Shown piece after piece: positions 1 through 64,000 of a stretch of 64,000 nt of DNA. Where the stretch lies: assembly GCF_030708075.1 (NCBI RefSeq), contig NZ_CP117982.1, forward strand, positions 3,092,672 to 3,156,671, written 5' to 3'. The stretch is from Candidatus Epulonipiscium viviparus (GTDB lineage Bacteria > Bacillota > Clostridia > Lachnospirales > Cellulosilyticaceae). Positions within the stretch are counted from its first letter, which is position 1, and the number at the start of each line of letters is the position of its first letter. The notes below the pieces were generated by a model. It did no database searches. It was not told where the DNA came from and saw only the letters and a program-made list of their open reading frames with translations. Made by a program: the position numbers and the translations under genes.

Positions 1-169
1 ACTTAAAATCATGAAGAATATCTTGAGAAGGTTGATCATTCATGGGCTTAGTGTTAAGCTCTAGAGATACCTTTTTATTTTTAAAATCCATATAAAATTT
101 AAATGGAGTTTTAGAAAGTATCAAAATAACAAAAGGCTTACGCATAATTAATTGTGTGTGGGCTTTTTT
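1..169 (+). ncRNA. Partial antisense module at window edge
   Basis: This stretch is complementary to the 3' half of the toxin ORF and ends in the plus-strand terminator hairpin at 131-169. Its promoter, if any, lies outside the window. Confidence 0.5.
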
Positions 170-265
170 CAGTTGCGAAAGATAGGGCTAAAGATAGGAT
201 TAGTAAAAGAGAAAAAAATTATATTGGATGTTTAGGATTGGATTTTATAGGCAATACTTAAAATA

Positions 266-287
266 GAAAGCACGAATGAGTGCTTTC
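266..287 (-). terminator. Toxin 1 mRNA 3' hairpin
   Basis: An 8-bp stem (GAAAGCAC/GTGCTTTC) with a 6-nt loop lies about 145 nt past the toxin 1 stop. On the minus strand it is followed by TATTTTAAGTATT, so it is a plausible but not strong intrinsic terminator. The same hairpin follows every unit. Confidence 0.6.
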
Positions 288-355
288 TAGAATGTTTTAA
301 TTGGACCATGAAAGTATTTTAAGATAAAGAGAGTATTTTTGTCAAATTAAATATT

Positions 356-384
356 TTTACTCTCATTTGTCATGCATTTATAAT
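356..384 (+). promoter_or_regulatory. Antisense RNA promoter 1
   Basis: TTTACT, a 17-nt spacer and TATAAT face into the 3' end of toxin 1. A transcript starting near 390 would open with a small hairpin (TCATCT/AGATGA) and then run antisense to the toxin mRNA. Confidence 0.7.
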
Positions 385-430
385 AGGTGACATCATCTAT
401 ATGAGATGAAAGTTACCTGTTTATATTTAC

Positions 431-619
431 TTACTCAGAATGATCTTCAAAATCTTCACGAATAATATCGTTAGAAGGTTGATCATTCATGGGCTTAGTG
501 TTAAGCTCTAGAGATACTTTTTTATTTTTAAAATCCATATAAAATTTAAATGGAGTTTTTGAAAGTATCAAAATAACAATAATAATTGCTAAAGCTATAG
601 CTTGTACGTCGCTCATCAT
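431..619 (-). CDS. Holin-like type I toxin, copy 1
   Basis: A 62-aa (or 61-aa) protein starting at tandem ATG codons right after an AAAGGGGGGG ribosome site. The frame is open 19 codons further upstream, but that part lies in the structured leader and is probably untranslated. Residues about 6-19 are a short hydrophobic helix (AIALAIIIVILIL). It is followed by a basic patch (KTPFKFYMDFKNKK) and an acidic tail. This is the layout of small Firmicute membrane toxins (Hol_Tox/TxpA-BsrG type), though the tail is longer than the usual 30-40 aa. Its tail differs from the other copies (ends EDFEDHSE, against EDINDHSE). The antisense promoter at 356-384 faces it. Toxicity is inferred from family resemblance. 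Confidence 0.75.
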   Translation of the reverse strand: MMSDVQAIALAIIIVILILSKTPFKFYMDFKNKKVSLELNTKPMNDQPSNDIIREDFEDHSE

Positions 620-785
620 GGCCCCCCCTTTCTGTGGTAATCTTTCCACAGTCCGAAGTGGGGAACATACAACCACCGCACCCTTCTGTATGCGGTATAT
701 TTGAAAAGCATTGTTTATTGAGCGGCCCGCTTTTCTATGAATATACTCTATATCCGCCTCAATATTAGAGTAATTATATTATACA
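620..785 (-). promoter_or_regulatory. Toxin 1 leader and promoter region
   Basis: On the minus strand a TATAATATAAT box (773-783) is followed by a leader with two hairpins and then the G-rich ribosome site. The structural detail is described for the identical leader of toxin 2. No good -35 box was found. Confidence 0.5.
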
Positions 786-936
786 ATTATTACACAAATA
801 ATACTACTGTGAAATTTAGGAAATATATGTGATATGATTGTGAATTACAAATGCGATGGGGAATGAGAATAATTGTAAAAAAGATTTCGACTGGATGTTT
901 AGGATCGGATTTTATGGGCAATACTTAAAATTGATA

Positions 937-1113
937 TTACTCAGAATGATTTTTAAGAAAAATATCTTCAGAAGGATGATCATTCATGGAATTAGTATTA
1001 AGCTCTAGAGATACTTTTTTATTTTTAAAATCCACATAAAATTTAAATGGAGTTTTAGAAAGTATCAAAATAACAAAAGGCTTACGCATAATTAATTGTG
1101 TGTGGGCTTTTTT
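937..1113 (+). ncRNA. Promoterless antisense module T1
   Basis: A copy of the toxin 3' complement that ends in the plus-strand terminator at 1075-1113, but lacks the TTTACT/TATAAT promoter. Its left flank instead matches the stretch that elsewhere follows an antisense terminator, which points to a recombination junction. Expression is uncertain. Confidence 0.45.
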
Positions 1114-1209
1114 CAGTTGCGAAAGATAGGGCTAAAGATAGGATTAGTAAAAGAGAAAAAAATTATATTGGATGTTTAGGATTGGATTTTATAGGCAATA
1201 CTTAAAATA

Positions 1210-1231
1210 GAAAGCACGAATGAGTGCTTTC
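1210..1231 (-). terminator. Toxin 2 mRNA 3' hairpin
   Basis: GAAAGCAC/GTGCTTTC stem-loop downstream of toxin 2 on the minus strand, followed by TATTTTAAG. Confidence 0.6.
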
Positions 1232-1299
1232 TAGAATGTTTTAATTGGACCATGAAAGTATTTTAAGATAAAGAGAGTTTTTTTGTCAAATTAAAAATT

Positions 1300-1328
1300 G
1301 TTACTCTCATTTGTCTTGAATTTATAAT
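1300..1328 (+). promoter_or_regulatory. Antisense RNA promoter 2
   Basis: TATAAT at 1323-1328 with a weaker -35 (GTTACT) at 17-nt spacing, facing the 3' end of toxin 2. Confidence 0.6.
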
Positions 1329-1375
1329 AGGCGTACATCATCTATATGAGATGAAAGTTACCTGTTTATAGAGAC

Positions 1376-1564
1376 TTACTCAGAATGATCATTAATATCT
1401 TCAAGAAGAATATCTTCAGAAGGCTGATCATTCATGGGCTTAGTGTTAAGCTCTAGAGATACTTTTTTATTTTTAAAATCCATATAAAATTTAAATGGAG
1501 TTTTTGAAAGTATCAAAATAACAATAATAATTGCTAAAGCTATAGCTTGTACGTCGCTCATCAT
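1376..1564 (-). CDS. Holin-like type I toxin, copy 2
   Basis: A 62-aa intact copy with the same double ATG, hydrophobic helix and KTPFKFYMDFKNKK patch as copy 1. The tail reads PSEDILLEDINDHSE. The ribosome site is AAAGGGGGGG, 2 nt before the first ATG. The leader and opposing promoter are both complete, so this is the best reference copy of the locus. Confidence 0.75.
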   Translation of the reverse strand: MMSDVQAIALAIIIVILILSKTPFKFYMDFKNKKVSLELNTKPMNDQPSEDILLEDINDHSE

Positions 1565-1740
1565 GGCCCCCCCTTTCTGTGGTAATCTTTCCACAGTCCG
1601 AAGTGGGGAACATACAACCACCGCACCCTTCTGTATGCGGTATATTTGAAAAGCATTGTTTATTTAGCGGCCCGCTTTTCTATGAATATACTCTATATCC
1701 GCCTCAATATTAGAGTAATTATATTATACAATTATTACAC
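1565..1740 (-). promoter_or_regulatory. Toxin leader with SD-masking structure
   Basis: Minus-strand leader of toxin 2. A hairpin CTGTGG/CCACAG (1577-1596) ends just before the ribosome site, and the run of G in that site can pair with CCCC at 1604-1607. A second hairpin (CCGCA/TGCGG) lies at 1621-1640. This arrangement would keep the toxin start poorly accessible, as known for type I toxin mRNAs. The leader is nearly identical in all toxin copies (also 620-785, 3244-3410, 4625-4790). A relic persists at about 6320-6480, where the ORF itself is gone. Confidence 0.55.
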
Positions 1741-1881
1741 AAATAATACTACTGTGAAATTTAGGAAATATATGTGATGTGATTGTGAATTACAAATGCG
1801 ATGGGGAATGAGAATAATTGTAAAAAAGATTTCGACTGGATGTTTAGGATCGGATTTTATGGGCAATACTTAAAATTGATA

Positions 1882-2066
1882 TTACTCAGAATGATTTTTA
1901 AGAAAAATATCTTCAGAAGATTGATCATTCATGGGTTTAGTATTAAGCTCTAGTGATACTTTTTTATTTTTAAAATCTATATAAAATTTAAATGGAGTTT
2001 TAGAAAGTATCAAAATAACAAAAGGCTTACGCATAATTAATTAATTAATTGTGTGTGGGCTTTTTT
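1882..2066 (+). ncRNA. Promoterless antisense module T2
   Basis: Antisense module ending in a terminator (2020-2066) whose loop is lengthened by extra TTAA repeats. It is followed directly by module T3. Confidence 0.45.
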
Positions 2067-2166
2067 CAGTTTCGAAAGATAGGGCTAAAGATAGGATTAG
2101 TAAAAGAGAAAAAAATTATATTGGATGTTTAGGATTGGATTTTATGGGCAATACTTAAAATTGATA

Positions 2167-2343
2167 TTACTCAGAATGATTTTTAAGAAAAATATCTTCA
2201 GAAGGCTGATCATTCATGGGTTTAGTATTAAGCTCTAGTGATACTTTTTTATTTTTAAAATCTATATAAAATTTAAATGGAGTTTTAGAAAGTATCAAAA
2301 TAACAAAAGGCTTACGCATAATTAATTGTGTGTGGGCTTTTTT
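2167..2343 (+). ncRNA. Promoterless antisense module T3
   Basis: A second consecutive module upstream of toxin 2, with its terminator at 2305-2343. The T2-T3 pair is a local duplication of about 285 bp. Confidence 0.45.
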
Positions 2344-2439
2344 CAGTTGCGAAAGATAGGGCTAAAGATAGGATTAGTAAAAGAGAAAAAAATTATATTG
2401 GATGTTTAGGATTGGATTTTATAGGCGATACTTAAAATA

Positions 2440-2461
2440 GAAAGCACGAATGAGTGCTTTC
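2440..2461 (-). terminator. Unit 3 3' hairpin
   Basis: GAAAGCAC/GTGCTTTC hairpin left of the antisense-only unit. No toxin ORF remains to use it. Confidence 0.5.
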
Positions 2462-2529
2462 TAGAATGTTTTAGTTGGACCATGAAAGTATTTTAAGATA
2501 AAGAGAGTATTTTGTTCAAATTAAAAATT

Positions 2530-2558
2530 TTTACTCTCATTTGTCTTTCGTTTATAAT
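2530..2558 (+). promoter_or_regulatory. Antisense RNA promoter 3
   Basis: TTTACT, 17-nt spacer, TATAAT, driving the stand-alone antisense RNA at 2565-2791. Confidence 0.7.
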
Positions 2559-2564
2559 AGGCGT

Positions 2565-2791
2565 ACATCATCTATATGAGATGAAAGTTACCTGTTTATA
2601 GAGACTTACTCAGAATGATCATTAATATCTTCAAGAAGAATATCTTCAGAAGGTTGATCATTCATGGGTTTAGTGTTAAGCTCTAGAGATTCTTTTTTAT
2701 TTTTAAAATCTATATAAAATTTAAATGGAGTTTTAGAAAGTATCAAAATAGCAAAAGGCTTACGCATAATTATTTGTGTGTGGGCTTTTTT
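2565..2791 (+). ncRNA. Stand-alone antisense RNA gene A
   Basis: A complete small RNA gene of about 227 nt with its own promoter (2530-2558). It opens with a TCATCT/AGATGA hairpin, then about 170 nt complementary to the toxin mRNA from around its stop codon up to the middle of the hydrophobic helix. It closes with an intrinsic terminator at 2753-2791 (13-bp stem with one bulged G, then T6). There is no toxin start or leader here, so any action on toxin mRNA would be in trans. The exact 5' and 3' ends are inferred from promoter and terminator positions. Confidence 0.65.
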
Positions 2792-2887
2792 CAGTTGCGA
2801 AAGATAGGGCTAAAGATAGGATTAGTAAAAGAGAAAAAAATTATATTGGATGTTTAGGATTGGATTTTATAGGCAATACTTAAAATA

Positions 2888-2909
2888 GAAAGCACGAATG
2901 AGTGCTTTC
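2888..2909 (-). terminator. Toxin 3 mRNA 3' hairpin
   Basis: GAAAGCAC/GTGCTTTC hairpin downstream of the frameshifted toxin copy. Confidence 0.55.
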
Positions 2910-2977
2910 TAGAATGTTTTAATTGGACCATGAAAGTATTTTAAGATAAAGAGAGTATTTTGTTCAAATTAAAAATT

Positions 2978-3006
2978 TTTACTCTCATTTGTCTTTCGTT
3001 TATAAT
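2978..3006 (+). promoter_or_regulatory. Antisense RNA promoter 4
   Basis: TTTACT, 17-nt spacer, TATAAT, facing toxin copy 3. Confidence 0.7.
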
Positions 3007-3053
3007 AGGCGTACATCATCTATATGAGATGAAAGTTACCTGTTTATAGAGAC

Positions 3054-3243
3054 TTACTCAGAATGATCATTAATATCTTCATGAAGAATATCTTCAGAAG
3101 GCTGATCATTCATTGGCTTAGTGTTAAGCTCTAGAGATACTTTTTTATTTTTAAAATCCTATATAAAATTTAAATGGAGTTTTTGAAAGTATCAAAATAA
3201 CAATAATAATTGCTAAAGCTATAGCTTGTACGTCGCTCATCAT
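3054..3243 (-). pseudogene. Holin-like toxin copy 3, frameshifted
   Basis: A one-base insertion (cctatat where the others read ccatat, near 3159-3161) shifts the frame after the helix. The readable product, 3151-3243, is 30 aa: the same start and full hydrophobic helix through KTPFKFY, then IGF and TAA. The leader, ribosome site and opposing promoter are unaffected. Because many family members are only about 30 aa long, this short version may still be active, so pseudogene is a cautious label. Confidence 0.7.
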
Positions 3244-3410
3244 GGCCCCCCCTTTCTGTGGTAATCTTTCCACAGTCCGAAGTGGGGAACATACAACCAC
3301 CGCACCCTTCTGTATGCGGTATATTTGAAAAGCATTGTTTATTTAGCGGCCCGCTTTTCTATGAATATACTCTATATCCGCCTCAATATTAGAGTAATTA
3401 TATTATACAA
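3244..3410 (-). promoter_or_regulatory. Toxin 3 leader and promoter region
   Basis: Same leader hairpins and G-rich ribosome site as at toxin 2, essentially unchanged although the ORF is frameshifted. Confidence 0.45.
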
Positions 3411-3560
3411 TTATTACACAAATAATACTACTGTGAAATTTAGGAAATATATGTGATGTGATTGTGAATTACAAATGCGATGGGGAATGAGAATAATTGT
3501 AAAAAAGATTTCGACTGGATGTTTAGGATCGGATTTTATGGGCAATACTTAAAATTGATA

Positions 3561-3737
3561 TTACTCAGAATGATTTTTAAGAAAAATATCTTCAGAAGGT
3601 TGATCATTCATGGGTTTAGTATTAAGCTCTAGTGATACTTTTTTATTTTTAAAATCTATATAAAATTTAAATGGATTTTTAGAAAGTATCAAAATAACAA
3701 AAGGCTTACGCATAATTAATTGTGTGTGGGCTTTTTT
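3561..3737 (+). ncRNA. Promoterless antisense module T4
   Basis: Antisense module upstream of toxin 3, with terminator at 3699-3737. Confidence 0.45.
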
Positions 3738-3834
3738 CAGTTGCGAAAGATAGGGCTAAAGATAGGGATTAGTAAAAGAGAAAAAAATTATATTGGATGT
3801 TTAGGATTGGATTTTATAGGCGATACTTAAAATA

Positions 3835-3856
3835 GAAAGCACAGATGAGTGCTTTC
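3835..3856 (-). terminator. Unit 5 3' hairpin
   Basis: Stem GAAAGCAC/GTGCTTTC with the loop changed to AGATGA. The stem is conserved while the loop varies. Confidence 0.5.
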
Positions 3857-3924
3857 TAGAATGTTTTAATTGGACCATGAAAGTATTTTAAGACAAAGAG
3901 AGTTTTTTTGTCAAATTAAAGATT

Positions 3925-3953
3925 TGTACTCTCATTTGTCTTTCGTTTATAAT
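3925..3953 (+). promoter_or_regulatory. Antisense RNA promoter 5
   Basis: TGTACT, 17-nt spacer, TATAAT. The -35 box is weaker than TTTACT. Confidence 0.6.
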
Positions 3954-3959
3954 AGGCGT

Positions 3960-4172
3960 ACTTCATCTATATGAGATGAAAGTTACCTGTTTATAGTGAA
4001 GTTACTCAGAATGATCATTAGTATCTTCAGAAGGCTGATCATTCATTGGCTTAGTGTTAAGCTCTAGAGATACTTTTTTATTTTTAAAATCCATATAAAA
4101 TTTAAATGGATTTTTAGAAAGTATCAAAATAACAAAAGGCTTACGCATAATTAATTGTGTGTGGGTTTTTTT
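3960..4172 (+). ncRNA. Stand-alone antisense RNA gene B
   Basis: Promoter, 5' hairpin, toxin-complementary body and terminator (4134-4172), as in gene A. It carries a deletion of about 15 nt in the part matching the toxin tail. Its terminator stem has a C-to-T change that still allows G-U pairing. Confidence 0.6.
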
Positions 4173-4269
4173 CAGTTGCGAAAGATAGGGCTAAAGATAG
4201 GATTAGTAAAAGAGAAAAAAAATTATATTGGATGATTAGGATTGGATTTTATAGGCAATACTTAAAATA

Positions 4270-4291
4270 GAAAGCACAGATGAGTGCTTTC
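4270..4291 (-). terminator. Toxin 4 mRNA 3' hairpin
   Basis: GAAAGCAC/GTGCTTTC hairpin with AGATGA loop, downstream of toxin 4. Confidence 0.55.
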
Positions 4292-4359
4292 TAGAATGTT
4301 TTAATTGGACCATGAAAGTATTTTAAGACAAAGAGAGTAGTTGTATCAAATTAAAAATT

Positions 4360-4388
4360 TGTACTCTCATTTGTCTTTCGTTTATAAT
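4360..4388 (+). promoter_or_regulatory. Antisense RNA promoter 6
   Basis: TGTACT, 17-nt spacer, TATAAT, facing toxin 4. Confidence 0.6.
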
Positions 4389-4435
4389 AGGCGTACATCA
4401 TCTATATGAGATGAAAGTTACCTATTTATAGTTAA

Positions 4436-4624
4436 TCACTCAGAATGATCATTAATATCTTCAAGAAGAATATCTTCAGAAGGCTGATCATTCATTGGCT
4501 TAGTGTTAAGCTCTAGAGATACTTTTTTATTTTTAAAATCTATATAAAATTTAAATGGAGTTTTTGAAAGTATCAAAATAACAATAATAATTGCTAAAGC
4601 TATAGCTTGTACGTCGCTCATCAT
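4436..4624 (-). CDS. Holin-like type I toxin, copy 4
   Basis: Intact 62-aa copy, identical to copy 2 except for an M-to-I change in the FYMDF segment (FYIDF) and a TGA rather than TAA stop. The ribosome site and leader (4625-4790) are preserved; the leader's distal part starts to diverge (for example TTTATATTTG). Confidence 0.75.
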   Translation of the reverse strand: MMSDVQAIALAIIIVILILSKTPFKFYIDFKNKKVSLELNTKPMNDQPSEDILLEDINDHSE

Positions 4625-4941
4625 GGCCCCCCCTTTCTGTGGTAATCTTTCCACAGTCCGAAGTGGGGAACATACAACCACCGCACCCTTCTGTATGCGG
4701 TATATTTGAAAAGCATTGTTTATTTAGCGGCCCGCTTTTCTATGAATGTACTTTATATTTGCCTCAATATTAGAGTAATTATATTATACAATTATTACAT
4801 AAATAATACTACTGTGAAATTTAGGAAATATATGTGATATGATTGTGAATTACAAATGCGATGGGGAATGAGAATAATTGTAAAAAAGATTTCGACTGGA
4901 TGCTTAGGATCGGATTTTATGGGCAATACTTAAAATTGATA

Positions 4942-5117
4942 TTACTCAGAATGATTTTTAAGAAAAATATCTTCAGAAGGTTGATCATTCATGGGTTTAG
5001 TATTAACCTCTAGTGATACTTTTTTATTTTTAAAATCTATATAAAATTTAAATGGAGTTTTTGAAAGTATCAAAATGCAAAAGGCTTACGCATAATTATT
5101 TGTGTGTGGGCTTTTTT
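4942..5117 (+). ncRNA. Promoterless antisense module T5
   Basis: Antisense module upstream of toxin 4, with terminator at 5079-5117 and a small deletion just before it. Confidence 0.45.
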
Positions 5118-5214
5118 CAGTTTCGAAAGATAGGGCTAAAGATAGGGATTAGTAAAAGAGAAAAAAATTATATTGGATGTTTAGGATTGGATTTTATAGG
5201 CAATACTTAAAATA

Positions 5215-5236
5215 GAAAGCACAGATGAGTGCTTTC
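5215..5236 (-). terminator. Unit 7 3' hairpin
   Basis: Last intact GAAAGCAC/GTGCTTTC hairpin before the decayed part. Confidence 0.5.
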
Positions 5237-5304
5237 TAGAATGTTTTAATTGGACCATGAAAGTATTTTAAGACAAAGAGAGTAGTTGTATCAAATTAAA
5301 AATT

Positions 5305-5333
5305 TGTACTCTCATTTGTCTTTCGTTTATAAT
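5305..5333 (+). promoter_or_regulatory. Antisense RNA promoter 7
   Basis: TGTACT, 17-nt spacer, TATAAT, driving antisense gene C. Confidence 0.6.
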
Positions 5334-5339
5334 AGGCGT

Positions 5340-5563
5340 ACATCATCTATATGAGATGAAAGTTACCTATTTATAGTTAATCACTCAGAATGATCATTAA
5401 TATCTTCAAGAAGAATATCTTCAGAAGGCTGATCATTCATTGGCTTAGTGTTAAGCTCTAGAGATACATTTTTATTTTTAAAATCCACATAAAATTTAAA
5501 TGGAGTTTTAGAAAGTATCAAAATAACAAAAAGCTTACGCATAATTAAATGTGTTTGGCTTTT
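5340..5563 (+). ncRNA. Stand-alone antisense RNA gene C
   Basis: Same order of elements as gene A, but the terminator (5527-5563) is degrading: the stem has changed and only T4 remains. It marks the edge between intact and decayed array. Confidence 0.5.
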
Positions 5564-5565
5564 CA

Positions 5566-6480
5566 GTTGCGAATATAGGGCTAAAGATATGATTAGTAAA
5601 CGAAGAAAAAGATTAATTGATGTTAGGATGGATTTATAGCATATTTAAATGAAAGCCGAATGATCTTTCTTTAGATATTGTTTAGTTGATATGAAGTTTT
5701 TAAGCATTAGAGAGTGATTTCAAATATAAGATTTTTACTCGTAATTGATTGATTATAATAGGTCTACTCAGTCTAATGTGAGATATAATACCTGTTTAGT
5801 TGAACTACTCAGATATGATCATTATATCTCAAGAAGAAATCTTCAGAAGCTTGATCATTATGGCTTTAGTGTAAGGTTCTTTAAGAATTTATTTTATAAA
5901 TTCTATAAAATTTACAATATGGAGTTTTTTGAAAGTACTAAATGCAAAGCTTACGGCACGCATAATTAATTTTGTGGCTGTTTCAGTTGCTGAAAGAAGG
6001 TCTATAAGATAGGATTATAAAAGAAAAAAATTATATGGATTTTAGATTGATTATATGCAATTCTAAAATAGGAAAGGCACGAATATGCTTGCTAGAAATT
6101 TTAGTTGACCAATTAAAGTATTAAAAAAAGAGTGTTTTGAAATTAAAATTGTAATGTTGCTCATTTATTTAGATATAATGGGTAAGCTTCATCTATATGA
6201 GAGAGAGTTGTATTTTAGTCTAATTCAGAAATATAGTAAAATTTCACGAAGATATATTCATAAGTTGATCATTGTAGGCTAGTATGAGTGTTTCTCTCTC
6301 TTATTGTAAGCTTTTAATGTTAGTAGGGAACATACAACCACCGCATCCTTATGTATGCGATATATTTGAACAGCATTGCTTATTTAGTAGCCCGCTTTTC
6401 TATGAATGTACTTTATATTTGCCTCAATATTAGAGTAATTGCATTATATAAGTATTACATAAATAATGGTGTAGTAAAAT
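5566..6480. pseudogene. Decayed toxin/antisense units
   Basis: The repeat continues with many small deletions. One antisense-type unit spans about 5566-6000, with a recognisable TATAATAGG at about 5754. A more eroded one spans about 6000-6300. A relic of the toxin leader and promoter region follows at about 6320-6480. The toxin ORF itself is not recoverable. From 6481 to 6774 nothing beyond A/T-rich DNA is supported. Confidence 0.7.
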
Positions 6481-6774
6481 CTAAGTGATATATGTGATAG
6501 CCTTGCAGAATGCGATGAAAATGAAAGTAACATTAAAAATATATTCAACCGACAGTAAAGTAAATTTGCATGTTTATTTTTTGCTCACTCATATTTTGCG
6601 TATCTCCTCAGATTTTTTTGTGTTATTGACCAAAGTGCATCAACGCTATATAATAAGAAATACAAAATTGATTACTAAAATTAATTATTAAAAAATATGT
6701 GAAACCGTAGATTATTGCGAAAAAATGTGCTATCATTTTTTATTTACAATAACATGAGAAAGAGGTATCAAAAT

Positions 6775-7188
6775 ATGAAAACTAAAGTTGTGTATTTTAC
6801 AAAATCTGGGCATACAGAAACAATAGCCAAAGCAATTGCTGAGGAGCTAAATACAGAAGCCTCTACTATAGATGATCCATTAACAGAGCAAGTCGACATA
6901 TTATTTTTGGGCGCATCTTTGTATAAGATGGGGATAGACAAAAAGGTTCTTGCGTTTGTTGACAGCTTAGATGCGACCAAGATAGGAAACGTTGTATTAT
7001 TCTCAACATCAGCGCTATCAGATAGTGGGTATGGCAAGTTGAAGAAGCGACTAGAAGATAAAGGTATTTCGGTGCGTAGCGAGCACTTTCATTGCAAAGG
7101 CGCGTTTATGCTATTAAATAAGCATCGCCCTAATACTGACGATGTCATTGCAGCTAAAAAGTTTGCCAGTGACATTGTACAAAGCTAA
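6775..7188 (+). CDS. Flavodoxin-like protein
   Basis: 137 aa. The N-terminus (VVYFTKSGHTETIAKAIAEE) has the beta strand, phosphate-binding loop (T-x-S-G-x-T) and helix of the flavodoxin fold that binds FMN. The chain ends near the flavodoxin size of about 140-150 aa. The frame is open 20 codons further upstream, but ATG at 6775 has an AAAGAGG site at good spacing and starts directly with the first strand. It probably acts as a small cytoplasmic electron carrier. The next gene, also flavin-binding, follows 77 nt later on the same strand. Confidence 0.8.
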   Translation: MKTKVVYFTKSGHTETIAKAIAEELNTEASTIDDPLTEQVDILFLGASLYKMGIDKKVLAFVDSLDATKIGNVVLFSTSALSDSGYGKLKKRLEDKGISVRSEHFHCKGAFMLLNKHRPNTDDVIAAKKFASDIVQS

Positions 7189-7265
7189 AAGCTAACCTAT
7201 TATAATTTTTTATAAAAAATACAGTTTGGATATAGTGAGCATATAAAAAATTGGAGTGTGTAAAT

Positions 7266-7892
7266 ATGGCAAAACTTATAGGTTTTTCAGGAAGTCCAAT
7301 GCCTAATAGCAATACCGATAAAGCTGTTATTAAAATTTTGGAAGAAAGTGGTGTTGAGTACGAATTTATTAAGCTCAGTAAACTGAATATTGCACCCTGT
7401 AGAGCTTGTAAGGCATGTGTTAAAGATAATATTTGCAAAGTGAAAGACGATTTTCCGGCACTGGCCGAAAAAATGAAAGAAGCAGATGGCTATGTCTTTG
7501 GCGTCTATACTCCTTATATGATGGCTGATGCGTTCAGCAAAAGTTTATTAGAGAGAATGTGGTCTATGCGTCACAATACTGCATTAAACGCTGGCAAATT
7601 ATGTATATCAGTAGTTAATTCCTGTGTCCCTGCATTAGCAGATTCGGTGCACGACGCCATTGCGATGGAGAACAAGATGGAAGACATGATAAATGTTGGA
7701 CGCCTAACTATAGCAGGAAAGCCGCCATGTATTGGATGCGGTTCGGGGCATACATGCATCAAAAGCAATGCGCTAAAGGAATTAAACGGAAACCCGGATG
7801 GTGCGCATTTGTTTGTAAAATTGGAAGATCAAAAAGAAGTCTACGAGAAGGCCAAAGAATTGGGTCAAGAGTTAGGTAGAAGATTAAGATAA
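7266..7892 (+). CDS. Iron-sulfur flavoprotein (NADPH-dependent FMN reductase-like)
   Basis: 208 aa. It begins LIGFSGSPMPNSNTDKAV, the FMN-binding GSP-x-x-x-S-N loop of the NADPH-dependent FMN reductase/flavodoxin superfamily. Near residue 45 a compact cysteine motif CRACKACVKDNIC (C-x2-C-x2-C-x5-C) fits the iron-sulfur cluster site of iron-sulfur flavoproteins. A second cysteine group, CIGCGSGHTC, lies near residue 155. ATG at 7266 is chosen because GGAG precedes it by 9 nt; the upstream in-frame TTG has no ribosome site. It probably moves electrons in the cytoplasm. The physiological donor is unknown. Confidence 0.8.
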   Translation: MAKLIGFSGSPMPNSNTDKAVIKILEESGVEYEFIKLSKLNIAPCRACKACVKDNICKVKDDFPALAEKMKEADGYVFGVYTPYMMADAFSKSLLERMWSMRHNTALNAGKLCISVVNSCVPALADSVHDAIAMENKMEDMINVGRLTIAGKPPCIGCGSGHTCIKSNALKELNGNPDGAHLFVKLEDQKEVYEKAKELGQELGRRLR

Positions 7893-7900
7893 AAAATATA

Positions 7901-7936
7901 GCCACCGCTGATTCTATTACAGTCGGTGGTTTTTTT
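7901..7936 (+). terminator. Intrinsic terminator after flavoprotein gene
   Basis: Stem CCACCG-CTG/CAG-CGGTGG with one bulged T, followed by T7, 8 nt after the stop. Confidence 0.9.
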
Positions 7937-10208
7937 GATCAGCCATCGCTCGATCAAGCCGCCACACAAATCGATGATACATAAACTGAAGCGTCACGAG
8001 ACAACAAAGCTCCCATCGCTGAAACTTCAATAATGGTGGGAGACGTGTTCCAAGATTTGCCATCGCTCGAACAAGCTGCCACACAAATCGATAATACATA
8101 ATCTGAAACCTCCCGACAACAAAGCTCCCTGCGCTGAGTTTGCCATCGATCGATCAAACTGCCACACAAATCGATAATACATAATCTGGAGCCTCCCGAC
8201 AACAAAGCTCCCTGCGCTGAGTTTGCCATCGTTCGATCAAACTGCCACACAAATCGATAATACATAATCTGAAACCTCCCGACAACAAAGCTCCCATCGC
8301 TGAAACTTCAATAATGGTGGGAGACGTGTTCCAAGATTTGCCATCGCTCGATCAAACTGCCACACAAATCGATAATACATAATCTGAAACCTCCCGACAA
8401 CAAAGCTCCCTGCGCTGAGTTTGCCATCGTTCGATCAAGCTGCCACACAAATCGATAATACATAATCTGAAGCCTCCCAACACCAAAGCTCCCATCGCTG
8501 AAACTTCAATAATGGTGGGAGACGTGTTCCAAGATTTGCCATCGCTCGAACAAGCTGCCACACAAATCGATAATACATAATCTGAAACCTCCCGACAACA
8601 AAGCTCCCAGCGCTGAAACTTCAATAGAGGTGGGAGACGCGTTCTAAGATTTACCATCGCTCGATCAAACTGCCACACAAATCGATATACATAATCGAAA
8701 AACCTCCCGACAACAAAAGCTCCCGCGCTGAGTTTGCCATCCCTCGATCAAGCTGCCACACACATCGATGATACATAATCTGAAACCTCCCGACAACAAA
8801 GCTCCCATCGCTGAAACTTCAATAATGGTGGGAGACGTGTTCCAAGATTTGCCATCGCTCGATCAAGCTGCCACACAAATCGATAATACATAATCTGAAA
8901 CCTCCCGACAACAAAGCTCCCATCGCTGAAACTTCAATAATGGTGGGAGACGTGTTCTAAGATCTGCCATCGCTCGATCAAGCCGCCACACAAATCGATG
9001 ATACATAATCTGAAGCTTCACGACAAAAAAAACTCCCGTCGCTGAGATTTCAATAGCGGCGAGAGACGCGTTCTAAGATTTACCATCGCTCGATCAAACT
9101 GCCCACACAAATCGATTATACATAATCTGGAGCCTCCCGACAAAAAAGCTCCCATCGCTGAAATTTCAATAGTGGTGGGAGACGTGTTCTAAGATTTACC
9201 ATCGCTCGGTCAAGCTGCTACACAAATCGATTGTTCTAAGATTTGCCATCACTCGATCAAGCTGCCACACAAAACGATGATACATAATCTGAAGCCACGA
9301 GACAACCAAACTCCCCATCGCTGCAACTCCAATAGTGGTGGGAGACGCGTTCTAAGATTTACCATCGCTCGATCAAGCTGCCACACAAATCGATGATACA
9401 TAATCTGAAGCTTCACGACAAAAAAAACTCCCGTCGCTGAGATTTCAATAGCGGCGAGAGACGTGTTCTAAGATTTACCATCGCTCGATCAAGCTGCCAC
9501 ACAAATCGATAATACATAATCTGAAACCTCCCGACAACAAAGCTCCCATCGCTGAAACTTCAATAATGGTGGGAGACGTGTTCCAAGATTTGCCATCGCT
9601 CGAACAAGCTGCCACACAAATCGATAATACATAATCTGAAACCTCCCGACAACAAAGCTCCCATCGCTGAAACTTCAATAGCGGCGGGAGACGTGTTCTA
9701 AGATTTACCATCGTTCGATCAAGCTCCCACACAAATCGATAATACATAATCTGAAGCCTCCCAACACCAAAGCTCCCATCGCTGAAACTTCAATAGTGAT
9801 GGGAGACGTGTTCTAAGATTTACCATCGCTCGATCAAGCTGCCACACAAATCGAAGATACATAATCTGAAACCTCCCGACAACAACCCCCCGGCGCTGAG
9901 TTTGCTATCGCTCGATCAAGCTGCCACACAAAGCGATGATACATAATCTGAAGCCTCCCAACAACAAAGCTCCCGGCGCAGAGTTTGCCATCGCTCGATC
10001 AAGCTGCCACACAAATCGATGATACATAATCTGAAGCTTCACGACAACAAAGCTCCCATCGCTGCAACTTCAATAGAGGTGGGAGACGCGTTCTAAGATT
10101 TACCATCGCTCGATCAAACTGCCACACAAATCGATAATACATAATCTGAAGCTTCACGACAAAAAAAACTCCCGTCGCTGAGATTTCAATAGCGGCGAGA
10201 GACGTGTT
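7937..10208. repeat. Hairpin-bearing tandem repeat array (about 22 units)
   Basis: Units of about 75-115 bp alternate two modules. The A module (about 73 bp, containing CACACAAATCGATRATAC) is in every unit. The B module (about 42 bp) is in about half. B together with the end of A forms a stem-loop starting CTCCC and ending GGGAG or GAGAG, with about 12 bp and a TTCAA-containing loop. Stem variants change on both sides: CTCCCATCGCTG pairs with TAGTGATGGGAG, and CTCCCGTCGCTG with TAGCGGCGAGAG. Frames through it are short and the unit length is not a multiple of three. No gene is supported here. Confidence 0.85.
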
Positions 10209-10601
10209 CTAATGTTTACGTTTTGACTTTGGACGCATTTGAGCCACGTTAAGTTTGAGTTCCGTGATTTCAATATCTTTTTTAGTGATTTCTATATCTC
10301 TTTCAGCAATTGCTATTATCTTCTCAGCAACTACAACGTCTTTTTCAGTGATCGCGATGACTTTTTCGGCTGTTATACGCTTGAGCTCAGCGATTTCGAT
10401 ATCTTTTTTGGCAAGTGCAATATCCTTTTTTGCGATCGCTATAATCTTTTCAGTTATTATAATGACCTTTTCGGCGATTGTATTACGCAGTTGTGAATCC
10501 TCATGACGCAGTTGTTTGTTTTCGTGACGCAATTGTTCGTTTTCGCGTAAAGCAAATTCGAGATCTATATCCACTTCAGATTTGTTATATATGGTACTCA
10601 T
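10209..10601 (-). CDS. Small coiled-coil protein, unknown function
   Basis: 130 aa. After MSTIYNKSEVDIDLEFALREN come three heptads of the type QLRHENK (residues about 23-40), then about 80 residues of regular EKxIAIAxKDIxIA repeats, and a basic end (PKSKRKH). This predicts one long parallel coiled coil, with no signal peptide and no membrane segment. ATG at 10601 has a modest AAAAGG site. It is the only intact member of a family whose 5' ends and heptads are repeated, broken, over the next 2.4 kb. Function unknown; a filament or scaffold role is only a guess. Confidence 0.6.
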   Translation of the reverse strand: MSTIYNKSEVDIDLEFALRENEQLRHENKQLRHEDSQLRNTIAEKVIIITEKIIAIAKKDIALAKKDIEIAELKRITAEKVIAITEKDVVVAEKIIAIAERDIEITKKDIEITELKLNVAQMRPKSKRKH

Positions 10602-10793
10602 AATATTTACCTTTTTCTTCCATTTAATCTATTTCTTAATCTTTTTCTGTATTATCACAATAGATGGCATAAGTGTCAAGGGGTATAATCACAAAAACTA
10701 CAAGAGTCGCCATCTTAGCTGTTGCCGCACGATCAGCTGTTACTGCGATGATCTTCTCGGAAACTACGACGTCTTTTTCGGTAATCGCGATCA
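10602..10793 (-). pseudogene. C-terminal relic of a coiled-coil paralogue
   Basis: A minus-strand frame through about 10655-10795 reads MIAITEKDVVVSEKIIAV, almost the same as the coiled-coil part of the intact neighbour. It then diverges into a short hydrophobic stretch and stops. No start or ribosome site belongs to it. A similar but more eroded copy lies near 12930-13000. Confidence 0.5.
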
Positions 10794-10837
10794 TTGCTGG
10801 CTTTCATGACACCATTGCTAGATTTCGTGACGCCGTT

Positions 10838-11090
10838 TCTAGTTTTCATGACGCAGTTTCTAGTTTTCATGACGCAGTTTCTAGTTTTCATGACGCAGTT
10901 TCTAGTTTTCATGACGCAGTTTCTAGTTTTCATGACGCAGTTTCTAGTTTTCATGACGCAGTTTCTAGTTTTCATGACGCAGTTTCTAGTTTTCATGACG
11001 CAGTTTCTAGTTTTCATGACGCAGTTTCTAGTTTTCATGACGCAGTTTCTAGTTTTCATGACGCAGTTTCTAGTTTTCATGACGCAGTTT
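10838..11090. repeat. 21-bp minisatellite array 1 (about 12 copies)
   Basis: Perfect tandem copies of a 21-bp unit. On the minus strand, in the frame of the coiled-coil gene, each unit encodes K-L-R-H-E-N followed by TAG: one heptad with an in-frame stop. Three of the six frames are open for trivial reasons because 21 is a multiple of three. Confidence 0.9.
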
Positions 11091-11177
11091 CTGGCTTTGA
11101 TGAGGCCGTTGTTCGTTTTCGCGTAAAGCAAATTCGAGATCTATCTCCGGTTCAGATTTGTTATATATGCTACTCAT
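11070..11177 (-). pseudogene. Truncated coiled-coil paralogue 2
   Basis: ATG at 11177 begins MSSIYNKSEPEIDLEFALRE, closely matching the intact gene at 10601 and preceded by the same type of leader. It ends after 35 codons at the first TAG of the minisatellite (KLRHEN-stop). If translated it would be a 35-aa peptide. Read past its TAG codons, it would continue into the heptad array and on toward the relic at 10602-10793. Confidence 0.65.
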
Positions 11178-11222
11178 AACATCTGCCTTTTTCTTCCATT
11201 TAATCCTTTTCTTCTATTTAAT

Positions 11223-11860
11223 ATGGCGCCGTTGCTAGTTTTCGTGACGCCGATGCCTGGTTTTCAAGACGCAGTTGCCTGTTTTCATGACGCAGTTTCT
11301 AGTTTTCATGACGCAGTTTCTAGTTTTCATGACGCAGTTTCTAGTTTTCATGACGCAGTTTCTAGTTTTCATGACGCAGTTTCTAGTTTTCATGACGCAG
11401 TTTCTAGTTTTCATGACGCAGTTTCTAGTTTTCATGACGCAGTTGCCTGTTTTCATGACGCAGTTGCTAGCTTTCATGACACCATTGCTAGATTTCGTGA
11501 CGCCGTTTCTAGTTTTCATGACGCAGTTTCTAGTTTTCATGACGCAGTTTCTAGTTTTCATGACGCAGTTTCTAGTTTTCATGACGCCGATGCTAGCTTT
11601 CGTGACGCCGTTTCTAGTTTTCATGACGCAGTTTCTAGTTTTCATGACGCAGTTTCTAGTTTTCATGACGCAGTTTCTAGTTTTCATGACGCAGTTTCTA
11701 GTTTTCATGACGCAGTTTCTAGTTTTCATGACGCAGTTTCTAGTTTTCATGACGCAGTTTCTAGCGCAGTTTCTAGTTTTCATGACGCAGTTTCTAGTTT
11801 TCATGACGCAGTTTCTAGTTTTCATGACGCAGTTGTTTTCATGACACCATTGCTGGCTTT
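11223..11860. repeat. 21-bp minisatellite array 2 with variants
   Basis: Blocks of about 7, 4 and 11 near-identical 21-bp units are separated by variant units. One 9-bp partial unit near 11761-11769 breaks the periodicity. The long frames in it are periodicity artefacts. Confidence 0.85.
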
Positions 11861-12223
11861 CATGACGCCGTTGCTGGCTTTCAAGACGCCGTTGCTAGTT
11901 TTTATGACACCATTGCTAGCTTTCAAGACGCCGATCTGGCTTCAAGAAGCGCCGTTTCTGTTGTTTCATGACGGACGTTGCTAGTTCTTTAATTACACCA
12001 TTTGGCTGCGTTTCTGGTTTTCGTGACGCCGATGCTAGTTTTCATGACACCATTGCTAGTTTTTATGACACCATTGCTGGCTTTTATGACGCCGTTGCTT
12101 GTTTTCGTGACGCCGTTGCTTGTTTTCGTGACGCCGTTGCTTGTTTTGATGACGCTGTTTCTGGTTTTCATGACACCTTTGCTGGTTTTCATGACGCCGT
12201 TGCTGGTTTTTATGACACCATTG
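11861..12223. repeat. Diverged 21-bp units
   Basis: Same 21-bp period with more substitutions. Several units carry CAG where the amplified units have TAG in the ancestral frame, so the stop-free form predates the amplified one. Confidence 0.75.
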
Positions 12224-12394
12224 CTAGTTTTTATGACGCCGTTTCTGGTTTTCATGACACCATTGCTGGCTTTCAAGACGCCGATGCCTGTTTTGATGAC
12301 GCAGTTTCTGGTTTTGATGAGGCAGTTGTTCGTTTTCGCGTAAAGCAAATTCGAGATCTATATCCGCTTCAGATTTGTTATATATGCTACTCAT
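12224..12394 (-). pseudogene. Truncated coiled-coil paralogue 3
   Basis: ATG at 12394 starts MSSIYNKSEADIDLEFALRE and reads 56 codons through heptads such as LPHQNQKLRHQN that still have CAG, then ends at a TAG in a heptad unit. It is longer than paralogue 2 and illustrates the state before the TAG-bearing unit was amplified. Confidence 0.65.
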
Positions 12395-12459
12395 AACATC
12401 AGCCGCAAAGCAAATTCGAGATCTATATCCGCTTCAGATTTGTTATATATGCTACTCAT
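12391..12459 (-). pseudogene. Duplicated 5' end of the coiled-coil gene
   Basis: A 22-codon frame, MSSIYNKSEADIDLEFALRLML then TGA, whose stop overlaps the ATG of paralogue 3 (ATGA). It arose from a 65-bp tandem duplication of the gene start. Confidence 0.6.
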
Positions 12460-12504
12460 AACATCTGCCTTTTTCTTCCATTTAATCCTTTTCTTCTATT
12501 TAAT

Positions 12505-12905
12505 ATGACGCAGTTGCTGGTTTTCATGACACCATTGCTAGCTTTCATGACGCCGGTGCTGGCTTTCATGACGCCATTGCTAGCTTTCAAGACGCCGTTG
12601 CTAGTTTTCATGACGCAGTTTCTAGTTTTCATGACGCAGTTTCTGGCTTTCATGACACCGTTGCTAGCTTTCATGACACCATTGCTAGCTTTCGTGACGC
12701 CGTTGCTAGCTTTCATGACGCCGTTGCTAGATTTCATGACGCCGATGCTAGCTTTCAAGACGCCGTTGCTAGATTTCATGACGCCGATGCTAGTTTTTAT
12801 GACACCATTGCTGGCTTTCATGACACCATTGCTGGCTTTCATGACGCCGTTGCTGGGTTTCATGACACCATTGCTAGCTTTCAAGACGCAAGTTTCTGGT
12901 TTTAT
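12505..12905. repeat. 21-bp diverged units, block 4
   Basis: About 19 units of the same family with more sequence variety than the other blocks. In the ancestral frame TAG and CAG units are mixed. Confidence 0.75.
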
Positions 12906-13312
12906 AAGAGCGCATAAGCGGCAAATAGTATAATCGCAAAATTGCAAATGTCGCCGTCCTAACTGCTACTACACGACCAGCTGTTACAACATGTTTCGCT
13001 ACCACATATGTTGTTGCTACAAATCTTGCTGCCCTCGTACTAAAAAATCTGGTTTATATGCGAGCAAAAAACATGGATCTACAAATGGTTTTGGCCGTTT
13101 ATGTTTTTTTGAGCAAAATTTTATTTTTTTGAGCAAAATTTTATCGATTACTATTTAAGTATAATGCATTTCGTCCGATATATAATTTTGAAGAAAAGTT
13201 TATTGAAATGGTTTATTTCAAAATCAAATTCTTTTCAGAAAAGGATTATTGCTACTTTTTTTTATACATATCTTACTCTGCGGAGTAGGCTTACTTAAAA
13301 GGAGATGAATTA
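12906..13312. other. Intergenic region upstream of giant gene 1
   Basis: The first about 100 bp resemble 10680-10750 (relic of the coiled-coil family). A 20-bp direct repeat (TTTTTTGAGCAAAATTTTAT) occurs twice at about 13105-13145. A TATAAT box sits at 13160-13165 without a convincing -35 box. A 5-bp hairpin (TACTC/GAGTA) lies just before the ribosome site AAAAGGAGATG of the next gene. Confidence 0.55.
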
Positions 13313-16300
13313 ATGGCTTTAATTGATAAATATCGAAAACAAATGGCTTTAACTATCGCAGGTGCTATTGCCATGGGACCTGTTAGTACTTTTGCAGATA
13401 CTCAGACGACTCCGGCAGCTAATGTTGGTGAGCTAACTTCTCAAACAACTGTGGTGACGGGCGATGACACTACCTATGGGTATATACATGATTTACCAAC
13501 TGCTGTGACTAACAATGACAATCCACTAATGATTAAAAAAGATGACCCCGAATATAAACTAGATGAACTAATACGTGAAGCTTTGTGGTTAGTTCAATTA
13601 CATACATCGACTACTGATGGACTGGAATTTAAAGGTGATGGAAATGGTGCCGACGCCGAATTATACATACAGGCGGACGACGTCGCTTTTGTTGCACTTA
13701 AAAATATACTTGAAACCAACAAATTCTCTGGAGAGGGTGCTAAAGATCATGTTGCTGAACTAGTGGTTGAACTTTCCACTGCTTTAGATGCTGTTAAGAA
13801 ACTTACACCTTCTAAAGGTATTGGTTCGGCTTACAAATCTGCGATCGATGGATTAAAGAAGAATATTCACTTCGTTGATGCGCATCTCGATTTTTCTGCA
13901 GCTAGAACTAGTACTACTGGAACTGCTAATCCACCTAATCCAACTAAGCCAACTGAATTAAAAGATGATTCAACTTCATTAGTTCCAATTGCAATAAGTA
14001 ATAATGGAAATGATATTGCTATCGATAAATATTGGGTTACCGATACTATACATGACGCTCTTGTGAAAGCTCTCGAAGATGCGGAGACGGCTGTTCAAAG
14101 TGCCTATGCTGATGCTTATTCTACAACTGGCACACCTGCAACTACTACTACGCTTGAAGAGGTATTTGAGGATGAAGTAGAACATGGAAACGCTTCGATG
14201 GAAACATTGCTATTTCCTGAAAAGGGTGAAGATGATGCGCCAGATTTAAGCAAAGGAACAGATGTAGCGCAAACATCTGACGAAGAAAAGTATGATAAGG
14301 ATACTCTAAAGGCGGCGGATGAGAAATATACTACTCTTGGAGATCTCTCTACAGCTGCAACTAATCTCGAGACTGCGTATGCAAATTATATTGCTGCTGC
14401 TAGACCTGGTAAGTATGTCGTTGACAATGCGACTCTAGAGATTTTGATCGCTAAGGCTCTTTTAGGTCGCGAAGATTTATCAAATACAGAGTTACCAAGC
14501 TCGGTTTCAACAGTTAACACGCCAAAAGTATATATCTACGTAAAAGATACTAATCAAACACCTTGCACAAAAGCAGAGGCTACTGGAATTAAAATAGCAG
14601 ATTCTAATACCACAATTACAACTCCTAAAAGAGAAGGCTTCAGCGACGATGCGACATATTTTGTTGCACCAGCGATTCTGGATAATGAACCAGCGGCGGG
14701 CTCTACATGGGAACCTGCTGATGCTTTGAGTATAGGAGGCGCATCACCGACAAAATATATTTTGAAAAAGACAGCATCTGATGAGCTGAAAGACTTGAAA
14801 TCAAAAGTTGAAACATACCAAAAATATGATGGACTCAATGAAAAGGGTACAATTTTAAACGGCCCGGCATATACAACAGAAATTAAAGATGGTAGTTCAG
14901 GTAAGCTTAATACCGCTATCAAGGCACTTGCTGAATTCGCATCAGATGTGCCAGTTAAATTTGCAAAAGTGAACTCTGACGACCCAGCTAAAGCAGCGGC
15001 TACCTTGGAGCTACAGAAGTATCTTATCCATCTTGGAGCAGGGGAGATACAAACTAGCACTGGAAGTACGAAAGTATTTAAAAAGATTACGACTTGGGAT
15101 GAGTCAAACACTCTCAAGAAAACAGTAGTTACTGCTGATGATGCGGCTTCAACACCTGTAACTAAACCAACTGAATTTATTCCGGGTACAAATGAGATAG
15201 TGAACTATACGGCAGATGTTAGAGAGGAATTCTACTATATTTCAGCGCATCATGGGGTTGATATACCAGACGCGAGCTATTGGATACCGGCTAGCGGAAA
15301 TGGCGCGACTGTTCAAACCAATCTCGCCAACGCTATTGAAGAGGGCTGGAATTTATTTACAATTTCTGCAAATACAGCACCAGAGGCAGATGGAAAATCA
15401 GCGGAAGACGCAAATAAGGAAGACACAAATAAGACTGTAGTAAATGCAGATACTACAACTGCTACTGCCGAAAAGATAAATGGTGTTATAACCAAGATTA
15501 AAACGGCGCTCAAAGCATATGATGATGCGGCACAGAAGGGTCAAAAAGAAGCCTTCGCGGAAACAACTGGGACTACTAGCGTAATCGCACGTGCTGAAGA
15601 AGCGTTAAAAACTCTTGACAAGTACGTTGCTCTACCAACCTTTGACATAGATACAACTAACGGAAAACTTAAAATCACGAAAGCAAGAACGATGGTGACC
15701 GCAAGTGATACCGTACCAGCTTTATCTGATGACGGAATTTTCAATATTACTAAAGAAGAGTTTAACAACGGATCTGATACAGCAAATGGATATGAGTGGG
15801 ACAACGACAGTAACGCAACTGCTGAAGAGAAAAAACTCATCGATACTACTACAGTGAAGCAATATGTAACGCCAGATCAGGTGAATGCGTTAATCGAAGC
15901 CGCTACTCCGTTGATAAATTTTGTAGCATACAAAGATGAGTTCGCTAAGTTGCATACCGTTGGTGACGATCTACAAAATGTACTCGCAGACTATATCGAC
16001 GACTACGCTACTGGAGATAAACTTCAAAAGGATATCAATGCGATCACTGATGCCCTCGCTAAATTTGAATCCGAAATGAAGCCGGTGATGTCTTATAGTA
16101 CTAATAGAACTGCATTGAGTACAGCTGCGACGGGTACTAAGGATAAAGATGGTAGAGAGCTAATTAAAGTAGATGGAGATACTGTTTATATCGAAGGTAG
16201 TGCTATAGTTGTATCTGATGACGGTGGGTACACCTATAAGAAGTATACAGAATCGGATGATACATGGAGCAAGGCTACACCATTTGAAGATAACAGTACC

Positions 16301-19300
16301 GCAAAGTGGGTAACAACCGAACAGCTTAAAGATTACAACGACGCTATCGTGGCCGCTGAAAAAGTTATTTCAGAGACTCAACCTACACTTGCTGAAACTG
16401 GTGTAACCGGAAACGCCGCAAAAGGAGAAGTCAACTCTACTAAAACATACACCGAAGTAGAATGGGACTCTGGTGTACTTACGAAAATGACGAATGCCTT
16501 CAAATCTTCTACCGACGACTACTTCACCCAAGCGAAAGCGACATTGGATAAAGCGATGGAGGTATTCAATGCGGCGAAGTCAGCTCCAACCGATATTAAA
16601 GCTGCGACAACAGCGTATGATGATTTTGTGGCAGAAATTGGAAATCCATACACCAAACCAAGTTCTGGTACTAATCCTACTACACACACAAGTTTGGGAT
16701 ACATTAAAACTACTGGTCTAACTGCTCCAACTGCTCCAGCTGCTCCAGCTGATCCTAAAACGAAAATCGCAGCGAAATTATATGCATTCAAAGACGCTAA
16801 CGATCAGACGAAAGTATTAAGTTACTTCCCAGTGGGTGTATACGTATCCGATGATGATAACGAATTGATCAACTCTGTTACCGAGATATTATATGGCTAT
16901 ACCGAGGCAGGCACAGCTGATACGGGTGCTCCAACTCACTTCGTTCATAAAAATTTAGCCGATAAATTAATCGAAGAGTACGAAGAAATTCTCGAATTCT
17001 TAAATGGTACCGACAAGGATAAGAAAACTAAAGAGCATCACTTGGCTGAATACAATAAAAATAACGACTACTTCGAGAATGAAATTGCAGATCTCCGTGC
17101 AGCGGCGAAGGCGTATGAGGAAGGTACGAAAGTTCATAAAGTTACAGCATATGAAAGTGCTTATAAAGTAGTTCAAGGCAATTTAGTAGATACTAATGGT
17201 GCATTAAACACAACTACATTTAATTTCAAAAAAGCAGATGGTCAAGCTTCCGACCTTACCGCGGCGAATGCATTTACAACGGGGACAGTTGACAGTACTA
17301 ATAAAAAAATCGACATCAACAATATCGCGCTAGGCACTACAGTTAAACTTTCTACAGACGGTGTATACGTGTGTGATGAAGATGGCGAAAAAACTGCCAA
17401 TGCATTAGTGGCAAACGAATACTGGGTAACGCCGGATATGTTCAAAACTCTAAAAGAGGCAATGATCGCGGCACAAAAAATCGTAAACGACGCCGTTGCT
17501 ATAGACGAGAAATCGCTTAGTGGCTACTTAGAAGATCCTAAATACTTCGAGGCGCAATACAATAATACAGGTTTAGTGGATGCAGTAAAGGCTTTTGTAC
17601 CAACCAAAATAGAAATGGGAACTGCTGTTGCCAATAAAGCTGATTGGACCAACAAAGCAAATGAAATTCTATACGGTAAGGATCAAAAAGTTGGCGGCGA
17701 TGCAGTTGCCGGCGATGCAGTTAACGTCAATGCAGATGCACATATAAGTGATGTAACTGGCGGAACAGACGTACTCACATATGACGAGCTAAAAACAATT
17801 GGCGATGTCGACACCGTCACAGTAATATCCGAGGACGAGCTAACAGCGTTTGCTAATAAACCTGCTTCTACAACAAATGATCTTATCGTTAAAAATAACC
17901 AATATTTGGATAAAGAGTATGCTGATGCCCTAAAAGCAGCACTAGCGAAGGCAAACGCAGCTTCTCCAGAGGCGGCAGATATAGCGGAATTGGCGTTGCT
18001 TGTATTAGAGGTGGATGATCACATACAACCGATAGACGTTCACAATATGCCAAAAACTAAATTATACAATGCTTATGTGGCGGCAGAAGAGAAGAAATTA
18101 TATAACGGCGGAGAAGTATTGCCAAGCTGGGCTGCTGGTGCCGATGTAATGACTACTCGCTATTGGGTACCTGCAAGTACGTTGGAGAAGATGAACGAAG
18201 AAATTACTGCGGCCAAAAAAATGTTAGATCAAACCGATAACAATTTGAATGTATCAAAAGCGGCATCTTCTCTTTCTGCAGTTGCAAAATCGTTTATTCC
18301 TAAACAGGGATTGTTATCGCAAGCCGATGTTGATGCGATAGAGGCGGCAAAGACTCCGCTACTGACTGCAATTAACATAGCTGCCAAAATGGTTGGGCAA
18401 GATGCTTATGTTGTTGATGAAGATTCCAAAAAACTTAAGTATACAAATAAGACGCACGAAGGAGATGCGGCAACTGTAGAAACTATTGCAGTGAGCGATG
18501 TTTATGGTACAGATATACATGGAAAAGATAACGACGGAAACCTAATTCCGGATGGAGGAACTCGCTGGACATCGTCGAAAGTGAGAGATGTAATGGTGGA
18601 TGCGATCGCAACTGCTGTGGAGGCATATAATTTGCCAAAAGCAACAGCCGCAACTCTGGATGCCGCTTTGATAAAATTACAAATCACTAGTGCAACATTC
18701 GAGAAGAACGCGCAGTTTGGTAGTAAACAACTGTTTGCCAGCGTAACTGCAACAATCAGAAAGTATTTGTCATATGTGAATGACGGCAACTTTGAGTATA
18801 AGCTAGGTTCGAGCTCTATCATAACTCCAGCAGTTGAGGATCTAGTTATCAGTGCTAAGTATGGCGCAGATGTCGCGACTACTACGTTGTGGACTTCAAA
18901 GATTGAGCAAAGTAAATTGATAAGCGCAGCTGACAAAGCTCAGACGTTTTTAGATAATTACGCTAATCCAAATACTCCAGACAAACGCGCGACGCTGAAT
19001 CAGGCAATACTTGCTTTGTCACCTATACAAAACGCCTTCGAAGAATTTTATGGTCGAGACATAAAGGGTGACGTTAAAGAAAATATTATTCCGAAAGCTC
19101 TTCGCGGTACAGATGGAATCGAGACCGCTGAGTTGCGCGAGGCCATCGTCAATGCGTATACAGCTATTAACGAACTTGCGTATATTGCTGGTGTATTGCC
19201 GCCAACTACTACTTACACTAATGCTGATGGTGTATCAAAAAATAGGTACGAATCTAATAGCGAGTACACTGAGGATTCTGCATATGTAACAGGAAAGAAA

Positions 19301-22300
19301 GATGGCGTCGATGTACCGATTGGTAAAAATTGGGTAACCAGTGCAGATGTTGCCAAATATGCTCTTGCTGTAAACAGTGCTCAAATCGCGTTAAACAAGT
19401 TTATGATCACCGAAGATCCAACGCAACAAATTCTAAATCTGGCAATGACCGCGTTAGACAGATCTTCCGAAGACTTTGCTAATGCCAAGAAAGTTGCGTA
19501 CCAGACAATGGATTCTATTGTATATGGCACGGCAGCAGAAAATCTTAAAAATGCTATCATTCAGGCATGTAGTGTAATCGGACATGATTACAACGGAACA
19601 TCTATCTCGAAATCTGCAAATACAGAATTTATAAGTGGCCCGTTGAACTTGTATTCTAAGGTAGAGTTGAGCATCTCGGGAGACGGAGGAGATGTGAGTC
19701 CATTCTATCACTGGGTTCCTGCAATAACGCTTAACGCATTTAAAGGATCGATTGTAAAGGCAAATACGGCGTTGCGAAATCCAACTGCAACAATAGCGAG
19801 TTTAGATTCTGCGTATAAAGTACTCGAGAATGCGACAGAAGCGTTCAATCGTGTAGCAATGAAAACTGAAAATCAATCTGGTAAAAATGATGAGCTTGTA
19901 GCCGAGGTTGAACAATTAGAAATTTTGATTACTAAAGCTACGGATTTACTATTTGGAGCTGACAGAAATTCTCTAGTATTTGTAAGTGCGAATGGAAACG
20001 ACGTGCCAAACGATTCTAAGTGGTTACCGGCAACTATGGTGAACGCTTTGCGCGCGCAAATTACTGCAGCCGAAAATGCGATATTCAACACCAAGACTGC
20101 AACGCATTCGGAAACCGGAGTGCAAGGAACCGGAAAGACTACTATTGTGGCACTGAAAGGGCTAGTAACATCGCTAGGCAATGTTGTGAAAAACGCGTCT
20201 GCGGCACTTCAAGATGGAAAATTAAGTGTTGATCATGCTTATTCTGATGCTGTGAAAGCACGAGTGAAGTTAAAAGTATTATTAGAAGAAGTCGCACCAA
20301 TGACAAAAACATGGACCAGCAAAGCGCAAGGCACCGACATTACAGACGGCGTGAAGTGGGTTACCCCAGAAAAATTGGATGGCTTTATTGTAGCTGGCGA
20401 AGAGGAGTCGATAGCGCCGGTAGAATTTATTACGAATGTGTATAAGGCAGCGAACGCCGCGTATATAAAACCGTATACAGTTGCGGGAATCGTGGAGTCC
20501 TATGAAAAAGCAATAATAGATCTTGAGGCAGCAATTAGACAATTTACTAATGTATTAAACAATAAACTTCCAAATGGCGATGACCTAGCTACAGATGACG
20601 AAGCTATTGGCGGCGTGGGTACAGAAGATGCGTTAGAGTTAGCAAAGAGAGTATTAAGCAATAGAATAGCTTTCGTGACAAACTACGTGAATTCAGTATC
20701 AGAAGTTAGCAATGTGACAGATTTCACTGCAGATGGAGAGATATATGAATTGGAAATCGGTACATCATATGCGCTCGATAACGATATTGAGGAGATGAAA
20801 GAGGCAATCGAAGCGGCTCAGGACGCAATGGATGATCTAGAGGGAACTCCAGAAGATGCCGCAAAACTAACCGCTGGATCTTTAAATGGAGTCACAGTTG
20901 ATACTGGCGCTACCGCGGGTAAGGAGAGTATATTAAACATACTAAATAAGGCCTTCGATACATTTAAAGACGAGGTTACAGAAAAAGTGAAGTGGGCAGG
21001 TACGATATTGGAGCAAGCTCAGGTCGCTGTAGAAGCGATGTTCGGCGAAACGCTTCCTGTAGTTGCAGCTAATATTGAAGTTGACAATGCTGGTGGCTAT
21101 ACTGCTCTCGAAACTCATCTTAAAACAATGGTAGATGAAGTAATTGAAAAAGCCTATATCAACATGACTGTACCGGCTGACTCATCAGCTGGAAAGCAAA
21201 ATTCTGCTACCGTTGAGACGGAAATTAAGGTTACTGTAGAAGTAACAGACGCAACAGACGCGATAGATGGAGATATGGATGAAGCTGCCGGAGAAATCGG
21301 AGAAGGTAGTGCAACAATTAAGTTGGAGTTAGAAGCAGTCGCCGGATCTGGAACAATGGCTCATAAGCTAGATCCTGTAGAAATAGAAGACTTTGAATTT
21401 GAGATTGCAGCTGCGGAGTATAAGTGGAATATGGCGAAGAAAGCAAACGCATTGGAGGCAGCCGCGAAGGTATATGGTATTAAAGATGACTTCAAGATTA
21501 ACGGAGCTCTGTTAAACGACAAAACTGCAGATACAACGGAGAGAAAGGCAGTCAATGCCAAAATAGCGGTGAAAGAACTTCGTACGCATATTGAAAAATT
21601 GATTAACAATACAGATGTTGAAGTATATATCGTATCGGAGGATTTTGATGCGGATGATACTGAATTTAAAGCCGACAACATATTCGCAGAACCTACAGCA
21701 ACAAGAACTCCTTTAGCAGGTACGAAAGATCCATCTGATGCGTATAACGAGGAAGATGGCACATTCATATTTAACGTAGCGTTGAGAATTACTGATGCTA
21801 AGACTACTGAAACCAACGCAATTGTAGCGACAATTAGATCTATCGCAACTGAAAATAACATCGAGTCCAAAGTTGTAGAGATTAAGAAGGATGGCGATGG
21901 CACGGGTGGTAATTCCGAAGATGCCGGTGATGATTACTATACCATAATATTTGAAGATGTATTCGAAGCAAGTGTAACGGACGCTAATTGGACAGCCGTT
22001 GAGAAGGAATCGTTGTTGAAAGCCGTTGATGCTATTGATAGTATACGCAACACCGCTCTAGCTAAGATTACGGCTGCAACCCCTGCTGACGCTAAAGCTG
22101 CAGCAAAAGAGGTGAGAGACGACATAATTGCTACATTAACTACTGAATTGGGGGGTAGTAATCATGGAGTTCAAGTATATATAGTAGAAAAAGATTTTGA
22201 TGCTAACACAGATCTGAAATCTGACGAAATTTTGGCAGGATATGATGCCAATCACACTGGAACGGCTGGAGAGATTCTCGGCGCAACAGCTGCGGGCACA

Positions 22301-22603
22301 GATGCATATTACAAAGAGGAAAACGCTTTGGTCTATAATATAGCGTTGAGAATTCCGTATGATGCGTCATTGGCAGAAATTGAGCCACTAGCAGTGTCCA
22401 CCGCCTCGCTTATAGAAGAAGTAGAGACTGACGGTCTTGCTGGTGGAGAAGATCACACAAACGGATTCTACACTGTGATATTTGAAACACCATTTACTAC
22501 TCAATTTATAGAAGCAGCACCAAAAACTTCAAAAGTACCAGCAATGAATAAGTCAAAACGAAGCTTTGCTAATGCGATAATGAATTTCTTCAAACGCGGA
22601 TAA
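13313..22603 (+). CDS. Giant secreted FIVAR-like repeat protein 1
   Basis: 3096 aa, strongly acidic. Residues 1-28 are a signal peptide (KYRKQMALTIAGAIAMG, cleavage near STFA-D). At least a dozen repeats of about 100-150 residues follow. Each is marked by G-x-D-V, about 6 residues, W-[VI]-[TP] and then a helix L-x-x-A-I-x-x-A, for example near residues 232, 647, 996, 1369, 1609, 1732, 1998, 2125, 2228 and 2340. This resembles FIVAR-type helical modules of Gram-positive surface proteins. The last about 400 residues hold two copies of another module (VEVYIV...FNVALRI...YTIIFE). There is no LPxTG or SLH motif; the C-terminus is NAIMNFFKRG. Likely a cell-surface or matrix fibre; ligand unknown. 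Confidence 0.85.
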   Translation: MALIDKYRKQMALTIAGAIAMGPVSTFADTQTTPAANVGELTSQTTVVTGDDTTYGYIHDLPTAVTNNDNPLMIKKDDPEYKLDELIREALWLVQLHTSTTDGLEFKGDGNGADAELYIQADDVAFVALKNILETNKFSGEGAKDHVAELVVELSTALDAVKKLTPSKGIGSAYKSAIDGLKKNIHFVDAHLDFSAARTSTTGTANPPNPTKPTELKDDSTSLVPIAISNNGNDIAIDKYWVTDTIHDALVKALEDAETAVQSAYADAYSTTGTPATTTTLEEVFEDEVEHGNASMETLLFPEKGEDDAPDLSKGTDVAQTSDEEKYDKDTLKAADEKYTTLGDLSTAATNLETAYANYIAAARPGKYVVDNATLEILIAKALLGREDLSNTELPSSVSTVNTPKVYIYVKDTNQTPCTKAEATGIKIADSNTTITTPKREGFSDDATYFVAPAILDNEPAAGSTWEPADALSIGGASPTKYILKKTASDELKDLKSKVETYQKYDGLNEKGTILNGPAYTTEIKDGSSGKLNTAIKALAEFASDVPVKFAKVNSDDPAKAAATLELQKYLIHLGAGEIQTSTGSTKVFKKITTWDESNTLKKTVVTADDAASTPVTKPTEFIPGTNEIVNYTADVREEFYYISAHHGVDIPDASYWIPASGNGATVQTNLANAIEEGWNLFTISANTAPEADGKSAEDANKEDTNKTVVNADTTTATAEKINGVITKIKTALKAYDDAAQKGQKEAFAETTGTTSVIARAEEALKTLDKYVALPTFDIDTTNGKLKITKARTMVTASDTVPALSDDGIFNITKEEFNNGSDTANGYEWDNDSNATAEEKKLIDTTTVKQYVTPDQVNALIEAATPLINFVAYKDEFAKLHTVGDDLQNVLADYIDDYATGDKLQKDINAITDALAKFESEMKPVMSYSTNRTALSTAATGTKDKDGRELIKVDGDTVYIEGSAIVVSDDGGYTYKKYTESDDTWSKATPFEDNSTAKWVTTEQLKDYNDAIVAAEKVISETQPTLAETGVTGNAAKGEVNSTKTYTEVEWDSGVLTKMTNAFKSSTDDYFTQAKATLDKAMEVFNAAKSAPTDIKAATTAYDDFVAEIGNPYTKPSSGTNPTTHTSLGYIKTTGLTAPTAPAAPADPKTKIAAKLYAFKDANDQTKVLSYFPVGVYVSDDDNELINSVTEILYGYTEAGTADTGAPTHFVHKNLADKLIEEYEEILEFLNGTDKDKKTKEHHLAEYNKNNDYFENEIADLRAAAKAYEEGTKVHKVTAYESAYKVVQGNLVDTNGALNTTTFNFKKADGQASDLTAANAFTTGTVDSTNKKIDINNIALGTTVKLSTDGVYVCDEDGEKTANALVANEYWVTPDMFKTLKEAMIAAQKIVNDAVAIDEKSLSGYLEDPKYFEAQYNNTGLVDAVKAFVPTKIEMGTAVANKADWTNKANEILYGKDQKVGGDAVAGDAVNVNADAHISDVTGGTDVLTYDELKTIGDVDTVTVISEDELTAFANKPASTTNDLIVKNNQYLDKEYADALKAALAKANAASPEAADIAELALLVLEVDDHIQPIDVHNMPKTKLYNAYVAAEEKKLYNGGEVLPSWAAGADVMTTRYWVPASTLEKMNEEITAAKKMLDQTDNNLNVSKAASSLSAVAKSFIPKQGLLSQADVDAIEAAKTPLLTAINIAAKMVGQDAYVVDEDSKKLKYTNKTHEGDAATVETIAVSDVYGTDIHGKDNDGNLIPDGGTRWTSSKVRDVMVDAIATAVEAYNLPKATAATLDAALIKLQITSATFEKNAQFGSKQLFASVTATIRKYLSYVNDGNFEYKLGSSSIITPAVEDLVISAKYGADVATTTLWTSKIEQSKLISAADKAQTFLDNYANPNTPDKRATLNQAILALSPIQNAFEEFYGRDIKGDVKENIIPKALRGTDGIETAELREAIVNAYTAINELAYIAGVLPPTTTYTNADGVSKNRYESNSEYTEDSAYVTGKKDGVDVPIGKNWVTSADVAKYALAVNSAQIALNKFMITEDPTQQILNLAMTALDRSSEDFANAKKVAYQTMDSIVYGTAAENLKNAIIQACSVIGHDYNGTSISKSANTEFISGPLNLYSKVELSISGDGGDVSPFYHWVPAITLNAFKGSIVKANTALRNPTATIASLDSAYKVLENATEAFNRVAMKTENQSGKNDELVAEVEQLEILITKATDLLFGADRNSLVFVSANGNDVPNDSKWLPATMVNALRAQITAAENAIFNTKTATHSETGVQGTGKTTIVALKGLVTSLGNVVKNASAALQDGKLSVDHAYSDAVKARVKLKVLLEEVAPMTKTWTSKAQGTDITDGVKWVTPEKLDGFIVAGEEESIAPVEFITNVYKAANAAYIKPYTVAGIVESYEKAIIDLEAAIRQFTNVLNNKLPNGDDLATDDEAIGGVGTEDALELAKRVLSNRIAFVTNYVNSVSEVSNVTDFTADGEIYELEIGTSYALDNDIEEMKEAIEAAQDAMDDLEGTPEDAAKLTAGSLNGVTVDTGATAGKESILNILNKAFDTFKDEVTEKVKWAGTILEQAQVAVEAMFGETLPVVAANIEVDNAGGYTALETHLKTMVDEVIEKAYINMTVPADSSAGKQNSATVETEIKVTVEVTDATDAIDGDMDEAAGEIGEGSATIKLELEAVAGSGTMAHKLDPVEIEDFEFEIAAAEYKWNMAKKANALEAAAKVYGIKDDFKINGALLNDKTADTTERKAVNAKIAVKELRTHIEKLINNTDVEVYIVSEDFDADDTEFKADNIFAEPTATRTPLAGTKDPSDAYNEEDGTFIFNVALRITDAKTTETNAIVATIRSIATENNIESKVVEIKKDGDGTGGNSEDAGDDYYTIIFEDVFEASVTDANWTAVEKESLLKAVDAIDSIRNTALAKITAATPADAKAAAKEVRDDIIATLTTELGGSNHGVQVYIVEKDFDANTDLKSDEILAGYDANHTGTAGEILGATAAGTDAYYKEENALVYNIALRIPYDASLAEIEPLAVSTASLIEEVETDGLAGGEDHTNGFYTVIFETPFTTQFIEAAPKTSKVPAMNKSKRSFANAIMNFFKRG

Positions 22604-22617
22604 TTGGCGTATACAAA

Positions 22618-22716
22618 CGATAAATCAAATAACAAACAGACGATAAATCAATAATACACAGATGATAAATCAAATAATACACAGATGATAAATAAATAAT
22701 ACACAGATGATAAACG
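22618..22716. repeat. Short tandem repeat after giant gene 1
   Basis: Four copies of a 22-23 bp unit built around GATAAATCAATAATACACA. No clear terminator for giant gene 1 was found nearby; a weak CGCAGT/ACTGCG pairing lies at about 22714-22750. Confidence 0.7.
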
Positions 22717-23300
22717 CAGTTTCCCATAAGTGGATCTGCCAATGACTGCGGTGTTTTCAGGATGAATAACTTCAGGCGTTCGCAGATCTCAGACTAATTT
22801 ATACCATCAAAATAGTATTGAATAGCTTAGACGAGAAATTACACTTGTACTGATTCAAGAGTTTTGACGGTACACATATATTATACCCAGACTTTGCAGC
22901 CGCACATATTGGATAAGACGAATGCTTATACTAGCCAGGCTGCGCAAGATAAAATAACGGCTGAGGAAAGAGAGTCGATAATACACGATCATATTACAGC
23001 AGAAGACAAACGCAAATAATGCACAAATGATAAACGCAGTCTCCCATAAATGGATCGATTTTTGGTATTCGCAGATCTTAGACTAATGATAGTATTAAAT
23101 AAACGAGAAACTACAATTGTACTCCTATGTTATACCTGGATTTTTGCAGCTACACATATCGGATAAGACAAAAGCTTATACCGGCCATGCTGCGCAAGAT
23201 AAAATGACGGCTAAGGAAAGAGAGTCGATAATAGCATTTCAAATTGATGCTAGAGTGTGAAAAAAAATGATCATAGCAGACGCGGTTTTGCTATGAGTTA
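22717..23300 (+). pseudogene. Duplicated coding relics between giant genes
   Basis: A block of about 280 bp is repeated with deletions (copy 1 about 22713-22992, copy 2 about 23032-23240). Both copies contain an open frame with related ends: 22882-23019 reads AAQDKITAEERESIIHDHIT, and the frame ending at 23260 reads AAQDKMTAKERESIIAFQID. They look like tails of a lost protein gene. The parent is not in this window and no start sites were found. Confidence 0.45.
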
Positions 23301-23320
23301 AATTTAAAGGAGATGGATTA

Positions 23321-26300
23321 ATGTCATTATTAAAAAAATACAATAAACAAATGGCCTTCACGTTATTAGGAGCAATGACGCTTTTGCCAGTCGATGCTTT
23401 TGCAGAGACACCTACTTCTTATACGGATGGCACTGTTGGAGCATTAACAAAATCAGTAAAGGACGCAGCGACGGCCGGTACGGGTGATAAAGCTAACGAA
23501 TGGACGTATGGAGCAGTGACTAACCTGATTCCTGAGACCACAGTTGAAATCCCGCTCATTAATGCGCTATTGCAGAAAGCGATCCGGTTGACAGAACTAC
23601 ATACAACGGATGTCGCGGGGCTGGACTATCCGGCTGATCAATACTACATAGAGATCGATGAAGATGAAGACGTCTTTGCTGAGTTGAAAAAAATATTGGC
23701 AACGGGGGTTATTACTAATGCAGAAGATCCAGGGATAGCAGAACATATCAAAATCGTAGCGGAGAATCTAGAGGATGCTATAAAGGATGTAGAGAAGCTG
23801 AAGTTTGTCGAAGGAGCTGGTGAAGATTATAAGGCGGCAATTGATAAACTTAAGGCTGAAATTCATTATGTAGATGCGCATTTGGATTTCTCAAAATATG
23901 CGCCAGTGACAGTGGATGAGGAAGTTGCTGATCCAAAAGAGCCTTTCGATTTCGGAGATCCTACCAAGACTGGAACTACCCCAATAGCAACAGCGGTGGG
24001 TATAGCGATTAGCGAAGACGGTTCTGATGTTATGGAAGGAAGATATTGGATAACAGAAGGCATCCATAATGAAGTAGTAAATGCAATTGGAGAAGCTGAA
24101 GATGCGTTGATGAATGTCTATAAAGAGGCACAAATTGCTGCTGGTAAAAAACTTGACGATACAACTGATGGATTTAATAAGGCTGTAGAATTACTTGACA
24201 AAGTAACTGGGGAAACGGGAGAAGATTCCACTTTCTCAAAATTCGCTTTGGCAAAAATAAATAATGCGCAGACGGGGCAGTTAGCGGGTGAGTACAGTGC
24301 ATTAGATTCAGATGATAATCCGGGCACTGCCCTAGCAGATGGCGCTAAAGCAATTGCGTTATTATCAGATGAGACAGCATATAAAATAGCAAATGTTGTG
24401 GCTGGTACAAAAGAAAATCATACTACGTTGGAGAAGATAGAAGATGCGACCGAGGCGTTGGAAAAAGCATATAAAGAATATTTAAAAGCAGATGAAGGAG
24501 AGGCAGAAGTAATTAGCGCTCGTAAATTGAATTTAGATAAGCAAATCGCATTGGCTATTCTTGGCATTAAACCTCCTGACGGTGGCGGCGCATTGGAATT
24601 GCCAGATTCGTTACCAGCGGCTACAACAATCTTCAACACTCCTAATGAAAATGTAATTTATGTATATACGAAAACAAATGCTGGTACTCGAACAAGTGCT
24701 CAAACAGGTACTCTAACCACAAGAGGAGAAGCCGACGGAATTGCAGTATATAAGGCAGGTACGCATTCGTTAACTGCTGATACGGCAAAAGAAGGCTTCG
24801 GTAAGGATGCACAGTATTTCATTGTACCAGCGATAACATCTGATCCATATTCTGTTAAAATTGCAGATATAGCATTGCTAAAGCACGAGGCTAATGAAGA
24901 AAAACAAGGCACCTATATCACATATGCGGAAGCCAACGGTCATCTTAAAACGCTACGTAATTTATTTCAAGAGTTTGAAAAATACGATGGGGTAACAGAT
25001 AAAGCGATAGAAGATATTGATAATGTAGCGGATTACGAAGCATATAGAGCCGAAGTGAGAGAAGGAGTTAAGGCGGCTGGAAATAACGATTACAATGCAG
25101 ATACGAAGGTTGCGTTAGTTGTAGCGAAGATAGCCGGATTTGCTGAAGAAGTATCAGAGACTGTATCAGTTAGCGAAAGTACAGAGAAGCAAGAGGCAAT
25201 AGAGGAGTTACAGAATTATTTACTACATCTAGGATATGCGGTGGAGGATACTAATGGTGCGTTCGAAGTAGCGACGTTAGCTGATGTGAAATTTGGCAAG
25301 GTGACAGCAATTGGCGAAACAAACGCTACAGCTCTTACTACTGCAGATGGACTAAGCGATCACATTAAAGAAAAATTTGCAAATGCTATAGCTGACACAG
25401 AATTCTATAACATTTCAAATGTAGGCGGAGTTGATTTAAATAAAGAGCAGAAATGGGTAACGCAAGCAGAACATGATGCGTTAGAAAATGTGTTGACTCG
25501 TTTACATAAATTATTCAAGGAAAACTTTATTACACAAACTAAACCTACGGATGCGAGCAACGATGTAGATAATATACTTTACACGACGGAAATGGTAAAA
25601 GCTGAAACTGCGAATTTGGTGGCAGCAATCGAGATGTATGATGAGGCAGGTAAGGACGGTATAAAAGCTGATTTTGCCAAATCGGTGAATGACATTGTTG
25701 AGGCACTAAAGGACGTAACCGAATATGTAACGATGGCTACTTTTAACATTGAGGCCGGAGCGTCGACTGCTCCAAAATTAACTGCTGCTAGAGTTATGAA
25801 TACAGCTGGCAAAACCGTATTATCAGAGGACGGAGTATTTGCGATTACTCGCGAAGTTCTTACTGCTGCTCCAAATGGATTTACTCTAGATAAGGCTACA
25901 CCATATAGCCTTATTCAGAATAAGCAACTCATCAATGGAGCAACTACTGGAGCAAATAGTGAAGCTACGCATTATGTAACACCAGCCGATTTGAATGCAT
26001 TACTTACTGAAATCGAGCCAGTTGCTATCTTATTAGCAAACGATGATATAACCGGCACATCTAAAGGCGCGAAATTAAACGACACAACAAATGCCAATGT
26101 ACATGCGCCAGAAATCGGAAACGCTAGCGCATTGGTTGACGATTTGGTAGATAAATTCTTTACTACAACTGATGGCGAAAATGCTTTAGAGATTCTTGTT
26201 GACAAAATTAAAACTGCGGTTAAAACGTTTGAAGACGCCAAGAAAGAAATTATACCATATAAAGCGACGAGAGATGCATTGCTTGAAGATGTGAATCCGA

Positions 26301-29300
26301 AAATGTTTGAAGATCCTGCGACGGCCGATGGAATTAGAAAAAATATTCTCGTGGATAAAGATAATGGTGAAGTGTATATCGCATCAGATGAAAATGTCGT
26401 AGTATCTAAAGACGGTGGCTATACTTATGTAACTTATGATACTACCGATCATAAATGGAATACTGAAGCTGAAGTAATTCCTACTACCAAAACATGGGTA
26501 ACCATGGAAGCTCTGGATACGTATAACGTGGCAATCGCTATGGCAGAAACAGTTTTACGTGAGAGCCAAATTAATACTTATGCAATAATACCTGGTGCCA
26601 ATGGTAATACGGCGAATGACACAGCATCTGATCAAGTTACTAATCCTAAAGATGATGCCGGAGAGAAAGCTGTATATGCGGAAGCTAAATTGAACGATGA
26701 TGCATTGGCGAAGTTGGCAACCGCCGCGGCTAACGGTGACGATTACTTTGAAATAGTAAAAGAAACTTTGGCTAAAGCAACGGAGGCATTTGAGAAAGCG
26801 AAGCAGGCACCTGAAAGTGATGCGGTGCAAAAAGATTTAGACACATTTAAATCGAATCTGGATGCTATTTACAAAATTACAAAGCAGACTGATGCTACTA
26901 CTGTGGAATCGTTTGAAAAACTAGGATATATAACGGGGACGACTCCGGTTCCGGGAAGTGATGTATTAACTGTACACGAATTTAAGAACGATAGATATCC
27001 AACAGGAGTATACGTGAGCCAAAACACTACTGGTGTTATCAACTCTGTAACTGGTAAATTATATGGAGTGGATGCAACTGGCGCAGATGATAGCGGTGCA
27101 CCAAAAAGTTATGTAAGCGCGACATTGGCGAAAAATGTATTGGACGCTATTAATATGGCAGAGACAACTAAAGATACCCCGTTGGCTGTACTCGGAAAAT
27201 TGATAGATAAAGATAAGGATTACTTCACAAATATTGAAACTAAAGTTCAAGCCGCGGTAGATGCATTTAAAGCAGGGGTTAAAGAACATTTGAGCAAAAA
27301 CTTTAAGACGGCTTACACTAATGCTCAAGCAGTAATTGTAACTAATGGCGCATTGAACGATGGTACATTTAAATTAGATCCTGCAGTAACTGATTTGGCA
27401 CTTAAAGATGCGCTTGATGTAAAATTTACAACAGATGGAAAAATTGATTTGGATTCAGATATTAAATTGGATGGTACGAAAATTCAAGAATCGCTAAATG
27501 GAATAGACAGATATAATTCGCAAGAAGATTTGAGCGGTCATTGGGTAACGCCGATGATGTTTAGTAACCTTAAAAATGCAATGATAGAGGCACAGGAAAT
27601 GTTAAACGCCGCGGCAAATGCGGAAGCAAATATAGTACAAGCGTATGTGAATGCGTTGGACGATGTTGCAGCTATCAGGGTGGCGCTGGAAGGATATGGC
27701 AAGTTAGAGGGAGCAGCGAAGACGGAGGCAGAACAATTAGCGGCTAACGCAGTTGCGAGATTGAATGTAACTGATGAAGAGAGAGTAACACTTGAAGCGG
27801 CCATGACTAACGCACCATCTGATACAAAGGCTACCGACATATTAGATAAAATCAAAACAGAATTTTTCAAATATAGTTTGACTCCACTTCACAATGCTAT
27901 CGCGGAATTTGCTCCTAAAGAAGTAGAGAGTATGGCGAAAGCGGGAGATTGGCGAGATAAAGCTGGAAAACTTTTATATGGCGACGCCTATGATTCAACT
28001 AAACCTGAAACTTATGCAACATTGCAGGTTAGAATTAGCGAGCTACCGGGTGGAGCAGATACGCTTACATTTGAAGAGTTAAAAGCGGCAGATACGGATA
28101 AGGCGGAAATTGGCGAGAGCTCCGATGGGAAACTACTATATGGATTGAATGATGCTGAGATCAGTAAAATAACAGATGGGCTAACGTATATCACGAAAGA
28201 TTACGCAGATAAACTGATTGCCGCATTTGACGCATTGGTGGCGGACATCGCAGATGAGAAAGGTGACGAAGATGTATTGCGCACGTTGGCGATATTAGTG
28301 AATCAGTTTGAAGAAAAACCGTTGAGTGTCGCGGGAACCGAGGGAACTGCAAAGATCGAGTTGTACAATAGCTATATGACAGCATCTGATAGACTGACTG
28401 TTAAGGACGAAAAAGATGCATCGAAAGTTAAAGTTATAGTGGCAAGCGATAATCAAGGGGCTAATGTATTGAAGACCGAGTATTGGGTACCGTCAGCAGT
28501 GTTGAAAAATTTGACTAACGCATTAACCGCGACAGAAAAAATGTTGAGCACTCCATCTTCAAAAGGAAGCGCCGCATTTGTAAAAACATTGACCGCACAG
28601 ATTACGACTAATACTCGTTTGGCAAATGCAATGAATCCGAAACCTGGTATTGCAACTGAAGAGCAAAACGCAAAATTGATAACAGCGAAGGCCAATTTAT
28701 TAACTGCTGTAAATAAAGCAACGGTGATGGTAGGAAGAAAAGCATTTTTGGAAGATGGTACAGAAAACGCGAATGCCAATATTATAGATGAAGGACGCGT
28801 GGTGGTGAGTAAGTTATTCGGTACCGATGTGTCTGGAATGGATGTGGACGGAAACTTAGTACCAGATTCTGGAACAAGATGGACTACAAGCGTGGCAGCA
28901 GCATCGAAGGCAATAGATATGGCGATGGTTGCGTATAATAATCTATTAGCAACGGAGGTTTCGCTAGAAAGAGCTCTGATAAACTTAGAAAACTTTATGG
29001 CAAACTTCGAGAAGACATTAAGATACGGCGCGAAAGATGTTTACGATTCTGTAAGCGCAACAATGAAAACGCTAATTAAAAATGCACGTGAGGGCAACGC
29101 AACATATGAGACGGGCCCAATCATCGCAGTTAAGGATATTGCGATCAGCTTGCTAGGTGGCGCGGACATCGCAGTGAACGCCGTATGGACAACGAAAGCC
29201 GATGCGACAAGAATAACAGCAACCGTAAATGCCGCAGAGAAGTTTGTGAACACATTTGCCAACGTTGATGCTCCAGAGAAGCGAGTGGACTTAACTAAGA

Positions 29301-32300
29301 TGGTAGCAGAGTTTAATAAACTGCGCAACGCATATGAATTGTTCTACGGAAGAGATATATTAGGAAACCCAGTTGATGTCGTATCGAAAGTTCAGCCGGG
29401 AACAGACAAAGTGGAAACGTCAGAGATTCGCGTCGCAATTGAGAAGGCAGTGGAGATAATTAACGACTTAGTTTATATGAAGGGAGCACCAAAACTTATT
29501 GCCAAATTTACGCCATTCGACGGAAAGGCGTCTCAAGAGTATGGATATGATCAATTAATACCAGATAGAGATTATGAGCTTGAGAAAATAGAGGACGGAG
29601 ACGGTAATGGCAACGGCGTGGATGAAGCAAGTACAACAGACATTCGCGTATCAAGCAAAGTAGCGGGCGTCGATGTACCGGCAAAAACTAGCTGGGTACC
29701 GGCTAGTGCAGTAACAAAATTGGCAGGATCTGTAAATGCAGCGCAAGTAGCAGTGAGTAAATTCGAATCTGCAGGAGACAAAGCAAATCAAGCATCGTTG
29801 AATGTAGTGCTCCAAAATCTTGAGACAGCTATAACAGCGTTTAATAAAGCCGTGAAGGTTACAGGAGAAGAGTTGGATCCGAAGGCTGTAGGATATCAGG
29901 AAGCATATACGAAATTGTATAAAGCTATAGATCAGGGATTTGCGCAACTGGGATTAGACACAACGGGGCAGCCTGTAGAAGACGGTGGAGACTTGCCGTC
30001 AATGGATGGAGATTTGGCATTTAATAAAGAAGTGCGCATGAGTATCGCGGGAGATGGAGGCGATATAGATTCAGAATTCAATTGGGTACCGGTGGCAACT
30101 TATAATGCGTTTAAGAATGCGGTAGTAATAGCAAAACGATCATTGGACGCTTCGAACGCATCTGAAAAATCATTGACGAACGCGTTTAACGCCCTGGATA
30201 GAGTCGGAAATGCGATAAATAAAACAGCAACTCAGAAAGGTGAAGGGCAAAAAGATAAGCGCGATGGTATTATCGACGAGCTGTCAGGTAAAGTGGATGC
30301 GGCGAAGGATATATTATTCGAAGAAGCTGTGTTTGTGAGTGCGAACGGAAAAGATGTACCGACAGATAGTATGTGGATTAACCCTGTACATGCATCGAAA
30401 CTCAAAGCGCAAATTGTGGCGGCAGAAGCAGCAATCTTTAATGCGAACAAAGATGCACACGAGACAACTGGCGTGAAGGGCACTGGAAAAACCACAATGG
30501 CATTATTAACCAATTTAGACAAGGCATTGACTTTATTATTGGATACCGTGAAGCCGGCTTCGGGATTATTAGAAGATGAAGAAAAAGTAGCGGCAGTTAC
30601 GGCGAAGAATGAGTTGAAAGCTATAATAGATCAAGCCAATGCATATGCAAAAACGCGTGCAAGTAATTATCAGGGCACCGAGTTGGCAGATGGAGTGAAG
30701 TGGGTTACCGGAAATATAGTACCAGGATTCACATTTGACCAAAAGACAGAAGTAAAATTACGCCCAACTCTATTTATTGCTCAGGCAGCTAAGTTGGCCA
30801 CAGTTACTTATTCTATACCATATACTAAAGTGGACGCTCAGAAAATGTATGAGGAAGCGAAGACTACTTTAGAAAATGCAATTTCGCAATTTGAAAATGT
30901 ATTAAATAACAAAACACCAGATGGTAGAGATTATGATAATGGCAGATTGAAATTATCTGGAGAAGGCACGATGAATTCGATCAAGGCAGCGAAGGATGCG
31001 ATTAATAAACGAATAGTAGAAATCACAGCGATGATGAAAATGACTCGCGTCGCTAACAATACAAATGCGATTGAAAAGCTCGCGAACGGATCGTATTATG
31101 CACCAGCAACAGAGGTTCAAGCAATTAATACTGCCATACTAAATGCGAAAAAGGAAATGGCTCTGCTAGAAAGAACAGTAGAGGCAGTGAGCGATTTGAT
31201 TGGCGAGAGCGATAGTGTATTGGCAGCGTTGAATGTAGCGGCGACGAAATTTGAAAATGTTCGCGAAGTAAAAGGTACTAGCGAAGGAACAGTCTTTGAC
31301 AATGCGGTAGCGGCAATGGAAATATTATTTGATGATAAGAATCCAATAGTGGTACCGTCTGAAATAACAGAAACTGCTGAGATTGCAGCATATGTGAAGG
31401 CGCTTGTGGAAAATGTTGTAATAGATTCAGCGATCGTGGTAACTGTAGACGCTACGATCTCTGATGCCGCAAAAGCGGGCGCTGCAGATGAACCAGAAGG
31501 AGAAGTAGGTTCTGCCGATGTTACAGTAACGTTAGCTTATGGTGAAGAAGATCCGAAAAATATTAAGAAGGAAGTTGTTTTGGCGGCCGCTCCATATAAG
31601 TGGGATTCTATTAGCAAGGCGAATATACTTTCAGCTGCATCAATAATATATGATCATAGAGAGAAGCTCGTTGTGGACGGCGTATTATTAGCTACGGCAG
31701 AGGGCACTACTGAGGCAGACAAACTTGAGGCTCAGGCGAAAGTTATAGCAAAAGATTTGAAAGATCAGATTACAGAGATGATTCATGATTCAGCGGTCGA
31801 TGTATATATAGTAGCTGCGGATGCAGGATCTGAGGACGCACTGGAAACTGATAACGATATCACCACGCATGCGGAGGCCAATGCGTATGAGGCGCCAAAA
31901 GTTACGGCGAAAGGCGAGGAAAAAGGAAAGCTGAAGTTTAATGTAGTGTTGAGATTGCCTTATGCTGATGTACCGCAGTTGATGACTATCGCAGAACCTC
32001 AGATTATGCATCACCTAGATGAAGTAACCAATGACGGAGTTAAAGGAGCCGCGGATGCAAACAACGAATTCTATACTGTAATATTTAAGGAAGAATTCAC
32101 GGCCACTGTGACTAACCCACCACAAGATGCGATAACGACAGTTGACACGGCCGCTGTAGAGATGGCAAAAGCAATTTATACTGAAAACAAAGCTAAGAAT
32201 GCGTTCGCTGAGATTGAGAATGTGATTGGCGATACAGTAATAACGCAAGCACAAGCTGAGGCGAAAATAATTCTTCATATTACAAAGCTATTGGATGAGA

Positions 32301-33418
32301 AAGGATTTACAACTAACATAGCTAACGGATCAGCGACAACTACTGATAAGACCGTTGTGGATTATGCGGCGGTAGAAGATATGAAGTTTGAGGTAATCAC
32401 AAAGACGTTTACAGCAGCAACAAAAGAAGCCGCTGGAAAAATTACGTTTGATGTAAGATTTACTCAGGGTGCAGTGATTGATACCGTAACTGGAGTAGCG
32501 GATTTAGCTATAGCCAAAATACCTGAGGATGAGCTAGGAGACTTTATGCTTGAGATAGAATCATTCCCTACATTACTAGAAAAGTATGCGTACGTGGAAA
32601 ATTCTGATGGGTTAGGAGAATTTGTAAAGAAAACCGACGAGCTGGTAGCATTTGCTTTAACAGATAAGAATGCGAAGGACGTGTATTCGGCATCAACTAT
32701 TTTAAGTGCGTTTTTAAATTCAGTAGCAGCTGAGAAAGGATTTGATCTTGGCGAGGATGACGATTCAATATTTATCACATTGCCAGATACAATATTTAAG
32801 GCACCACGATCAGCGACTCAGAAAGCCAAAGGGGTTGATGGATTCTATAAATTTGTGGTACAGATTAAAGAAGGAACTGCAGCTGACGCGAAAGTTAGAA
32901 AAACATTCCAAATTACAACACCGATCATAGCATTGCCATATGAGGCTCCAGCAGCAGTAAAAGCGGTAGAAGCAAACTTAATTTCGCTAGGATTGGATCT
33001 AGATGCGGTAGCCGAATTTGAGGAAGCGCAAGAGTTTGATGCGGTAGAATCAGTAATAGAAGTAGAAGAAGTATTTGATTTTGAAGGTGGATACGAAGAA
33101 GAATTCGTAGAAGAAGAGTTAACATTCGATGATTCGACTGAGTATGAATTTGAAGAGAGCTACGAATACGACCAAGAGTACGATGCATTGCTAGAAGAGG
33201 AGATGATATTTGAGGAGCAAGAAACATACTTCGAGGAGCAAGCGCTCTATGAAGAAGAGATAATGTTCGAAGAAGAAATGAATTTCGAAGAGGAAATGAA
33301 TTTCGAAGAGGAAATAATATTCGAAGAGGAAATGATATTCGAAGAAGAAATGAATTTTATAGCAACGAAGAAACAATCATTTATAGCAAAAGTAAAAAAT
33401 TTATTTAAGCGAGGATAA
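23321..33418 (+). CDS. Giant secreted FIVAR-like repeat protein 2
   Basis: 3365 aa, colinear paralogue of the preceding giant protein. The signal peptide (KYNKQMAFTLLGAMTLLP, cleavage near AFA-E) matches it, and the GxDV...W[VI] modules occur in the same order (near residues 234, 703, 1056, 1405, 1713 and 1833, with more to about 2450). The C-terminal module DVYIV...FNVVLRL...YTVIFK is also shared. Unique to this copy are an extra domain (residues about 2950-3190) and an acidic tail with hexapeptides EEEMNF/EEEIIF (residues about 3230-3345). It ends FIAKVKNLFKRG. The ribosome site AAAGGAGATGGATTAATG is nearly the same as in paralogue 1. Probably secreted and surface-associated; adhesin, S-layer or matrix role unresolved. 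Confidence 0.85.
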   Translation: MSLLKKYNKQMAFTLLGAMTLLPVDAFAETPTSYTDGTVGALTKSVKDAATAGTGDKANEWTYGAVTNLIPETTVEIPLINALLQKAIRLTELHTTDVAGLDYPADQYYIEIDEDEDVFAELKKILATGVITNAEDPGIAEHIKIVAENLEDAIKDVEKLKFVEGAGEDYKAAIDKLKAEIHYVDAHLDFSKYAPVTVDEEVADPKEPFDFGDPTKTGTTPIATAVGIAISEDGSDVMEGRYWITEGIHNEVVNAIGEAEDALMNVYKEAQIAAGKKLDDTTDGFNKAVELLDKVTGETGEDSTFSKFALAKINNAQTGQLAGEYSALDSDDNPGTALADGAKAIALLSDETAYKIANVVAGTKENHTTLEKIEDATEALEKAYKEYLKADEGEAEVISARKLNLDKQIALAILGIKPPDGGGALELPDSLPAATTIFNTPNENVIYVYTKTNAGTRTSAQTGTLTTRGEADGIAVYKAGTHSLTADTAKEGFGKDAQYFIVPAITSDPYSVKIADIALLKHEANEEKQGTYITYAEANGHLKTLRNLFQEFEKYDGVTDKAIEDIDNVADYEAYRAEVREGVKAAGNNDYNADTKVALVVAKIAGFAEEVSETVSVSESTEKQEAIEELQNYLLHLGYAVEDTNGAFEVATLADVKFGKVTAIGETNATALTTADGLSDHIKEKFANAIADTEFYNISNVGGVDLNKEQKWVTQAEHDALENVLTRLHKLFKENFITQTKPTDASNDVDNILYTTEMVKAETANLVAAIEMYDEAGKDGIKADFAKSVNDIVEALKDVTEYVTMATFNIEAGASTAPKLTAARVMNTAGKTVLSEDGVFAITREVLTAAPNGFTLDKATPYSLIQNKQLINGATTGANSEATHYVTPADLNALLTEIEPVAILLANDDITGTSKGAKLNDTTNANVHAPEIGNASALVDDLVDKFFTTTDGENALEILVDKIKTAVKTFEDAKKEIIPYKATRDALLEDVNPKMFEDPATADGIRKNILVDKDNGEVYIASDENVVVSKDGGYTYVTYDTTDHKWNTEAEVIPTTKTWVTMEALDTYNVAIAMAETVLRESQINTYAIIPGANGNTANDTASDQVTNPKDDAGEKAVYAEAKLNDDALAKLATAAANGDDYFEIVKETLAKATEAFEKAKQAPESDAVQKDLDTFKSNLDAIYKITKQTDATTVESFEKLGYITGTTPVPGSDVLTVHEFKNDRYPTGVYVSQNTTGVINSVTGKLYGVDATGADDSGAPKSYVSATLAKNVLDAINMAETTKDTPLAVLGKLIDKDKDYFTNIETKVQAAVDAFKAGVKEHLSKNFKTAYTNAQAVIVTNGALNDGTFKLDPAVTDLALKDALDVKFTTDGKIDLDSDIKLDGTKIQESLNGIDRYNSQEDLSGHWVTPMMFSNLKNAMIEAQEMLNAAANAEANIVQAYVNALDDVAAIRVALEGYGKLEGAAKTEAEQLAANAVARLNVTDEERVTLEAAMTNAPSDTKATDILDKIKTEFFKYSLTPLHNAIAEFAPKEVESMAKAGDWRDKAGKLLYGDAYDSTKPETYATLQVRISELPGGADTLTFEELKAADTDKAEIGESSDGKLLYGLNDAEISKITDGLTYITKDYADKLIAAFDALVADIADEKGDEDVLRTLAILVNQFEEKPLSVAGTEGTAKIELYNSYMTASDRLTVKDEKDASKVKVIVASDNQGANVLKTEYWVPSAVLKNLTNALTATEKMLSTPSSKGSAAFVKTLTAQITTNTRLANAMNPKPGIATEEQNAKLITAKANLLTAVNKATVMVGRKAFLEDGTENANANIIDEGRVVVSKLFGTDVSGMDVDGNLVPDSGTRWTTSVAAASKAIDMAMVAYNNLLATEVSLERALINLENFMANFEKTLRYGAKDVYDSVSATMKTLIKNAREGNATYETGPIIAVKDIAISLLGGADIAVNAVWTTKADATRITATVNAAEKFVNTFANVDAPEKRVDLTKMVAEFNKLRNAYELFYGRDILGNPVDVVSKVQPGTDKVETSEIRVAIEKAVEIINDLVYMKGAPKLIAKFTPFDGKASQEYGYDQLIPDRDYELEKIEDGDGNGNGVDEASTTDIRVSSKVAGVDVPAKTSWVPASAVTKLAGSVNAAQVAVSKFESAGDKANQASLNVVLQNLETAITAFNKAVKVTGEELDPKAVGYQEAYTKLYKAIDQGFAQLGLDTTGQPVEDGGDLPSMDGDLAFNKEVRMSIAGDGGDIDSEFNWVPVATYNAFKNAVVIAKRSLDASNASEKSLTNAFNALDRVGNAINKTATQKGEGQKDKRDGIIDELSGKVDAAKDILFEEAVFVSANGKDVPTDSMWINPVHASKLKAQIVAAEAAIFNANKDAHETTGVKGTGKTTMALLTNLDKALTLLLDTVKPASGLLEDEEKVAAVTAKNELKAIIDQANAYAKTRASNYQGTELADGVKWVTGNIVPGFTFDQKTEVKLRPTLFIAQAAKLATVTYSIPYTKVDAQKMYEEAKTTLENAISQFENVLNNKTPDGRDYDNGRLKLSGEGTMNSIKAAKDAINKRIVEITAMMKMTRVANNTNAIEKLANGSYYAPATEVQAINTAILNAKKEMALLERTVEAVSDLIGESDSVLAALNVAATKFENVREVKGTSEGTVFDNAVAAMEILFDDKNPIVVPSEITETAEIAAYVKALVENVVIDSAIVVTVDATISDAAKAGAADEPEGEVGSADVTVTLAYGEEDPKNIKKEVVLAAAPYKWDSISKANILSAASIIYDHREKLVVDGVLLATAEGTTEADKLEAQAKVIAKDLKDQITEMIHDSAVDVYIVAADAGSEDALETDNDITTHAEANAYEAPKVTAKGEEKGKLKFNVVLRLPYADVPQLMTIAEPQIMHHLDEVTNDGVKGAADANNEFYTVIFKEEFTATVTNPPQDAITTVDTAAVEMAKAIYTENKAKNAFAEIENVIGDTVITQAQAEAKIILHITKLLDEKGFTTNIANGSATTTDKTVVDYAAVEDMKFEVITKTFTAATKEAAGKITFDVRFTQGAVIDTVTGVADLAIAKIPEDELGDFMLEIESFPTLLEKYAYVENSDGLGEFVKKTDELVAFALTDKNAKDVYSASTILSAFLNSVAAEKGFDLGEDDDSIFITLPDTIFKAPRSATQKAKGVDGFYKFVVQIKEGTAADAKVRKTFQITTPIIALPYEAPAAVKAVEANLISLGLDLDAVAEFEEAQEFDAVESVIEVEEVFDFEGGYEEEFVEEELTFDDSTEYEFEESYEYDQEYDALLEEEMIFEEQETYFEEQALYEEEIMFEEEMNFEEEMNFEEEIIFEEEMIFEEEMNFIATKKQSFIAKVKNLFKRG

Positions 33419-33432
33419 AAATCTTCAAAATA

Positions 33433-33470
33433 AAAACCTTTCCCAAAAAAAATTGGGAGAGGTTTTTTTT
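33433..33470 (+). terminator. Terminator after giant gene 2
   Basis: Stem AAAACCTTTCCCAA/TTGGGAGAGGTTTT (one G-T pair) with T8, 14 nt after the stop. Confidence 0.9.
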
Positions 33471-33577
33471 GTAGACATAATTTTGATTTTAATTCAAATT
33501 GAAGCATGTTTTTGTGTAATATTATATTTTTATTAATATTTGCGAAAAAGTTACTTAATCTTTAGTTAATTTTCATA

Positions 33578-33606
33578 TTGAATATTTAAAAAAATCCGGA
33601 TATAAT
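33578..33606 (+). promoter_or_regulatory. Promoter of the mannose-glycan operon
   Basis: TTGAAT, exactly 17 nt, TATAAT. The start should fall near 33613, leaving a leader of about 35 nt to the GH130 gene. Confidence 0.75.
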
Positions 33607-33626
33607 TAGGTTACAAATTTAATTAT
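33602..33626. promoter_or_regulatory. Possible operator at the operon promoter
   Basis: Inverted repeat ATAATTA-N11-TAATTAT overlapping the -10 box and start site, a fitting place for the LacI-type repressor at 41901. It is A/T-only, so chance is a real alternative. Confidence 0.3.
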
Positions 33627-33646
33627 GAAAACAAAGGAGAATGTTT

Positions 33647-34636
33647 ATGGCAAAAATAATTGGTTCATCATTGTCAAATATACCATGGCAAAGCAAGCCG
33701 CTAAATTGTACAGACGCAATATGGAGATATACAAATAACCCAGTTATCAAAAGAGACGCGATTCCGTCATCGAATAGTATCTTTAACAGTGCCATTGTAC
33801 CGTTCGAAAATAAATTTGCAGGCGTATTTCGATGCGATAGCAAGTCTCGAAGCATGGACATCTTTGCAGGGTTTAGCGAAGACGGCATAAACTGGAGTAT
33901 AAACCATGATCCGATAAAATTTGAAGGTGCAGACAGAGAAATTTTAAAGGTAGAATATAGATATGACCCGCGAGTATGCTTCATAGAAGATCGATATTGG
34001 ATCACCTGGTGTAACGGATATCATGGCCCAACGATAGGGGTTGGATACACCTACGATTTCAAGAAATTCACACAAGTGGAAAACGCGTTTTTACCGTATA
34101 ATAGAAATGGAGTAATGTTCCCACGCAAAATCGACGGTCTATATACAATGCTCAGCCGGCCTTCAGATACTGGGCACACGCCGTTTGGAGACATTTTCTG
34201 CAGCCAAAGCCAGGATATGACGTTTTGGGGTAAACACAGACACGTGATGAGCACTATAAAAACAAATGCCTCAGCATGGCAATCGACAAAAATAGGAGCC
34301 GGGCCGATACCAATCGAAACAACAGAGGGGTGGCTCATGATATACCATGGGGTTCTAAACAGTTGTAACGGATTTGTATATAGCTTTGGTGCGGCACTAC
34401 TAGAAATAAACAGGCCATGGGAAGTAAAATATCGAACGAAGCCGTACTTGCTATCACCGCAAGAGTACTATGAATGTGTAGGAGACGTACCGAACGTGGT
34501 ATTTCCGTGCGCGGCACTGACTGATGCGAGCAGTGGACGAATAGCAATATACTATGGGTGCGCCGACACAGTAACGGGTTTGGCATTTGCGGAGGTTGAC
34601 GAACTGGTAGAATATATCAAAAGGAATTCATTATAG
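33647..34636 (+). CDS. GH130 beta-mannoside phosphorylase
   Basis: 329 aa. It carries the GH130 five-bladed propeller signatures: [56 protein letters not shown] and the closing block [14 protein letters not shown]130 enzymes cleave beta-1,4-mannosides with phosphate to give mannose-1-phosphate. The YDPRV aspartate is the expected general acid. There is no signal peptide, so it acts in the cytoplasm on imported oligosaccharide. The second of two nearby ATGs (33647) is chosen: AAAGGAG is 7 nt away from it but abuts the first (33641). First gene of the operon. Beside a GH38-like mannosidase, N-glycan core Man-GlcNAc is a likely substrate, but mannan oligomers are possible. Confidence 0.85.
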
Positions 34637-34712
34637 TCGGCGTGAGCTGGCAAAATTGTTGCAGTTAAATATACGGAAAGAGGATTAGTATAAAAAGGAA
34701 AGGGCGTATATC

Positions 34713-35642
34713 ATGAAAAAAAAGCGAATCAATTTGAAGGAAAATAACCAATTATTGCTTTTAGCTTTGCCAGGATTGATATGGTTTATCGTTTTTAGCT
34801 ATTTGCCATTGATAGGTAATGTTATTGCGTTTAAAGATTTCAAGATACATAAAGGTGGTTTTTTAAATAGTTTGATACAAAGCGATTGGGTGGGGCTGGA
34901 TAATTTTGAGTTTTTGTTTTCGTCGAGTGATACATTACTAATGTTGCGCAATACAATAGGATACAATTTGTTATTTATAGTTTTGGGTACGGCGATACCG
35001 ATCATTATTGCTATCTCGATTAATGAGTTGCGCAACAAGAGAGCGGCTAAAGTTTATCAGAGCATTATGTTTTTTCCGTACTTTTTGTCGTGGGTAGTTG
35101 TAAGTTATTTTCTCTTTGCATTTTTGGATCCGTCTAAGGGCTTAATTAATGCAATACGCGAAGCGTTTGGGTATGAGTCAATTAACTTTTATTTAGAGCC
35201 CAAATATTGGCCATACTTTTTGGTTGCGCTAAATATTTGGAAAGGTCTCGGGTATGGCACTGTTTTGTATCTTGCCAGCATTGTGGGGATAGATAAAACG
35301 TATTACGAGGCAGCCATGCTAGATGGCGCTACCAAAATGCAACAAATTCGATACATCACTCTTCCTTTCTTAAAGCCGGTGGTCACTATTTTGGTAATAC
35401 TTTCTGTTAGTAAAATTTTGAACTCAGATTTTGGACTGTTTTATCAAGTGCCAAGAAATTCGGGTGCGCTATATAGCGTAACTCAAACAGTAGACACATT
35501 CGTTTATCGTGCGATGACCAGCCTGGGAGATATTGGCATGAGCTCCGCCGCTGCGTTGTTCCAATCCACTGTAGGTTGCGTATTGGTGTTGCTTAGCAAC
35601 TGGCTTATAACAAAGATTGACAAAGAAAATGCAATATTCTAA
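34713..35642 (+). CDS. Sugar ABC permease, LplB type
   Basis: 309 aa, about six membrane helices after a basic N-terminus. The cytoplasmic EAA loop YYEAAMLDGATKMQQIRYIT, near residue 210, binds the ATPase. It matches the LplB/YteP branch that imports complex oligosaccharides. It pairs with the next gene 21 nt downstream, and the two binding lipoproteins feed it. No ATPase gene lies in this operon. Confidence 0.88.
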   Translation: MKKKRINLKENNQLLLLALPGLIWFIVFSYLPLIGNVIAFKDFKIHKGGFLNSLIQSDWVGLDNFEFLFSSSDTLLMLRNTIGYNLLFIVLGTAIPIIIAISINELRNKRAAKVYQSIMFFPYFLSWVVVSYFLFAFLDPSKGLINAIREAFGYESINFYLEPKYWPYFLVALNIWKGLGYGTVLYLASIVGIDKTYYEAAMLDGATKMQQIRYITLPFLKPVVTILVILSVSKILNSDFGLFYQVPRNSGALYSVTQTVDTFVYRAMTSLGDIGMSSAAALFQSTVGCVLVLLSNWLITKIDKENAIF

Positions 35643-35663
35643 CAAAAGGAGGACGGACGAACA

Positions 35664-36572
35664 ATGGAAACCAAAACAGATTTCTCGCAAATAAGCAAGT
35701 CGAGCAATATAATGCTCCATATTATTTTTACGACACTAGCTCTGTTGATGCTTTTGCCAGTTGTTTTTGTAGTGATCATATCGTTTAGTAGCCAAAATTC
35801 TATTGCAGAAAATGGGTATAGCTTTTTTCCATCGGAGCTGAGCTTGGAGGCATATAAATATGTTTTTAGCAATGGGCAAAGCATCATGTCATCATTTTTA
35901 GTTTCTGTGATCGTAACGATTGGTGGTACGCTATTAGGAAGCATCTTGATGTCTACCTATGCCTATGTGCTATCTCGCAAAAACTTCAAATATGTAAAAT
36001 TTTTCACAGTCGTCGCATTGATCCCTATGTTATTTTCGGGTGGTATGGTAACGAACTATCTAATAATGACCACGCTTCTAGGTTTAAAAGATAGCTTATG
36101 GGCATTGATTTTGCCATTGCTAATGAGCTCATTTTATATATTTGTTCTAAAGGCATTTTTTCAAGGATTCGTGCCAGAAGCGATCATAGAATCAGCCAAA
36201 GTTGATGGAGCAACAGAGTGGCAAACTTTCACCAAAATCGTTATTCCGGTTGGCAAGCCGGGGATCGCCACTATTGCATTGTTTCTTACATTGGGATACT
36301 GGAACGACTGGTTTCAAGCGATGTTGTATATCGAAACACAAAGCAAAGTGCCTATTCAATATTTATTAATACGAATGGAAAATACAAGCAATTTTTTGAA
36401 GCAAATGTCAGCTTATATGGGTGCGAGCGTCGCGGAGATTGCAGCCAACATGCCGTCAGATACATTAAAAATGGCCGTGGTGGTAATTGTCGTATTGCCA
36501 ATAGCGTTGTCCTACCCATACTTTCAAAAATATTTTGTACAGGGGCTCACAGTTGGTGCGGTAAAAGAGTAA
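35664..36572 (+). CDS. Sugar ABC permease, LplC/YtcP type
   Basis: 302 aa, about six membrane helices. The EAA loop is PEAIIESAKVDGATEWQTF (near residue 172) and the C-terminal GLTVGAVKE ending is typical of the LplC/YtcP branch. It should form a heterodimer with the upstream permease. The ribosome site is AAAGGAGG, 15 nt before the ATG. Confidence 0.88.
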   Translation: METKTDFSQISKSSNIMLHIIFTTLALLMLLPVVFVVIISFSSQNSIAENGYSFFPSELSLEAYKYVFSNGQSIMSSFLVSVIVTIGGTLLGSILMSTYAYVLSRKNFKYVKFFTVVALIPMLFSGGMVTNYLIMTTLLGLKDSLWALILPLLMSSFYIFVLKAFFQGFVPEAIIESAKVDGATEWQTFTKIVIPVGKPGIATIALFLTLGYWNDWFQAMLYIETQSKVPIQYLLIRMENTSNFLKQMSAYMGASVAEIAANMPSDTLKMAVVVIVVLPIALSYPYFQKYFVQGLTVGAVKE

Positions 36573-36653
36573 GCTGCCGCCGCTGAACGGGTAATATTTT
36601 TCTGCTGTTAAAAATACTTTCATAATACACTTTTTACTAAAGGAGACAAAACG

Positions 36654-38066
36654 ATGAAAAAATATCTTTTCGCATGTATGGCACTATCTATGACAATGGT
36701 GGGGTGCTCCTCCACGGCTTCTTCCGATGATGTTATTCTAAAAGCTCATTTTATTGGTGCGCCACCTGCAGATGAACAAATAGTAGAAGATAAGCTTAAT
36801 GAGTATCTCAAGGCTAATTTTGGTTTTGGCTTAGAGATGGTATTTACAGATTTTGGTGACTTTGACCAAAAATCACAACTGATAATAAATTCTGGCGAAG
36901 ACTACGATATTATTTTTACTTGTGCCTGGGCAAATGACTACCAGAACAATGCGCTAAAGGGAGCCTTTTTAAACTTAACCCCATATCTTGAGTCGCCAGA
37001 GTATCAAGAGCTATACGAAACCATCGATGAAGGGTTTTGGGACGGAGCGCGAGTTAATGGCTCGATATATGCGGTTCCGACGCAAAAAGAAATTGCTCTG
37101 ATGCCGATGTATCAATTTAACAAGGCATATGTGGAGGCAGCAGATTTTGATTATCAGAATGTAACCAAACTTTCTGATGTGGAACCTTATTTGGAATTTG
37201 TGAAAAATACTTATCCAGAAGCATACCCCATGTTAGTGTTTGGCGATAGAATATTTGGAGGGACATATGATTATTTGCTAGGCTTTGAGTATCCCCTAGC
37301 TGTGGATAATAATGGAAAAGTTGTATATATGTATGATTTACCGGAAGTACGAGAGCATGTCATAACTATGGGAGAGTTTTTTGAGAAGGGTTATGTAAAC
37401 TTGGATGCGGCAACGCGAACTGGCAGACCTCAGCTTGGCGAAGCGTATGGGCTCGGCTTGGCATCAGGGCAACCTTTTGCCGAAGTTACTTGGAGCCTAG
37501 ATTCGGGATATGATATCGTCGCAGCAGAGCTGGCGAAACCAATTGTTACTACTAGCAGTACTCGCGGAGCTATGATGGGTATTAATCAAAACAGCGAACA
37601 TCCAGAAGAGGCTCTCGATTTGCTTCAAATTATAGCAACTGATTCAGAATTTCATAATCTATTGAATTATGGCATCGAGGGTGTGCATTACGAAAAAATT
37701 AGCGATACGCAAATCGAACGCACCGAAGCTGGACTGGGAAGATATGCGATTCCGTCATTTTCATTGGGCAACTTATTTAATACGTATACGCTAAAAGGTG
37801 AGCCAGAAAATAAATGGGAAGTATTTCAGCAAGAAAACGATGAAGCATATCGTTCGCCGTTACTGGGATTTGCTGCAAATATATCGGATCTCAAAACCGA
37901 GCTTGCAGCAATGAACAACCTTCGCGCTCAATACGAACCGCTTATTCAAACAGGCTCTGTGGATGTCGAAACTTATATAGAAGAATTTAGAACTAAGTTA
38001 AACGAAGTTGGTATGCAAAAAGTTATAGATCAAATGCAAGTTCAAGTGGATGATTTTTTGAAATAA
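36654..38066 (+). CDS. Sugar-binding lipoprotein 1 (DUF3502 type)
   Basis: 470 aa. A lipoprotein signal ends MTMVGC, so it is anchored outside the membrane. The body is a type 1 solute-binding protein. The C-terminal about 130 residues (LLGFAANISDLKTELAA... GSVDVETYIEEF) match the DUF3502 end common in LplA-like proteins. It presents oligosaccharide to the LplB/LplC permease encoded just upstream. Ribosome site AAAGGAGACAAAACG. It is closely related along its whole length to the next gene. Confidence 0.87.
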   Translation: MKKYLFACMALSMTMVGCSSTASSDDVILKAHFIGAPPADEQIVEDKLNEYLKANFGFGLEMVFTDFGDFDQKSQLIINSGEDYDIIFTCAWANDYQNNALKGAFLNLTPYLESPEYQELYETIDEGFWDGARVNGSIYAVPTQKEIALMPMYQFNKAYVEAADFDYQNVTKLSDVEPYLEFVKNTYPEAYPMLVFGDRIFGGTYDYLLGFEYPLAVDNNGKVVYMYDLPEVREHVITMGEFFEKGYVNLDAATRTGRPQLGEAYGLGLASGQPFAEVTWSLDSGYDIVAAELAKPIVTTSSTRGAMMGINQNSEHPEEALDLLQIIATDSEFHNLLNYGIEGVHYEKISDTQIERTEAGLGRYAIPSFSLGNLFNTYTLKGEPENKWEVFQQENDEAYRSPLLGFAANISDLKTELAAMNNLRAQYEPLIQTGSVDVETYIEEFRTKLNEVGMQKVIDQMQVQVDDFLK

Positions 38067-38082
38067 AAAGGAGTAGTGTTAT

Positions 38083-39516
38083 ATGAAATTGAAAAAATAC
38101 CTATTAACATTTTTGATAGCATCGATGTCTATTGTTGGCGTAGGATGTAGTAACTCAGATCAGGACAATGATGCCGTAACGTTGAAAGCTCACTTTATTG
38201 GAACCCCGCCGGCAGATCAGCAGCTAGTAGAAGATGCCGTAAATGAATACCTTTTGGATAATTTTGGTTTTGGCTTAGAAATCGTATTTACCGACTTTGG
38301 AGACTTTAATCAAAAATCAGCAATGATCATAAATACAGGCGAAGAATACGACATTATATTTACTTGCTCATGGGCAAATGATTACCAAGCAAATGTGTTA
38401 AAAGGGGCATTTTTGGATTTGAGTCCATATCTTGCGATGCCAGAATATCAAGACTTATACACTACTATCAACGAAGGCTTTTGGGAGGGTGCCAAAGTTA
38501 ACGGCTCAATATATGCAGTTCCGACGCAAAAGGAAATTGCCATGATGCCAATGTATCAGTTTAACAAGGCATATGTGGAAGCCGCAAATTTCGATTATCA
38601 AAATGTAGCTAAATTTTCAGATCTAGATCCATATTTAAAATTCGTAAAAGAAAACTATCCAGATGCGACGCCGCTCTTGCTATCGGACCAAAAGATATAT
38701 CGAGGCGAGTACGACTACGTATTAGGATTTGACTATCCGATTGCAGTAGACGCGAACGGAAAAGTTTCATATATGTATGAGCTACCAGATATCAAAGATT
38801 ATATTGTAACGGTGCGCGACTTTTTCTTGAAGGGATATGTCGATCCCGATGCGGCCACAAGCGACGGAGACATGGGCTCGGAAGCCGAAAACTGGGGCGT
38901 AAGTATAGCAGATGGGCAGCCGTTTGCTGAGGTTACTTGGAGCATAGACATTGGCTTCGATGTAGTAACGGCACCTCTGGCAAAACCAATTGTTACCACT
39001 AGCAGTACTCGCGGAGCTATGCATGGCATTAATATTAATAGCGAGCATCCGAGAGAAGCGCTCGACTTCCTACAGGCATTAAATGTAGATCCGAAGCTGC
39101 ATAACTTAATTAATTACGGCATCGAGGACGTGCATTATACAAAGGTTAATGATACGCAAATTCTTCGAACAGAGCAAGGATCTTCTAAGTATAGCGTACC
39201 ATCTTTTGCGCAAGGGAATCTATTTAATACCTATACTCTAGCAGGTGAGCCAGAAAACAAATGGGAAGTTTTTAAGAAAGAAAACGACAGTGCGATACGC
39301 TCGAACTTGCTAGGCTTTTCGGTAGATACATCGAACCTCAAAAACGAGATGGCGGCAATAAATAATTTGCGTGTACAATACGAGCCGCTTCTTCGAACTG
39401 GTTCGGTAGATGCAGAAGAGGGTATACAGGAGTATAAAGATAAGCTAAACCAGATAGGGTTACAAAAAGTGATAGATACCATTCAAACTCAGGTAGATGA
39501 ATTTCTGAAAAAATAG
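38083..39516 (+). CDS. Sugar-binding lipoprotein 2 (DUF3502 type)
   Basis: 477 aa, a tandem paralogue of lipoprotein 1 sharing long blocks such as VNGSIYAVPTQKEIA and KPIVTTSSTRGAM. The lipobox is VGVGC, with Gly rather than the usual Leu at -3. Divergence is concentrated in the middle (residues about 195-290), which would alter the binding cleft, so the two may bind different glycans through one permease. The gap from gene 1 is only 16 nt. Confidence 0.86.
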   Translation: MKLKKYLLTFLIASMSIVGVGCSNSDQDNDAVTLKAHFIGTPPADQQLVEDAVNEYLLDNFGFGLEIVFTDFGDFNQKSAMIINTGEEYDIIFTCSWANDYQANVLKGAFLDLSPYLAMPEYQDLYTTINEGFWEGAKVNGSIYAVPTQKEIAMMPMYQFNKAYVEAANFDYQNVAKFSDLDPYLKFVKENYPDATPLLLSDQKIYRGEYDYVLGFDYPIAVDANGKVSYMYELPDIKDYIVTVRDFFLKGYVDPDAATSDGDMGSEAENWGVSIADGQPFAEVTWSIDIGFDVVTAPLAKPIVTTSSTRGAMHGININSEHPREALDFLQALNVDPKLHNLINYGIEDVHYTKVNDTQILRTEQGSSKYSVPSFAQGNLFNTYTLAGEPENKWEVFKKENDSAIRSNLLGFSVDTSNLKNEMAAINNLRVQYEPLLRTGSVDAEEGIQEYKDKLNQIGLQKVIDTIQTQVDEFLKK

Positions 39517-39551
39517 CAATAATAATAAAGAAAAGAAAAGAGGTTTGATTT

Positions 39552-41885
39552 ATGAAAAAAATATATCTCATACACCACTCCCATACAGATATTGGATATA
39601 CGGACTTGCAAGAGAAAATTATCTATAACCACATTAATTATATCTATAAAGCAATGGACTTGATTTTGGCAGGCTACGAAAACGACACTGAAATGAAGCA
39701 TTTTAAATGGAATTGCGAATCTTATTTTGCCGTAGAGAGATTTTTGGATGATGCAACAGAGGCGCAACGAGTTCAGTTTTTTGATCTGGTAAAAAAAGGC
39801 AATATAGGCTTGTCTGCAACATATCTAAACTTCACCGATTTGGTGGATAAGTATATACTAGATTCCAAGACCAAGCAAATGGTTCAAATTTGTAAAAATT
39901 ATGATACATCTATTAAAGTAGCCATGAACGCAGATATAAACGGGATTCCATTAGGCGCGTTAGATGTATTTTTGGAGAACGGAATAGAGTTTTTATTCAC
40001 CAACGTCCATTGCCATCATGGCATGTATCCGCTATATAAAAATCAGGTGCCATACTATTGGGAGCGCAACGGCAAAAAGTTACTAGTCTGGAGCGGCGAG
40101 CACTACCATCTTAGCAATAGCTTTGGGCTTGTGCCAACTAAACCAGAAAGCGCGGATCTCGTTCAGGTTGAGAAAGCGTACGCGGCAATCATGAAATATA
40201 TAGCTCAATGCGATGCCAATGGATATAAATACGACTTTATTCCGCTATCGATATCGGGAGTATTTAGCGACAACGCGCCTCCTAATGCTATAATAATGGA
40301 AATGATCAACGCGTTTAACTCGTATACAAATGAAATTCAGCTCGAAATGCTAACGATTGAAGAGCTCTATAGTAAGATAGCAGATAAGCTGATCGACGTT
40401 CCAACATATAGCGGGGACTTAACCGACTGGTGGTCACACGGGGTAGGAAGCACTCCATACGCGGTAAAGCATGCCAAAGAGGCCGTTAGAATTCATAGAA
40501 TTTGCCAAGCCCTGGATGCCAGCCGCGAGGTGCTTACCGACCAGAGACTGCAAAACGTCGAGAACAACCTGCTGCTATTTGCAGAGCATACTTGGGGGCA
40601 TTCATCCACAATTAGTAATCCATACGATACAATGGTCCAAAACCTCGATATCAGAAATATCAGCTACGCATCAAAGGCACACGAAAGCGCATCAGAAAAC
40701 CTAGTCCGTATACTGCATAAAAAAGGCGACATCTTGCAATATTATGGCAGATCTGGCAAAGTTAAAGCCATTAATCCGTCAAACGAGGAAGTTACACAAG
40801 TGGTATCATTCTATATTGAAGTGTGGGGCTTTGGCGATATAAACGTCGTATGCAATGGAGTCAAGATGGTAACTCAAATCGGTGCGCATCCAAGAGGCAT
40901 CGAAATAAAATTTGTTGACACATTTGCCGCGCATGAAGAAAAAATTTACACTTACCAAGAAATCGAGAAAGCTGAACATGCGGTAAACTCAGGAATTGCA
41001 CACATCGGTTCAGAGCGCATCCAAGATATTGTAAATGAGTACGACCCGATAATTTGTACTTTGCCGTATCAGCTAGAAAACGAGTGGTTTAAAATCAGCT
41101 ACGAAAGCGGTCTTGGGGTAACATCATTTTATAATAAGGTAGAAAATTGTGAGATGCTAGTAGACGGTGCCAAGTTTTTTGAGCCTATCTACGAAGTGAG
41201 TGCAACAAACACAAATGCCTATGAGGAAAGACGTCTACTAGGCAGAAACATCCGAGGTTTGCATGCCAAAAAATATCATGGCAGACTAGAGAATATCCAG
41301 TTGCTAGCCCATGGCAAAGTATATACAGAAATTGAGCTTACGTATAAATTAGAGGGCACCAAATTTAGCTCGATAATAATCAGATTCTATCACCAGATTC
41401 CTAAAATAGACTTCAAGTATAAAGTCGCAAAGACCCTGGTATTAGATCCCGAAAGCTTATATTTACCGTTAGCGCTAAACATACCGGCTAAAAAAGCATA
41501 CGTAGATAAAGCCGATGCGACATTTAGACCGGGCGTTGAGCAAATACCAGGAACGTGCATGGAATACTACTTGATCGATAATGGAATAATATACCAAAAT
41601 CAGCACAGTAGCATATATATTAATACCCTTGATGCTCCTCTTATATATATGGGGCAATTGAAATCGCATCCAATCACGCTGTGTAATAATGAAGAAACAA
41701 ATAACGATAGACCGATATATTCTTGGATTATGAATAACCTCTGGGAAACTAATTTCAAGATTAATTTATCGGGCATCACCGAGTATTGCTATAGCCTAGG
41801 ACTTGTGTTAGATCGAGATATTTCAAAAACGCACGAAGCCATGAAAGATAATGCAATGGGTATTACAACTTTTATTATTGAATAG
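39552..41885 (+). CDS. GH38-like alpha-mannosidase
   Basis: 777 aa, no signal peptide. The N-terminus HHSHTDIGYTDLQEK is the zinc-binding H-x-H-x-D-x-G motif of GH38. MNADINGIPLGALD near residue 125 carries the expected nucleophile Asp, and AEHTWGHSS near residue 345 another metal-binding His. The C-terminal half is the beta-sandwich part of these enzymes. It probably trims alpha-mannosyl residues from imported glycans in the cytoplasm, alongside GH130. The ribosome site is AAGAGG. Distant GH38-like families with other substrates exist, so substrate confidence is moderate. Confidence 0.78.
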   Translation: MKKIYLIHHSHTDIGYTDLQEKIIYNHINYIYKAMDLILAGYENDTEMKHFKWNCESYFAVERFLDDATEAQRVQFFDLVKKGNIGLSATYLNFTDLVDKYILDSKTKQMVQICKNYDTSIKVAMNADINGIPLGALDVFLENGIEFLFTNVHCHHGMYPLYKNQVPYYWERNGKKLLVWSGEHYHLSNSFGLVPTKPESADLVQVEKAYAAIMKYIAQCDANGYKYDFIPLSISGVFSDNAPPNAIIMEMINAFNSYTNEIQLEMLTIEELYSKIADKLIDVPTYSGDLTDWWSHGVGSTPYAVKHAKEAVRIHRICQALDASREVLTDQRLQNVENNLLLFAEHTWGHSSTISNPYDTMVQNLDIRNISYASKAHESASENLVRILHKKGDILQYYGRSGKVKAINPSNEEVTQVVSFYIEVWGFGDINVVCNGVKMVTQIGAHPRGIEIKFVDTFAAHEEKIYTYQEIEKAEHAVNSGIAHIGSERIQDIVNEYDPIICTLPYQLENEWFKISYESGLGVTSFYNKVENCEMLVDGAKFFEPIYEVSATNTNAYEERRLLGRNIRGLHAKKYHGRLENIQLLAHGKVYTEIELTYKLEGTKFSSIIIRFYHQIPKIDFKYKVAKTLVLDPESLYLPLALNIPAKKAYVDKADATFRPGVEQIPGTCMEYYLIDNGIIYQNQHSSIYINTLDAPLIYMGQLKSHPITLCNNEETNNDRPIYSWIMNNLWETNFKINLSGITEYCYSLGLVLDRDISKTHEAMKDNAMGITTFIIE

Positions 41886-41900
41886 AAATGGCGCATAATT

Positions 41901-42899
41901 ATGAATGAAAAAAAAGTGATTCTACAAGACATTGCCGATAGATTATCGATTAGTAAAGTAACAGTATCAAAAGCTCTTAGCAATAAAGAAGGTGTCAGTG
42001 ACGAATTGCGAAAAGTCATACACACAACGGCAAAAGACATGGGATATATGCCTATTAAAAATAAGAATTATGAGAGCGGTAAAATAGCAGTGCTCGTTCG
42101 AGAAAGATATCTTCAAAACGATTTATACCAAACTTTCTATATGGATTTTTATCAACAGTTGGTTAGCAAATTAATGCATGCTGATTTTTTGTGCAGCTTA
42201 ATGCCGGTAAAGCATAGCGAAACGAACATTGATAAAGTTATAGATAATTTGCTTGCCAACAAAATTTCGGACGTAATTATTATGGGGCCATTAAAAGACG
42301 TTTTTATCGAGAAGCTGCGCAAAAGTAATTTGAATATACTATTTTTGGATTACTATTTATCTGATCATCCCGAGGCCTGCGTTGCGGTAGATAATTTTTA
42401 CGGAGCATACGAAATCACCAAATACTTGATCGACAGGGGTCACCGTAAGATAGGATTTGTGGGTACCATCCGCAGCACAGCAAGTATACTCGATAGATAT
42501 CTTGGCTACCTAAAAGCCTTATACGAAAAGGGACTAAATCCCAGCATTCTTGTAGATGACCGAGATGCGAATGGCAAGGAGAAAAATATATACCTACCAA
42601 ATGACTTGCCGACAGCCTTTGTATGTAACTGTGGAGAGACGGCTTTTAAAGTTGCCATGGAACTCGAGGCTCAAGACCTTAAAATACCAGCAGATATTTC
42701 GATCGTAACATTTGATGATGACAGCTTTTCTAAAATATGTAAACCGCCTTTAACCACCATGAAATTTGATATAGAAAGCATGGTCGATAAAGTGATACAG
42801 TTAATTACACGAACCCAAGAACAAGAAGAATGCGATGGATTTAGGACTCTTGTCGCCGGAAACATAATAGAGCGCCAATCCGTACGAACTCTTTTCTGA
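41901..42899 (+). CDS. LacI-family transcriptional regulator
   Basis: 332 aa. The N-terminal helix-turn-helix and hinge helix (LQDIADRLSISKVTVSKALS, then GVSDELRKVI) are typical LacI. A periplasmic-binding-like ligand domain follows, with RGHRKIGFVG near residue 178 and ISIVTFDDDSF near 265. Located 15 nt after the mannosidase as the last gene, it probably represses this operon and responds to an imported glycan or breakdown product. Confidence 0.88.
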   Translation: MNEKKVILQDIADRLSISKVTVSKALSNKEGVSDELRKVIHTTAKDMGYMPIKNKNYESGKIAVLVRERYLQNDLYQTFYMDFYQQLVSKLMHADFLCSLMPVKHSETNIDKVIDNLLANKISDVIIMGPLKDVFIEKLRKSNLNILFLDYYLSDHPEACVAVDNFYGAYEITKYLIDRGHRKIGFVGTIRSTASILDRYLGYLKALYEKGLNPSILVDDRDANGKEKNIYLPNDLPTAFVCNCGETAFKVAMELEAQDLKIPADISIVTFDDDSFSKICKPPLTTMKFDIESMVDKVIQLITRTQEQEECDGFRTLVAGNIIERQSVRTLF

Positions 42900-42900
42900 T

Positions 42901-42926
42901 GCCTCCCACAGTGGGAGGCTTTTTTG
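42901..42926 (+). terminator. Operon terminator
   Basis: Perfect stem GCCTCCCAC/GTGGGAGGC with T6, directly after the LacI stop. Confidence 0.95.
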
Positions 42927-43002
42927 TTGCGTATAACTCGAGGTTCTAAAATCGCGAATCCATAATATAGTAAAATAGAACAGTAATTTAGGAGTGGAAG
43001 GT

Positions 43003-43935
43003 ATGAATACAACTGATTTTACAAATAAAATTATAGGTGCATTTTTGGGCTTTATTGTAGCAGATGCTATGGGGGTTCCAGCAGAATTTACAACAAGACA
43101 AGCCAGAGATGAAGATCCGATATTCGAAATGCGTGGCTATGAAGTCTATGATCAGCCTCCTGGGACTTGGTCAGACGATTCTTCGTTGCTCCTATGCTCG
43201 ATACAAACCATTTCGGAAGGATATTCCATCCAAAAATTAGCACATTACTTTATAGAGTGGTATAGAACAGGATATATGTCCGCTCATGGTGAAATATTTG
43301 ATATAGGTTTGGCCACACGAATTGCGCTCTCAAATATAATGATGAAAGTTCCGCTTTTGTTATGTGGCGGCGACGATGAATATAGCAATGGCAACGGTGC
43401 GTTAATGCGAATACTTCCTTTTGCGTTTGTTTTACGAGACAAGGATTTTTCATATAAACTTGCTTTAATCACAGAAGTCTGTTCTCTCACACATAGGCAT
43501 CCTCGCTCTATTTTGGCCTGTTTAATATATGTCGAGTTTGTTATAAATCTCATATCACTTGACAAATATGCCGCATACGAAAAAACTATGAATTTCATCT
43601 CAATAACTAATGTATTTAAAAAAGACTTCAAGTTTTATCACAGGCTGTTTAGCGGTGAAATTTTAGTTGCCGAGCGAGACGAAATCAAGTCTACAGGGTA
43701 TGTAGTATATAGCCTAGAATCTGCCATATGGAGTTTTATGTCCACCAATAATTATGACCAAGCCATTGTTCGGGCTATCAATTTGGGTGGCGATACCGAC
43801 ACCATTGGTGCGATCACTGGCGGACTTGCTGGTGTTTATTATGGATTTTCTGCCATTCCAAAAGATTGGTTAAGCTATATCGTGGGGCAAGATAAAATCT
43901 ATACGGTTTGTAAAGATTATCTTGCTATAATATAA
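43003..43935 (+). CDS. ADP-ribosylglycohydrolase family protein
   Basis: 310 aa. It has both metal-binding signatures of the DraG/ARH fold: GTWSDDSSLLLC (residues about 55-66) and NLGGDTDTIGAITGG (about 264-278). It starts IIGAFLGFIVADAMGVPAEF, also typical. Family members remove ADP-ribose from proteins or small molecules. ATG at 43003 is used because GGAG lies 8 nt upstream; a GTG 9 nt earlier overlaps that site. It follows the operon terminator and probably has its own promoter (TAAAAT near 42971), so a link to glycan use is not implied. Target unknown. Confidence 0.85.
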   Translation: MNTTDFTNKIIGAFLGFIVADAMGVPAEFTTRQARDEDPIFEMRGYEVYDQPPGTWSDDSSLLLCSIQTISEGYSIQKLAHYFIEWYRTGYMSAHGEIFDIGLATRIALSNIMMKVPLLLCGGDDEYSNGNGALMRILPFAFVLRDKDFSYKLALITEVCSLTHRHPRSILACLIYVEFVINLISLDKYAAYEKTMNFISITNVFKKDFKFYHRLFSGEILVAERDEIKSTGYVVYSLESAIWSFMSTNNYDQAIVRAINLGGDTDTIGAITGGLAGVYYGFSAIPKDWLSYIVGQDKIYTVCKDYLAII

Positions 43936-43962
43936 ATTTCCCCCATTGACAGGGGGAAAATT
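43936..43962. terminator. Bidirectional terminator between convergent genes
   Basis: TTTCCCCC/GGGGGAAA stem with flanking A and T runs, between the ADP-ribosylglycohydrolase and the convergent sulfatase. Confidence 0.75.
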
Positions 43963-45434
43963 TACTCTTCATCTTCGGCTTCAGCCTTCAATTTATACAT
44001 CTCATCTTTTAACTTTACGATTAAATCGGCATACTCGGGGTTGTCGTATACGTTGTTTAATTCGTGAGGATCCTTTTTTAAATCAAACAATTCCCATGCC
44101 GCTTCTCGATACTCATCTATAGTACCACTTTTTCCCAATGCCTGCGCGTAATAGTAAATCAGCTTATAGTCGAGGGTGCGAATTCCATAGTGAGACCAAA
44201 TATTGTGGTGCGCAAGGTGCATCCAGTATCTATAATACATTGCAGTCTGAATTGCCGGTGCGTTTTCGTCTTCTAATATTCGCCTAAACGACTTTCCTTG
44301 CATATCATCTGGAATCGGCACTCCCGCAAAGTCTAGAAATGTTTCGGCAAAATCTAAATTAAGAATCATCTTATCGCTAACTCTCCCCGCTTTGATCGCG
44401 CGCGGATATTTAATTACAAACGGCATCCTCAAAGATTCCTCATACATAAATCTCTTGTCATACCACCCGTGATCTCCCAAGAAAAATCCCTGGTCAGAAG
44501 TATATACTACAATCGTATCTTCCGCAATGCCCTCTTCGTTCAGGCAATCTAGCAGCTGCCCGATTCCATCGTCTACGCTGGCAACGCATCGTAAATAGTC
44601 TTTGATATATCGTTGGTATTTGAAATTTTTGAGCTCGGCATAGCTACTAAAACTAACTGGTACGCCCGTTTCTTCCGGAGTCAGCGTATATCCCTCTAAC
44701 GAATCTGGTGGCGGAATTTTGTCCATAGGTCTTTTAGTCGGAGGAGGGACAAGTTTTAAATCTCGATACATAAAATCGTTATCAATTCTCATTTCTGCTT
44801 CACGAGCCGCGTCGCAACGGGTGGCGTAATCATCGTCAAAAGTTTCGGGTTGCAGTATTTCTTCATCTTTATATAGATCAGCATATTTGGCACTCACGGT
44901 CCACGGTCTATGCGGCGCTTTGTGGTGGCACATCAACATAAAAGGCTTACTTTTGTCGCGATCCTTAATAAAGTTAAGAGACATATCAGTAATAATATCT
45001 GTGGCGTATCCTTTAAAAATTTTATCCTCGCCCTGCTCTCTCATCTTAGGGTCAAAATACTCGCCCTGTCCGTGAAGAACACAATAATAGTCAAATCCAG
45101 TAGGGTCCGCATATCCTCCCTCCCCAAGATGCCACTTACCAATTATGCCGGTTTGGTATCCCGCTTTTTGTAGCAACTTCGGAAACGTCTGCTGTCTACC
45201 ATCAAATTCGTCATTTAGCGTAATTACCCCATTAAGATGGCTGTGTTTTCCAGTAAGAATGACAGCTCTACTGGGTGCACAAATAGAGTTAGTACAAAAA
45301 CAATTATCAAATCTCATTCCCTCATTGGCAATGCGGTCCATATTGGGCGTCACATTGATCTTGCTACCATAACAGCTCATCGAGTGAGACGCATGGTCAT
45401 CAGTCATTATAAAAACGATATTAGGTTGGTTCAC
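43962..45434 (-). CDS. Sulfatase 1 (formylglycine type)
   Basis: 490 aa from a GTG start. Metal-binding Asp12-Asp13 lie in IVFIMTDDH. Cys52 in CAPSRAVILTG is the C-x-P-S-R site converted to formylglycine. GKWHLGEGG and TSDQGFFLGDHGW are further family S1 motifs. It removes sulfate esters from glycans, and the layout resembles N-acetylglucosamine- or iduronate-type sulfatases. There is no signal peptide. The frame continues 19 codons upstream to ATG 45491, but GGAAAGGA precedes the GTG. A TATAAT at 45490-45495 would also place the mRNA start after that ATG. An anaerobe needs a radical-SAM maturase for Cys-type sulfatases; none is in this window. Confidence 0.85.
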   Translation of the reverse strand: MNQPNIVFIMTDDHASHSMSCYGSKINVTPNMDRIANEGMRFDNCFCTNSICAPSRAVILTGKHSHLNGVITLNDEFDGRQQTFPKLLQKAGYQTGIIGKWHLGEGGYADPTGFDYYCVLHGQGEYFDPKMREQGEDKIFKGYATDIITDMSLNFIKDRDKSKPFMLMCHHKAPHRPWTVSAKYADLYKDEEILQPETFDDDYATRCDAAREAEMRIDNDFMYRDLKLVPPPTKRPMDKIPPPDSLEGYTLTPEETGVPVSFSSYAELKNFKYQRYIKDYLRCVASVDDGIGQLLDCLNEEGIAEDTIVVYTSDQGFFLGDHGWYDKRFMYEESLRMPFVIKYPRAIKAGRVSDKMILNLDFAETFLDFAGVPIPDDMQGKSFRRILEDENAPAIQTAMYYRYWMHLAHHNIWSHYGIRTLDYKLIYYYAQALGKSGTIDEYREAAWELFDLKKDPHELNNVYDNPEYADLIVKLKDEMYKLKAEAEDEE

Positions 45435-45489
45435 AATTATAATTTCCTTTCCGGGGATATTAAAGGCGTCTAATAATGATGACCACCTC

Positions 45490-45495
45490 ATTATA
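45490..45495 (-). promoter_or_regulatory. -10 box of sulfatase 1
   Basis: TATAAT on the minus strand, about 55 nt before the GTG start. No good -35 was found. Confidence 0.4.
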
Positions 45496-45608
45496 TCATT
45501 TGTCAGAATTCATAATTTTATGCTAATTATTTTGTTTTAGCAACCACTGAAATTATAACCGCCTCCATTGCACAAGCCAGTTCCAAAAGCCAAAGTAATC
45601 TCCGTTGC

Positions 45609-48600
45609 TTATACATATCCTACAACCAATTTACCATCCTTAGTCCTGCCTATTAGCTTGGCAACGAAATCGCATGGGTCAGCGGTCAAGTAGGTATCTC
45701 CGGCGAACGTTACAACAGTGCCCTCGGCATGTTTTCGAATAGCAATAGCCCTTGCACCTTTACCAAAATTTACCGCTTTTGCTGCACCGAATATAAAAGA
45801 TTCCATTATAAAATCATTAATATCAGTGGTCTTAGTTGCAATGGCGGTGATTTCGTCTTCGAACGCATAAGCGTCACCTTCAATCGCGTTATCCGATGCA
45901 TCACTTCCGATCACATTATCCGATGAGTCACTTCCGATCACATTAGCCGATGAGTCACTTTCGACCGCGTTATCCGATGAGTCACTTTCGACCGCGTTAG
46001 CCGATACGTCACTTCTGACCGCGTTATCCGATGAGTCACTTCCGATCACATTAGCCGATGCATCACTTCTGACCGCGTTAGCCGATGCGTCACTTCCGAT
46101 CACATTAGCCGATGAGTCACTTTCGATCACATTAGCCGATGCGTCACGTCCGACCGCATTAGTCGATGCGTCATCTTTGATCGCATTAGCAGAATGCGTC
46201 GCCTTCGATCACATTAGCCGATGCGTCACTTCCGATCACATTAGCAGATGCATCACTTCCGATCACATTAGCCGATGAGTCACTTCTGATCCACGTTATC
46301 CGATGAGTCACTTCCGATCACATTATCCGATGAGTCACTTCCGATCACATTAGCCGATGAGTCACGTCCGATCACGTTAGCCGATGCGTCACGTCCGATC
46401 ACATTAGCCGATGAGTCACTTCCGACCGCGTTAGCCGATGAGTCACTTCCGACCGCATTAGCCGATGAGTCACTTCCGACCGCATTAGCCGATGCGTCAT
46501 CGTTGATCGCATTAGCCGATGCGATCACTTCTGATCGCATTATCCGATGAGTCATCCGATTACAGTTAGCCGATACATCACTTCCGATCCATACTTAGCC
46601 GATTAGTCACTACTGATCACATTAGCCGATGAATCACTTCTGACCGCGTTAGCCGATGCGTCATTTTCGATAGCGTGAGCCGATTCGGCATCTTTGATAT
46701 GCGTTAGCCGATGCGTCACGTCCGACCGCGTTAGCAGGTTCATAAGCTACATTTGCATCAGAAAAGGCTTTGAACAACTCATGTAGGCTTGACTTACGAG
46801 TTCCATTGCCTGGTCGTCGCTAATACGAGTAGAACTTTTGATCGTATTAGCAGATTCGTCGACATGGATGTATAATTGGAAGATTCATCGACATTGATAG
46901 TGTTATCAGATACGTCATCGTTGATCGCATTAGCAGAATCATCATCTTCGATAGCGTCAGCCGATGCGTCACGTCCGAACCGCGTTATCCGATGCGTCAC
47001 TTCCGATCACATTATCCGATGCGTTACCTTCTGATCGCGTGAGCCGATGACGTCACTTTCGATCACATTAGCCGATGAGTCACTTCCGATCACATTATCC
47101 GATGCGTCACTTCCGATCACATTAGCCGATGAGTCACTTCCGACCGCGTTAGCCGATGAGTCACTTCCGATCACATTAGCCGATGCGTCACGTCCGACCG
47201 CGTTAGCCGATGCGTCACTTCCGATCGCATTAGCCGATGCGTCACTTCCGATCACATTAGCCGATGAGTCACTTCCGACCGCGTTAGCCGATGCATCACT
47301 TCCGATCACATTAGCCGATGCGTCACCTTCGATCGCGTTAGCCGATCATCACTTCCGACCGCATTAGCCGATGAGTCACTTCCGATCACATTAGCCGATG
47401 AGTCACGTCCGATCACATTAGCCGATGCGTCACTTCCGACCGCGTTAGCCGATGCGTCACTTTCGATCACATTAGCCGATGAGTCACGTCCGACCGCGTT
47501 AGCAGGTTCATAAGCTACATTTGCATCAGAAAAGGCTTTGAACAACTCATGTAGGGCTTGACTTGCGAGTTCCATTGCCTGGTCGTCGGTAATACGAGTA
47601 GAACTTTTGATCGTATTAGCAGATTCGTCGACATGGATTATATTGGAAGATTCATCGACATTGATCGTGTTATCAGATACGTCATCGTTGATCGTATTAG
47701 CAGAATCATCATCTTCGATAGCGTGAGCTGATACGGCATCTTTGATAGCGTGAGCTGATTCGTCATCGTTGATCGCATTAGCCGATGCATCATCTTTGAT
47801 AGCGTGAGCCGATGCGTCATCGTTGATCGTATTAGCAGAATCATCATCTTCGATAGCGTGAGCCGATGAGTCATCTTTGATCACATTGGCGGATTCGTCA
47901 TCTTTGATAGCGTTAGCCGATGAGTGGCCTTCGATCGTATTAGCAGAATTGTCGCCTTTGATAGCGTGAGCCGATGAGTGGCCGTTGATCGTATTAGCTG
48001 ATGAGTCGTTTTCGATAGCGTGAGCCGATACGTCACCTTTGAACGCGTTAGCCGATACGTCATCTTTGATAGCGTGAGCTGATGCATCATCTTTGATAGC
48101 GTTAGCCGGTGCGTCATCTTTGATAGCGGGAGCTGATTCGTCATCGTTGATCGCATTAGCCGATACGTCGCCTTCGAACGCGTGAGCCGATGAGTCACCT
48201 TCAATCGCGTGAGCCGATGCGTCATCGTTGATCGCATTAGCCGGTGCGTCACGTCCGATCACATTAGCCGATGAGTCGTTTTCGATAGCGTGAGCCGATA
48301 CGTCATCGTTGATCGTATTAGCAGATACGTCGCCTTCGATTGCGTGAGCCGATGCGTCATCGTTGATCGCATTAGCTGATGAGTCGTTTTCGATAGCGTG
48401 AGCAGATGCGTCATTTTCGATAGCGTGAGCCGATACGTCGCCTTCGATTGCGTGAGCCGATGCGTCATCTTCGATCGCATTAGCCGATGCGTCACGTCCG
48501 ACCGCGTTAGCCGATGAGTCATCTTCGATAGCGTGAGCTGATGCGTCATCTTTGATAGCGTGAGCCGATACGTCATCGTTGATCGCATTAGCAGAATCGT

Positions 48601-49535
48601 CGCCTTTGATAGCGTGAGCCGATGCGTCATCGTTGATCGCATTAGCGGATTTGGCATCTTTGATAGCGTGAGCCGATACGTCGTTTTTGATCGCGTTATC
48701 CGATGAGTCATCTTCGATAGCGTGAGCCGATGCGTCATCGTTGATCGTATTAGCCGATGCGTCATCTTCGATAGCGTTAGCCGATACGTCATCGTTGATC
48801 GCATTAGCCGATCCGTCATTTTTGATAGCGTGAGCCGATACGTCATCTTTGATAGCGTGAGCAGAATCGTCACCTTTGATAGCGTGAGCCGATGAGTCAT
48901 CTTCGATCGTATTAGCAGATGAGTCGTTTTCGATAGCGTGAGCCGATGCGGCATCTTCGATCGTATTAGCAGAATCGTCGCCTTCGATCACATTAGCCGA
49001 TGAGTCACCTTCGATAGCGTGAGCCGATGAGTCATCTTCGATAGCGTGAGCTGATGCGTCATCTTCGATAGCGTGAGCAGATTCGGCATCGTTGATCGCA
49101 TTAGCCGATGAGTTGTTTTCGATAGCGTGAGCCGATGCGTCATCGTTGATCGTATTAGCAGAATCATCATCTTCGATAGCGTGAGCCGATGCGTCATCGT
49201 TGATCGCATTAGCCGATGCATCATCTTTGATAGCGTGAGCCGATGAGTCACCTTCGAACGCGTTAGCCGATACGTCATCGTTGATCGCATTAGCCGATGA
49301 GTCGTTTTCGATAGCGTGAGCCGATGAGTCACCTTCGAACGCGTTAGCCGATCCGTCATCTTTGATCGTATTAGCAGATTTGTCATCGTTGATCACATTG
49401 GCGGATTTGGCATCGTTGATCGTATTAGCCGATGCATCATCTTTGATAGCGTGAGCTGATGCGTCATCTTCTATCGTATTAGCAGATTCGTCGACATGGA
49501 TTATATTGGAAGATCCATCGACATTGATCGTGTTA
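45609..49535 (-). pseudogene. Frameshifted continuation of the propeller/nonapeptide gene
   Basis: This continues the gene at 49536-52628 in the same direction. Two one-base deletions near 49541-49553 shift the frame, after which it stays open down to 47306 without a start codon of its own. Further one-base indels (about 47346, 46190, 46290, 46515, 46560) break the rest into pieces. A non-repetitive module (KSSTRITDDQAMELASQALH..., about 47500-47660) interrupts the repeats and recurs with indels at about 46735-46890. The last piece (45609-46130) ends in a distinct C-terminal domain of about 90 residues (FIFGAAKAVNFGKGARAIAI...GKLVVGYV). Either a decaying gene or repeat-related assembly errors in one gene of about 7 kb. 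Confidence 0.65.
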
Positions 49536-50515
49536 TCAGATAGTCATCGTTGACGTATTATCAGATGCGTCATCTTCGATAGCGTTAGCCGATGCGTCAC
49601 CTTCAATCGTGTGAGCCGATACGTCGCCTTCGAACGCGTGAGTCGATGAGTCATCTTCGATCGTATTAGCCGATACGTCGCCTTCGACCGCGTTATCCGA
49701 TGCATCATCTTCGATAGCGTGAGCAGATTCGGCATCGTTGATCGTCCGAGCAGAATCGTCATCTTTGATAGCGTGAGCCGATGCGTCATCGTTGATCGCA
49801 TTAGCTGATGAGTCGTTTTCGATAGCGTGAGCAGATGCGTCATTTTCGATAGCGTGAGCCGATACGTCGCCGTTAATCGCATTAGCTGATGAGTCGTTTT
49901 CGATAGCGTGAGCCGATACATCGCCGTTAATCGCATTAGCCGATGAGTCACTTCCGACCGCGTGAGCCGATGCATCACTTCTGACCGCGTTATCCGATGA
50001 GTCACGTCCGATCACATTAGCCGATGCGTCATCGTTGATCGCATTAGCAGAATCGTCGCCTTTGATAGCGTTAGCCGATACGTCGCCTTTGATCGTATTA
50101 GCAGAATCGTCGTCGTTGATCGTATTAGCTGATGAGTCGTTTTCGAACGCGTGAGTCGATGAGTGGTCTTCGATCGTATTAGCAGAATCGTCGCCTTCGA
50201 TAGCGTGAGCCGATGCATCATCTTTGATAGCGTGAGCCGATGAGTCATCTTCGATCGTATTAGCAGATGAGTCGTTTTCGATAGCGTGAGCCGATGCGTC
50301 ATCTTCGATAGCGTTAGCCGATTCGGCATCATTGATCGTATTAGCAGAATCGTCGCCTTCGATAGCGTGAGCTGATTCGTCATCGTTGATCGTATTAGCC
50401 GATGCGTCATCTTTGATAGCGTGAGCCGATGCGTCATCTTCGATAGTGTGAGCTGATTCGTCATCGTTGATCGTATTAGCCGGTGCGTTATCTTTGATTT
50501 CTGTTGCCGCAAGCT
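45880..50515 (-). repeat. 27-bp / nonapeptide repeat tract (about 170 units)
   Basis: Tandem 27-bp units encode D-D-x-S-A-[NH]-[AT]-[IV]-x (for example DDASAHAIE) or, in the 3' third, S-D-x-S-A-N-x-[IV]-G. The central S-A-[NH] core and an Asp next to it hardly vary, while flanking residues alternate N, D, E, K and G. Regular spacing of small, polar and one branched hydrophobic residue suggests a beta-solenoid or an extended acidic stalk; this is inference. Confidence 0.9.
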
Positions 50516-52628
50516 CGGGAGAGTCAGTTTCTACTAACGTATCTTCATCTAATATGAGGATTTCTGTTTCGCTGAGGCGTCTTAGCCTGCGAGGGATTAT
50601 TAATGGCAAAATTTGGTTTTTAGAGCTATGATTGTCGTTCGGATAGTCATTGGCTTTGTTGATGTCGATCACGGCCATTGACAGGTGCGTGGCTCTGCCG
50701 TATTTGTCTACTAGCACGTTGGGGCGCTCTATCTTATGCCATAATGTTCGTACACCGTTTTCATATACTGTGGATGTCGATGTGTATGCGAAGCCGTCTT
50801 CGTAGAACCAGTTGATCCCATCTGCAGATCGCAAGTATATGGCCCTAAAATCGATAAATCCATTTATTATCATATGGTATTGCAACTCGTCTTTCCACAT
50901 TACGGGATCTTCGTATACAGACTTGCGATACCGTTCGGGCACTGTTGTGTTCTCTTGGATTGTGCCTGTTAGCACTTCGTAGGGCCCCAAAATTCCTGAA
51001 GTGCTTTTGATCATATTGCCAGCTTTGCTAACAAAGAGCAAGGACCCGTCTTCTAGCTCAACTCCCGATAGATTTCTTTCGTATCGATATGCGCGCTGCG
51101 AGTCGTTGTGGTTTACTTTCATTTCGCCTTCGTATTTCCAAGGACCACTAATGGATTTGGAGCTTAGAAGGATTGGCGTAAAGTTTACTAGTGTGTATAG
51201 CAAATAACTGCCATCGTTTCGCAAAATTATATTTGTGTTATGTCCCGACGAATTTAAATTTTCGACGCCAGCGGTGTAGGTATATGCTTTTTCTCGAGAG
51301 ACTTTGTATGGCCCCAGGGGATCGGTTGAAGTTGCATATGCAGTAGTAGAAGACGGCCAGTCCCAATGACCTCGGCGAGTATTTTCTGGCCATCGAACAA
51401 TATTGATATGATATTTGCCGGCCTCTTCGACAATTCTGCCGCCCCAGTATGAGTATTCGTTATCTTCTATGCCGTTATTTTTATCGCGAGGTAATACATA
51501 TGAGGCGCCCCAAATTCCAGCATTTACCATAGTTTTTGTTACTGGGAGGGGCTGAATTAGATCGCTAAAAGATGCGCCTGGAATGGCCGAAACTATTGCA
51601 GTAGCGGGAGCCGAGAGAGGGCTTTCGTTGCCGCAAAAATCTATGGCGCTGACAGAATAGGTGTTTGTAGATCCTTTGATAGGAAGCATGTCCACAAATT
51701 TCTGATAGTTACTATGATGGTAGTGTAGTAATGAGAGCTCCTTTGTGATTGAGTCCGCGCGATATATATTGTAAAACTCTGTATCGTTATTGGCATCGTC
51801 CCAGCTTAAGGTAACTTCCCATTTTGAGCCAGTGGCGACGAGGTTGGTAGGGGCAATAGAGATGCCATCATCTGGCTTGATTCCGATGACGGGATATGCT
51901 GGAGATGCCGCGTCGTCATGGCTAAGTCGAACCGAGTAGTAGTACGTTTTGCCGCAAACAGCTGTTGTATCGATAAACGCCCCCACCTGCTCCGTGGCAA
52001 TCTTTACATATCCCGTACGTTTCTGATTACTTCTATATATATCACACGGTGCGGCCTGATTGAAAGACAGTGCAATGCCATCTGCCGTATCTGTAGCGGC
52101 AACATCCCAAGTGGCAGTCGTTTCCGAAATTGCAACATCGACCCACTCCACATAAACATTGATATCGAAGTTTGAGTACAAAGTCAATTTTACCTTTGGA
52201 TTTTTGAGAGTTATATCAGCCGCGTATTCTCCCTCGTATTCTGCAGCGGGAGTGGGAGCACGGGAAATTTCAATTTTATCAGCCAGAACAACTTCGATAT
52301 TGTTGCATACCAAAGATAACGATACATAGGCATCGCACTCATATTCAGCTTGCGCTGCAAATCTCCATTTGATAGTCGCAGTTTTGGAAATTGTATCGGC
52401 TATAGTTGCCTTGGTGGTGTATGTGGCAATAGCATTTCCGCCACTCGATAGCCTATCAAATGAGAGCCCCATAGCAAGGTTTCCCGATACAATATTTCCG
52501 AGCCAAAAATCAGATTGTCTTAATAACCTCCAACTTGGCCTTCCTTTTTCGTTAAAATCTCCGTCAAATAAACTTTTATGAGGCATATTAAAGCCCACTA
52601 ATATAACATCGGTTGGTGCGATTCTCAT
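49536..52628 (-). CDS. Beta-propeller glycosidase-like protein with Fn3 and nonapeptide repeats
   Basis: 1030 aa as read. Residues 1-170: beta-rich domain, possibly carbohydrate-binding (DGDFNEKGRPSWRLL). About 170-350: two fibronectin type III domains (TLSWDDANNDTEFYNIYRA is clear). About 355-700: a propeller like GH43/GH117-type enzymes (YWGGRIVEEAGKYHINIVRW, SVYEDPVMWKDELQYHMI, IERPNVLVD). From 705: nonapeptide repeats. No signal peptide is visible, which is odd for an Fn3-bearing glycan enzyme. ATG 52628 has AAGGAG 8 nt upstream. The frame ends at a two-base deficit, so the native protein may continue (see 45609-49535). Flanked by two sulfatases, it may act on sulfated glycans. Confidence 0.7.
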   Translation of the reverse strand: MRIAPTDVILVGFNMPHKSLFDGDFNEKGRPSWRLLRQSDFWLGNIVSGNLAMGLSFDRLSSGGNAIATYTTKATIADTISKTATIKWRFAAQAEYECDAYVSLSLVCNNIEVVLADKIEISRAPTPAAEYEGEYAADITLKNPKVKLTLYSNFDINVYVEWVDVAISETTATWDVAATDTADGIALSFNQAAPCDIYRSNQKRTGYVKIATEQVGAFIDTTAVCGKTYYYSVRLSHDDAASPAYPVIGIKPDDGISIAPTNLVATGSKWEVTLSWDDANNDTEFYNIYRADSITKELSLLHYHHSNYQKFVDMLPIKGSTNTYSVSAIDFCGNESPLSAPATAIVSAIPGASFSDLIQPLPVTKTMVNAGIWGASYVLPRDKNNGIEDNEYSYWGGRIVEEAGKYHINIVRWPENTRRGHWDWPSSTTAYATSTDPLGPYKVSREKAYTYTAGVENLNSSGHNTNIILRNDGSYLLYTLVNFTPILLSSKSISGPWKYEGEMKVNHNDSQRAYRYERNLSGVELEDGSLLFVSKAGNMIKSTSGILGPYEVLTGTIQENTTVPERYRKSVYEDPVMWKDELQYHMIINGFIDFRAIYLRSADGINWFYEDGFAYTSTSTVYENGVRTLWHKIERPNVLVDKYGRATHLSMAVIDINKANDYPNDNHSSKNQILPLIIPRRLRRLSETEILILDEDTLVETDSPELAATEIKDNAPANTINDDESAHTIEDDASAHAIKDDASANTINDDESAHAIEGDDSANTINDAESANAIEDDASAHAIENDSSANTIEDDSSAHAIKDDASAHAIEGDDSANTIEDHSSTHAFENDSSANTINDDDSANTIKGDVSANAIKGDDSANAINDDASANVIGRDSSDNAVRSDASAHAVGSDSSANAINGDVSAHAIENDSSANAINGDVSAHAIENDASAHAIENDSSANAINDDASAHAIKDDDSARTINDAESAHAIEDDASDNAVEGDVSANTIEDDSSTHAFEGDVSAHTIEGDASANAIEDDASDNTSTMTI

Positions 52629-52661
52629 AGTTGCAGCTCCTTAGACTAAGTAATTTCAAAA

Positions 52662-52691
52662 ATTCTAAATCAAAATCGTAGAATATGTCAA
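52662..52691 (-). promoter_or_regulatory. Promoter of the propeller gene
   Basis: On the minus strand: TTGACA (52691-52686), 18-nt spacer, TAGAAT (52667-52662), about 33 nt before the ATG. Confidence 0.65.
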
Positions 52692-52712
52692 GCCCCGGTC
52701 ACTAGCTTGACA
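52686..52712. promoter_or_regulatory. Palindrome spanning divergent -35 boxes
   Basis: TGTCAAG-N13-CTTGACA. Each arm contains the -35 hexamer of one of the two divergent promoters. It could bind a shared regulator, or the symmetry may simply come from two consensus -35 boxes facing apart. Confidence 0.4.
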
Positions 52713-52735
52713 AGTGGTAGCATTAAGATTATAAT
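52707..52735 (+). promoter_or_regulatory. Consensus promoter of sulfatase 2
   Basis: TTGACA, exactly 17 nt, TATAAT: a perfect vegetative sigma-factor promoter, about 60 nt before the sulfatase ATG. Confidence 0.88.
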
Positions 52736-52794
52736 ACATGTGTATAATGGAAAAATTTGTAATAATTTTAATATAAATTATAGAGGAGTATAAT

Positions 52795-54252
52795 ATGAAA
52801 CCTAATGTAATTATAATTTATGCAGATGATTTAGGGTACGGAGATTTATCATGCTATGGGGCAGAGGATATAAAGACCCCGAATATCGATGCGTTGGCAG
52901 AAGAGGGGGTTCGGTTTCAGCAAGCATACTCGACTTCTTCGGTGTGTACACCAGCCAGATACGGACTTCTAACAGGGCAATACCCATTTTCAAATAATCA
53001 GATTAGAATTTTGCCAGGAAATGCGCAGCATTGCTTAATATCTAAAGAACAAATTACGCTTCCGAAAATGTTTAAGGCAGCAGAGTATAATACTGCGGTT
53101 ATAGGCAAATGGCACTTGGGGCTTGGCGATGGAGCAGTCGATTGGAACGGATATATCGAGCACACTCCAAATGATATCGGATTTGATTATTCGTTTATAT
53201 TTCCGGGCACAAATGACAGAGTACCAACAGTGTTTGTAAAAAATCATCACGTGGACAACTTAGATGCGGACGATCCGATGACGGTTTTTTATGGAGCAGA
53301 AGACAAATGTTCGTTTATTGATCAGATAGACACATATAAAAAAGATCCCGACAAGTTGAGAATTACATCTACTCACGGGCACTCAAATATGATAGTAAAT
53401 GGCGTAGGACGCATTGGGTATATGAAAGGCGGAAAGGCAGCGATCTGGAAAGACGAAGAGTTGACTGATACTTTTTTAACACAGGCAAAAGAGTTTATGG
53501 ACTCTAGTGATCAGGCACCGTTTTTCTTATACTTTGCCGCGCATCAGCCACACGTTCCAAGATTGGCAAATCCAAAATTTGTGGGAGCCACAGAGATGGG
53601 GCCTCGAGGCGATGTGATAGCAGAATTTGATTACACTGTTGGAGAAATCGTGGCTTATCTAAAGGAGAAAAATTTATTAGAGGATACGATAATAATAATT
53701 TCTAGCGATAACGGACCAGTATTTGACGATGGCTATAACGACCACGCATTTGAGCTTGCAGGAAAGCATAAGCCAGCTGGACCATTTAGAGCCGGAAAGT
53801 ATAGTAAATACGAAGGCGGAGTGCGTATTCCTTTTATATTGTCTTGGAAGGGACATACAGCGAAGACGATTTCTCCTGCCATAGTGAGCCAAGTCGACCT
53901 ACTGGCCTCATTTGCCAATCTGATAAATGTGGATGTTGCAGATGTAGACAGTCTCAACATGCTAAATGCATTTATGGGCAAAGATAGCATTGGTAGAAGC
54001 GAAGTGATGTTCGAAAATAATGATAAAGTGGTAATGTTACGTCAAAATCAATGGGTATTTTTGCCTAGGAGTGCTCAGGTGTATGAAGATATTCCGAATC
54101 AACGCGACTTTGGCAATGGCCCTGAGGATCAACTATTCAATTTGGACTTTGATATAAAGCAACAAGACAATGTCGCAAAGGCATATCCTACAATTGTAAA
54201 TTCTATGCGCCAAACATTAGCCGAGTATGGATTTTTGAAAGCAACACTATAA
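52795..54252 (+). CDS. Sulfatase 2 (arylsulfatase-like, formylglycine type)
   Basis: 485 aa. YADDLGYGDLSCYG holds the metal Asp pair (residues 11-12). Cys51 in CTPARYGLLTG is the formylglycine site. GKWHLGLG and SSDNGPVFDDGYNDH complete the S1 motifs. It resembles arylsulfatase A-like enzymes that hydrolyse sulfated sugars. No signal peptide, so intracellular action is likely. Ribosome site AGAGGAG. It shares a transcript with the URO-D-like gene 19 nt downstream. The last about 100 bp of this gene recur inverted inside the pullulanase gene at 58932-59063. Confidence 0.87.
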   Translation: MKPNVIIIYADDLGYGDLSCYGAEDIKTPNIDALAEEGVRFQQAYSTSSVCTPARYGLLTGQYPFSNNQIRILPGNAQHCLISKEQITLPKMFKAAEYNTAVIGKWHLGLGDGAVDWNGYIEHTPNDIGFDYSFIFPGTNDRVPTVFVKNHHVDNLDADDPMTVFYGAEDKCSFIDQIDTYKKDPDKLRITSTHGHSNMIVNGVGRIGYMKGGKAAIWKDEELTDTFLTQAKEFMDSSDQAPFFLYFAAHQPHVPRLANPKFVGATEMGPRGDVIAEFDYTVGEIVAYLKEKNLLEDTIIIISSDNGPVFDDGYNDHAFELAGKHKPAGPFRAGKYSKYEGGVRIPFILSWKGHTAKTISPAIVSQVDLLASFANLINVDVADVDSLNMLNAFMGKDSIGRSEVMFENNDKVVMLRQNQWVFLPRSAQVYEDIPNQRDFGNGPEDQLFNLDFDIKQQDNVAKAYPTIVNSMRQTLAEYGFLKATL

Positions 54253-54271
54253 CAAAGATGGAGAGCGTATT

Positions 54272-55504
54272 ATGGATGTAAAAATATTGAGAGAATTAGC
54301 TTATGAGTATAAAAAAATAGCTGAATTGTCGAGAAATTCTGAATTGGTGAGATTACACAAGGCAGTAAACGACTTAAAAATGATTCGTCCCATCGTCATG
54401 ATTTCGGAGCTACCCTGGCATGAGTTAAACGTGGATGGTTCATTGACGCTGCTATGCAAAGACCCATTTTTTAGGAATATCGAAAAAAAGTTGCGACAGA
54501 CGTTGTTTCAGTTTAAACATTTTCCAGCAGATATGATAGTGAAGCCATATATTAAGGTGCAAAAAGTAATTAAGCATTCGAGCATTGGAGTAGTCATTGA
54601 TGAAAAAACACTACACGTTGATGCTGATAACCGAATTGTTTCGCACGAATATTCAGATCAATTTGCAACAGATGATTCAATCGACTTGCTAAAGGACGTT
54701 ATAGTAACGTATAACGAAAAAGAAACTATGGCAAGACTAAACAAGCTGGGCAATGCTATTGGCGACATTATTCCGATTCACTTGGGCGGCGTCGAGTATG
54801 TTAGCAATTCAAACTGGGATATTATTGCGCAACTTCGAGGAGTAACCCCGCTTTTGATGGACATGATAGATAGACCAGAATTTATGCTAGACCTAATAGA
54901 GCGATTTACTCAAATTAAAGAGGGCGTAATAGACCAATACGAGAAACTGGGATTGCTAGACTATGATCCAATTTCGATCCACCACACATCGCCATATACC
55001 GACGATTTGCCAGCAAAAGACTACGTTCCAGGAGAGCCTCTAAAACGCAAAGACGTCTGGGGCAGAGGTGCGGCGCAAATATTTGGCTCTGTGGGCAAAG
55101 ATATGCACGACGAATATGATATCGAATTTATGAAAAGAACCGTTGGAAAATGTGGATTAGTATACTATGGATGCTGCGAACCGCTGGATAAAAAAGTTGA
55201 CATCGTAGAGAAGATTCCGAACTTGCGAAAGATTTCGATAACGCCATGGGCAGACGTGGAAAATGCGGCAGAAGTGATCGGCAAAAAATACGTAATAGCA
55301 TCTAAGCCGAACCCTGCAAATGTGGCAACTGCGGTGCTAGATAAAGACCTAATCAAAGCAGAGCTTGGCAAAATTTTGGATGCTTGCAACAAGAATTCTT
55401 GTAATGTTGAGATAACGCTCAAGGATATTAGTACTTGTAATTATAGTTTACAAACTTTACGCGATTGGGAACAAATTGTTATGGATATGGTGAAGAATTA
55501 TTAA
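54272..55504 (+). CDS. URO-D-like (MtaA/CmuA-type) protein
   Basis: 410 aa. The C-terminal half follows the uroporphyrinogen decarboxylase/cobalamin methyltransferase fold: VGKDMHDEYDIEFMKR, YYGCCEPLDKKVDIVEKIPNL with the Cys-Cys-Glu site, and ISITPWADVENAAEVIG. True HemE proteins are shorter (about 350 aa) and lack this N-terminal extension. Its pairing with a sulfatase hints at a role in glycan or methyl-group metabolism rather than haem synthesis, but no reaction can be assigned. The ribosome site is GGAG before ATG 54272. Confidence 0.65.
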   Translation: MDVKILRELAYEYKKIAELSRNSELVRLHKAVNDLKMIRPIVMISELPWHELNVDGSLTLLCKDPFFRNIEKKLRQTLFQFKHFPADMIVKPYIKVQKVIKHSSIGVVIDEKTLHVDADNRIVSHEYSDQFATDDSIDLLKDVIVTYNEKETMARLNKLGNAIGDIIPIHLGGVEYVSNSNWDIIAQLRGVTPLLMDMIDRPEFMLDLIERFTQIKEGVIDQYEKLGLLDYDPISIHHTSPYTDDLPAKDYVPGEPLKRKDVWGRGAAQIFGSVGKDMHDEYDIEFMKRTVGKCGLVYYGCCEPLDKKVDIVEKIPNLRKISITPWADVENAAEVIGKKYVIASKPNPANVATAVLDKDLIKAELGKILDACNKNSCNVEITLKDISTCNYSLQTLRDWEQIVMDMVKNY

Positions 55505-55527
55505 TTTTTTGTTCTTGTCTTATTCTA

Positions 55528-55556
55528 TTGACAAATTTTATTTAAGTATTTAAACT
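55528..55556 (+). promoter_or_regulatory. Promoter of the GGDEF gene
   Basis: TTGACA, 17-nt spacer, TAAACT. The transcript should start near 55563, giving a leader of about 38 nt to the leader ORF. Confidence 0.65.
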
Positions 55557-55600
55557 GTAACTAACGGCAATAGGAAAAACTTGGAAAAGGAGAATGAGGT

Positions 55601-55648
55601 ATGTATGCACATCCGATTGCCAGAGTTGCAACTACCACAATATTTTAA
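55601..55648 (+). CDS. 15-codon leader ORF before the GGDEF gene
   Basis: ATG with a strong upstream site (AAAAGGAGAATGAGGT) encodes MYAHPIARVATTTIF and then TAA. The stop codon directly abuts the ATG of the diguanylate cyclase at 55649, which has no ribosome site of its own. This is the layout of translational coupling: ribosomes ending here can restart on the next gene. Confidence 0.6.
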   Translation: MYAHPIARVATTTIF

Positions 55649-56842
55649 ATGTTACAAAACTTCAAAAAACTAAAGTCATCGCGATTGGATTATCAAGTGT
55701 CGATTCTGATGTTAGTAATTATCAGTATTTCGTGTTCCTTGGTTGCAATATTTGTTTATAATACGAGCTATGATAACATGCTAGCATCGTTAGAGAATAG
55801 AGGAGATGCGGTTTTACAATACGTGGAGGCAAATATGAATCCTACGATATTTACAGAGATAACAGAGCAGAGCGATATGAGCGGTCAGCTCTATATGGAT
55901 ACACATGTTTTTTTGAAGAATGCTCGAGAAGCTACCGGGGCGAAATATCTTTATACAGCAACATACAACGAAAACAAAGAATTAATCTATCACGTTGATG
56001 GGCTTCCGCAATCTAGTCCCGATTTTAGAGTACCTGGAGATTTGATAGAAGAAGAGTTTAAGCCAGATTTAATGACTGCGATGGCTGGCGATGCAGTATT
56101 ATCTGGAGAGATTTTGCTTACCGAATGGGGTGAAGTTTTTGTAGCATACTACCCAATACGCTATGCCATGGACGGAAGCGTAATAGGCGCTTTGGGATTA
56201 GAATTTTCTGCAGGAGACCAATACGCCCTGTATATTAAGCTCAGAAATTTTACAGTCATATTTATTGGTGTGGTGTGCTTTATTGCATCTGTGATATCAC
56301 GGATAATGTTTCAACGAATATCAAATCCACATTTTCAGGATATCTATAATACGGATTCGTTAACGGGGCTCAAAAATCGTATTGCGTATGATTTGGATGT
56401 TAACAACCTAATACAGCGAAATGCTTTGCAAAACTATATGGTAATGCTGGCAGATTTAAACGGACTTAAGATGATAAATGATAAGTATGGGCATAAGCTT
56501 GGAGATTTTTATATTAGTGCAGCGGCAAAAGCACTAGCTCTAGATTCAAAAAAAGACCATGTGATATATAGAATTGGCGGAGATGAATTTGTCGTATTAT
56601 TTAATCATCACAATAAAACGCGAGCGCATAAGTATATACATAATATGAGATTGCACTTAACAGAATTGTGCGCAGATGACATTTCTGGCGCTAATATAGC
56701 GGTTGGAATATCATTATGCGAGGGGTCTAGTGTTGAACATTGGGAAAAGGCGCAAGAGCAGGCCGACTTTGCTATGTATGCAGATAAAAAAGAATTTTAC
56801 CGCAAGAACAGAGAATTGGATGCTCGAAGGATGAAATCTTAA
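55649..56842 (+). CDS. Membrane diguanylate cyclase (GGDEF)
   Basis: 397 aa. Membrane segment about residues 18-38, an extracytoplasmic sensor region to about 198 (Cache-like: NAREATGAKYLYTATYNEN, GEVFVAYYPIRYAMDGSVIG), a second membrane segment about 203-222, then a GGDEF domain with DSLTGLKNR and an intact RIGGDEFVVLF (near residue 310). It should make cyclic di-GMP in response to an external signal. The position of the inhibitory RxxD site before GGDEF holds no Arg, so product inhibition may be weak. ATG 55649 lacks a Shine-Dalgarno sequence and seems coupled to the leader ORF. Standing alone after the sulfatase operon, it has its own promoter. Confidence 0.85.
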   Translation: MLQNFKKLKSSRLDYQVSILMLVIISISCSLVAIFVYNTSYDNMLASLENRGDAVLQYVEANMNPTIFTEITEQSDMSGQLYMDTHVFLKNAREATGAKYLYTATYNENKELIYHVDGLPQSSPDFRVPGDLIEEEFKPDLMTAMAGDAVLSGEILLTEWGEVFVAYYPIRYAMDGSVIGALGLEFSAGDQYALYIKLRNFTVIFIGVVCFIASVISRIMFQRISNPHFQDIYNTDSLTGLKNRIAYDLDVNNLIQRNALQNYMVMLADLNGLKMINDKYGHKLGDFYISAAAKALALDSKKDHVIYRIGGDEFVVLFNHHNKTRAHKYIHNMRLHLTELCADDISGANIAVGISLCEGSSVEHWEKAQEQADFAMYADKKEFYRKNRELDARRMKS

Positions 56843-56851
56843 TAAGAGGAC

Positions 56852-57409
56852 TTGACGAAAAGAACAGTTATGTTAATATCAACTAACGCAATAGCTAATG
56901 GTAAGAACAGACCTGTATTTAATATGTGGGTAGGCAATTTTTTTGAACCGTATTATTCTGATTTATGGCGCTTTGACAGCGTTGTTGCAGATTTAAAAAA
57001 ATGGGATTTAATACCATAAGTTTAGATAGCAAACTGTCTGACGATTTCGTAAACTTTTATGCAGGTGGTGAGTCCAGCCAATATATTAAAGGGCAACGTT
57101 ACCTGGCCGATGTATGTGCCAGAGAGGGGATGGGGCTAACCTACCTTGCTTTATTTAATGGGGGAGATAATTTGTATCCAGATATTCGAGATTATCCTCC
57201 TACATTTATAGATCAGCCGCGTCAAAAAAATGGCAATCTAATTCGTGGCTACCGACATTGGTCTACCGCGCAGCAAGATGCGAAAGCGAGTTTACTACAT
57301 TTGACGAAATAGATTTACCAGACGTGTGGATCAAAATTGGTTCAGAGACGTTTCCGCTTAGTGAGCCTAAAATGAAACGTTATACTGATAATCCAAAAAG
57401 GCCCCCTCA
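56852..57409 (+). pseudogene. Broken glycoside-hydrolase-like gene
   Basis: The first frame (from about 56852) reads NGKNRPVFNMWVGNFFEPYY up to a run of seven A (56995-57001). Eight A would join it to the next frame, MGFNTISLDSKLSDDF... (57001 on), and a second shift near 57260 joins YRAARCESEFTTFDEIDLPD. The combined product looks like the N-terminal part of a TIM-barrel glycosidase; the family was not assigned. The 3' part is missing and the sequence runs into a hairpin serving the opposite strand. No good ribosome site was found. Confidence 0.6.
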
Positions 57410-57432
57410 TATTCAAGGGGGGGAAGGGAGGT
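57400..57432 (-). terminator. Terminator of the pullulanase/GH133 transcript
   Basis: On the minus strand, CCCCCTTGAATATGAGGGGG followed by CCTTTTT, about 120 nt past the pullulanase stop. Confidence 0.7.
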
Positions 57433-58931
57433 ACTTTATCATATGTTATTTAGGTCATCTTCAGAAGTACAGATTTCTGGAAAAATTCATTTCCTGATAC
57501 TATCATATGACGATCTTCTTAAAAGGTTACACTTTTTCTGAAAGTTTTTAAATATTTTTTTGAGTAGTGTAGACAGGAATGCTCTCATCTTTGGACATAT
57601 TGATTGTTATCAGTAAATCCTTTATTTGGTAAAATACTGTGTTATCAACTACTTTTATACTAGTGTATTCCGCAACGTCTGTCGCAGTGTCAAAGAAATA
57701 ATCATGATGCTCTTTTCTGAATGCAATTAACCCTTTTACAAAATCTATCAATTCGTAATTCAGCTCATCATACTTAATGCGGTTGATCTCCTCACTGCTC
57801 TTATACGAATTTTCGATGCCCAGCTTGGTTCGCGCCCCTTCGCAACCGCCATGTAAAAACGGCACTCCCTGACCTAGCAATATAAAGGTATATGCCAGTT
57901 GCATTTGGCGTAGAATGTCTGAAGTGTGTTCCTCAAAAACATAATAGAGCTCATCGAATAGCGTATAATTATCATGGCATGATACGTACGCTATACTTTG
58001 TAGTGGAGACGAATAATTGGAAGCCGTAAGCAATTCTCGTACAACATCTTCTAGATTGCTAGTAACATGACCGATAATTAGCTGTTTACATTTATTTCTA
58101 AATTCGTCGTTAAAAAATCCGATAGTAGGTATTTGTGCAAAGTTTGGCTGAATGGCGCATTGCTCATCTGGAATTACTGTATGCATATTCCATCCTTCGC
58201 CATATAAATATATATTGGGATTAATTTTGGTTAGAGTATCTTTTATCAGTTGCATGGTTTGTATATCGTGAATGCCCATCAGATCAAATCTATAGCCAGC
58301 AAAGCCAAATGTTTCTGTCAAATAAGCTAGCGAATCAACAATAAATTTGCGCACCATAAACCTTTCTGATGCGACCTCGTTACCGCATCCCGATGCATTT
58401 CCAGGGCTCCCATTATTATATCTAAAGTAATAGTATGGCACCAACTTTTCGTAGGAAAATTCTTGTAGAGCATGAACATGGTTATAGACTACATCCATTA
58501 TTACTCCAATCCCATCATCATGGCAAGTGTTAACCAGCGTGATTAGTTCGTTAATGCGTTCGTATGGATCATTTTGATTGCAACTATACTTGCCTTCCAT
58601 AACATTGTATTGAACAGGATCATAGCCCCAATTGTATTCTCTAGATTTGTCGCGCTCATCGATGGACCCGAAATCGAATATAGGCAATAATTGTATGTGA
58701 GTTATACCGAGACTTTTAATGTAATCGTAGCCAGCTATTTTTTGAAAGTTAGTTGCGATCCCCGATTCTATAAACCCTTTGAACTTTCCGGGATGCTCAA
58801 AATTGCATTTTGGGTCGGTGGTAAAGTCCCGAATATGCGTTTCGTATATAATAGAATCTCGCTCAGGTACTGTTAAAAACGATTTTCTTGGAATGACTTT
58901 TTTAGGATTTACTACATAATTGTAAAGGGAA

Positions 58932-59063
58932 TTTTACATCCATAATACGCTCTCCATCTTTGTTATAGTGTTGCTTTCAAAAATCCATACTCGGCTAATG
59001 TTTGGCGCATAGAATTTACAATTGTAGGATATGCCTTTGCGACATTGTCTTGTTGCTTTATAT
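58932..59063 (-). repeat. Inverted 132-bp copy of 54152-54283
   Basis: The reverse complement of this stretch is identical to the end of sulfatase 2, the 19-nt gap and the first 12 nt of the URO-D-like gene. There are no terminal inverted repeats or transposase. Confidence 0.95.
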
Positions 59064-59097
59064 ATGTGGTATCATCGGTAATGTGGTATCATCGGTA
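59064..59097. repeat. 17-bp tandem duplication at the insertion edge
   Basis: ATGTGGTATCATCGGTA occurs twice in a row, right next to the inserted block. Confidence 0.9.
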
Positions 59098-59432
59098 AAG
59101 CAAACGTTAACACTAAATGCGGTAGGTGCCCAAGCAAAAAATTCACTATATTCTCCGTAATAAAAACTGCCCAATTGCCCATCATACTTATTGTCCTGCT
59201 CAAACTTTGCGGTATGAACAATAAAACGATATTCTACAGGATAGGTAGCATCATCGATTTGGATGTAATATTTTTTGCGAAGGCTTATTTCTATCGGCAA
59301 TGTGCAGCCGTTGTGAAAAAATACTAAGCCGTGTTCTTGTGCTCCATCCAAAAATATTGCCTTGCCATTAAAATCGTCGCTAGTAATCACATTATAATCA
59401 TCAAAATAAAAGTTCATTGATTTACTCCTCTA

Positions 59433-61370
59433 TTATATATTTAATTCTAAAACTATTTTTAAAATTTCGCATACACTCCAACCTTGGGCAAAGCAGCCTC
59501 TAGAAATGGCAGGAAACATTCCGTCGTATATTTCGGCGATTTGTCCGACGCAACCTTCTCGTAGGCAATCGGCAAAGTGATCTATTTGCTTTGTTACTAA
59601 TTTAACAGCGGCATCGCTATAGTGATTAACTTTTAGGTAAGCTCTGAAATATGAGCCTAGTGGAAATGGCCATACGGTTCCTTGGTGATATGACAAATCG
59701 CGTTTTTTTAGATTGCCGCTGTATTCTGCAACAAATTCAGCATCTTCAACCGCGAGAGTGCGGAGTCCATATGGAGTATAAAGTTTTTCGTATACGCAGG
59801 TTACAACTTCTTCGGCGATATGATCAGGCAGTGGCGAAAAAGGTACAGAGACCGCCCAAATTTGATTACACCTTATCTGATTGTCGTAATCGTTTCCCGA
59901 AACTACATCTTTCAAACATTTTTTACTTGCATTATAAAATTTATTGACAAAATTGATTTTAGTAGTCTCTATGAGGGCAGTATATTCAGCGACGGGTTCT
60001 CCAATTAAATTTCCAAATTTTTCTAATATGCATAAGCCGCTGTACCAGTAGGCATTGATTTCCACGGGTTTTCCATGTCGAGGCGTTGGCAATATATTCT
60101 CATATCTAACGTCCATCCAGGTAAGTTGCATGAGCCCGCTACCTGCTGTAATCAGTCCATCGGTATCCATTTTGATATCGAAGTCAGTGCCATTTTTGTA
60201 GCTATCGATTATTTCGACTATTGCAGGATACATTCTTTTGACAAATTCTATGTCGTCACTTTTTTTATAGTGTAAGTATACAGCCTGAATAAATAACAAC
60301 GAAGCATCTACGGTGTTGTATAAAGGTGGGTTATCTCCTTCTGGAAACAGATTTGGCATTATGCCATTGTGTAGATATTTTACGAAGGTTTGCAATATAT
60401 TTTCGCTTTGTTCAAATCGATTTGTTGCGATGCAAGCACCTTCTATAGTATACATCGTGTCTCGGCCCCAATCCAAAAAAAACGGATAGCCAGCTATTAG
60501 TGTCAACCCATCAACCGACTCGCGTTGTACTACATATGCATCGCTGGCACGCACCAATGTTTTGGCAAGACCGCTTGTCGCATTGCTTATCCTAAATAAT
60601 TTTTCGAGGCGATAATATTCATCTTTTATGAGACTGGTTACATTGGTGTTAGTATTTTGGGTCGAAAATATTAAATCAACCTCGGTAGAATCGCTTATGT
60701 CGTAGCAATACGTAAGCTTCTTTGCCGCGCAACCATATGCAAAACGGCCATCCCGCGCATCATAATTAAAGTATAAATCGCGTACAAATTCCAAATCATT
60801 TTCAAGCACGTCAGTGGCAGTAGTTGTGATAAAGAGCGCCATACCATTAGACTCTACTTTACTATCCGAAATGGAAAATTCTTGAAAAGTTTGTAACAGT
60901 GAACCGCGTTCTACAAACTGATAATACGGTGTTACATGTAAAGTTACCGTCTTTTTGGCAGGATTGTAGATAGAATATTTAATGCCCACTGTATTTTCTC
61001 CATGAGCTAATACGATTTCTTTTGTAATTTCGATGCCTTCAACGAGATAGGTGAAGGCAATAATATATTCTTGTGTCACATTTATTAAATACTTTTCTCC
61101 GTCTACATTTTTGCTATAATCCACAAACTTTTGTGAACTTAAATTAAAGTATTTGCCATCAATAATAATTTCTTCGTCCAGCCTACTAACCATATTAATG
61201 CGTATGTCTGGAGCTTTTATGGCGGCCATAAGAAGTGCGTGATCATTTCTAGTTAAAGAATTTGCCAATGTTAGTGAAGAATATCCACCCAATCCATTGG
61301 TCAGTAAAAACACATTTTCTTCTGCTCGCAACTTGTCTTTGAGGTCATTGCAACCATAACTAAATTTCAT
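59433..61370 (-). CDS. Glycogen debranching enzyme-like GH133 (amylo-alpha-1,6-glucosidase)
   Basis: 645 aa. The N-terminal beta-sandwich begins NVFLLTNGLGGYSSLTLANS. The (alpha/alpha)6 barrel includes GYPFFLDWGRDTMYTIEGA (near residue 297), DASLLFIQAVY and LSYHQGTVWPFPLGSY (near residue 575). These are signatures of GDE_C/GH133 enzymes that hydrolyse alpha-1,6-linked glucose branches. The length is usual for bacterial members. ATG 61370 has AAAGGAG 8 nt upstream. The pullulanase gene starts 15 nt after its stop, so both form one debranching operon. A weak promoter (TTGAAA-17-TACTCT) may lie about 50 nt upstream. Confidence 0.87.
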   Translation of the reverse strand: MKFSYGCNDLKDKLRAEENVFLLTNGLGGYSSLTLANSLTRNDHALLMAAIKAPDIRINMVSRLDEEIIIDGKYFNLSSQKFVDYSKNVDGEKYLINVTQEYIIAFTYLVEGIEITKEIVLAHGENTVGIKYSIYNPAKKTVTLHVTPYYQFVERGSLLQTFQEFSISDSKVESNGMALFITTTATDVLENDLEFVRDLYFNYDARDGRFAYGCAAKKLTYCYDISDSTEVDLIFSTQNTNTNVTSLIKDEYYRLEKLFRISNATSGLAKTLVRASDAYVVQRESVDGLTLIAGYPFFLDWGRDTMYTIEGACIATNRFEQSENILQTFVKYLHNGIMPNLFPEGDNPPLYNTVDASLLFIQAVYLHYKKSDDIEFVKRMYPAIVEIIDSYKNGTDFDIKMDTDGLITAGSGLMQLTWMDVRYENILPTPRHGKPVEINAYWYSGLCILEKFGNLIGEPVAEYTALIETTKINFVNKFYNASKKCLKDVVSGNDYDNQIRCNQIWAVSVPFSPLPDHIAEEVVTCVYEKLYTPYGLRTLAVEDAEFVAEYSGNLKKRDLSYHQGTVWPFPLGSYFRAYLKVNHYSDAAVKLVTKQIDHFADCLREGCVGQIAEIYDGMFPAISRGCFAQGWSVCEILKIVLELNI

Positions 61371-61634
61371 TTGCAGATCTCCTTTTATATTGTGATACGT
61401 GTAAGAGTAGCAGTGATTTGAGATATTTTCAAGGCTGTAAAGATATTATGTAGATGAATGATCCTCTCGCGGAAGATCATTCATAGTCTTATTTTGTAGT
61501 CCAATTGTAAAAACATTCTAAATAGCACATTTAAGCGCTTTCTCTGTTTGTCGAAAGAATCTCCCATGACAAAGATTCTTTCTAATGTTATTATTACCTA
61601 AAATATTTAAAATTAAACATGAAATACAAAAAAA
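61371..61634. other. Intergenic hairpins between ABC genes and GH133
   Basis: Two inverted repeats: TGAATGATC/GATCATTCA (about 61453-61481) and GAAAGAATC/GATTCTTTC (about 61554-61583). The second lies past the ABC ATPase stop and may end that transcript, although it lacks a T run. Confidence 0.4.
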
Positions 61635-62714
61635 TTAATTAATTCTTTCTTGAGTTTGACCGTCAAAAAAATGTAGCGCATCTTTGTCAAACGCAAAGCG
61701 ATGCATTTCGCCACTCTTATAGTGCAGATGCCCTGGGGTGGTAATTACAAAACTTTGCCCATTTTCAAATTTAGCATGGATAGTTTTTTCTTTGCCCAAA
61801 AGCTCAACAACGTCTAATGTGCATTCAAAAGCATTTTCAGATAAATTATCTGTTAGGAAGCGCTCAGAACGAATACCAACAAAAACTGGCTTGCCTTCAT
61901 ATGCTTTGAGAATTTCATCTGCATTTGGAGTGATCGTAATTTTTCCATCTTGCGAAACAAATTCCCCATCCTTTAGCGATCCTTCTATAAGATTCATTGT
62001 TGGGGATCCTATAAATTTAGCAACGAATACATTTTCTGGCCTGTTATAAAAGTCTTCTGGGCTGCCCACTTGCTGTATTTTTCCATCGTTCATTAAGACT
62101 ATTTTGGTTGCCATTGTCATGGCTTCTACTTGGTCGTGAGTTACGTATATAGAAGTCGTCTCTAGTGATTTGTGCAGCTTCACAAGCTCAACTCTCATAT
62201 GTTCTCTTAACTTTGCATCTAAGTTTGATAGCGGTTCGTCCATTAGGAAAACTTTTGGCTTTCGCACCATGGCTCGGCCTAGCGCCACTCTTTGTCTTTG
62301 GCCTCCAGATATATCAGATGGCTTCGAATATAAATAATTTTCGATTTGCAGCACCTGGGCGGCTTCCATAACTCGCTCGTGAATTAATTTTTTTGGCTCT
62401 TTTCTCATAGCAAGCGAGAATGCCATATTATCGTATACTGTCATATGAGGATATAGTGCGTACGATTGAAATACCATGGCTATATTTCTATCTTTTGACG
62501 GTACTTTATTTACTCGCTTATCACCAAAAATTAAATCTCCTTCTGTAACAGAGTTTAACCCGGCAATCATTCGTAACAAGGTTGTTTTGCCGCACCCAGA
62601 TGGCCCAAGTATAACGCAAAAGTCTTTATCTTCTATTTCTAAATTGATGTTTCTGAGAGTAAAATTTTCACGCCCTTCATACTTTTTTCCAATATTATCT
62701 AATATAACCTTCAC
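61635..62714 (-). CDS. Sugar ABC transporter ATPase (MsmK/UgpC type)
   Basis: 359 aa from GTG. Walker A GPSGCGKTT, Q-loop VFQSYALYPHM, signature SGGQRQRVALGRA, Walker B VFLMDEPLSNLD, then the C-terminal regulatory OB-like domain (FVGIRSERFLTDN) of the MalK/MsmK/UgpC branch. GTG 62714 follows AAGGAGG at 8 nt; the 17 extra upstream codons overlap the ribosome site and are not native. It is the only sugar-import ATPase in the window. It follows the MalG-type permease and could also energise the ATPase-less importer at 34.7-39.5 kb, as MsmK does in other Firmicutes. Confidence 0.9.
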   Translation of the reverse strand: MKVILDNIGKKYEGRENFTLRNINLEIEDKDFCVILGPSGCGKTTLLRMIAGLNSVTEGDLIFGDKRVNKVPSKDRNIAMVFQSYALYPHMTVYDNMAFSLAMRKEPKKLIHERVMEAAQVLQIENYLYSKPSDISGGQRQRVALGRAMVRKPKVFLMDEPLSNLDAKLREHMRVELVKLHKSLETTSIYVTHDQVEAMTMATKIVLMNDGKIQQVGSPEDFYNRPENVFVAKFIGSPTMNLIEGSLKDGEFVSQDGKITITPNADEILKAYEGKPVFVGIRSERFLTDNLSENAFECTLDVVELLGKEKTIHAKFENGQSFVITTPGHLHYKSGEMHRFAFDKDALHFFDGQTQERIN

Positions 62715-62780
62715 AATATCTGCCTCCTTTTTTAAATACAATTGAAGAGTAGGCTTATATAGCAAGCCTATTCTTATTTT

Positions 62781-63671
62781 CTATTTTACTGCCCCACTTG
62801 CAAGCCCCGAAATTAATTGCTTTTGAAGTACAGTAAACAGAATAACCGTCGGTACTGCAATTAACAATCCGCCAGCCGCAAAAGCTGGTTCATTCATATT
62901 CTCTTGGTCATTTATAAAAGTAAATAGTCCGGCAGCTAGAGTATATGACTCTGGATTTGTTAGAATAACTTTTGGAAGCAGATAGTCCATAAACGGCCCG
63001 AGAAACGACCAAAGAGCAATGATGGCAAGCATCGGTCTGGCAATTGGCAAGATGATTAATCTATATACTTTTAAGTTGGAGCAACCATCAATTTTGGCCG
63101 CGTCATCCAGCTCCATAGAAATTGAATCCAAATACCCTTTGAGAATAAACGTATTACCTGCAATACCACCTGCAGAATATATTAAGATAAGCATCATCTG
63201 ACGTGAAAAAAACGGAAGCACGTCAGAAATAATAGAGTACATAGTAAAATATGCTGTAAGCCCCGCAAAGGCAGGAATAGTTTGAATCAACATAATAGTC
63301 ATCAATGATGCTTTTCTTCCTTTAAAGCGATATCTGGAATATGCAAATCCTGTAAATGATACAAATAATAAAGTTATAAGCGCTGTGGCAACGGATATAA
63401 AAATTGTATTGAGCATCCATTTTGGATATAAAGTTTCGGTAAAAATATATTCAAAGTGCTCAATTGAAAATTCAAAACCGCCATTCATAATGATATATTC
63501 TTGTTGCATACCATTAAACGCAGATACAACCATCTGGTATATTGGCCACAAAATAGCGATTGTCCAACAGATTAATGCGACATAACTAAACCCAAGCCCC
63601 ACTTTACCAAGAGTGTTTAACGGCTGGCGATCTCCAAGATAAAGGTTTGACTTTTTCTTTTTTAACGTCAT
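62781..63671 (-). CDS. Sugar ABC permease, MalG type
   Basis: 296 aa, about six membrane helices. The EAA loop MELDDAAKIDGCSNLKVYRL (near residue 190) and C-terminal LISGLASGAVK are typical of MalG. The segment SIEHFEYIFTET before helix 2 is also MalG-like. It forms a heterodimer with the MalF-type protein 4 nt upstream; the ATPase gene follows. With the debranching genes downstream, maltodextrin or a similar alpha-glucan is the likely cargo. Confidence 0.88.
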   Translation of the reverse strand: MTLKKKKSNLYLGDRQPLNTLGKVGLGFSYVALICWTIAILWPIYQMVVSAFNGMQQEYIIMNGGFEFSIEHFEYIFTETLYPKWMLNTIFISVATALITLLFVSFTGFAYSRYRFKGRKASLMTIMLIQTIPAFAGLTAYFTMYSIISDVLPFFSRQMMLILIYSAGGIAGNTFILKGYLDSISMELDDAAKIDGCSNLKVYRLIILPIARPMLAIIALWSFLGPFMDYLLPKVILTNPESYTLAAGLFTFINDQENMNEPAFAAGGLLIAVPTVILFTVLQKQLISGLASGAVK

Positions 63672-63674
63672 AGT

Positions 63675-64000
63675 CTACTCCTCCTTGAATGCTTTCGAAT
63701 TTTTAAATCCAATAAACGTAAATATCATCAAAGCCAGCGAAATAATCATTGTAACTGCAGCACCAACTGCCTGCTGCTGATTATCCATCGTTAGTTTGTA
63801 GATATACGAAATGAGGATGTCTGTTGACCCGGCTAGGTTTCCATATACCGATGGATTAAATGGCCCACCTCCATTAAATAAATAGATAATAGAGAAATTG
63901 TTAAAATTGAAGGTGTATTGCCCTATCAAAAGCGGTGCGGTCTGGAACAATACTATTGGCAGAGTAATCTTCGCAAGTCGTTGCCATACTGTGGCCCCAT
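63675..64000 (-). CDS. Sugar ABC permease, MalF type (5' end outside window)
   Basis: C-terminal part only; the frame stays open to the window edge. It includes the end of the EAA loop, GATVWQRLAKITLPIV, then FNNFSIIYLFNGGGPFNP, the conserved MalF stretch before the last helices. Its stop lies 4 nt before the MalG ATG. Confidence 0.82.
   Translation of the reverse strand, partial: GATVWQRLAKITLPIVLFQTAPLLIGQYTFNFNNFSIIYLFNGGGPFNPSVYGNLAGSTDILISYIYKLTMDNQQQAVGAAVTMIISLALMIFTFIGFKNSKAFKEE

What the first reader, a model, noticed from the sequence alone, without database searches (positions are those of the whole stretch)
1..5565. Type I toxin array with stand-alone antisense RNA genes
Three intact toxin ORFs and one frameshifted copy each face an opposing promoter (TTTACT- or TGTACT-like, 17 nt, TATAAT) just past the toxin stop. 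Three further units (2565-2791, 3960-4172, 5340-5563) keep only that promoter, a 5' hairpin, about 170 nt complementary to the toxin mRNA and an intrinsic terminator. So the array seems to hold more antitoxin than toxin genes, including dedicated trans-acting ones. Known type I pairs are usually one toxin with one cis antisense RNA. Promoters and complementarity are seen; function is inferred.
Basis: partly seen in the sequence, partly recalled or inferred. Interest (0 to 1): 0.82.

Follow-up and report, generated by a model that had tools for sequence, protein, structure and literature searches.

The report
Toxin array with excess antitoxin RNAs
A giant fish-gut bacterium carries a tandem array in which a few genes for a small membrane peptide, probably a toxin, are outnumbered by RNA genes that look built to silence it; similar single pairs occur in its relatives.

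Summary
The window is from Candidatus Epulonipiscium viviparus or a very close relative. A second strain shows 4 toxin units and 14 complete antisense-only ones before its contig ends.
Thirteen loci from seven other species show the single-locus form. Three features recur: a structured toxin 5' leader; a 5'-3' complementarity within the toxin mRNA with compensatory changes (95.5% of cells paired, slid controls 31-41%); and an antisense promoter, TGTTTA-N18-TATAAT-like, in 13 of 14 loci tested (control mean 2.2). A site of this form (P1) opens all 12 array units. P1 also led to an orphan antisense gene at 61619 (-).
No protein or RNA library gave a convincing match. Orphan and trans-acting type I antitoxins are known elsewhere. 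Toxicity and transcription are untested.

The parts
431..619 (-). toxin ORF, unit U1 (62 aa, intact)
1376..1564 (-). toxin ORF, unit U2 (62 aa, intact)
3151..3243 (-). toxin ORF, unit U4, frameshifted, stops after 30 residues
4436..4624 (-). toxin ORF, unit U6 (62 aa, intact)
606..697 (-). toxin mRNA 5' leader and start (U1): leader hairpin, GGTTGTATGTT, local hairpin, masked ribosome-binding site; same at 1551-1642, 3230-3321, 4611-4702
264..289 (.). hairpin: terminator-like for the toxin mRNA (-) and 5' hairpin of a P1 antisense RNA (+); also at 1208, 2438, 2886, 3833, 4268, 5213
290..314 (+). antisense core GAATGTTTTAATTGGACCATGAAAG; its complement in the toxin mRNA 3'UTR is complementary to the toxin 5' leader; also at 1234, 2464, 2912, 3859, 4294, 5239
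229..258 (+). P1, TGTTTA-N15-GGC-AATACT, of U1; one per unit, also at 896, 1173, 1841, 2126, 2403, 2851, 3520, 3798, 4233, 4901, 5178 (variant hexamers at 2403, 3798, 4233, 4901)
356..384 (+). P2 (TTTACT-N17-TATAAT) of U1; also near 1300, 2530, 2978, 3925, 4360, 5305
2403..2791 (+). antisense-only unit S1 with P1, hairpin, core, P2, toxin-complementary part and terminator
3798..4172 (+). antisense-only unit S2
5178..5563 (+). antisense-only unit S3, weaker terminator
896..1115 (+). P2-less antisense-only unit (P1, toxin-complementary part, 17-bp terminator)
1841..2068 (+). P2-less antisense-only unit
2126..2346 (+). P2-less antisense-only unit
3520..3740 (+). P2-less antisense-only unit
4901..5118 (+). 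P2-less antisense-only unit
1..172 (+). truncated antisense-only unit at the left edge; its P1 lies at -26, outside the window
5565..6500 (.). decayed array end with remnants of the P2 region, terminator, toxin 5' leader and promoter region
61450..61619 (-). orphan antisense gene: P1-like site at 61619, hairpins, GAATGTTTTTACAATTGGAC core; on the + strand remnant codons MNDPLAEDHS* at 61454-61486, directly behind an in-frame stop

Best explanation
This is a tandem array of a type I toxin-antitoxin locus of a family that is not in the libraries searched. The minus strand makes an mRNA for a 62-residue peptide with one hydrophobic segment and a charged tail. Its ribosome-binding site is masked by the leader. 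The 3' end of the same mRNA carries a sequence complementary to the leader, and that complementarity is kept by compensatory change in relatives. The plus strand makes antisense RNAs from P1, the promoter shared with relatives, and in Epulonipiscium viviparus also from P2. They are complementary to the 3' part of the toxin mRNA, and the P1 form of the units that carry the core also covers the 3' partner of the leader. The likely effect is that they keep the toxin untranslated and mark its mRNA for degradation. In this species the locus has multiplied, and copies that lack the toxin's first half, leader and promoter but keep an antisense promoter and terminator (8 complete ones) act as extra antitoxin genes for the few toxin genes. 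Shown by sequence: repeats, ORFs, complementarity, terminator hairpins, conserved P1, covarying complementarity. Inferred: transcription, toxicity, repression in trans.
For: Leader model: 20 of 392 genomes of the order match at E <= 0.05, ten of them below 1e-6, two of those ten being E. viviparus itself; opened loci show leader, hydrophobic peptide and, except G096, the antisense side. Leader-3'UTR complementarity: 12 distinct rows, 95.5% of cells paired, 10 cells changed on both sides, covariation 0.248; slid versions 31-41% and 0-1 cells; 0 of 500 shuffles reach the percentage, the doubly changed cells or the score. P1 in 13 of 14 loci, Markov control mean 2.2, maximum 6. Antisense-only units: 176-190 nt complementary at 86-98%, P2-less ones 115-132 nt at 91-94%. 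Terminator hairpin: 8 of 9 short units here match its pattern, the truncated one included, S3 not; 14 of 14 short units of the other strain have it, -14.8 to -20.4 kcal/mol. Six intact toxin ORFs from two strains differ in codons 1-49 by four silent and one M/I change. All peptides examined have a hydrophobic segment.
Against: No transcript data, no toxicity data. The peptide matches no known toxin family above its cut-off. Two of 12 P1 sites have GATACT and two others an altered first hexamer, so P1 may be weak or absent in some. One toxin copy is frameshifted and the array end is decayed, as expected also for drifting repeats. By eye, the antisense terminator that relatives have inside the toxin's end has lost its U-run here, so the antisense RNA of a toxin unit has no obvious end before the next unit. 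With the leader-3'UTR pairing fully forced, the fold lies 0.4-13.3 kcal/mol above the minimum in 13 of 13 mRNAs, and its main helix has probability of at least 0.5 in only 3 of 13. The number of pairs with a change on both sides and the number of pair types do not exceed shuffles (75 and 467 of 500). G096 has the leader but no recognisable 3' partner.
Confidence: 0.72

Rival explanations
1. A repeat array that expands and contracts by unequal recombination. The antisense-only units are broken copies without function, and only the toxin units with their own antisense RNA, or none, matter.
For: Unit number and order differ between two closely related strains (4 toxin and 8 complete antisense-only units against 4 and 14); decayed right end; frameshifted toxin copy; recombination is important in populations of this organism (PMC8245194, abstract and passages).
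Against: 12 of 12 units keep a P1-like site, TATAAT of P2 stands in 7 of 7 and 10 of 10 units of that type in the two strains, and the terminator hairpin is kept in 8 of 9 and 14 of 14 short units. Homogenisation could also explain this, so it is not decisive. An orphan outside the array keeps P1 and core.
Confidence: 0.22
2. The peptide is a small membrane protein with a regulatory or structural role and the antisense RNA tunes its level; there is no toxin.
For: Toxicity untested; no library family; a charged tail longer than I recall for most type I toxins.
Against: A masked ribosome-binding site, 5'-3' pairing and a convergent antisense RNA are features of studied type I toxins (PMC4147584 and PMC6733600, passages). 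In the genus mate G002 only a 23-34 residue hydrophobic peptide stands behind a similar leader, one with a sub-threshold match to the holin-like toxin model (E 0.0063, 16.8 bits against 23.3).
Confidence: 0.15
3. Leader and antisense core are alike because both bind the same unknown partner, not because the mRNA's ends pair.
For: The same compensatory pattern would arise; the pairing is not the lowest-energy fold.
Against: Complementarity covers two helices and by eye extends beyond the core in some loci (G016, G010); 5'-3' pairing has precedent in aapA mRNAs (PMC6733600, passages) and, as I recall, in hok.
Confidence: 0.2

Closest known systems
txpA/RatA and bsrG/SR4 (Bacillus type I pairs)
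   Same: Antisense RNA overlapping the toxin mRNA at its 3' end; in bsrG a ribosome-binding site in a stem (PMC4147584, passages); short hydrophobic toxins (recalled)
   Different: No match in the Pfam and NCBIfam models, no direct sequence comparison made; here an array with antisense-only units
C. difficile CD0977.1/RCd11 and relatives
   Same: Convergent; two tandem start sites for the antitoxin; a near-identical non-cognate antitoxin works in trans (PMC7699646, passages)
   Different: Not compared by sequence here; no array of antitoxin-only units in the passages read
aapA/IsoA (Helicobacter); hok/sok
   Same: Toxin mRNA with 5'-3' long-distance pairing (PMC6733600, passages; for hok recalled)
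   Different: In aapA the pairing masks the ribosome-binding site; here forced pairing raises its predicted exposure in 12 of 13 mRNAs, to at least 0.5 in 5, so the sign of its effect is open
Fst/par (RNA I/RNA II)
   Same: Convergent pair with repeats linking leader and antisense RNA (PMC4147584 and PMC3543317, passages)
   Different: In Fst the repeats are direct, so the antitoxin pairs with the leader; here they are inverted, so the mRNA's own 3' end is complementary to the leader
zor/orz of E. coli
   Same: Tandem type I pairs and antitoxin-only loci; an orphan orz was confirmed by northern (PMC11264685, passages)
   Different: No array of orphans in the passages read; sequences not compared

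Membership tests
type I toxin-antitoxin systems | small protein, typically under 60 aa (PMC11264685, abstract), with a hydrophobic segment (recalled) | tested here: met
   62 aa, slightly above; best 17-residue hydropathy 2.61; relatives 23-68 aa, 2.16-3.43
type I toxin-antitoxin systems | antisense RNA gene complementary to the toxin mRNA | tested here: met
   complementarity, conserved promoter, terminator hairpins; transcription not shown
type I toxin-antitoxin systems | the protein arrests growth when expressed | not testable with these tools
   needs expression in a laboratory strain
type I toxin-antitoxin systems | the RNA represses the toxin mRNA | not testable with these tools
   needs a two-plasmid test
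Hol_Tox (PF16935) | match above Pfam's gathering score | tested here: not met
   no match for the E. viviparus peptide; G002d 16.8 bits against 23.3
Fst/par family | direct repeats making the antitoxin complementary to the toxin leader | tested here: not met
   leader and antisense core have the same sense in their own RNAs
Any Rfam family | match at gathering score | tested here: not met
   none in the 64-kb window, none at E <= 1 in 1-6600; in five relative loci only a tRNA reached gathering

The most novel reading that the evidence does not exclude
P1 is read by a forespore-type sigma factor, so the extra antitoxin RNAs are made in the developing offspring and protect it, while the toxin takes part in the programmed death that opens the giant mother cell. 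Basis: in 7 of 8 Epulonipiscium loci with a site P1 has the form TGTTTA-N15-GGN-(T/A)ATA(C/A)T, close to the site upstream of spoIIR in the same genome (TGTATA-N15-GGCAATAACT), with the same spacer as gpr there. Mother-cell death is reported for this organism (PMC8245194, passages). Against: the sigma consensus is recalled; the genus locus G003a has GTT; five species outside the genus have P1 with a housekeeping-like TGNTATAAT; a stress sigma factor is as possible (C. difficile type I pairs have SigA- and SigB-type promoters); P2 looks like a housekeeping promoter.
Probability: 0.1. Interest if true: 0.92.

Novelty: new variant of a known kind. Interest (0 to 1): 0.62.

Why it matters
Type I systems are usually studied as one toxin with one antisense RNA. 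Here a locus with a recognisable single-copy form in relatives has turned into an array with two or more antisense-only genes per toxin gene, in a bacterium with tens of thousands of genome copies and a programmed mother-cell death. It gives a family without a library model, a leader model that can be used for search, a conserved 5'-3' complementarity in a Gram-positive toxin mRNA that can be tested by compensatory mutation, and a promoter motif that found an orphan antitoxin gene in the same window.

Tried and rejected
Toxin protein alignment in viral contigs, leader pattern in viral contigs, array DNA in plasmids, toxin proteins in phages and plasmids: no matches. DNA search in 96 relatives: 17 genomes had a match, the window's own among them; of the relatives' loci I looked at two, L023 real, L024 not. 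Pattern hits L076 and L077 show no such peptide or antisense side and were rejected. Weak protein hits L053 and L068 show no leader motif in the 701 bases read of each and were rejected. The ten genomes with leader-model E between 5e-4 and 0.04 were not opened, nor was a weak second hit in G015.

The idea that the short units' minus-strand ORFs (MRKPF...) are proteins was set aside: by eye no ribosome-binding site precedes them and they start inside the terminator hairpin. A minus-strand promoter-like site in the P2 region was noted and not pursued. A MAFFT alignment of orphan and array antisense genes was poor; their relation rests on P1, core, tail codons and pairing energy. My first translation upstream of the orphan's tail was out of frame; one search is in frame. 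Folding did not settle what the 5'-3' pairing does: forcing it raises ribosome-site exposure in 12 of 13 mRNAs (G002d unchanged at 0.60), by 0.01 to 0.90, but its main helix is the majority state in only 3 of 13. A paper search for the sigma-F consensus found none, so it is recalled. Searches for print on this array or family; nothing listed describes it by title or abstract start, in an open-access library only.
Full report
WHERE IT IS. The window is bases 3092672-3156671 of a 3.28-Mb genome in one contig. A named contig of Candidatus Epulonipiscium viviparus strain N.t. morphotype B encodes the 62-aa peptide identically, and its flank is 98.2% identical over 8.7 kb to the sequence left of our array. 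The 25 matches of a unit in our genome lie in one stretch, 3092628-3099170.

WHAT THE ARRAY HOLDS. I cut the repeats into modules and mapped them in both strains. A = hairpin, antisense core, P2; B = the toxin's second half; C1 = the toxin's first half, leader and promoter region; C2 = antisense terminator. The other strain has four toxin units, six A-B-C2 and eight complete B-C2 units before the contig runs out. Each of the eight toxin units is followed by a B-C2 unit; the last one of the other strain is cut by the contig end. The other strain's third toxin copy has undetermined bases, so its state is unknown.

THE TOXIN. Three of four copies here are open for 62 codons; the fourth stops after 30. 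Six intact copies from the two strains differ in codons 1-49 by four silent and one M/I change; the tail is variable. Pfam, NCBIfam and PHROGs give no convincing match; for relatives' peptides the best PHROGs E is 0.013 and the Pfam and NCBIfam matches stay below their cut-offs.

RELATIVES. A leader pattern matched 9 of 392 genomes of the order, 7 of them real by inspection, two of the seven being E. viviparus; the pattern read backwards matched in 2 genomes. A covariance model of the leader matched 20 of 392 at E <= 0.05, ten of them below 1e-6. I opened 13 loci and G012, G010 and G096 besides; two (G003d, G002e) were at contig ends and were dropped, leaving 14. The genus mates G003 and G002 have tandem pairs 589 and 473 bases apart. 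G002 also has a contig with three P1 sites and a leader-like motif. G002's five peptides are 23-34 residues long behind a similar leader.

THE 5'-3' COMPLEMENTARITY. In relatives the toxin mRNA's 3' region carries the complement of the leader's GGgCUAUG and AUGUU. Windows were cut at sequence anchors: found in 13 of 14 relative loci (not G096) and in 7 of 8 E. viviparus toxin units (not the one with undetermined bases). After removing identical rows, 12 remain. 95.5% of cells pair, against 31-41% when slid; ten cells have changes on both sides, against 0-1; four pairs show such changes, for example A-U to G-C in G002 and U-A to G-C in G006. Shuffles are exceeded for three measures, not for the number of pairs changed on both sides (75 of 500) nor the number of pair types (467 of 500). 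The anchors partly fix the conserved letters, so the doubly changed cells are the stronger evidence. In folding, forcing this pairing raises exposure of the ribosome-binding site in 12 of 13 mRNAs (0.03 to 0.93 in G015, 0.02 to 0.22-0.33 in E. viviparus), but unforced its main helix reaches probability 0.5 in only 3 of 13. I hold the pairing likely (about 0.8) and its effect open. One reading is that the 3' end acts as an opener which the antisense RNA captures; the other is a closing of the mRNA as in aapA.

THE ANTISENSE PROMOTERS. Upstream of the antisense core, 13 of 14 loci (13 relatives and one E. viviparus unit; G096 not tested) have TGTTTA (at most one mismatch), 18 nt, and a TATAAT-like hexamer; Markov-resampled sequences give 2.2 on average and 6 at most of 14. 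The fourteenth, G002f, has one further out. In our array a site of this form opens each of 12 units: eight with both hexamers as in the commonest copy, two with GATACT, two with a changed first hexamer; the pattern TG[TAC]TTA-N18-[TA]ATA[AC]T finds 10 of 12. So P1 is the shared antisense promoter and the P2-less units are not promoterless. Between toxin stop and core, an exact TATAAT stands in 7 of 7 readable E. viviparus toxin units and 0 of 13 relative loci; forms with one mismatch occur in 8 of those 13. P2 thus looks like an addition in this species.

TERMINATORS. The C2 hairpin pattern is found in 8 of 9 short units here, the truncated one included, with 17 base pairs where folded; S3's is weaker. 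In the other strain 14 of 14 short units have it, -14.8 to -20.4 kcal/mol.

AN ORPHAN OUTSIDE THE ARRAY. In window 6601-64000, both strands, TGTTTA-N18-[TA]ATA[AC]T occurs once, at 61619 (-). It also occurs twice in 93,306 strand-bases of 13 sporulation-gene loci from four genomes of the genus and not in the left flank. The site at 61619 is followed by two hairpins and GAATGTTTTTACAATTGGAC, and the opposite strand carries MNDPLAEDHS*, like the toxin's tail, directly behind an in-frame stop. A long open frame lies on either side, so no toxin first half remains. Its core pairs with the array toxin's 3'UTR at -20.4 kcal/mol against -7.3 +/- 2.9 in 500 Markov-resampled cores, none as good; shared descent would give this too.

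WHICH SIGMA FACTOR. In the genus, P1 reads TGTTTA-N15-GGN in 7 of 8 loci with a site, GTT in G003a. The upstream region of spoIIR in our genome has TGTATA-N15-GGCAATAACT, gpr has TGCATA-N15-GGAGAAACTA, sigG TGTATA-N14-GGGTATCCTA. A sigma-F-like site of P1's quality occurs 3 times in 114,000 strand-bases of the window outside the array, one of them the orphan's P1. The consensus is recalled, I considered several sigma factors, and five species outside the genus have TGN instead of GGN, so this is a lead only.

PLACE AMONG KNOWN SYSTEMS. It works like a convergent Gram-positive type I pair. Toxicity and repression, which define the kind, could not be tested. Fst's direct-repeat logic was tested and not met. 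Orphan antitoxins, trans-acting near-identical antitoxins and double antitoxin starts, and 5'-3' pairing each have precedent. What I did not find in print, is this family or an array in which antisense-only genes outnumber toxins.

Noticed in passing
window 61450-61619 (-): Orphan antisense gene of the same family, found through P1 alone, with a remnant of a toxin tail on the other strand.
   Followed up: partly
window 5565-6500: Right end of the array is a decayed unit with many small deletions, while the toxin leader and promoter remnant (6322-6499) is still 88% alike over 178 nt (97-100% for the other copies).
   Followed up: no
window 316-345, 1260-1289, 3885-3914 (-): TTGACA-N18-TAAAAT site on the minus strand just before the leader-complementary element; could start a ~50-nt RNA that is antisense to part of the leader.
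   Followed up: no
L154 (G002:C60) 1-1600: Another tandem set in a genus mate, with three P1 sites and a leader-like motif.
   Followed up: partly
L159 (54, -) and L145 (near 3852, +): P1-like site without antisense core, beside a short hairpin sequence that looks like the end of a mobile element; one search lists six G002 contigs with short matches to little more than P1.
   Followed up: no
L021 about 7600-8580 (left of the array): The left flank reads like a coding stretch almost up to the array; the flank is shared at 98.2% with the named strain.
   Followed up: no

Follow-up and report, generated by a model that had tools for sequence, protein, structure and literature searches.

A long array of 27-bp coding repeats between the body and the C-terminal domain of an Epulonipiscium enzyme

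How a 27-bp unit came to be repeated some 170 times within a bacterial gene, and whether that gene is still read through the repeats, are the questions raised by this locus. It lies in a stretch of 64,000 nucleotides, referred to here as the window (positions 3,092,672–3,156,671), from the 3.28-Mb genome of Candidatus Epulonipiscium viviparus, a giant bacterium of the fish gut; this genome is assembled as one contig (G000). TRF identified a 27-bp array of 170.1 copies at positions 45871–50488 of the 64-kb window, and the combined TRF, unit and frame counts place the array on the minus strand between 45871 and 50498. A strict motif count found 149 units in three frames of the minus strand; the frame switches at least nine times, a number that is a lower bound. 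These values agree with the tract of about 170 nonapeptide repeats over 4.6 kb that had been described from the letters alone. The array, which is far larger than expected by chance and far above the content of related genomes, is situated between an enzyme of ~700 aa and a C-terminal domain of 84 aa. A minus-strand ORF (49536–52628, 1030 aa) includes the enzyme and the first repeats; beyond it the array runs on in other frames and rejoins the frame with the C-terminal domain, ending at a stop codon at 45609.

The locus is also present in contig NZ_ABEQ01000015.3 of 'Candidatus Epulonipiscium viviparus strain N.t. morphotype B', an older, independent draft built from ~8-fold paired-end Sanger shotgun reads (PMC3416734). 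In this draft a single open frame of 1,770 codons (positions 3–5312) extends from the start of the contig, at enzyme residue 487, through ~150 units to the C-terminal stop. Joining the first 486 residues from the window to the draft frame gives a protein of ~2,256 aa, a full length that is a composite of two assemblies because these residues lie off the draft contig. The flanking sequences of the window and the draft are 98.5–99.9% identical (689/690 positions in the enzyme overlap, 267/271 and 1484/1500), indicating that the window comes from E. viviparus or an extremely close species. From these sequences we conclude that, in the E. viviparus draft, the putative propeller, the repeats and the C-terminal domain are predicted to be encoded by one unbroken gene, as the earlier note had supposed for the case that the frames were joined. 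In this intact allele the unit reads D-x-S-A-[N/H]-x-[I/V/F]-x-x, with D in 144, S in 150, N or H in 151 and I, V or F in 148 of the 151 units, which confirms the reported DDxSA[NH]xIx motif. A non-repeat insert, (K)SSTRITDDQAMELASQALHELFKAFSDANVAYEP, was found by translation in two copies inside the window array, both on the minus strand (47490–47605 and 46715–46826), and in two copies in the draft allele. The second window copy contains small indels, whereas the second draft copy has none.

The enzyme body (residues 1–710; 50499–52628, minus strand) consists of an N-terminal beta-sandwich-like region, two Fn3-like domains (residues ~178–348) and an all-beta half proposed to be a propeller. 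The Fn3 assignment is based on the family profile, which matched Fn3 regions in the solved structures 5z06 (E=5e-4) and 3mpc (E=0.03), and the best-folded part of an AlphaFold model of the enzyme also gave Fn3-like matches. This model, computed from a three-sequence alignment, had a mean pLDDT of 47 and was usable in the Fn3 region only; its propeller half was not resolved. A Pfam search with the enzyme returned no family at threshold, including any catalytic family of five-bladed propeller glycosidases, and matches to PD40 propeller repeats remained below it (E 0.025–0.16). Of the glycosidase-like propeller with Fn3 domains that had been described earlier, the Fn3 part is supported and the propeller is only weakly supported. 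A phylum-wide profile search with the enzyme family matched essentially the Fn3 part alone outside the genus, and a search of phage records with the enzyme gave no match. We take the enzyme to belong to a small Epulopiscium family that would combine a beta-sandwich, two Fn3 domains, a probable propeller and a small C-terminal domain.

Comparison with homologues indicates how the array may have arisen. The family contains at least four full-length homologues that are 57–64% identical, and in a scan of named genomes the MAG 'Epulopiscium sp. AS2M-Bin001' was found to encode homologues. In a paralogue from the same genome (2,792,031–2,794,145; 61% identical) the enzyme is joined directly to the C-terminal domain and there are no repeats; its C-terminal end is 52% identical to that of the window protein over 77 aa. 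This homology defines the C-terminal domain at 45609–45870 (minus strand, stop codon included), which reads (AYA)FEDEITAIATKTTDINDFIMESFIFGAAKAVNFGKG...LVVGYV. A syntenic orthologue (65%) in a MAG of the same genus, G002, is flanked by the same sulfatases, the same 410-aa neighbor and the same GGDEF-type gene, and it also has the C-terminal domain and lacks the repeats. As both of these proteins carry the two parts joined directly and free of repeats, the array is a lineage-specific linker expansion inserted into an older protein rather than an added module. The enzyme and the C-terminal domain represent one ancestral protein; the C-terminal block reported earlier is real, but it already formed the end of that ancestral protein and is not a separate module.

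Repeats have also appeared independently at another site in the family. The second G002 homologue, which like the first carries the C-terminal domain, contains a different, 42-bp repeat inside its N-terminal domain. At the corresponding place the third E. viviparus homologue contains a 33-bp repeat (ITPTDAPADDA). As this repeat resembles the adjacent native sequence EEITPTDAPANEEYSGFY, the 33-bp array is suggested to have arisen by in-place duplication of native coding sequence. This one putative enzyme family carries three different arrays at two sites.

The account that we favor, and hold to be likely as a whole, is that copies of a 27-bp coding unit accumulated in the linker of a cytosolic enzyme and expanded it to an acidic tract of ~1,450 residues. 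Tandem duplication of this unit between the propeller and the C-terminal domain would have produced the strongly acidic tract. The array may grow and turn over by slippage or by unequal recombination, either between repeats or among the many genome copies of the cell; polyploidy and recombination are discussed for this organism and its giant polyploid cells in PMC8245194. Selection would keep the frame open and both folded parts intact, while extensive change among the repeats would be tolerated. The result may be a polyanionic spacer in the cytosol that is extended, flexible or only weakly ordered.

The neighborhood of the gene is consistent with a cytosolic location. Pfam matches identified a downstream sulfatase (Sulfatase plus SGSH_C; 43962–45491, minus strand) and a divergent upstream sulfatase (52795–54252, plus strand), both syntenic in G002. 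A set of genes for sugar import and breakdown (33641–42899, plus strand) encodes a GH130 enzyme, two ABC permeases, two DUF3502 proteins, one of them matching solute-binding families, a GH38-like enzyme and a LacI regulator. Neither the enzyme and its homologues nor the two sulfatases showed a signal peptide on inspection; all of these proteins start directly with a domain. Given that the repeat-free homologues and the sulfatases also lack signal peptides and that ABC importers are encoded nearby, cytosolic action fits and no special export is needed. The best reading is that the enzyme acts in the cytosol on imported, possibly sulfated, oligosaccharides. The proposal that the protein is exported unconventionally or forms an intracellular filament loses its footing, as the absence of a signal peptide is shared by the repeat-free homologues and the sulfatases, and nothing pointed to a filament.

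The tract contains 14.5% D, 20% S, 19% A and 11% N and has a net charge of about −217 over 1,454 residues, a composition that favors disorder. Searches of the tract against Pfam and NCBIfam, a profile search against solved chains and a comparison with viral contigs yielded nothing; together with the absence of GGxGxD, the database and solved-chain results uphold the earlier view that the nonapeptide is not RTX and is no named repeat. It could nevertheless be proposed that the tract folds into an RTX-like calcium beta-roll serving as a rigid stalk for the enzyme. The conserved D1, S3, N/H5 and I7 are spaced like the G, G, D and L of the RTX nonapeptide, and AlphaFold2 modeled the repeat block as a roll with one short strand per unit whose best Foldseek matches were two RTX domains (E=1.6e-4 and 0.0096). 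VIA-align of the same model listed many unrelated beta-solenoids (tailspikes, epimerases, pertactin), matches that reflect a common arrangement only. Calcium is normally low in the cytosol, which also counts against such a roll. The structure prediction that the earlier note had called for gave a roll of low confidence (mean pLDDT 65), with disagreement among models, three of the five being at 34–42. As AlphaFold2 is known to yield unrealistic beta-solenoids for repeats (PMC11795689), we treat the roll as a lead only and consider a folded calcium-binding stalk unlikely.

Alternatively, the tract might be an adaptive tag whose charge and size slow diffusion or keep the enzyme close to the importers of a giant cell. 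Its net charge, the D/S/A/V-rich peptides encoded by other arrays in the genome and the giant polyploid cells (PMC8245194) are compatible with such a role. However, the paralogue in the same cell lacks a tract, and the composition could simply stem from that of the seed sequence. We think it improbable that the tract is such a tag and prefer a spacer produced by linker expansion.

The frame breaks of the window bear on what is actually made. The first break (49519–49571, minus strand), a shift from frame 0 to frame 1, closes the 1030-aa ORF and is absent from the draft, and eight further breaks were counted at 46172–47350 (minus strand). Were they real in that population, the allele would be decaying or phase variable and its product would be the enzyme with only ~320 repeat residues. 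The number of switches, at least nine, in the only single-contig assembly could be read in this way, as could the intact state of the adjacent unique genes, which indicates that the assembly is not bad everywhere. In contrast, the frameshifts whose confirmation the earlier note had counted against its own reading do not appear in the Sanger allele, which is open throughout; its array contains no frame switch, the single switch scored in the draft being a chance motif match upstream of the array. Within the window the peptide motif is taken up again after every break, now in the new reading frame, and the net frame from the enzyme to the C-terminal domain is preserved. A second 27-bp array (DDDDSAxVA) shows the same contrast, with 10 switches in the single-contig genome and none in the draft, where it sits in a 1,470-aa ORF with a signal-like start. 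Gaps of 10 Ns adjoin two other arrays in the single-contig genome. A third array (window 10802–12903) was dropped as a frameshift test since it matched two places in the draft. An array of this kind is difficult to polish, and most of the frame switches in the window are probably errors of the consensus or the assembly. Repeat genes of the single-contig genome are likely broken by errors; there is little chance that the window carries a truly frameshifted allele.

Arrays were compared across genomes with the same TRF thresholds throughout, using stretches sampled at regular steps rather than at random. They occupied 4.14% of 381 kb of the single-contig genome, with periods divisible by 3 in 15 of 15 arrays, and 7.1% of 368 kb of the draft (~6.3% without the contig of this locus), with 13 of 14 such periods. 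The share was 2.59% of 306 kb in G002 (21 of 30 periods divisible by 3). In three relatives belonging to the family and order, arrays made up 0.12%, 0.20% and 0.05% of the sampled sequence. Growth of repeats within genes is common throughout the E. viviparus genome and rare in the relatives sampled. Other arrays in this genome likewise encode D/S/A/V-rich peptides. In G002, repeats also occur in housekeeping genes, including proteins that read by eye as MutL and NusB. No discussion of tandem repeats was found in the searched passages of the 2012 and 2021 Epulopiscium genome papers, and the single-contig genome's own paper could mention them.

The two alleles of the array differ considerably. 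The draft tract is 4,352 bp long and that of the window 4,601 bp, although at 8x the draft array may be partly collapsed or misjoined, leaving its exact length and order unsure. There are 106 distinct unit sequences in the draft and 114 in the window, of which 29 are shared, and the longest exact stretch common to both arrays is 132 nt; assembly error on either side may account for part of this difference. Units differ from one another at a mean of 7.2 of 27 positions. With 106 distinct units, the draft array has no stop in ~1,450 codons. As 3.1% of random substitutions would make a stop, about three stops would be expected without constraint given at least 105 changes, which is a rough bound. 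Unit-to-unit pN/pS was 0.78 in the coding frame compared to 0.58–0.93 in the other frames, so this comparison gave no signal of amino-acid constraint inside the array, despite the near constancy of D1, S3, N/H5 and I/V7 across units. From the lack of stops and the unit lengths divisible by three, the open frame appears to be selected; the exact peptide appears not to be, as pN/pS is no lower than in the other frames. That pN/pS result would also suit a DNA-level repeat without coding role that is in frame by accident, a reading made very improbable by the multiples of three among the sampled arrays (15/15 and 13/14), the stop-free draft codons and the in-frame junction of both array ends with conserved coding sequence.

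In-gene repeat growth on this scale, on a bacterial chromosome and in apparently cytosolic enzymes, with homologue pairs that represent before and after, offers a natural system for studying the origin of coding minisatellites and the birth of disordered regions. It also ties the organism's extreme polyploidy to its coding-repeat growth, two unusual traits whose connection can be tested. A bolder and less likely reading is that linkers, loops and tails of ordinary proteins are continually being converted, throughout the Epulopiscium genome, into long in-frame repeat tracts that are often acidic; the extreme polyploidy and recombination of these cells would permit this, and some tracts might work in the giant cell by limiting diffusion or tuning interactions. 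A practical warning is that repeat genes in the single-contig genome carry likely error breaks.

Among known systems, intragenic variable-number tandem repeats of bacterial surface proteins are coding minisatellites of variable copy number that are typically surface exposed. Unlike these, the present array has ~150 units and lies in an apparently cytosolic enzyme. A palindromic amphipathic repeat is described in Mollicutes and others (PMC2996958). RTX nonapeptide repeats (GGxGxDxUx) share with the tract the nine-residue period, the spacing of conserved positions and the resemblance to the AlphaFold2 roll; in the tract, however, the glycines are replaced by D and S and the D by N/H, there is no sequence match and there is no sign of secretion. 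The C-terminus, where an RTX protein would have its type I secretion signal, is here an ancestral domain shared with the repeat-free homologues. The closest known kind appears to be the amino-acid tandem repeats (aaTRs) of Borgs, which are mostly perfect short arrays in archaeal extrachromosomal elements and account for 0.62% of the genome under a criterion of perfect repeats (Schoelmerich et al. 2023; PMC9879509). By a similar criterion arrays occupy 0.34% of the G000 sample (~4% by TRF) and 0–0.04% in relatives outside the genus. Like the Borg repeats, the arrays described here lie within ORFs and have unit lengths divisible by three (27 bp at this locus), are absent from most homologues, as in the repeat-free paralogue and syntenic orthologue, and arose independently at different sites, often in otherwise ordinary enzymes. 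Both also change fast between close relatives, as judged here from the 29 shared units with assembly quality as a caveat, and Borg assemblies, like G000, require curation at repeats. Intrinsic disorder, a feature of Borg aaTRs, is favored for the present tract by its composition, while AlphaFold2 gives the roll of low confidence. Unlike the Borg repeats, the units are imperfect and the arrays long, they reside on a bacterial chromosome rather than a Borg extrachromosomal element, and the repeat-bearing protein has no evident signal peptide. By analogy, we suggest that the array works like Borg aaTRs, without filing it as a member of that class.

A third homologue of the N-terminal and Fn3 part of the enzyme was found in the Sanger draft assembly of Ca. 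E. viviparus (contig C73, L044:7025-10924). This homologue contains a 33-bp array of 94 copies with the unit ITPTDAPADDA, as well as repeated copies of the domain. In a nearby ORF (L044:1229-2194), a propeller-like enzyme start is fused to the domain that is repeated in this homologue.

Another 27-bp coding array, with the unit DDDDSA[DVN]VA, was present in both the single-contig genome (L013, near 1,836,113) and the draft (L043:1331-5743), and the N-terminus of the corresponding protein is signal-like. The reading frame changed 10 times within this array in the single-contig genome, whereas no frame switches were observed in the Sanger draft. Gaps of exactly ten Ns occur in the single-contig assembly at L014:1663-1672 and L055:1503-1512, each adjacent to a tandem array.

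Several other repeats lie within the window. About 8.7 copies of a 448-bp unit extend from 2185 to 6122 without a long ORF, and this repeat is apparently non-coding. Repeats of 83 and 115 bp, neither length being a multiple of three, are interleaved at 8056-10057, and no long ORF passes through this array. A 21-bp array at 10802-12903 is split up among several ORFs; two places in the draft are similar to it. The window also contains ORFs of 3,096 aa (13313-22603) and 3,365 aa (23321-33418), neither of which had a Pfam match.

In the same-genus MAG Epulopiscium sp. AS2M-Bin001, in-frame arrays encode 12-aa repeats that form the tail of a putative NusB (L022:2380-3108) and lie in the middle of a putative MutL (L085:2311-5022).
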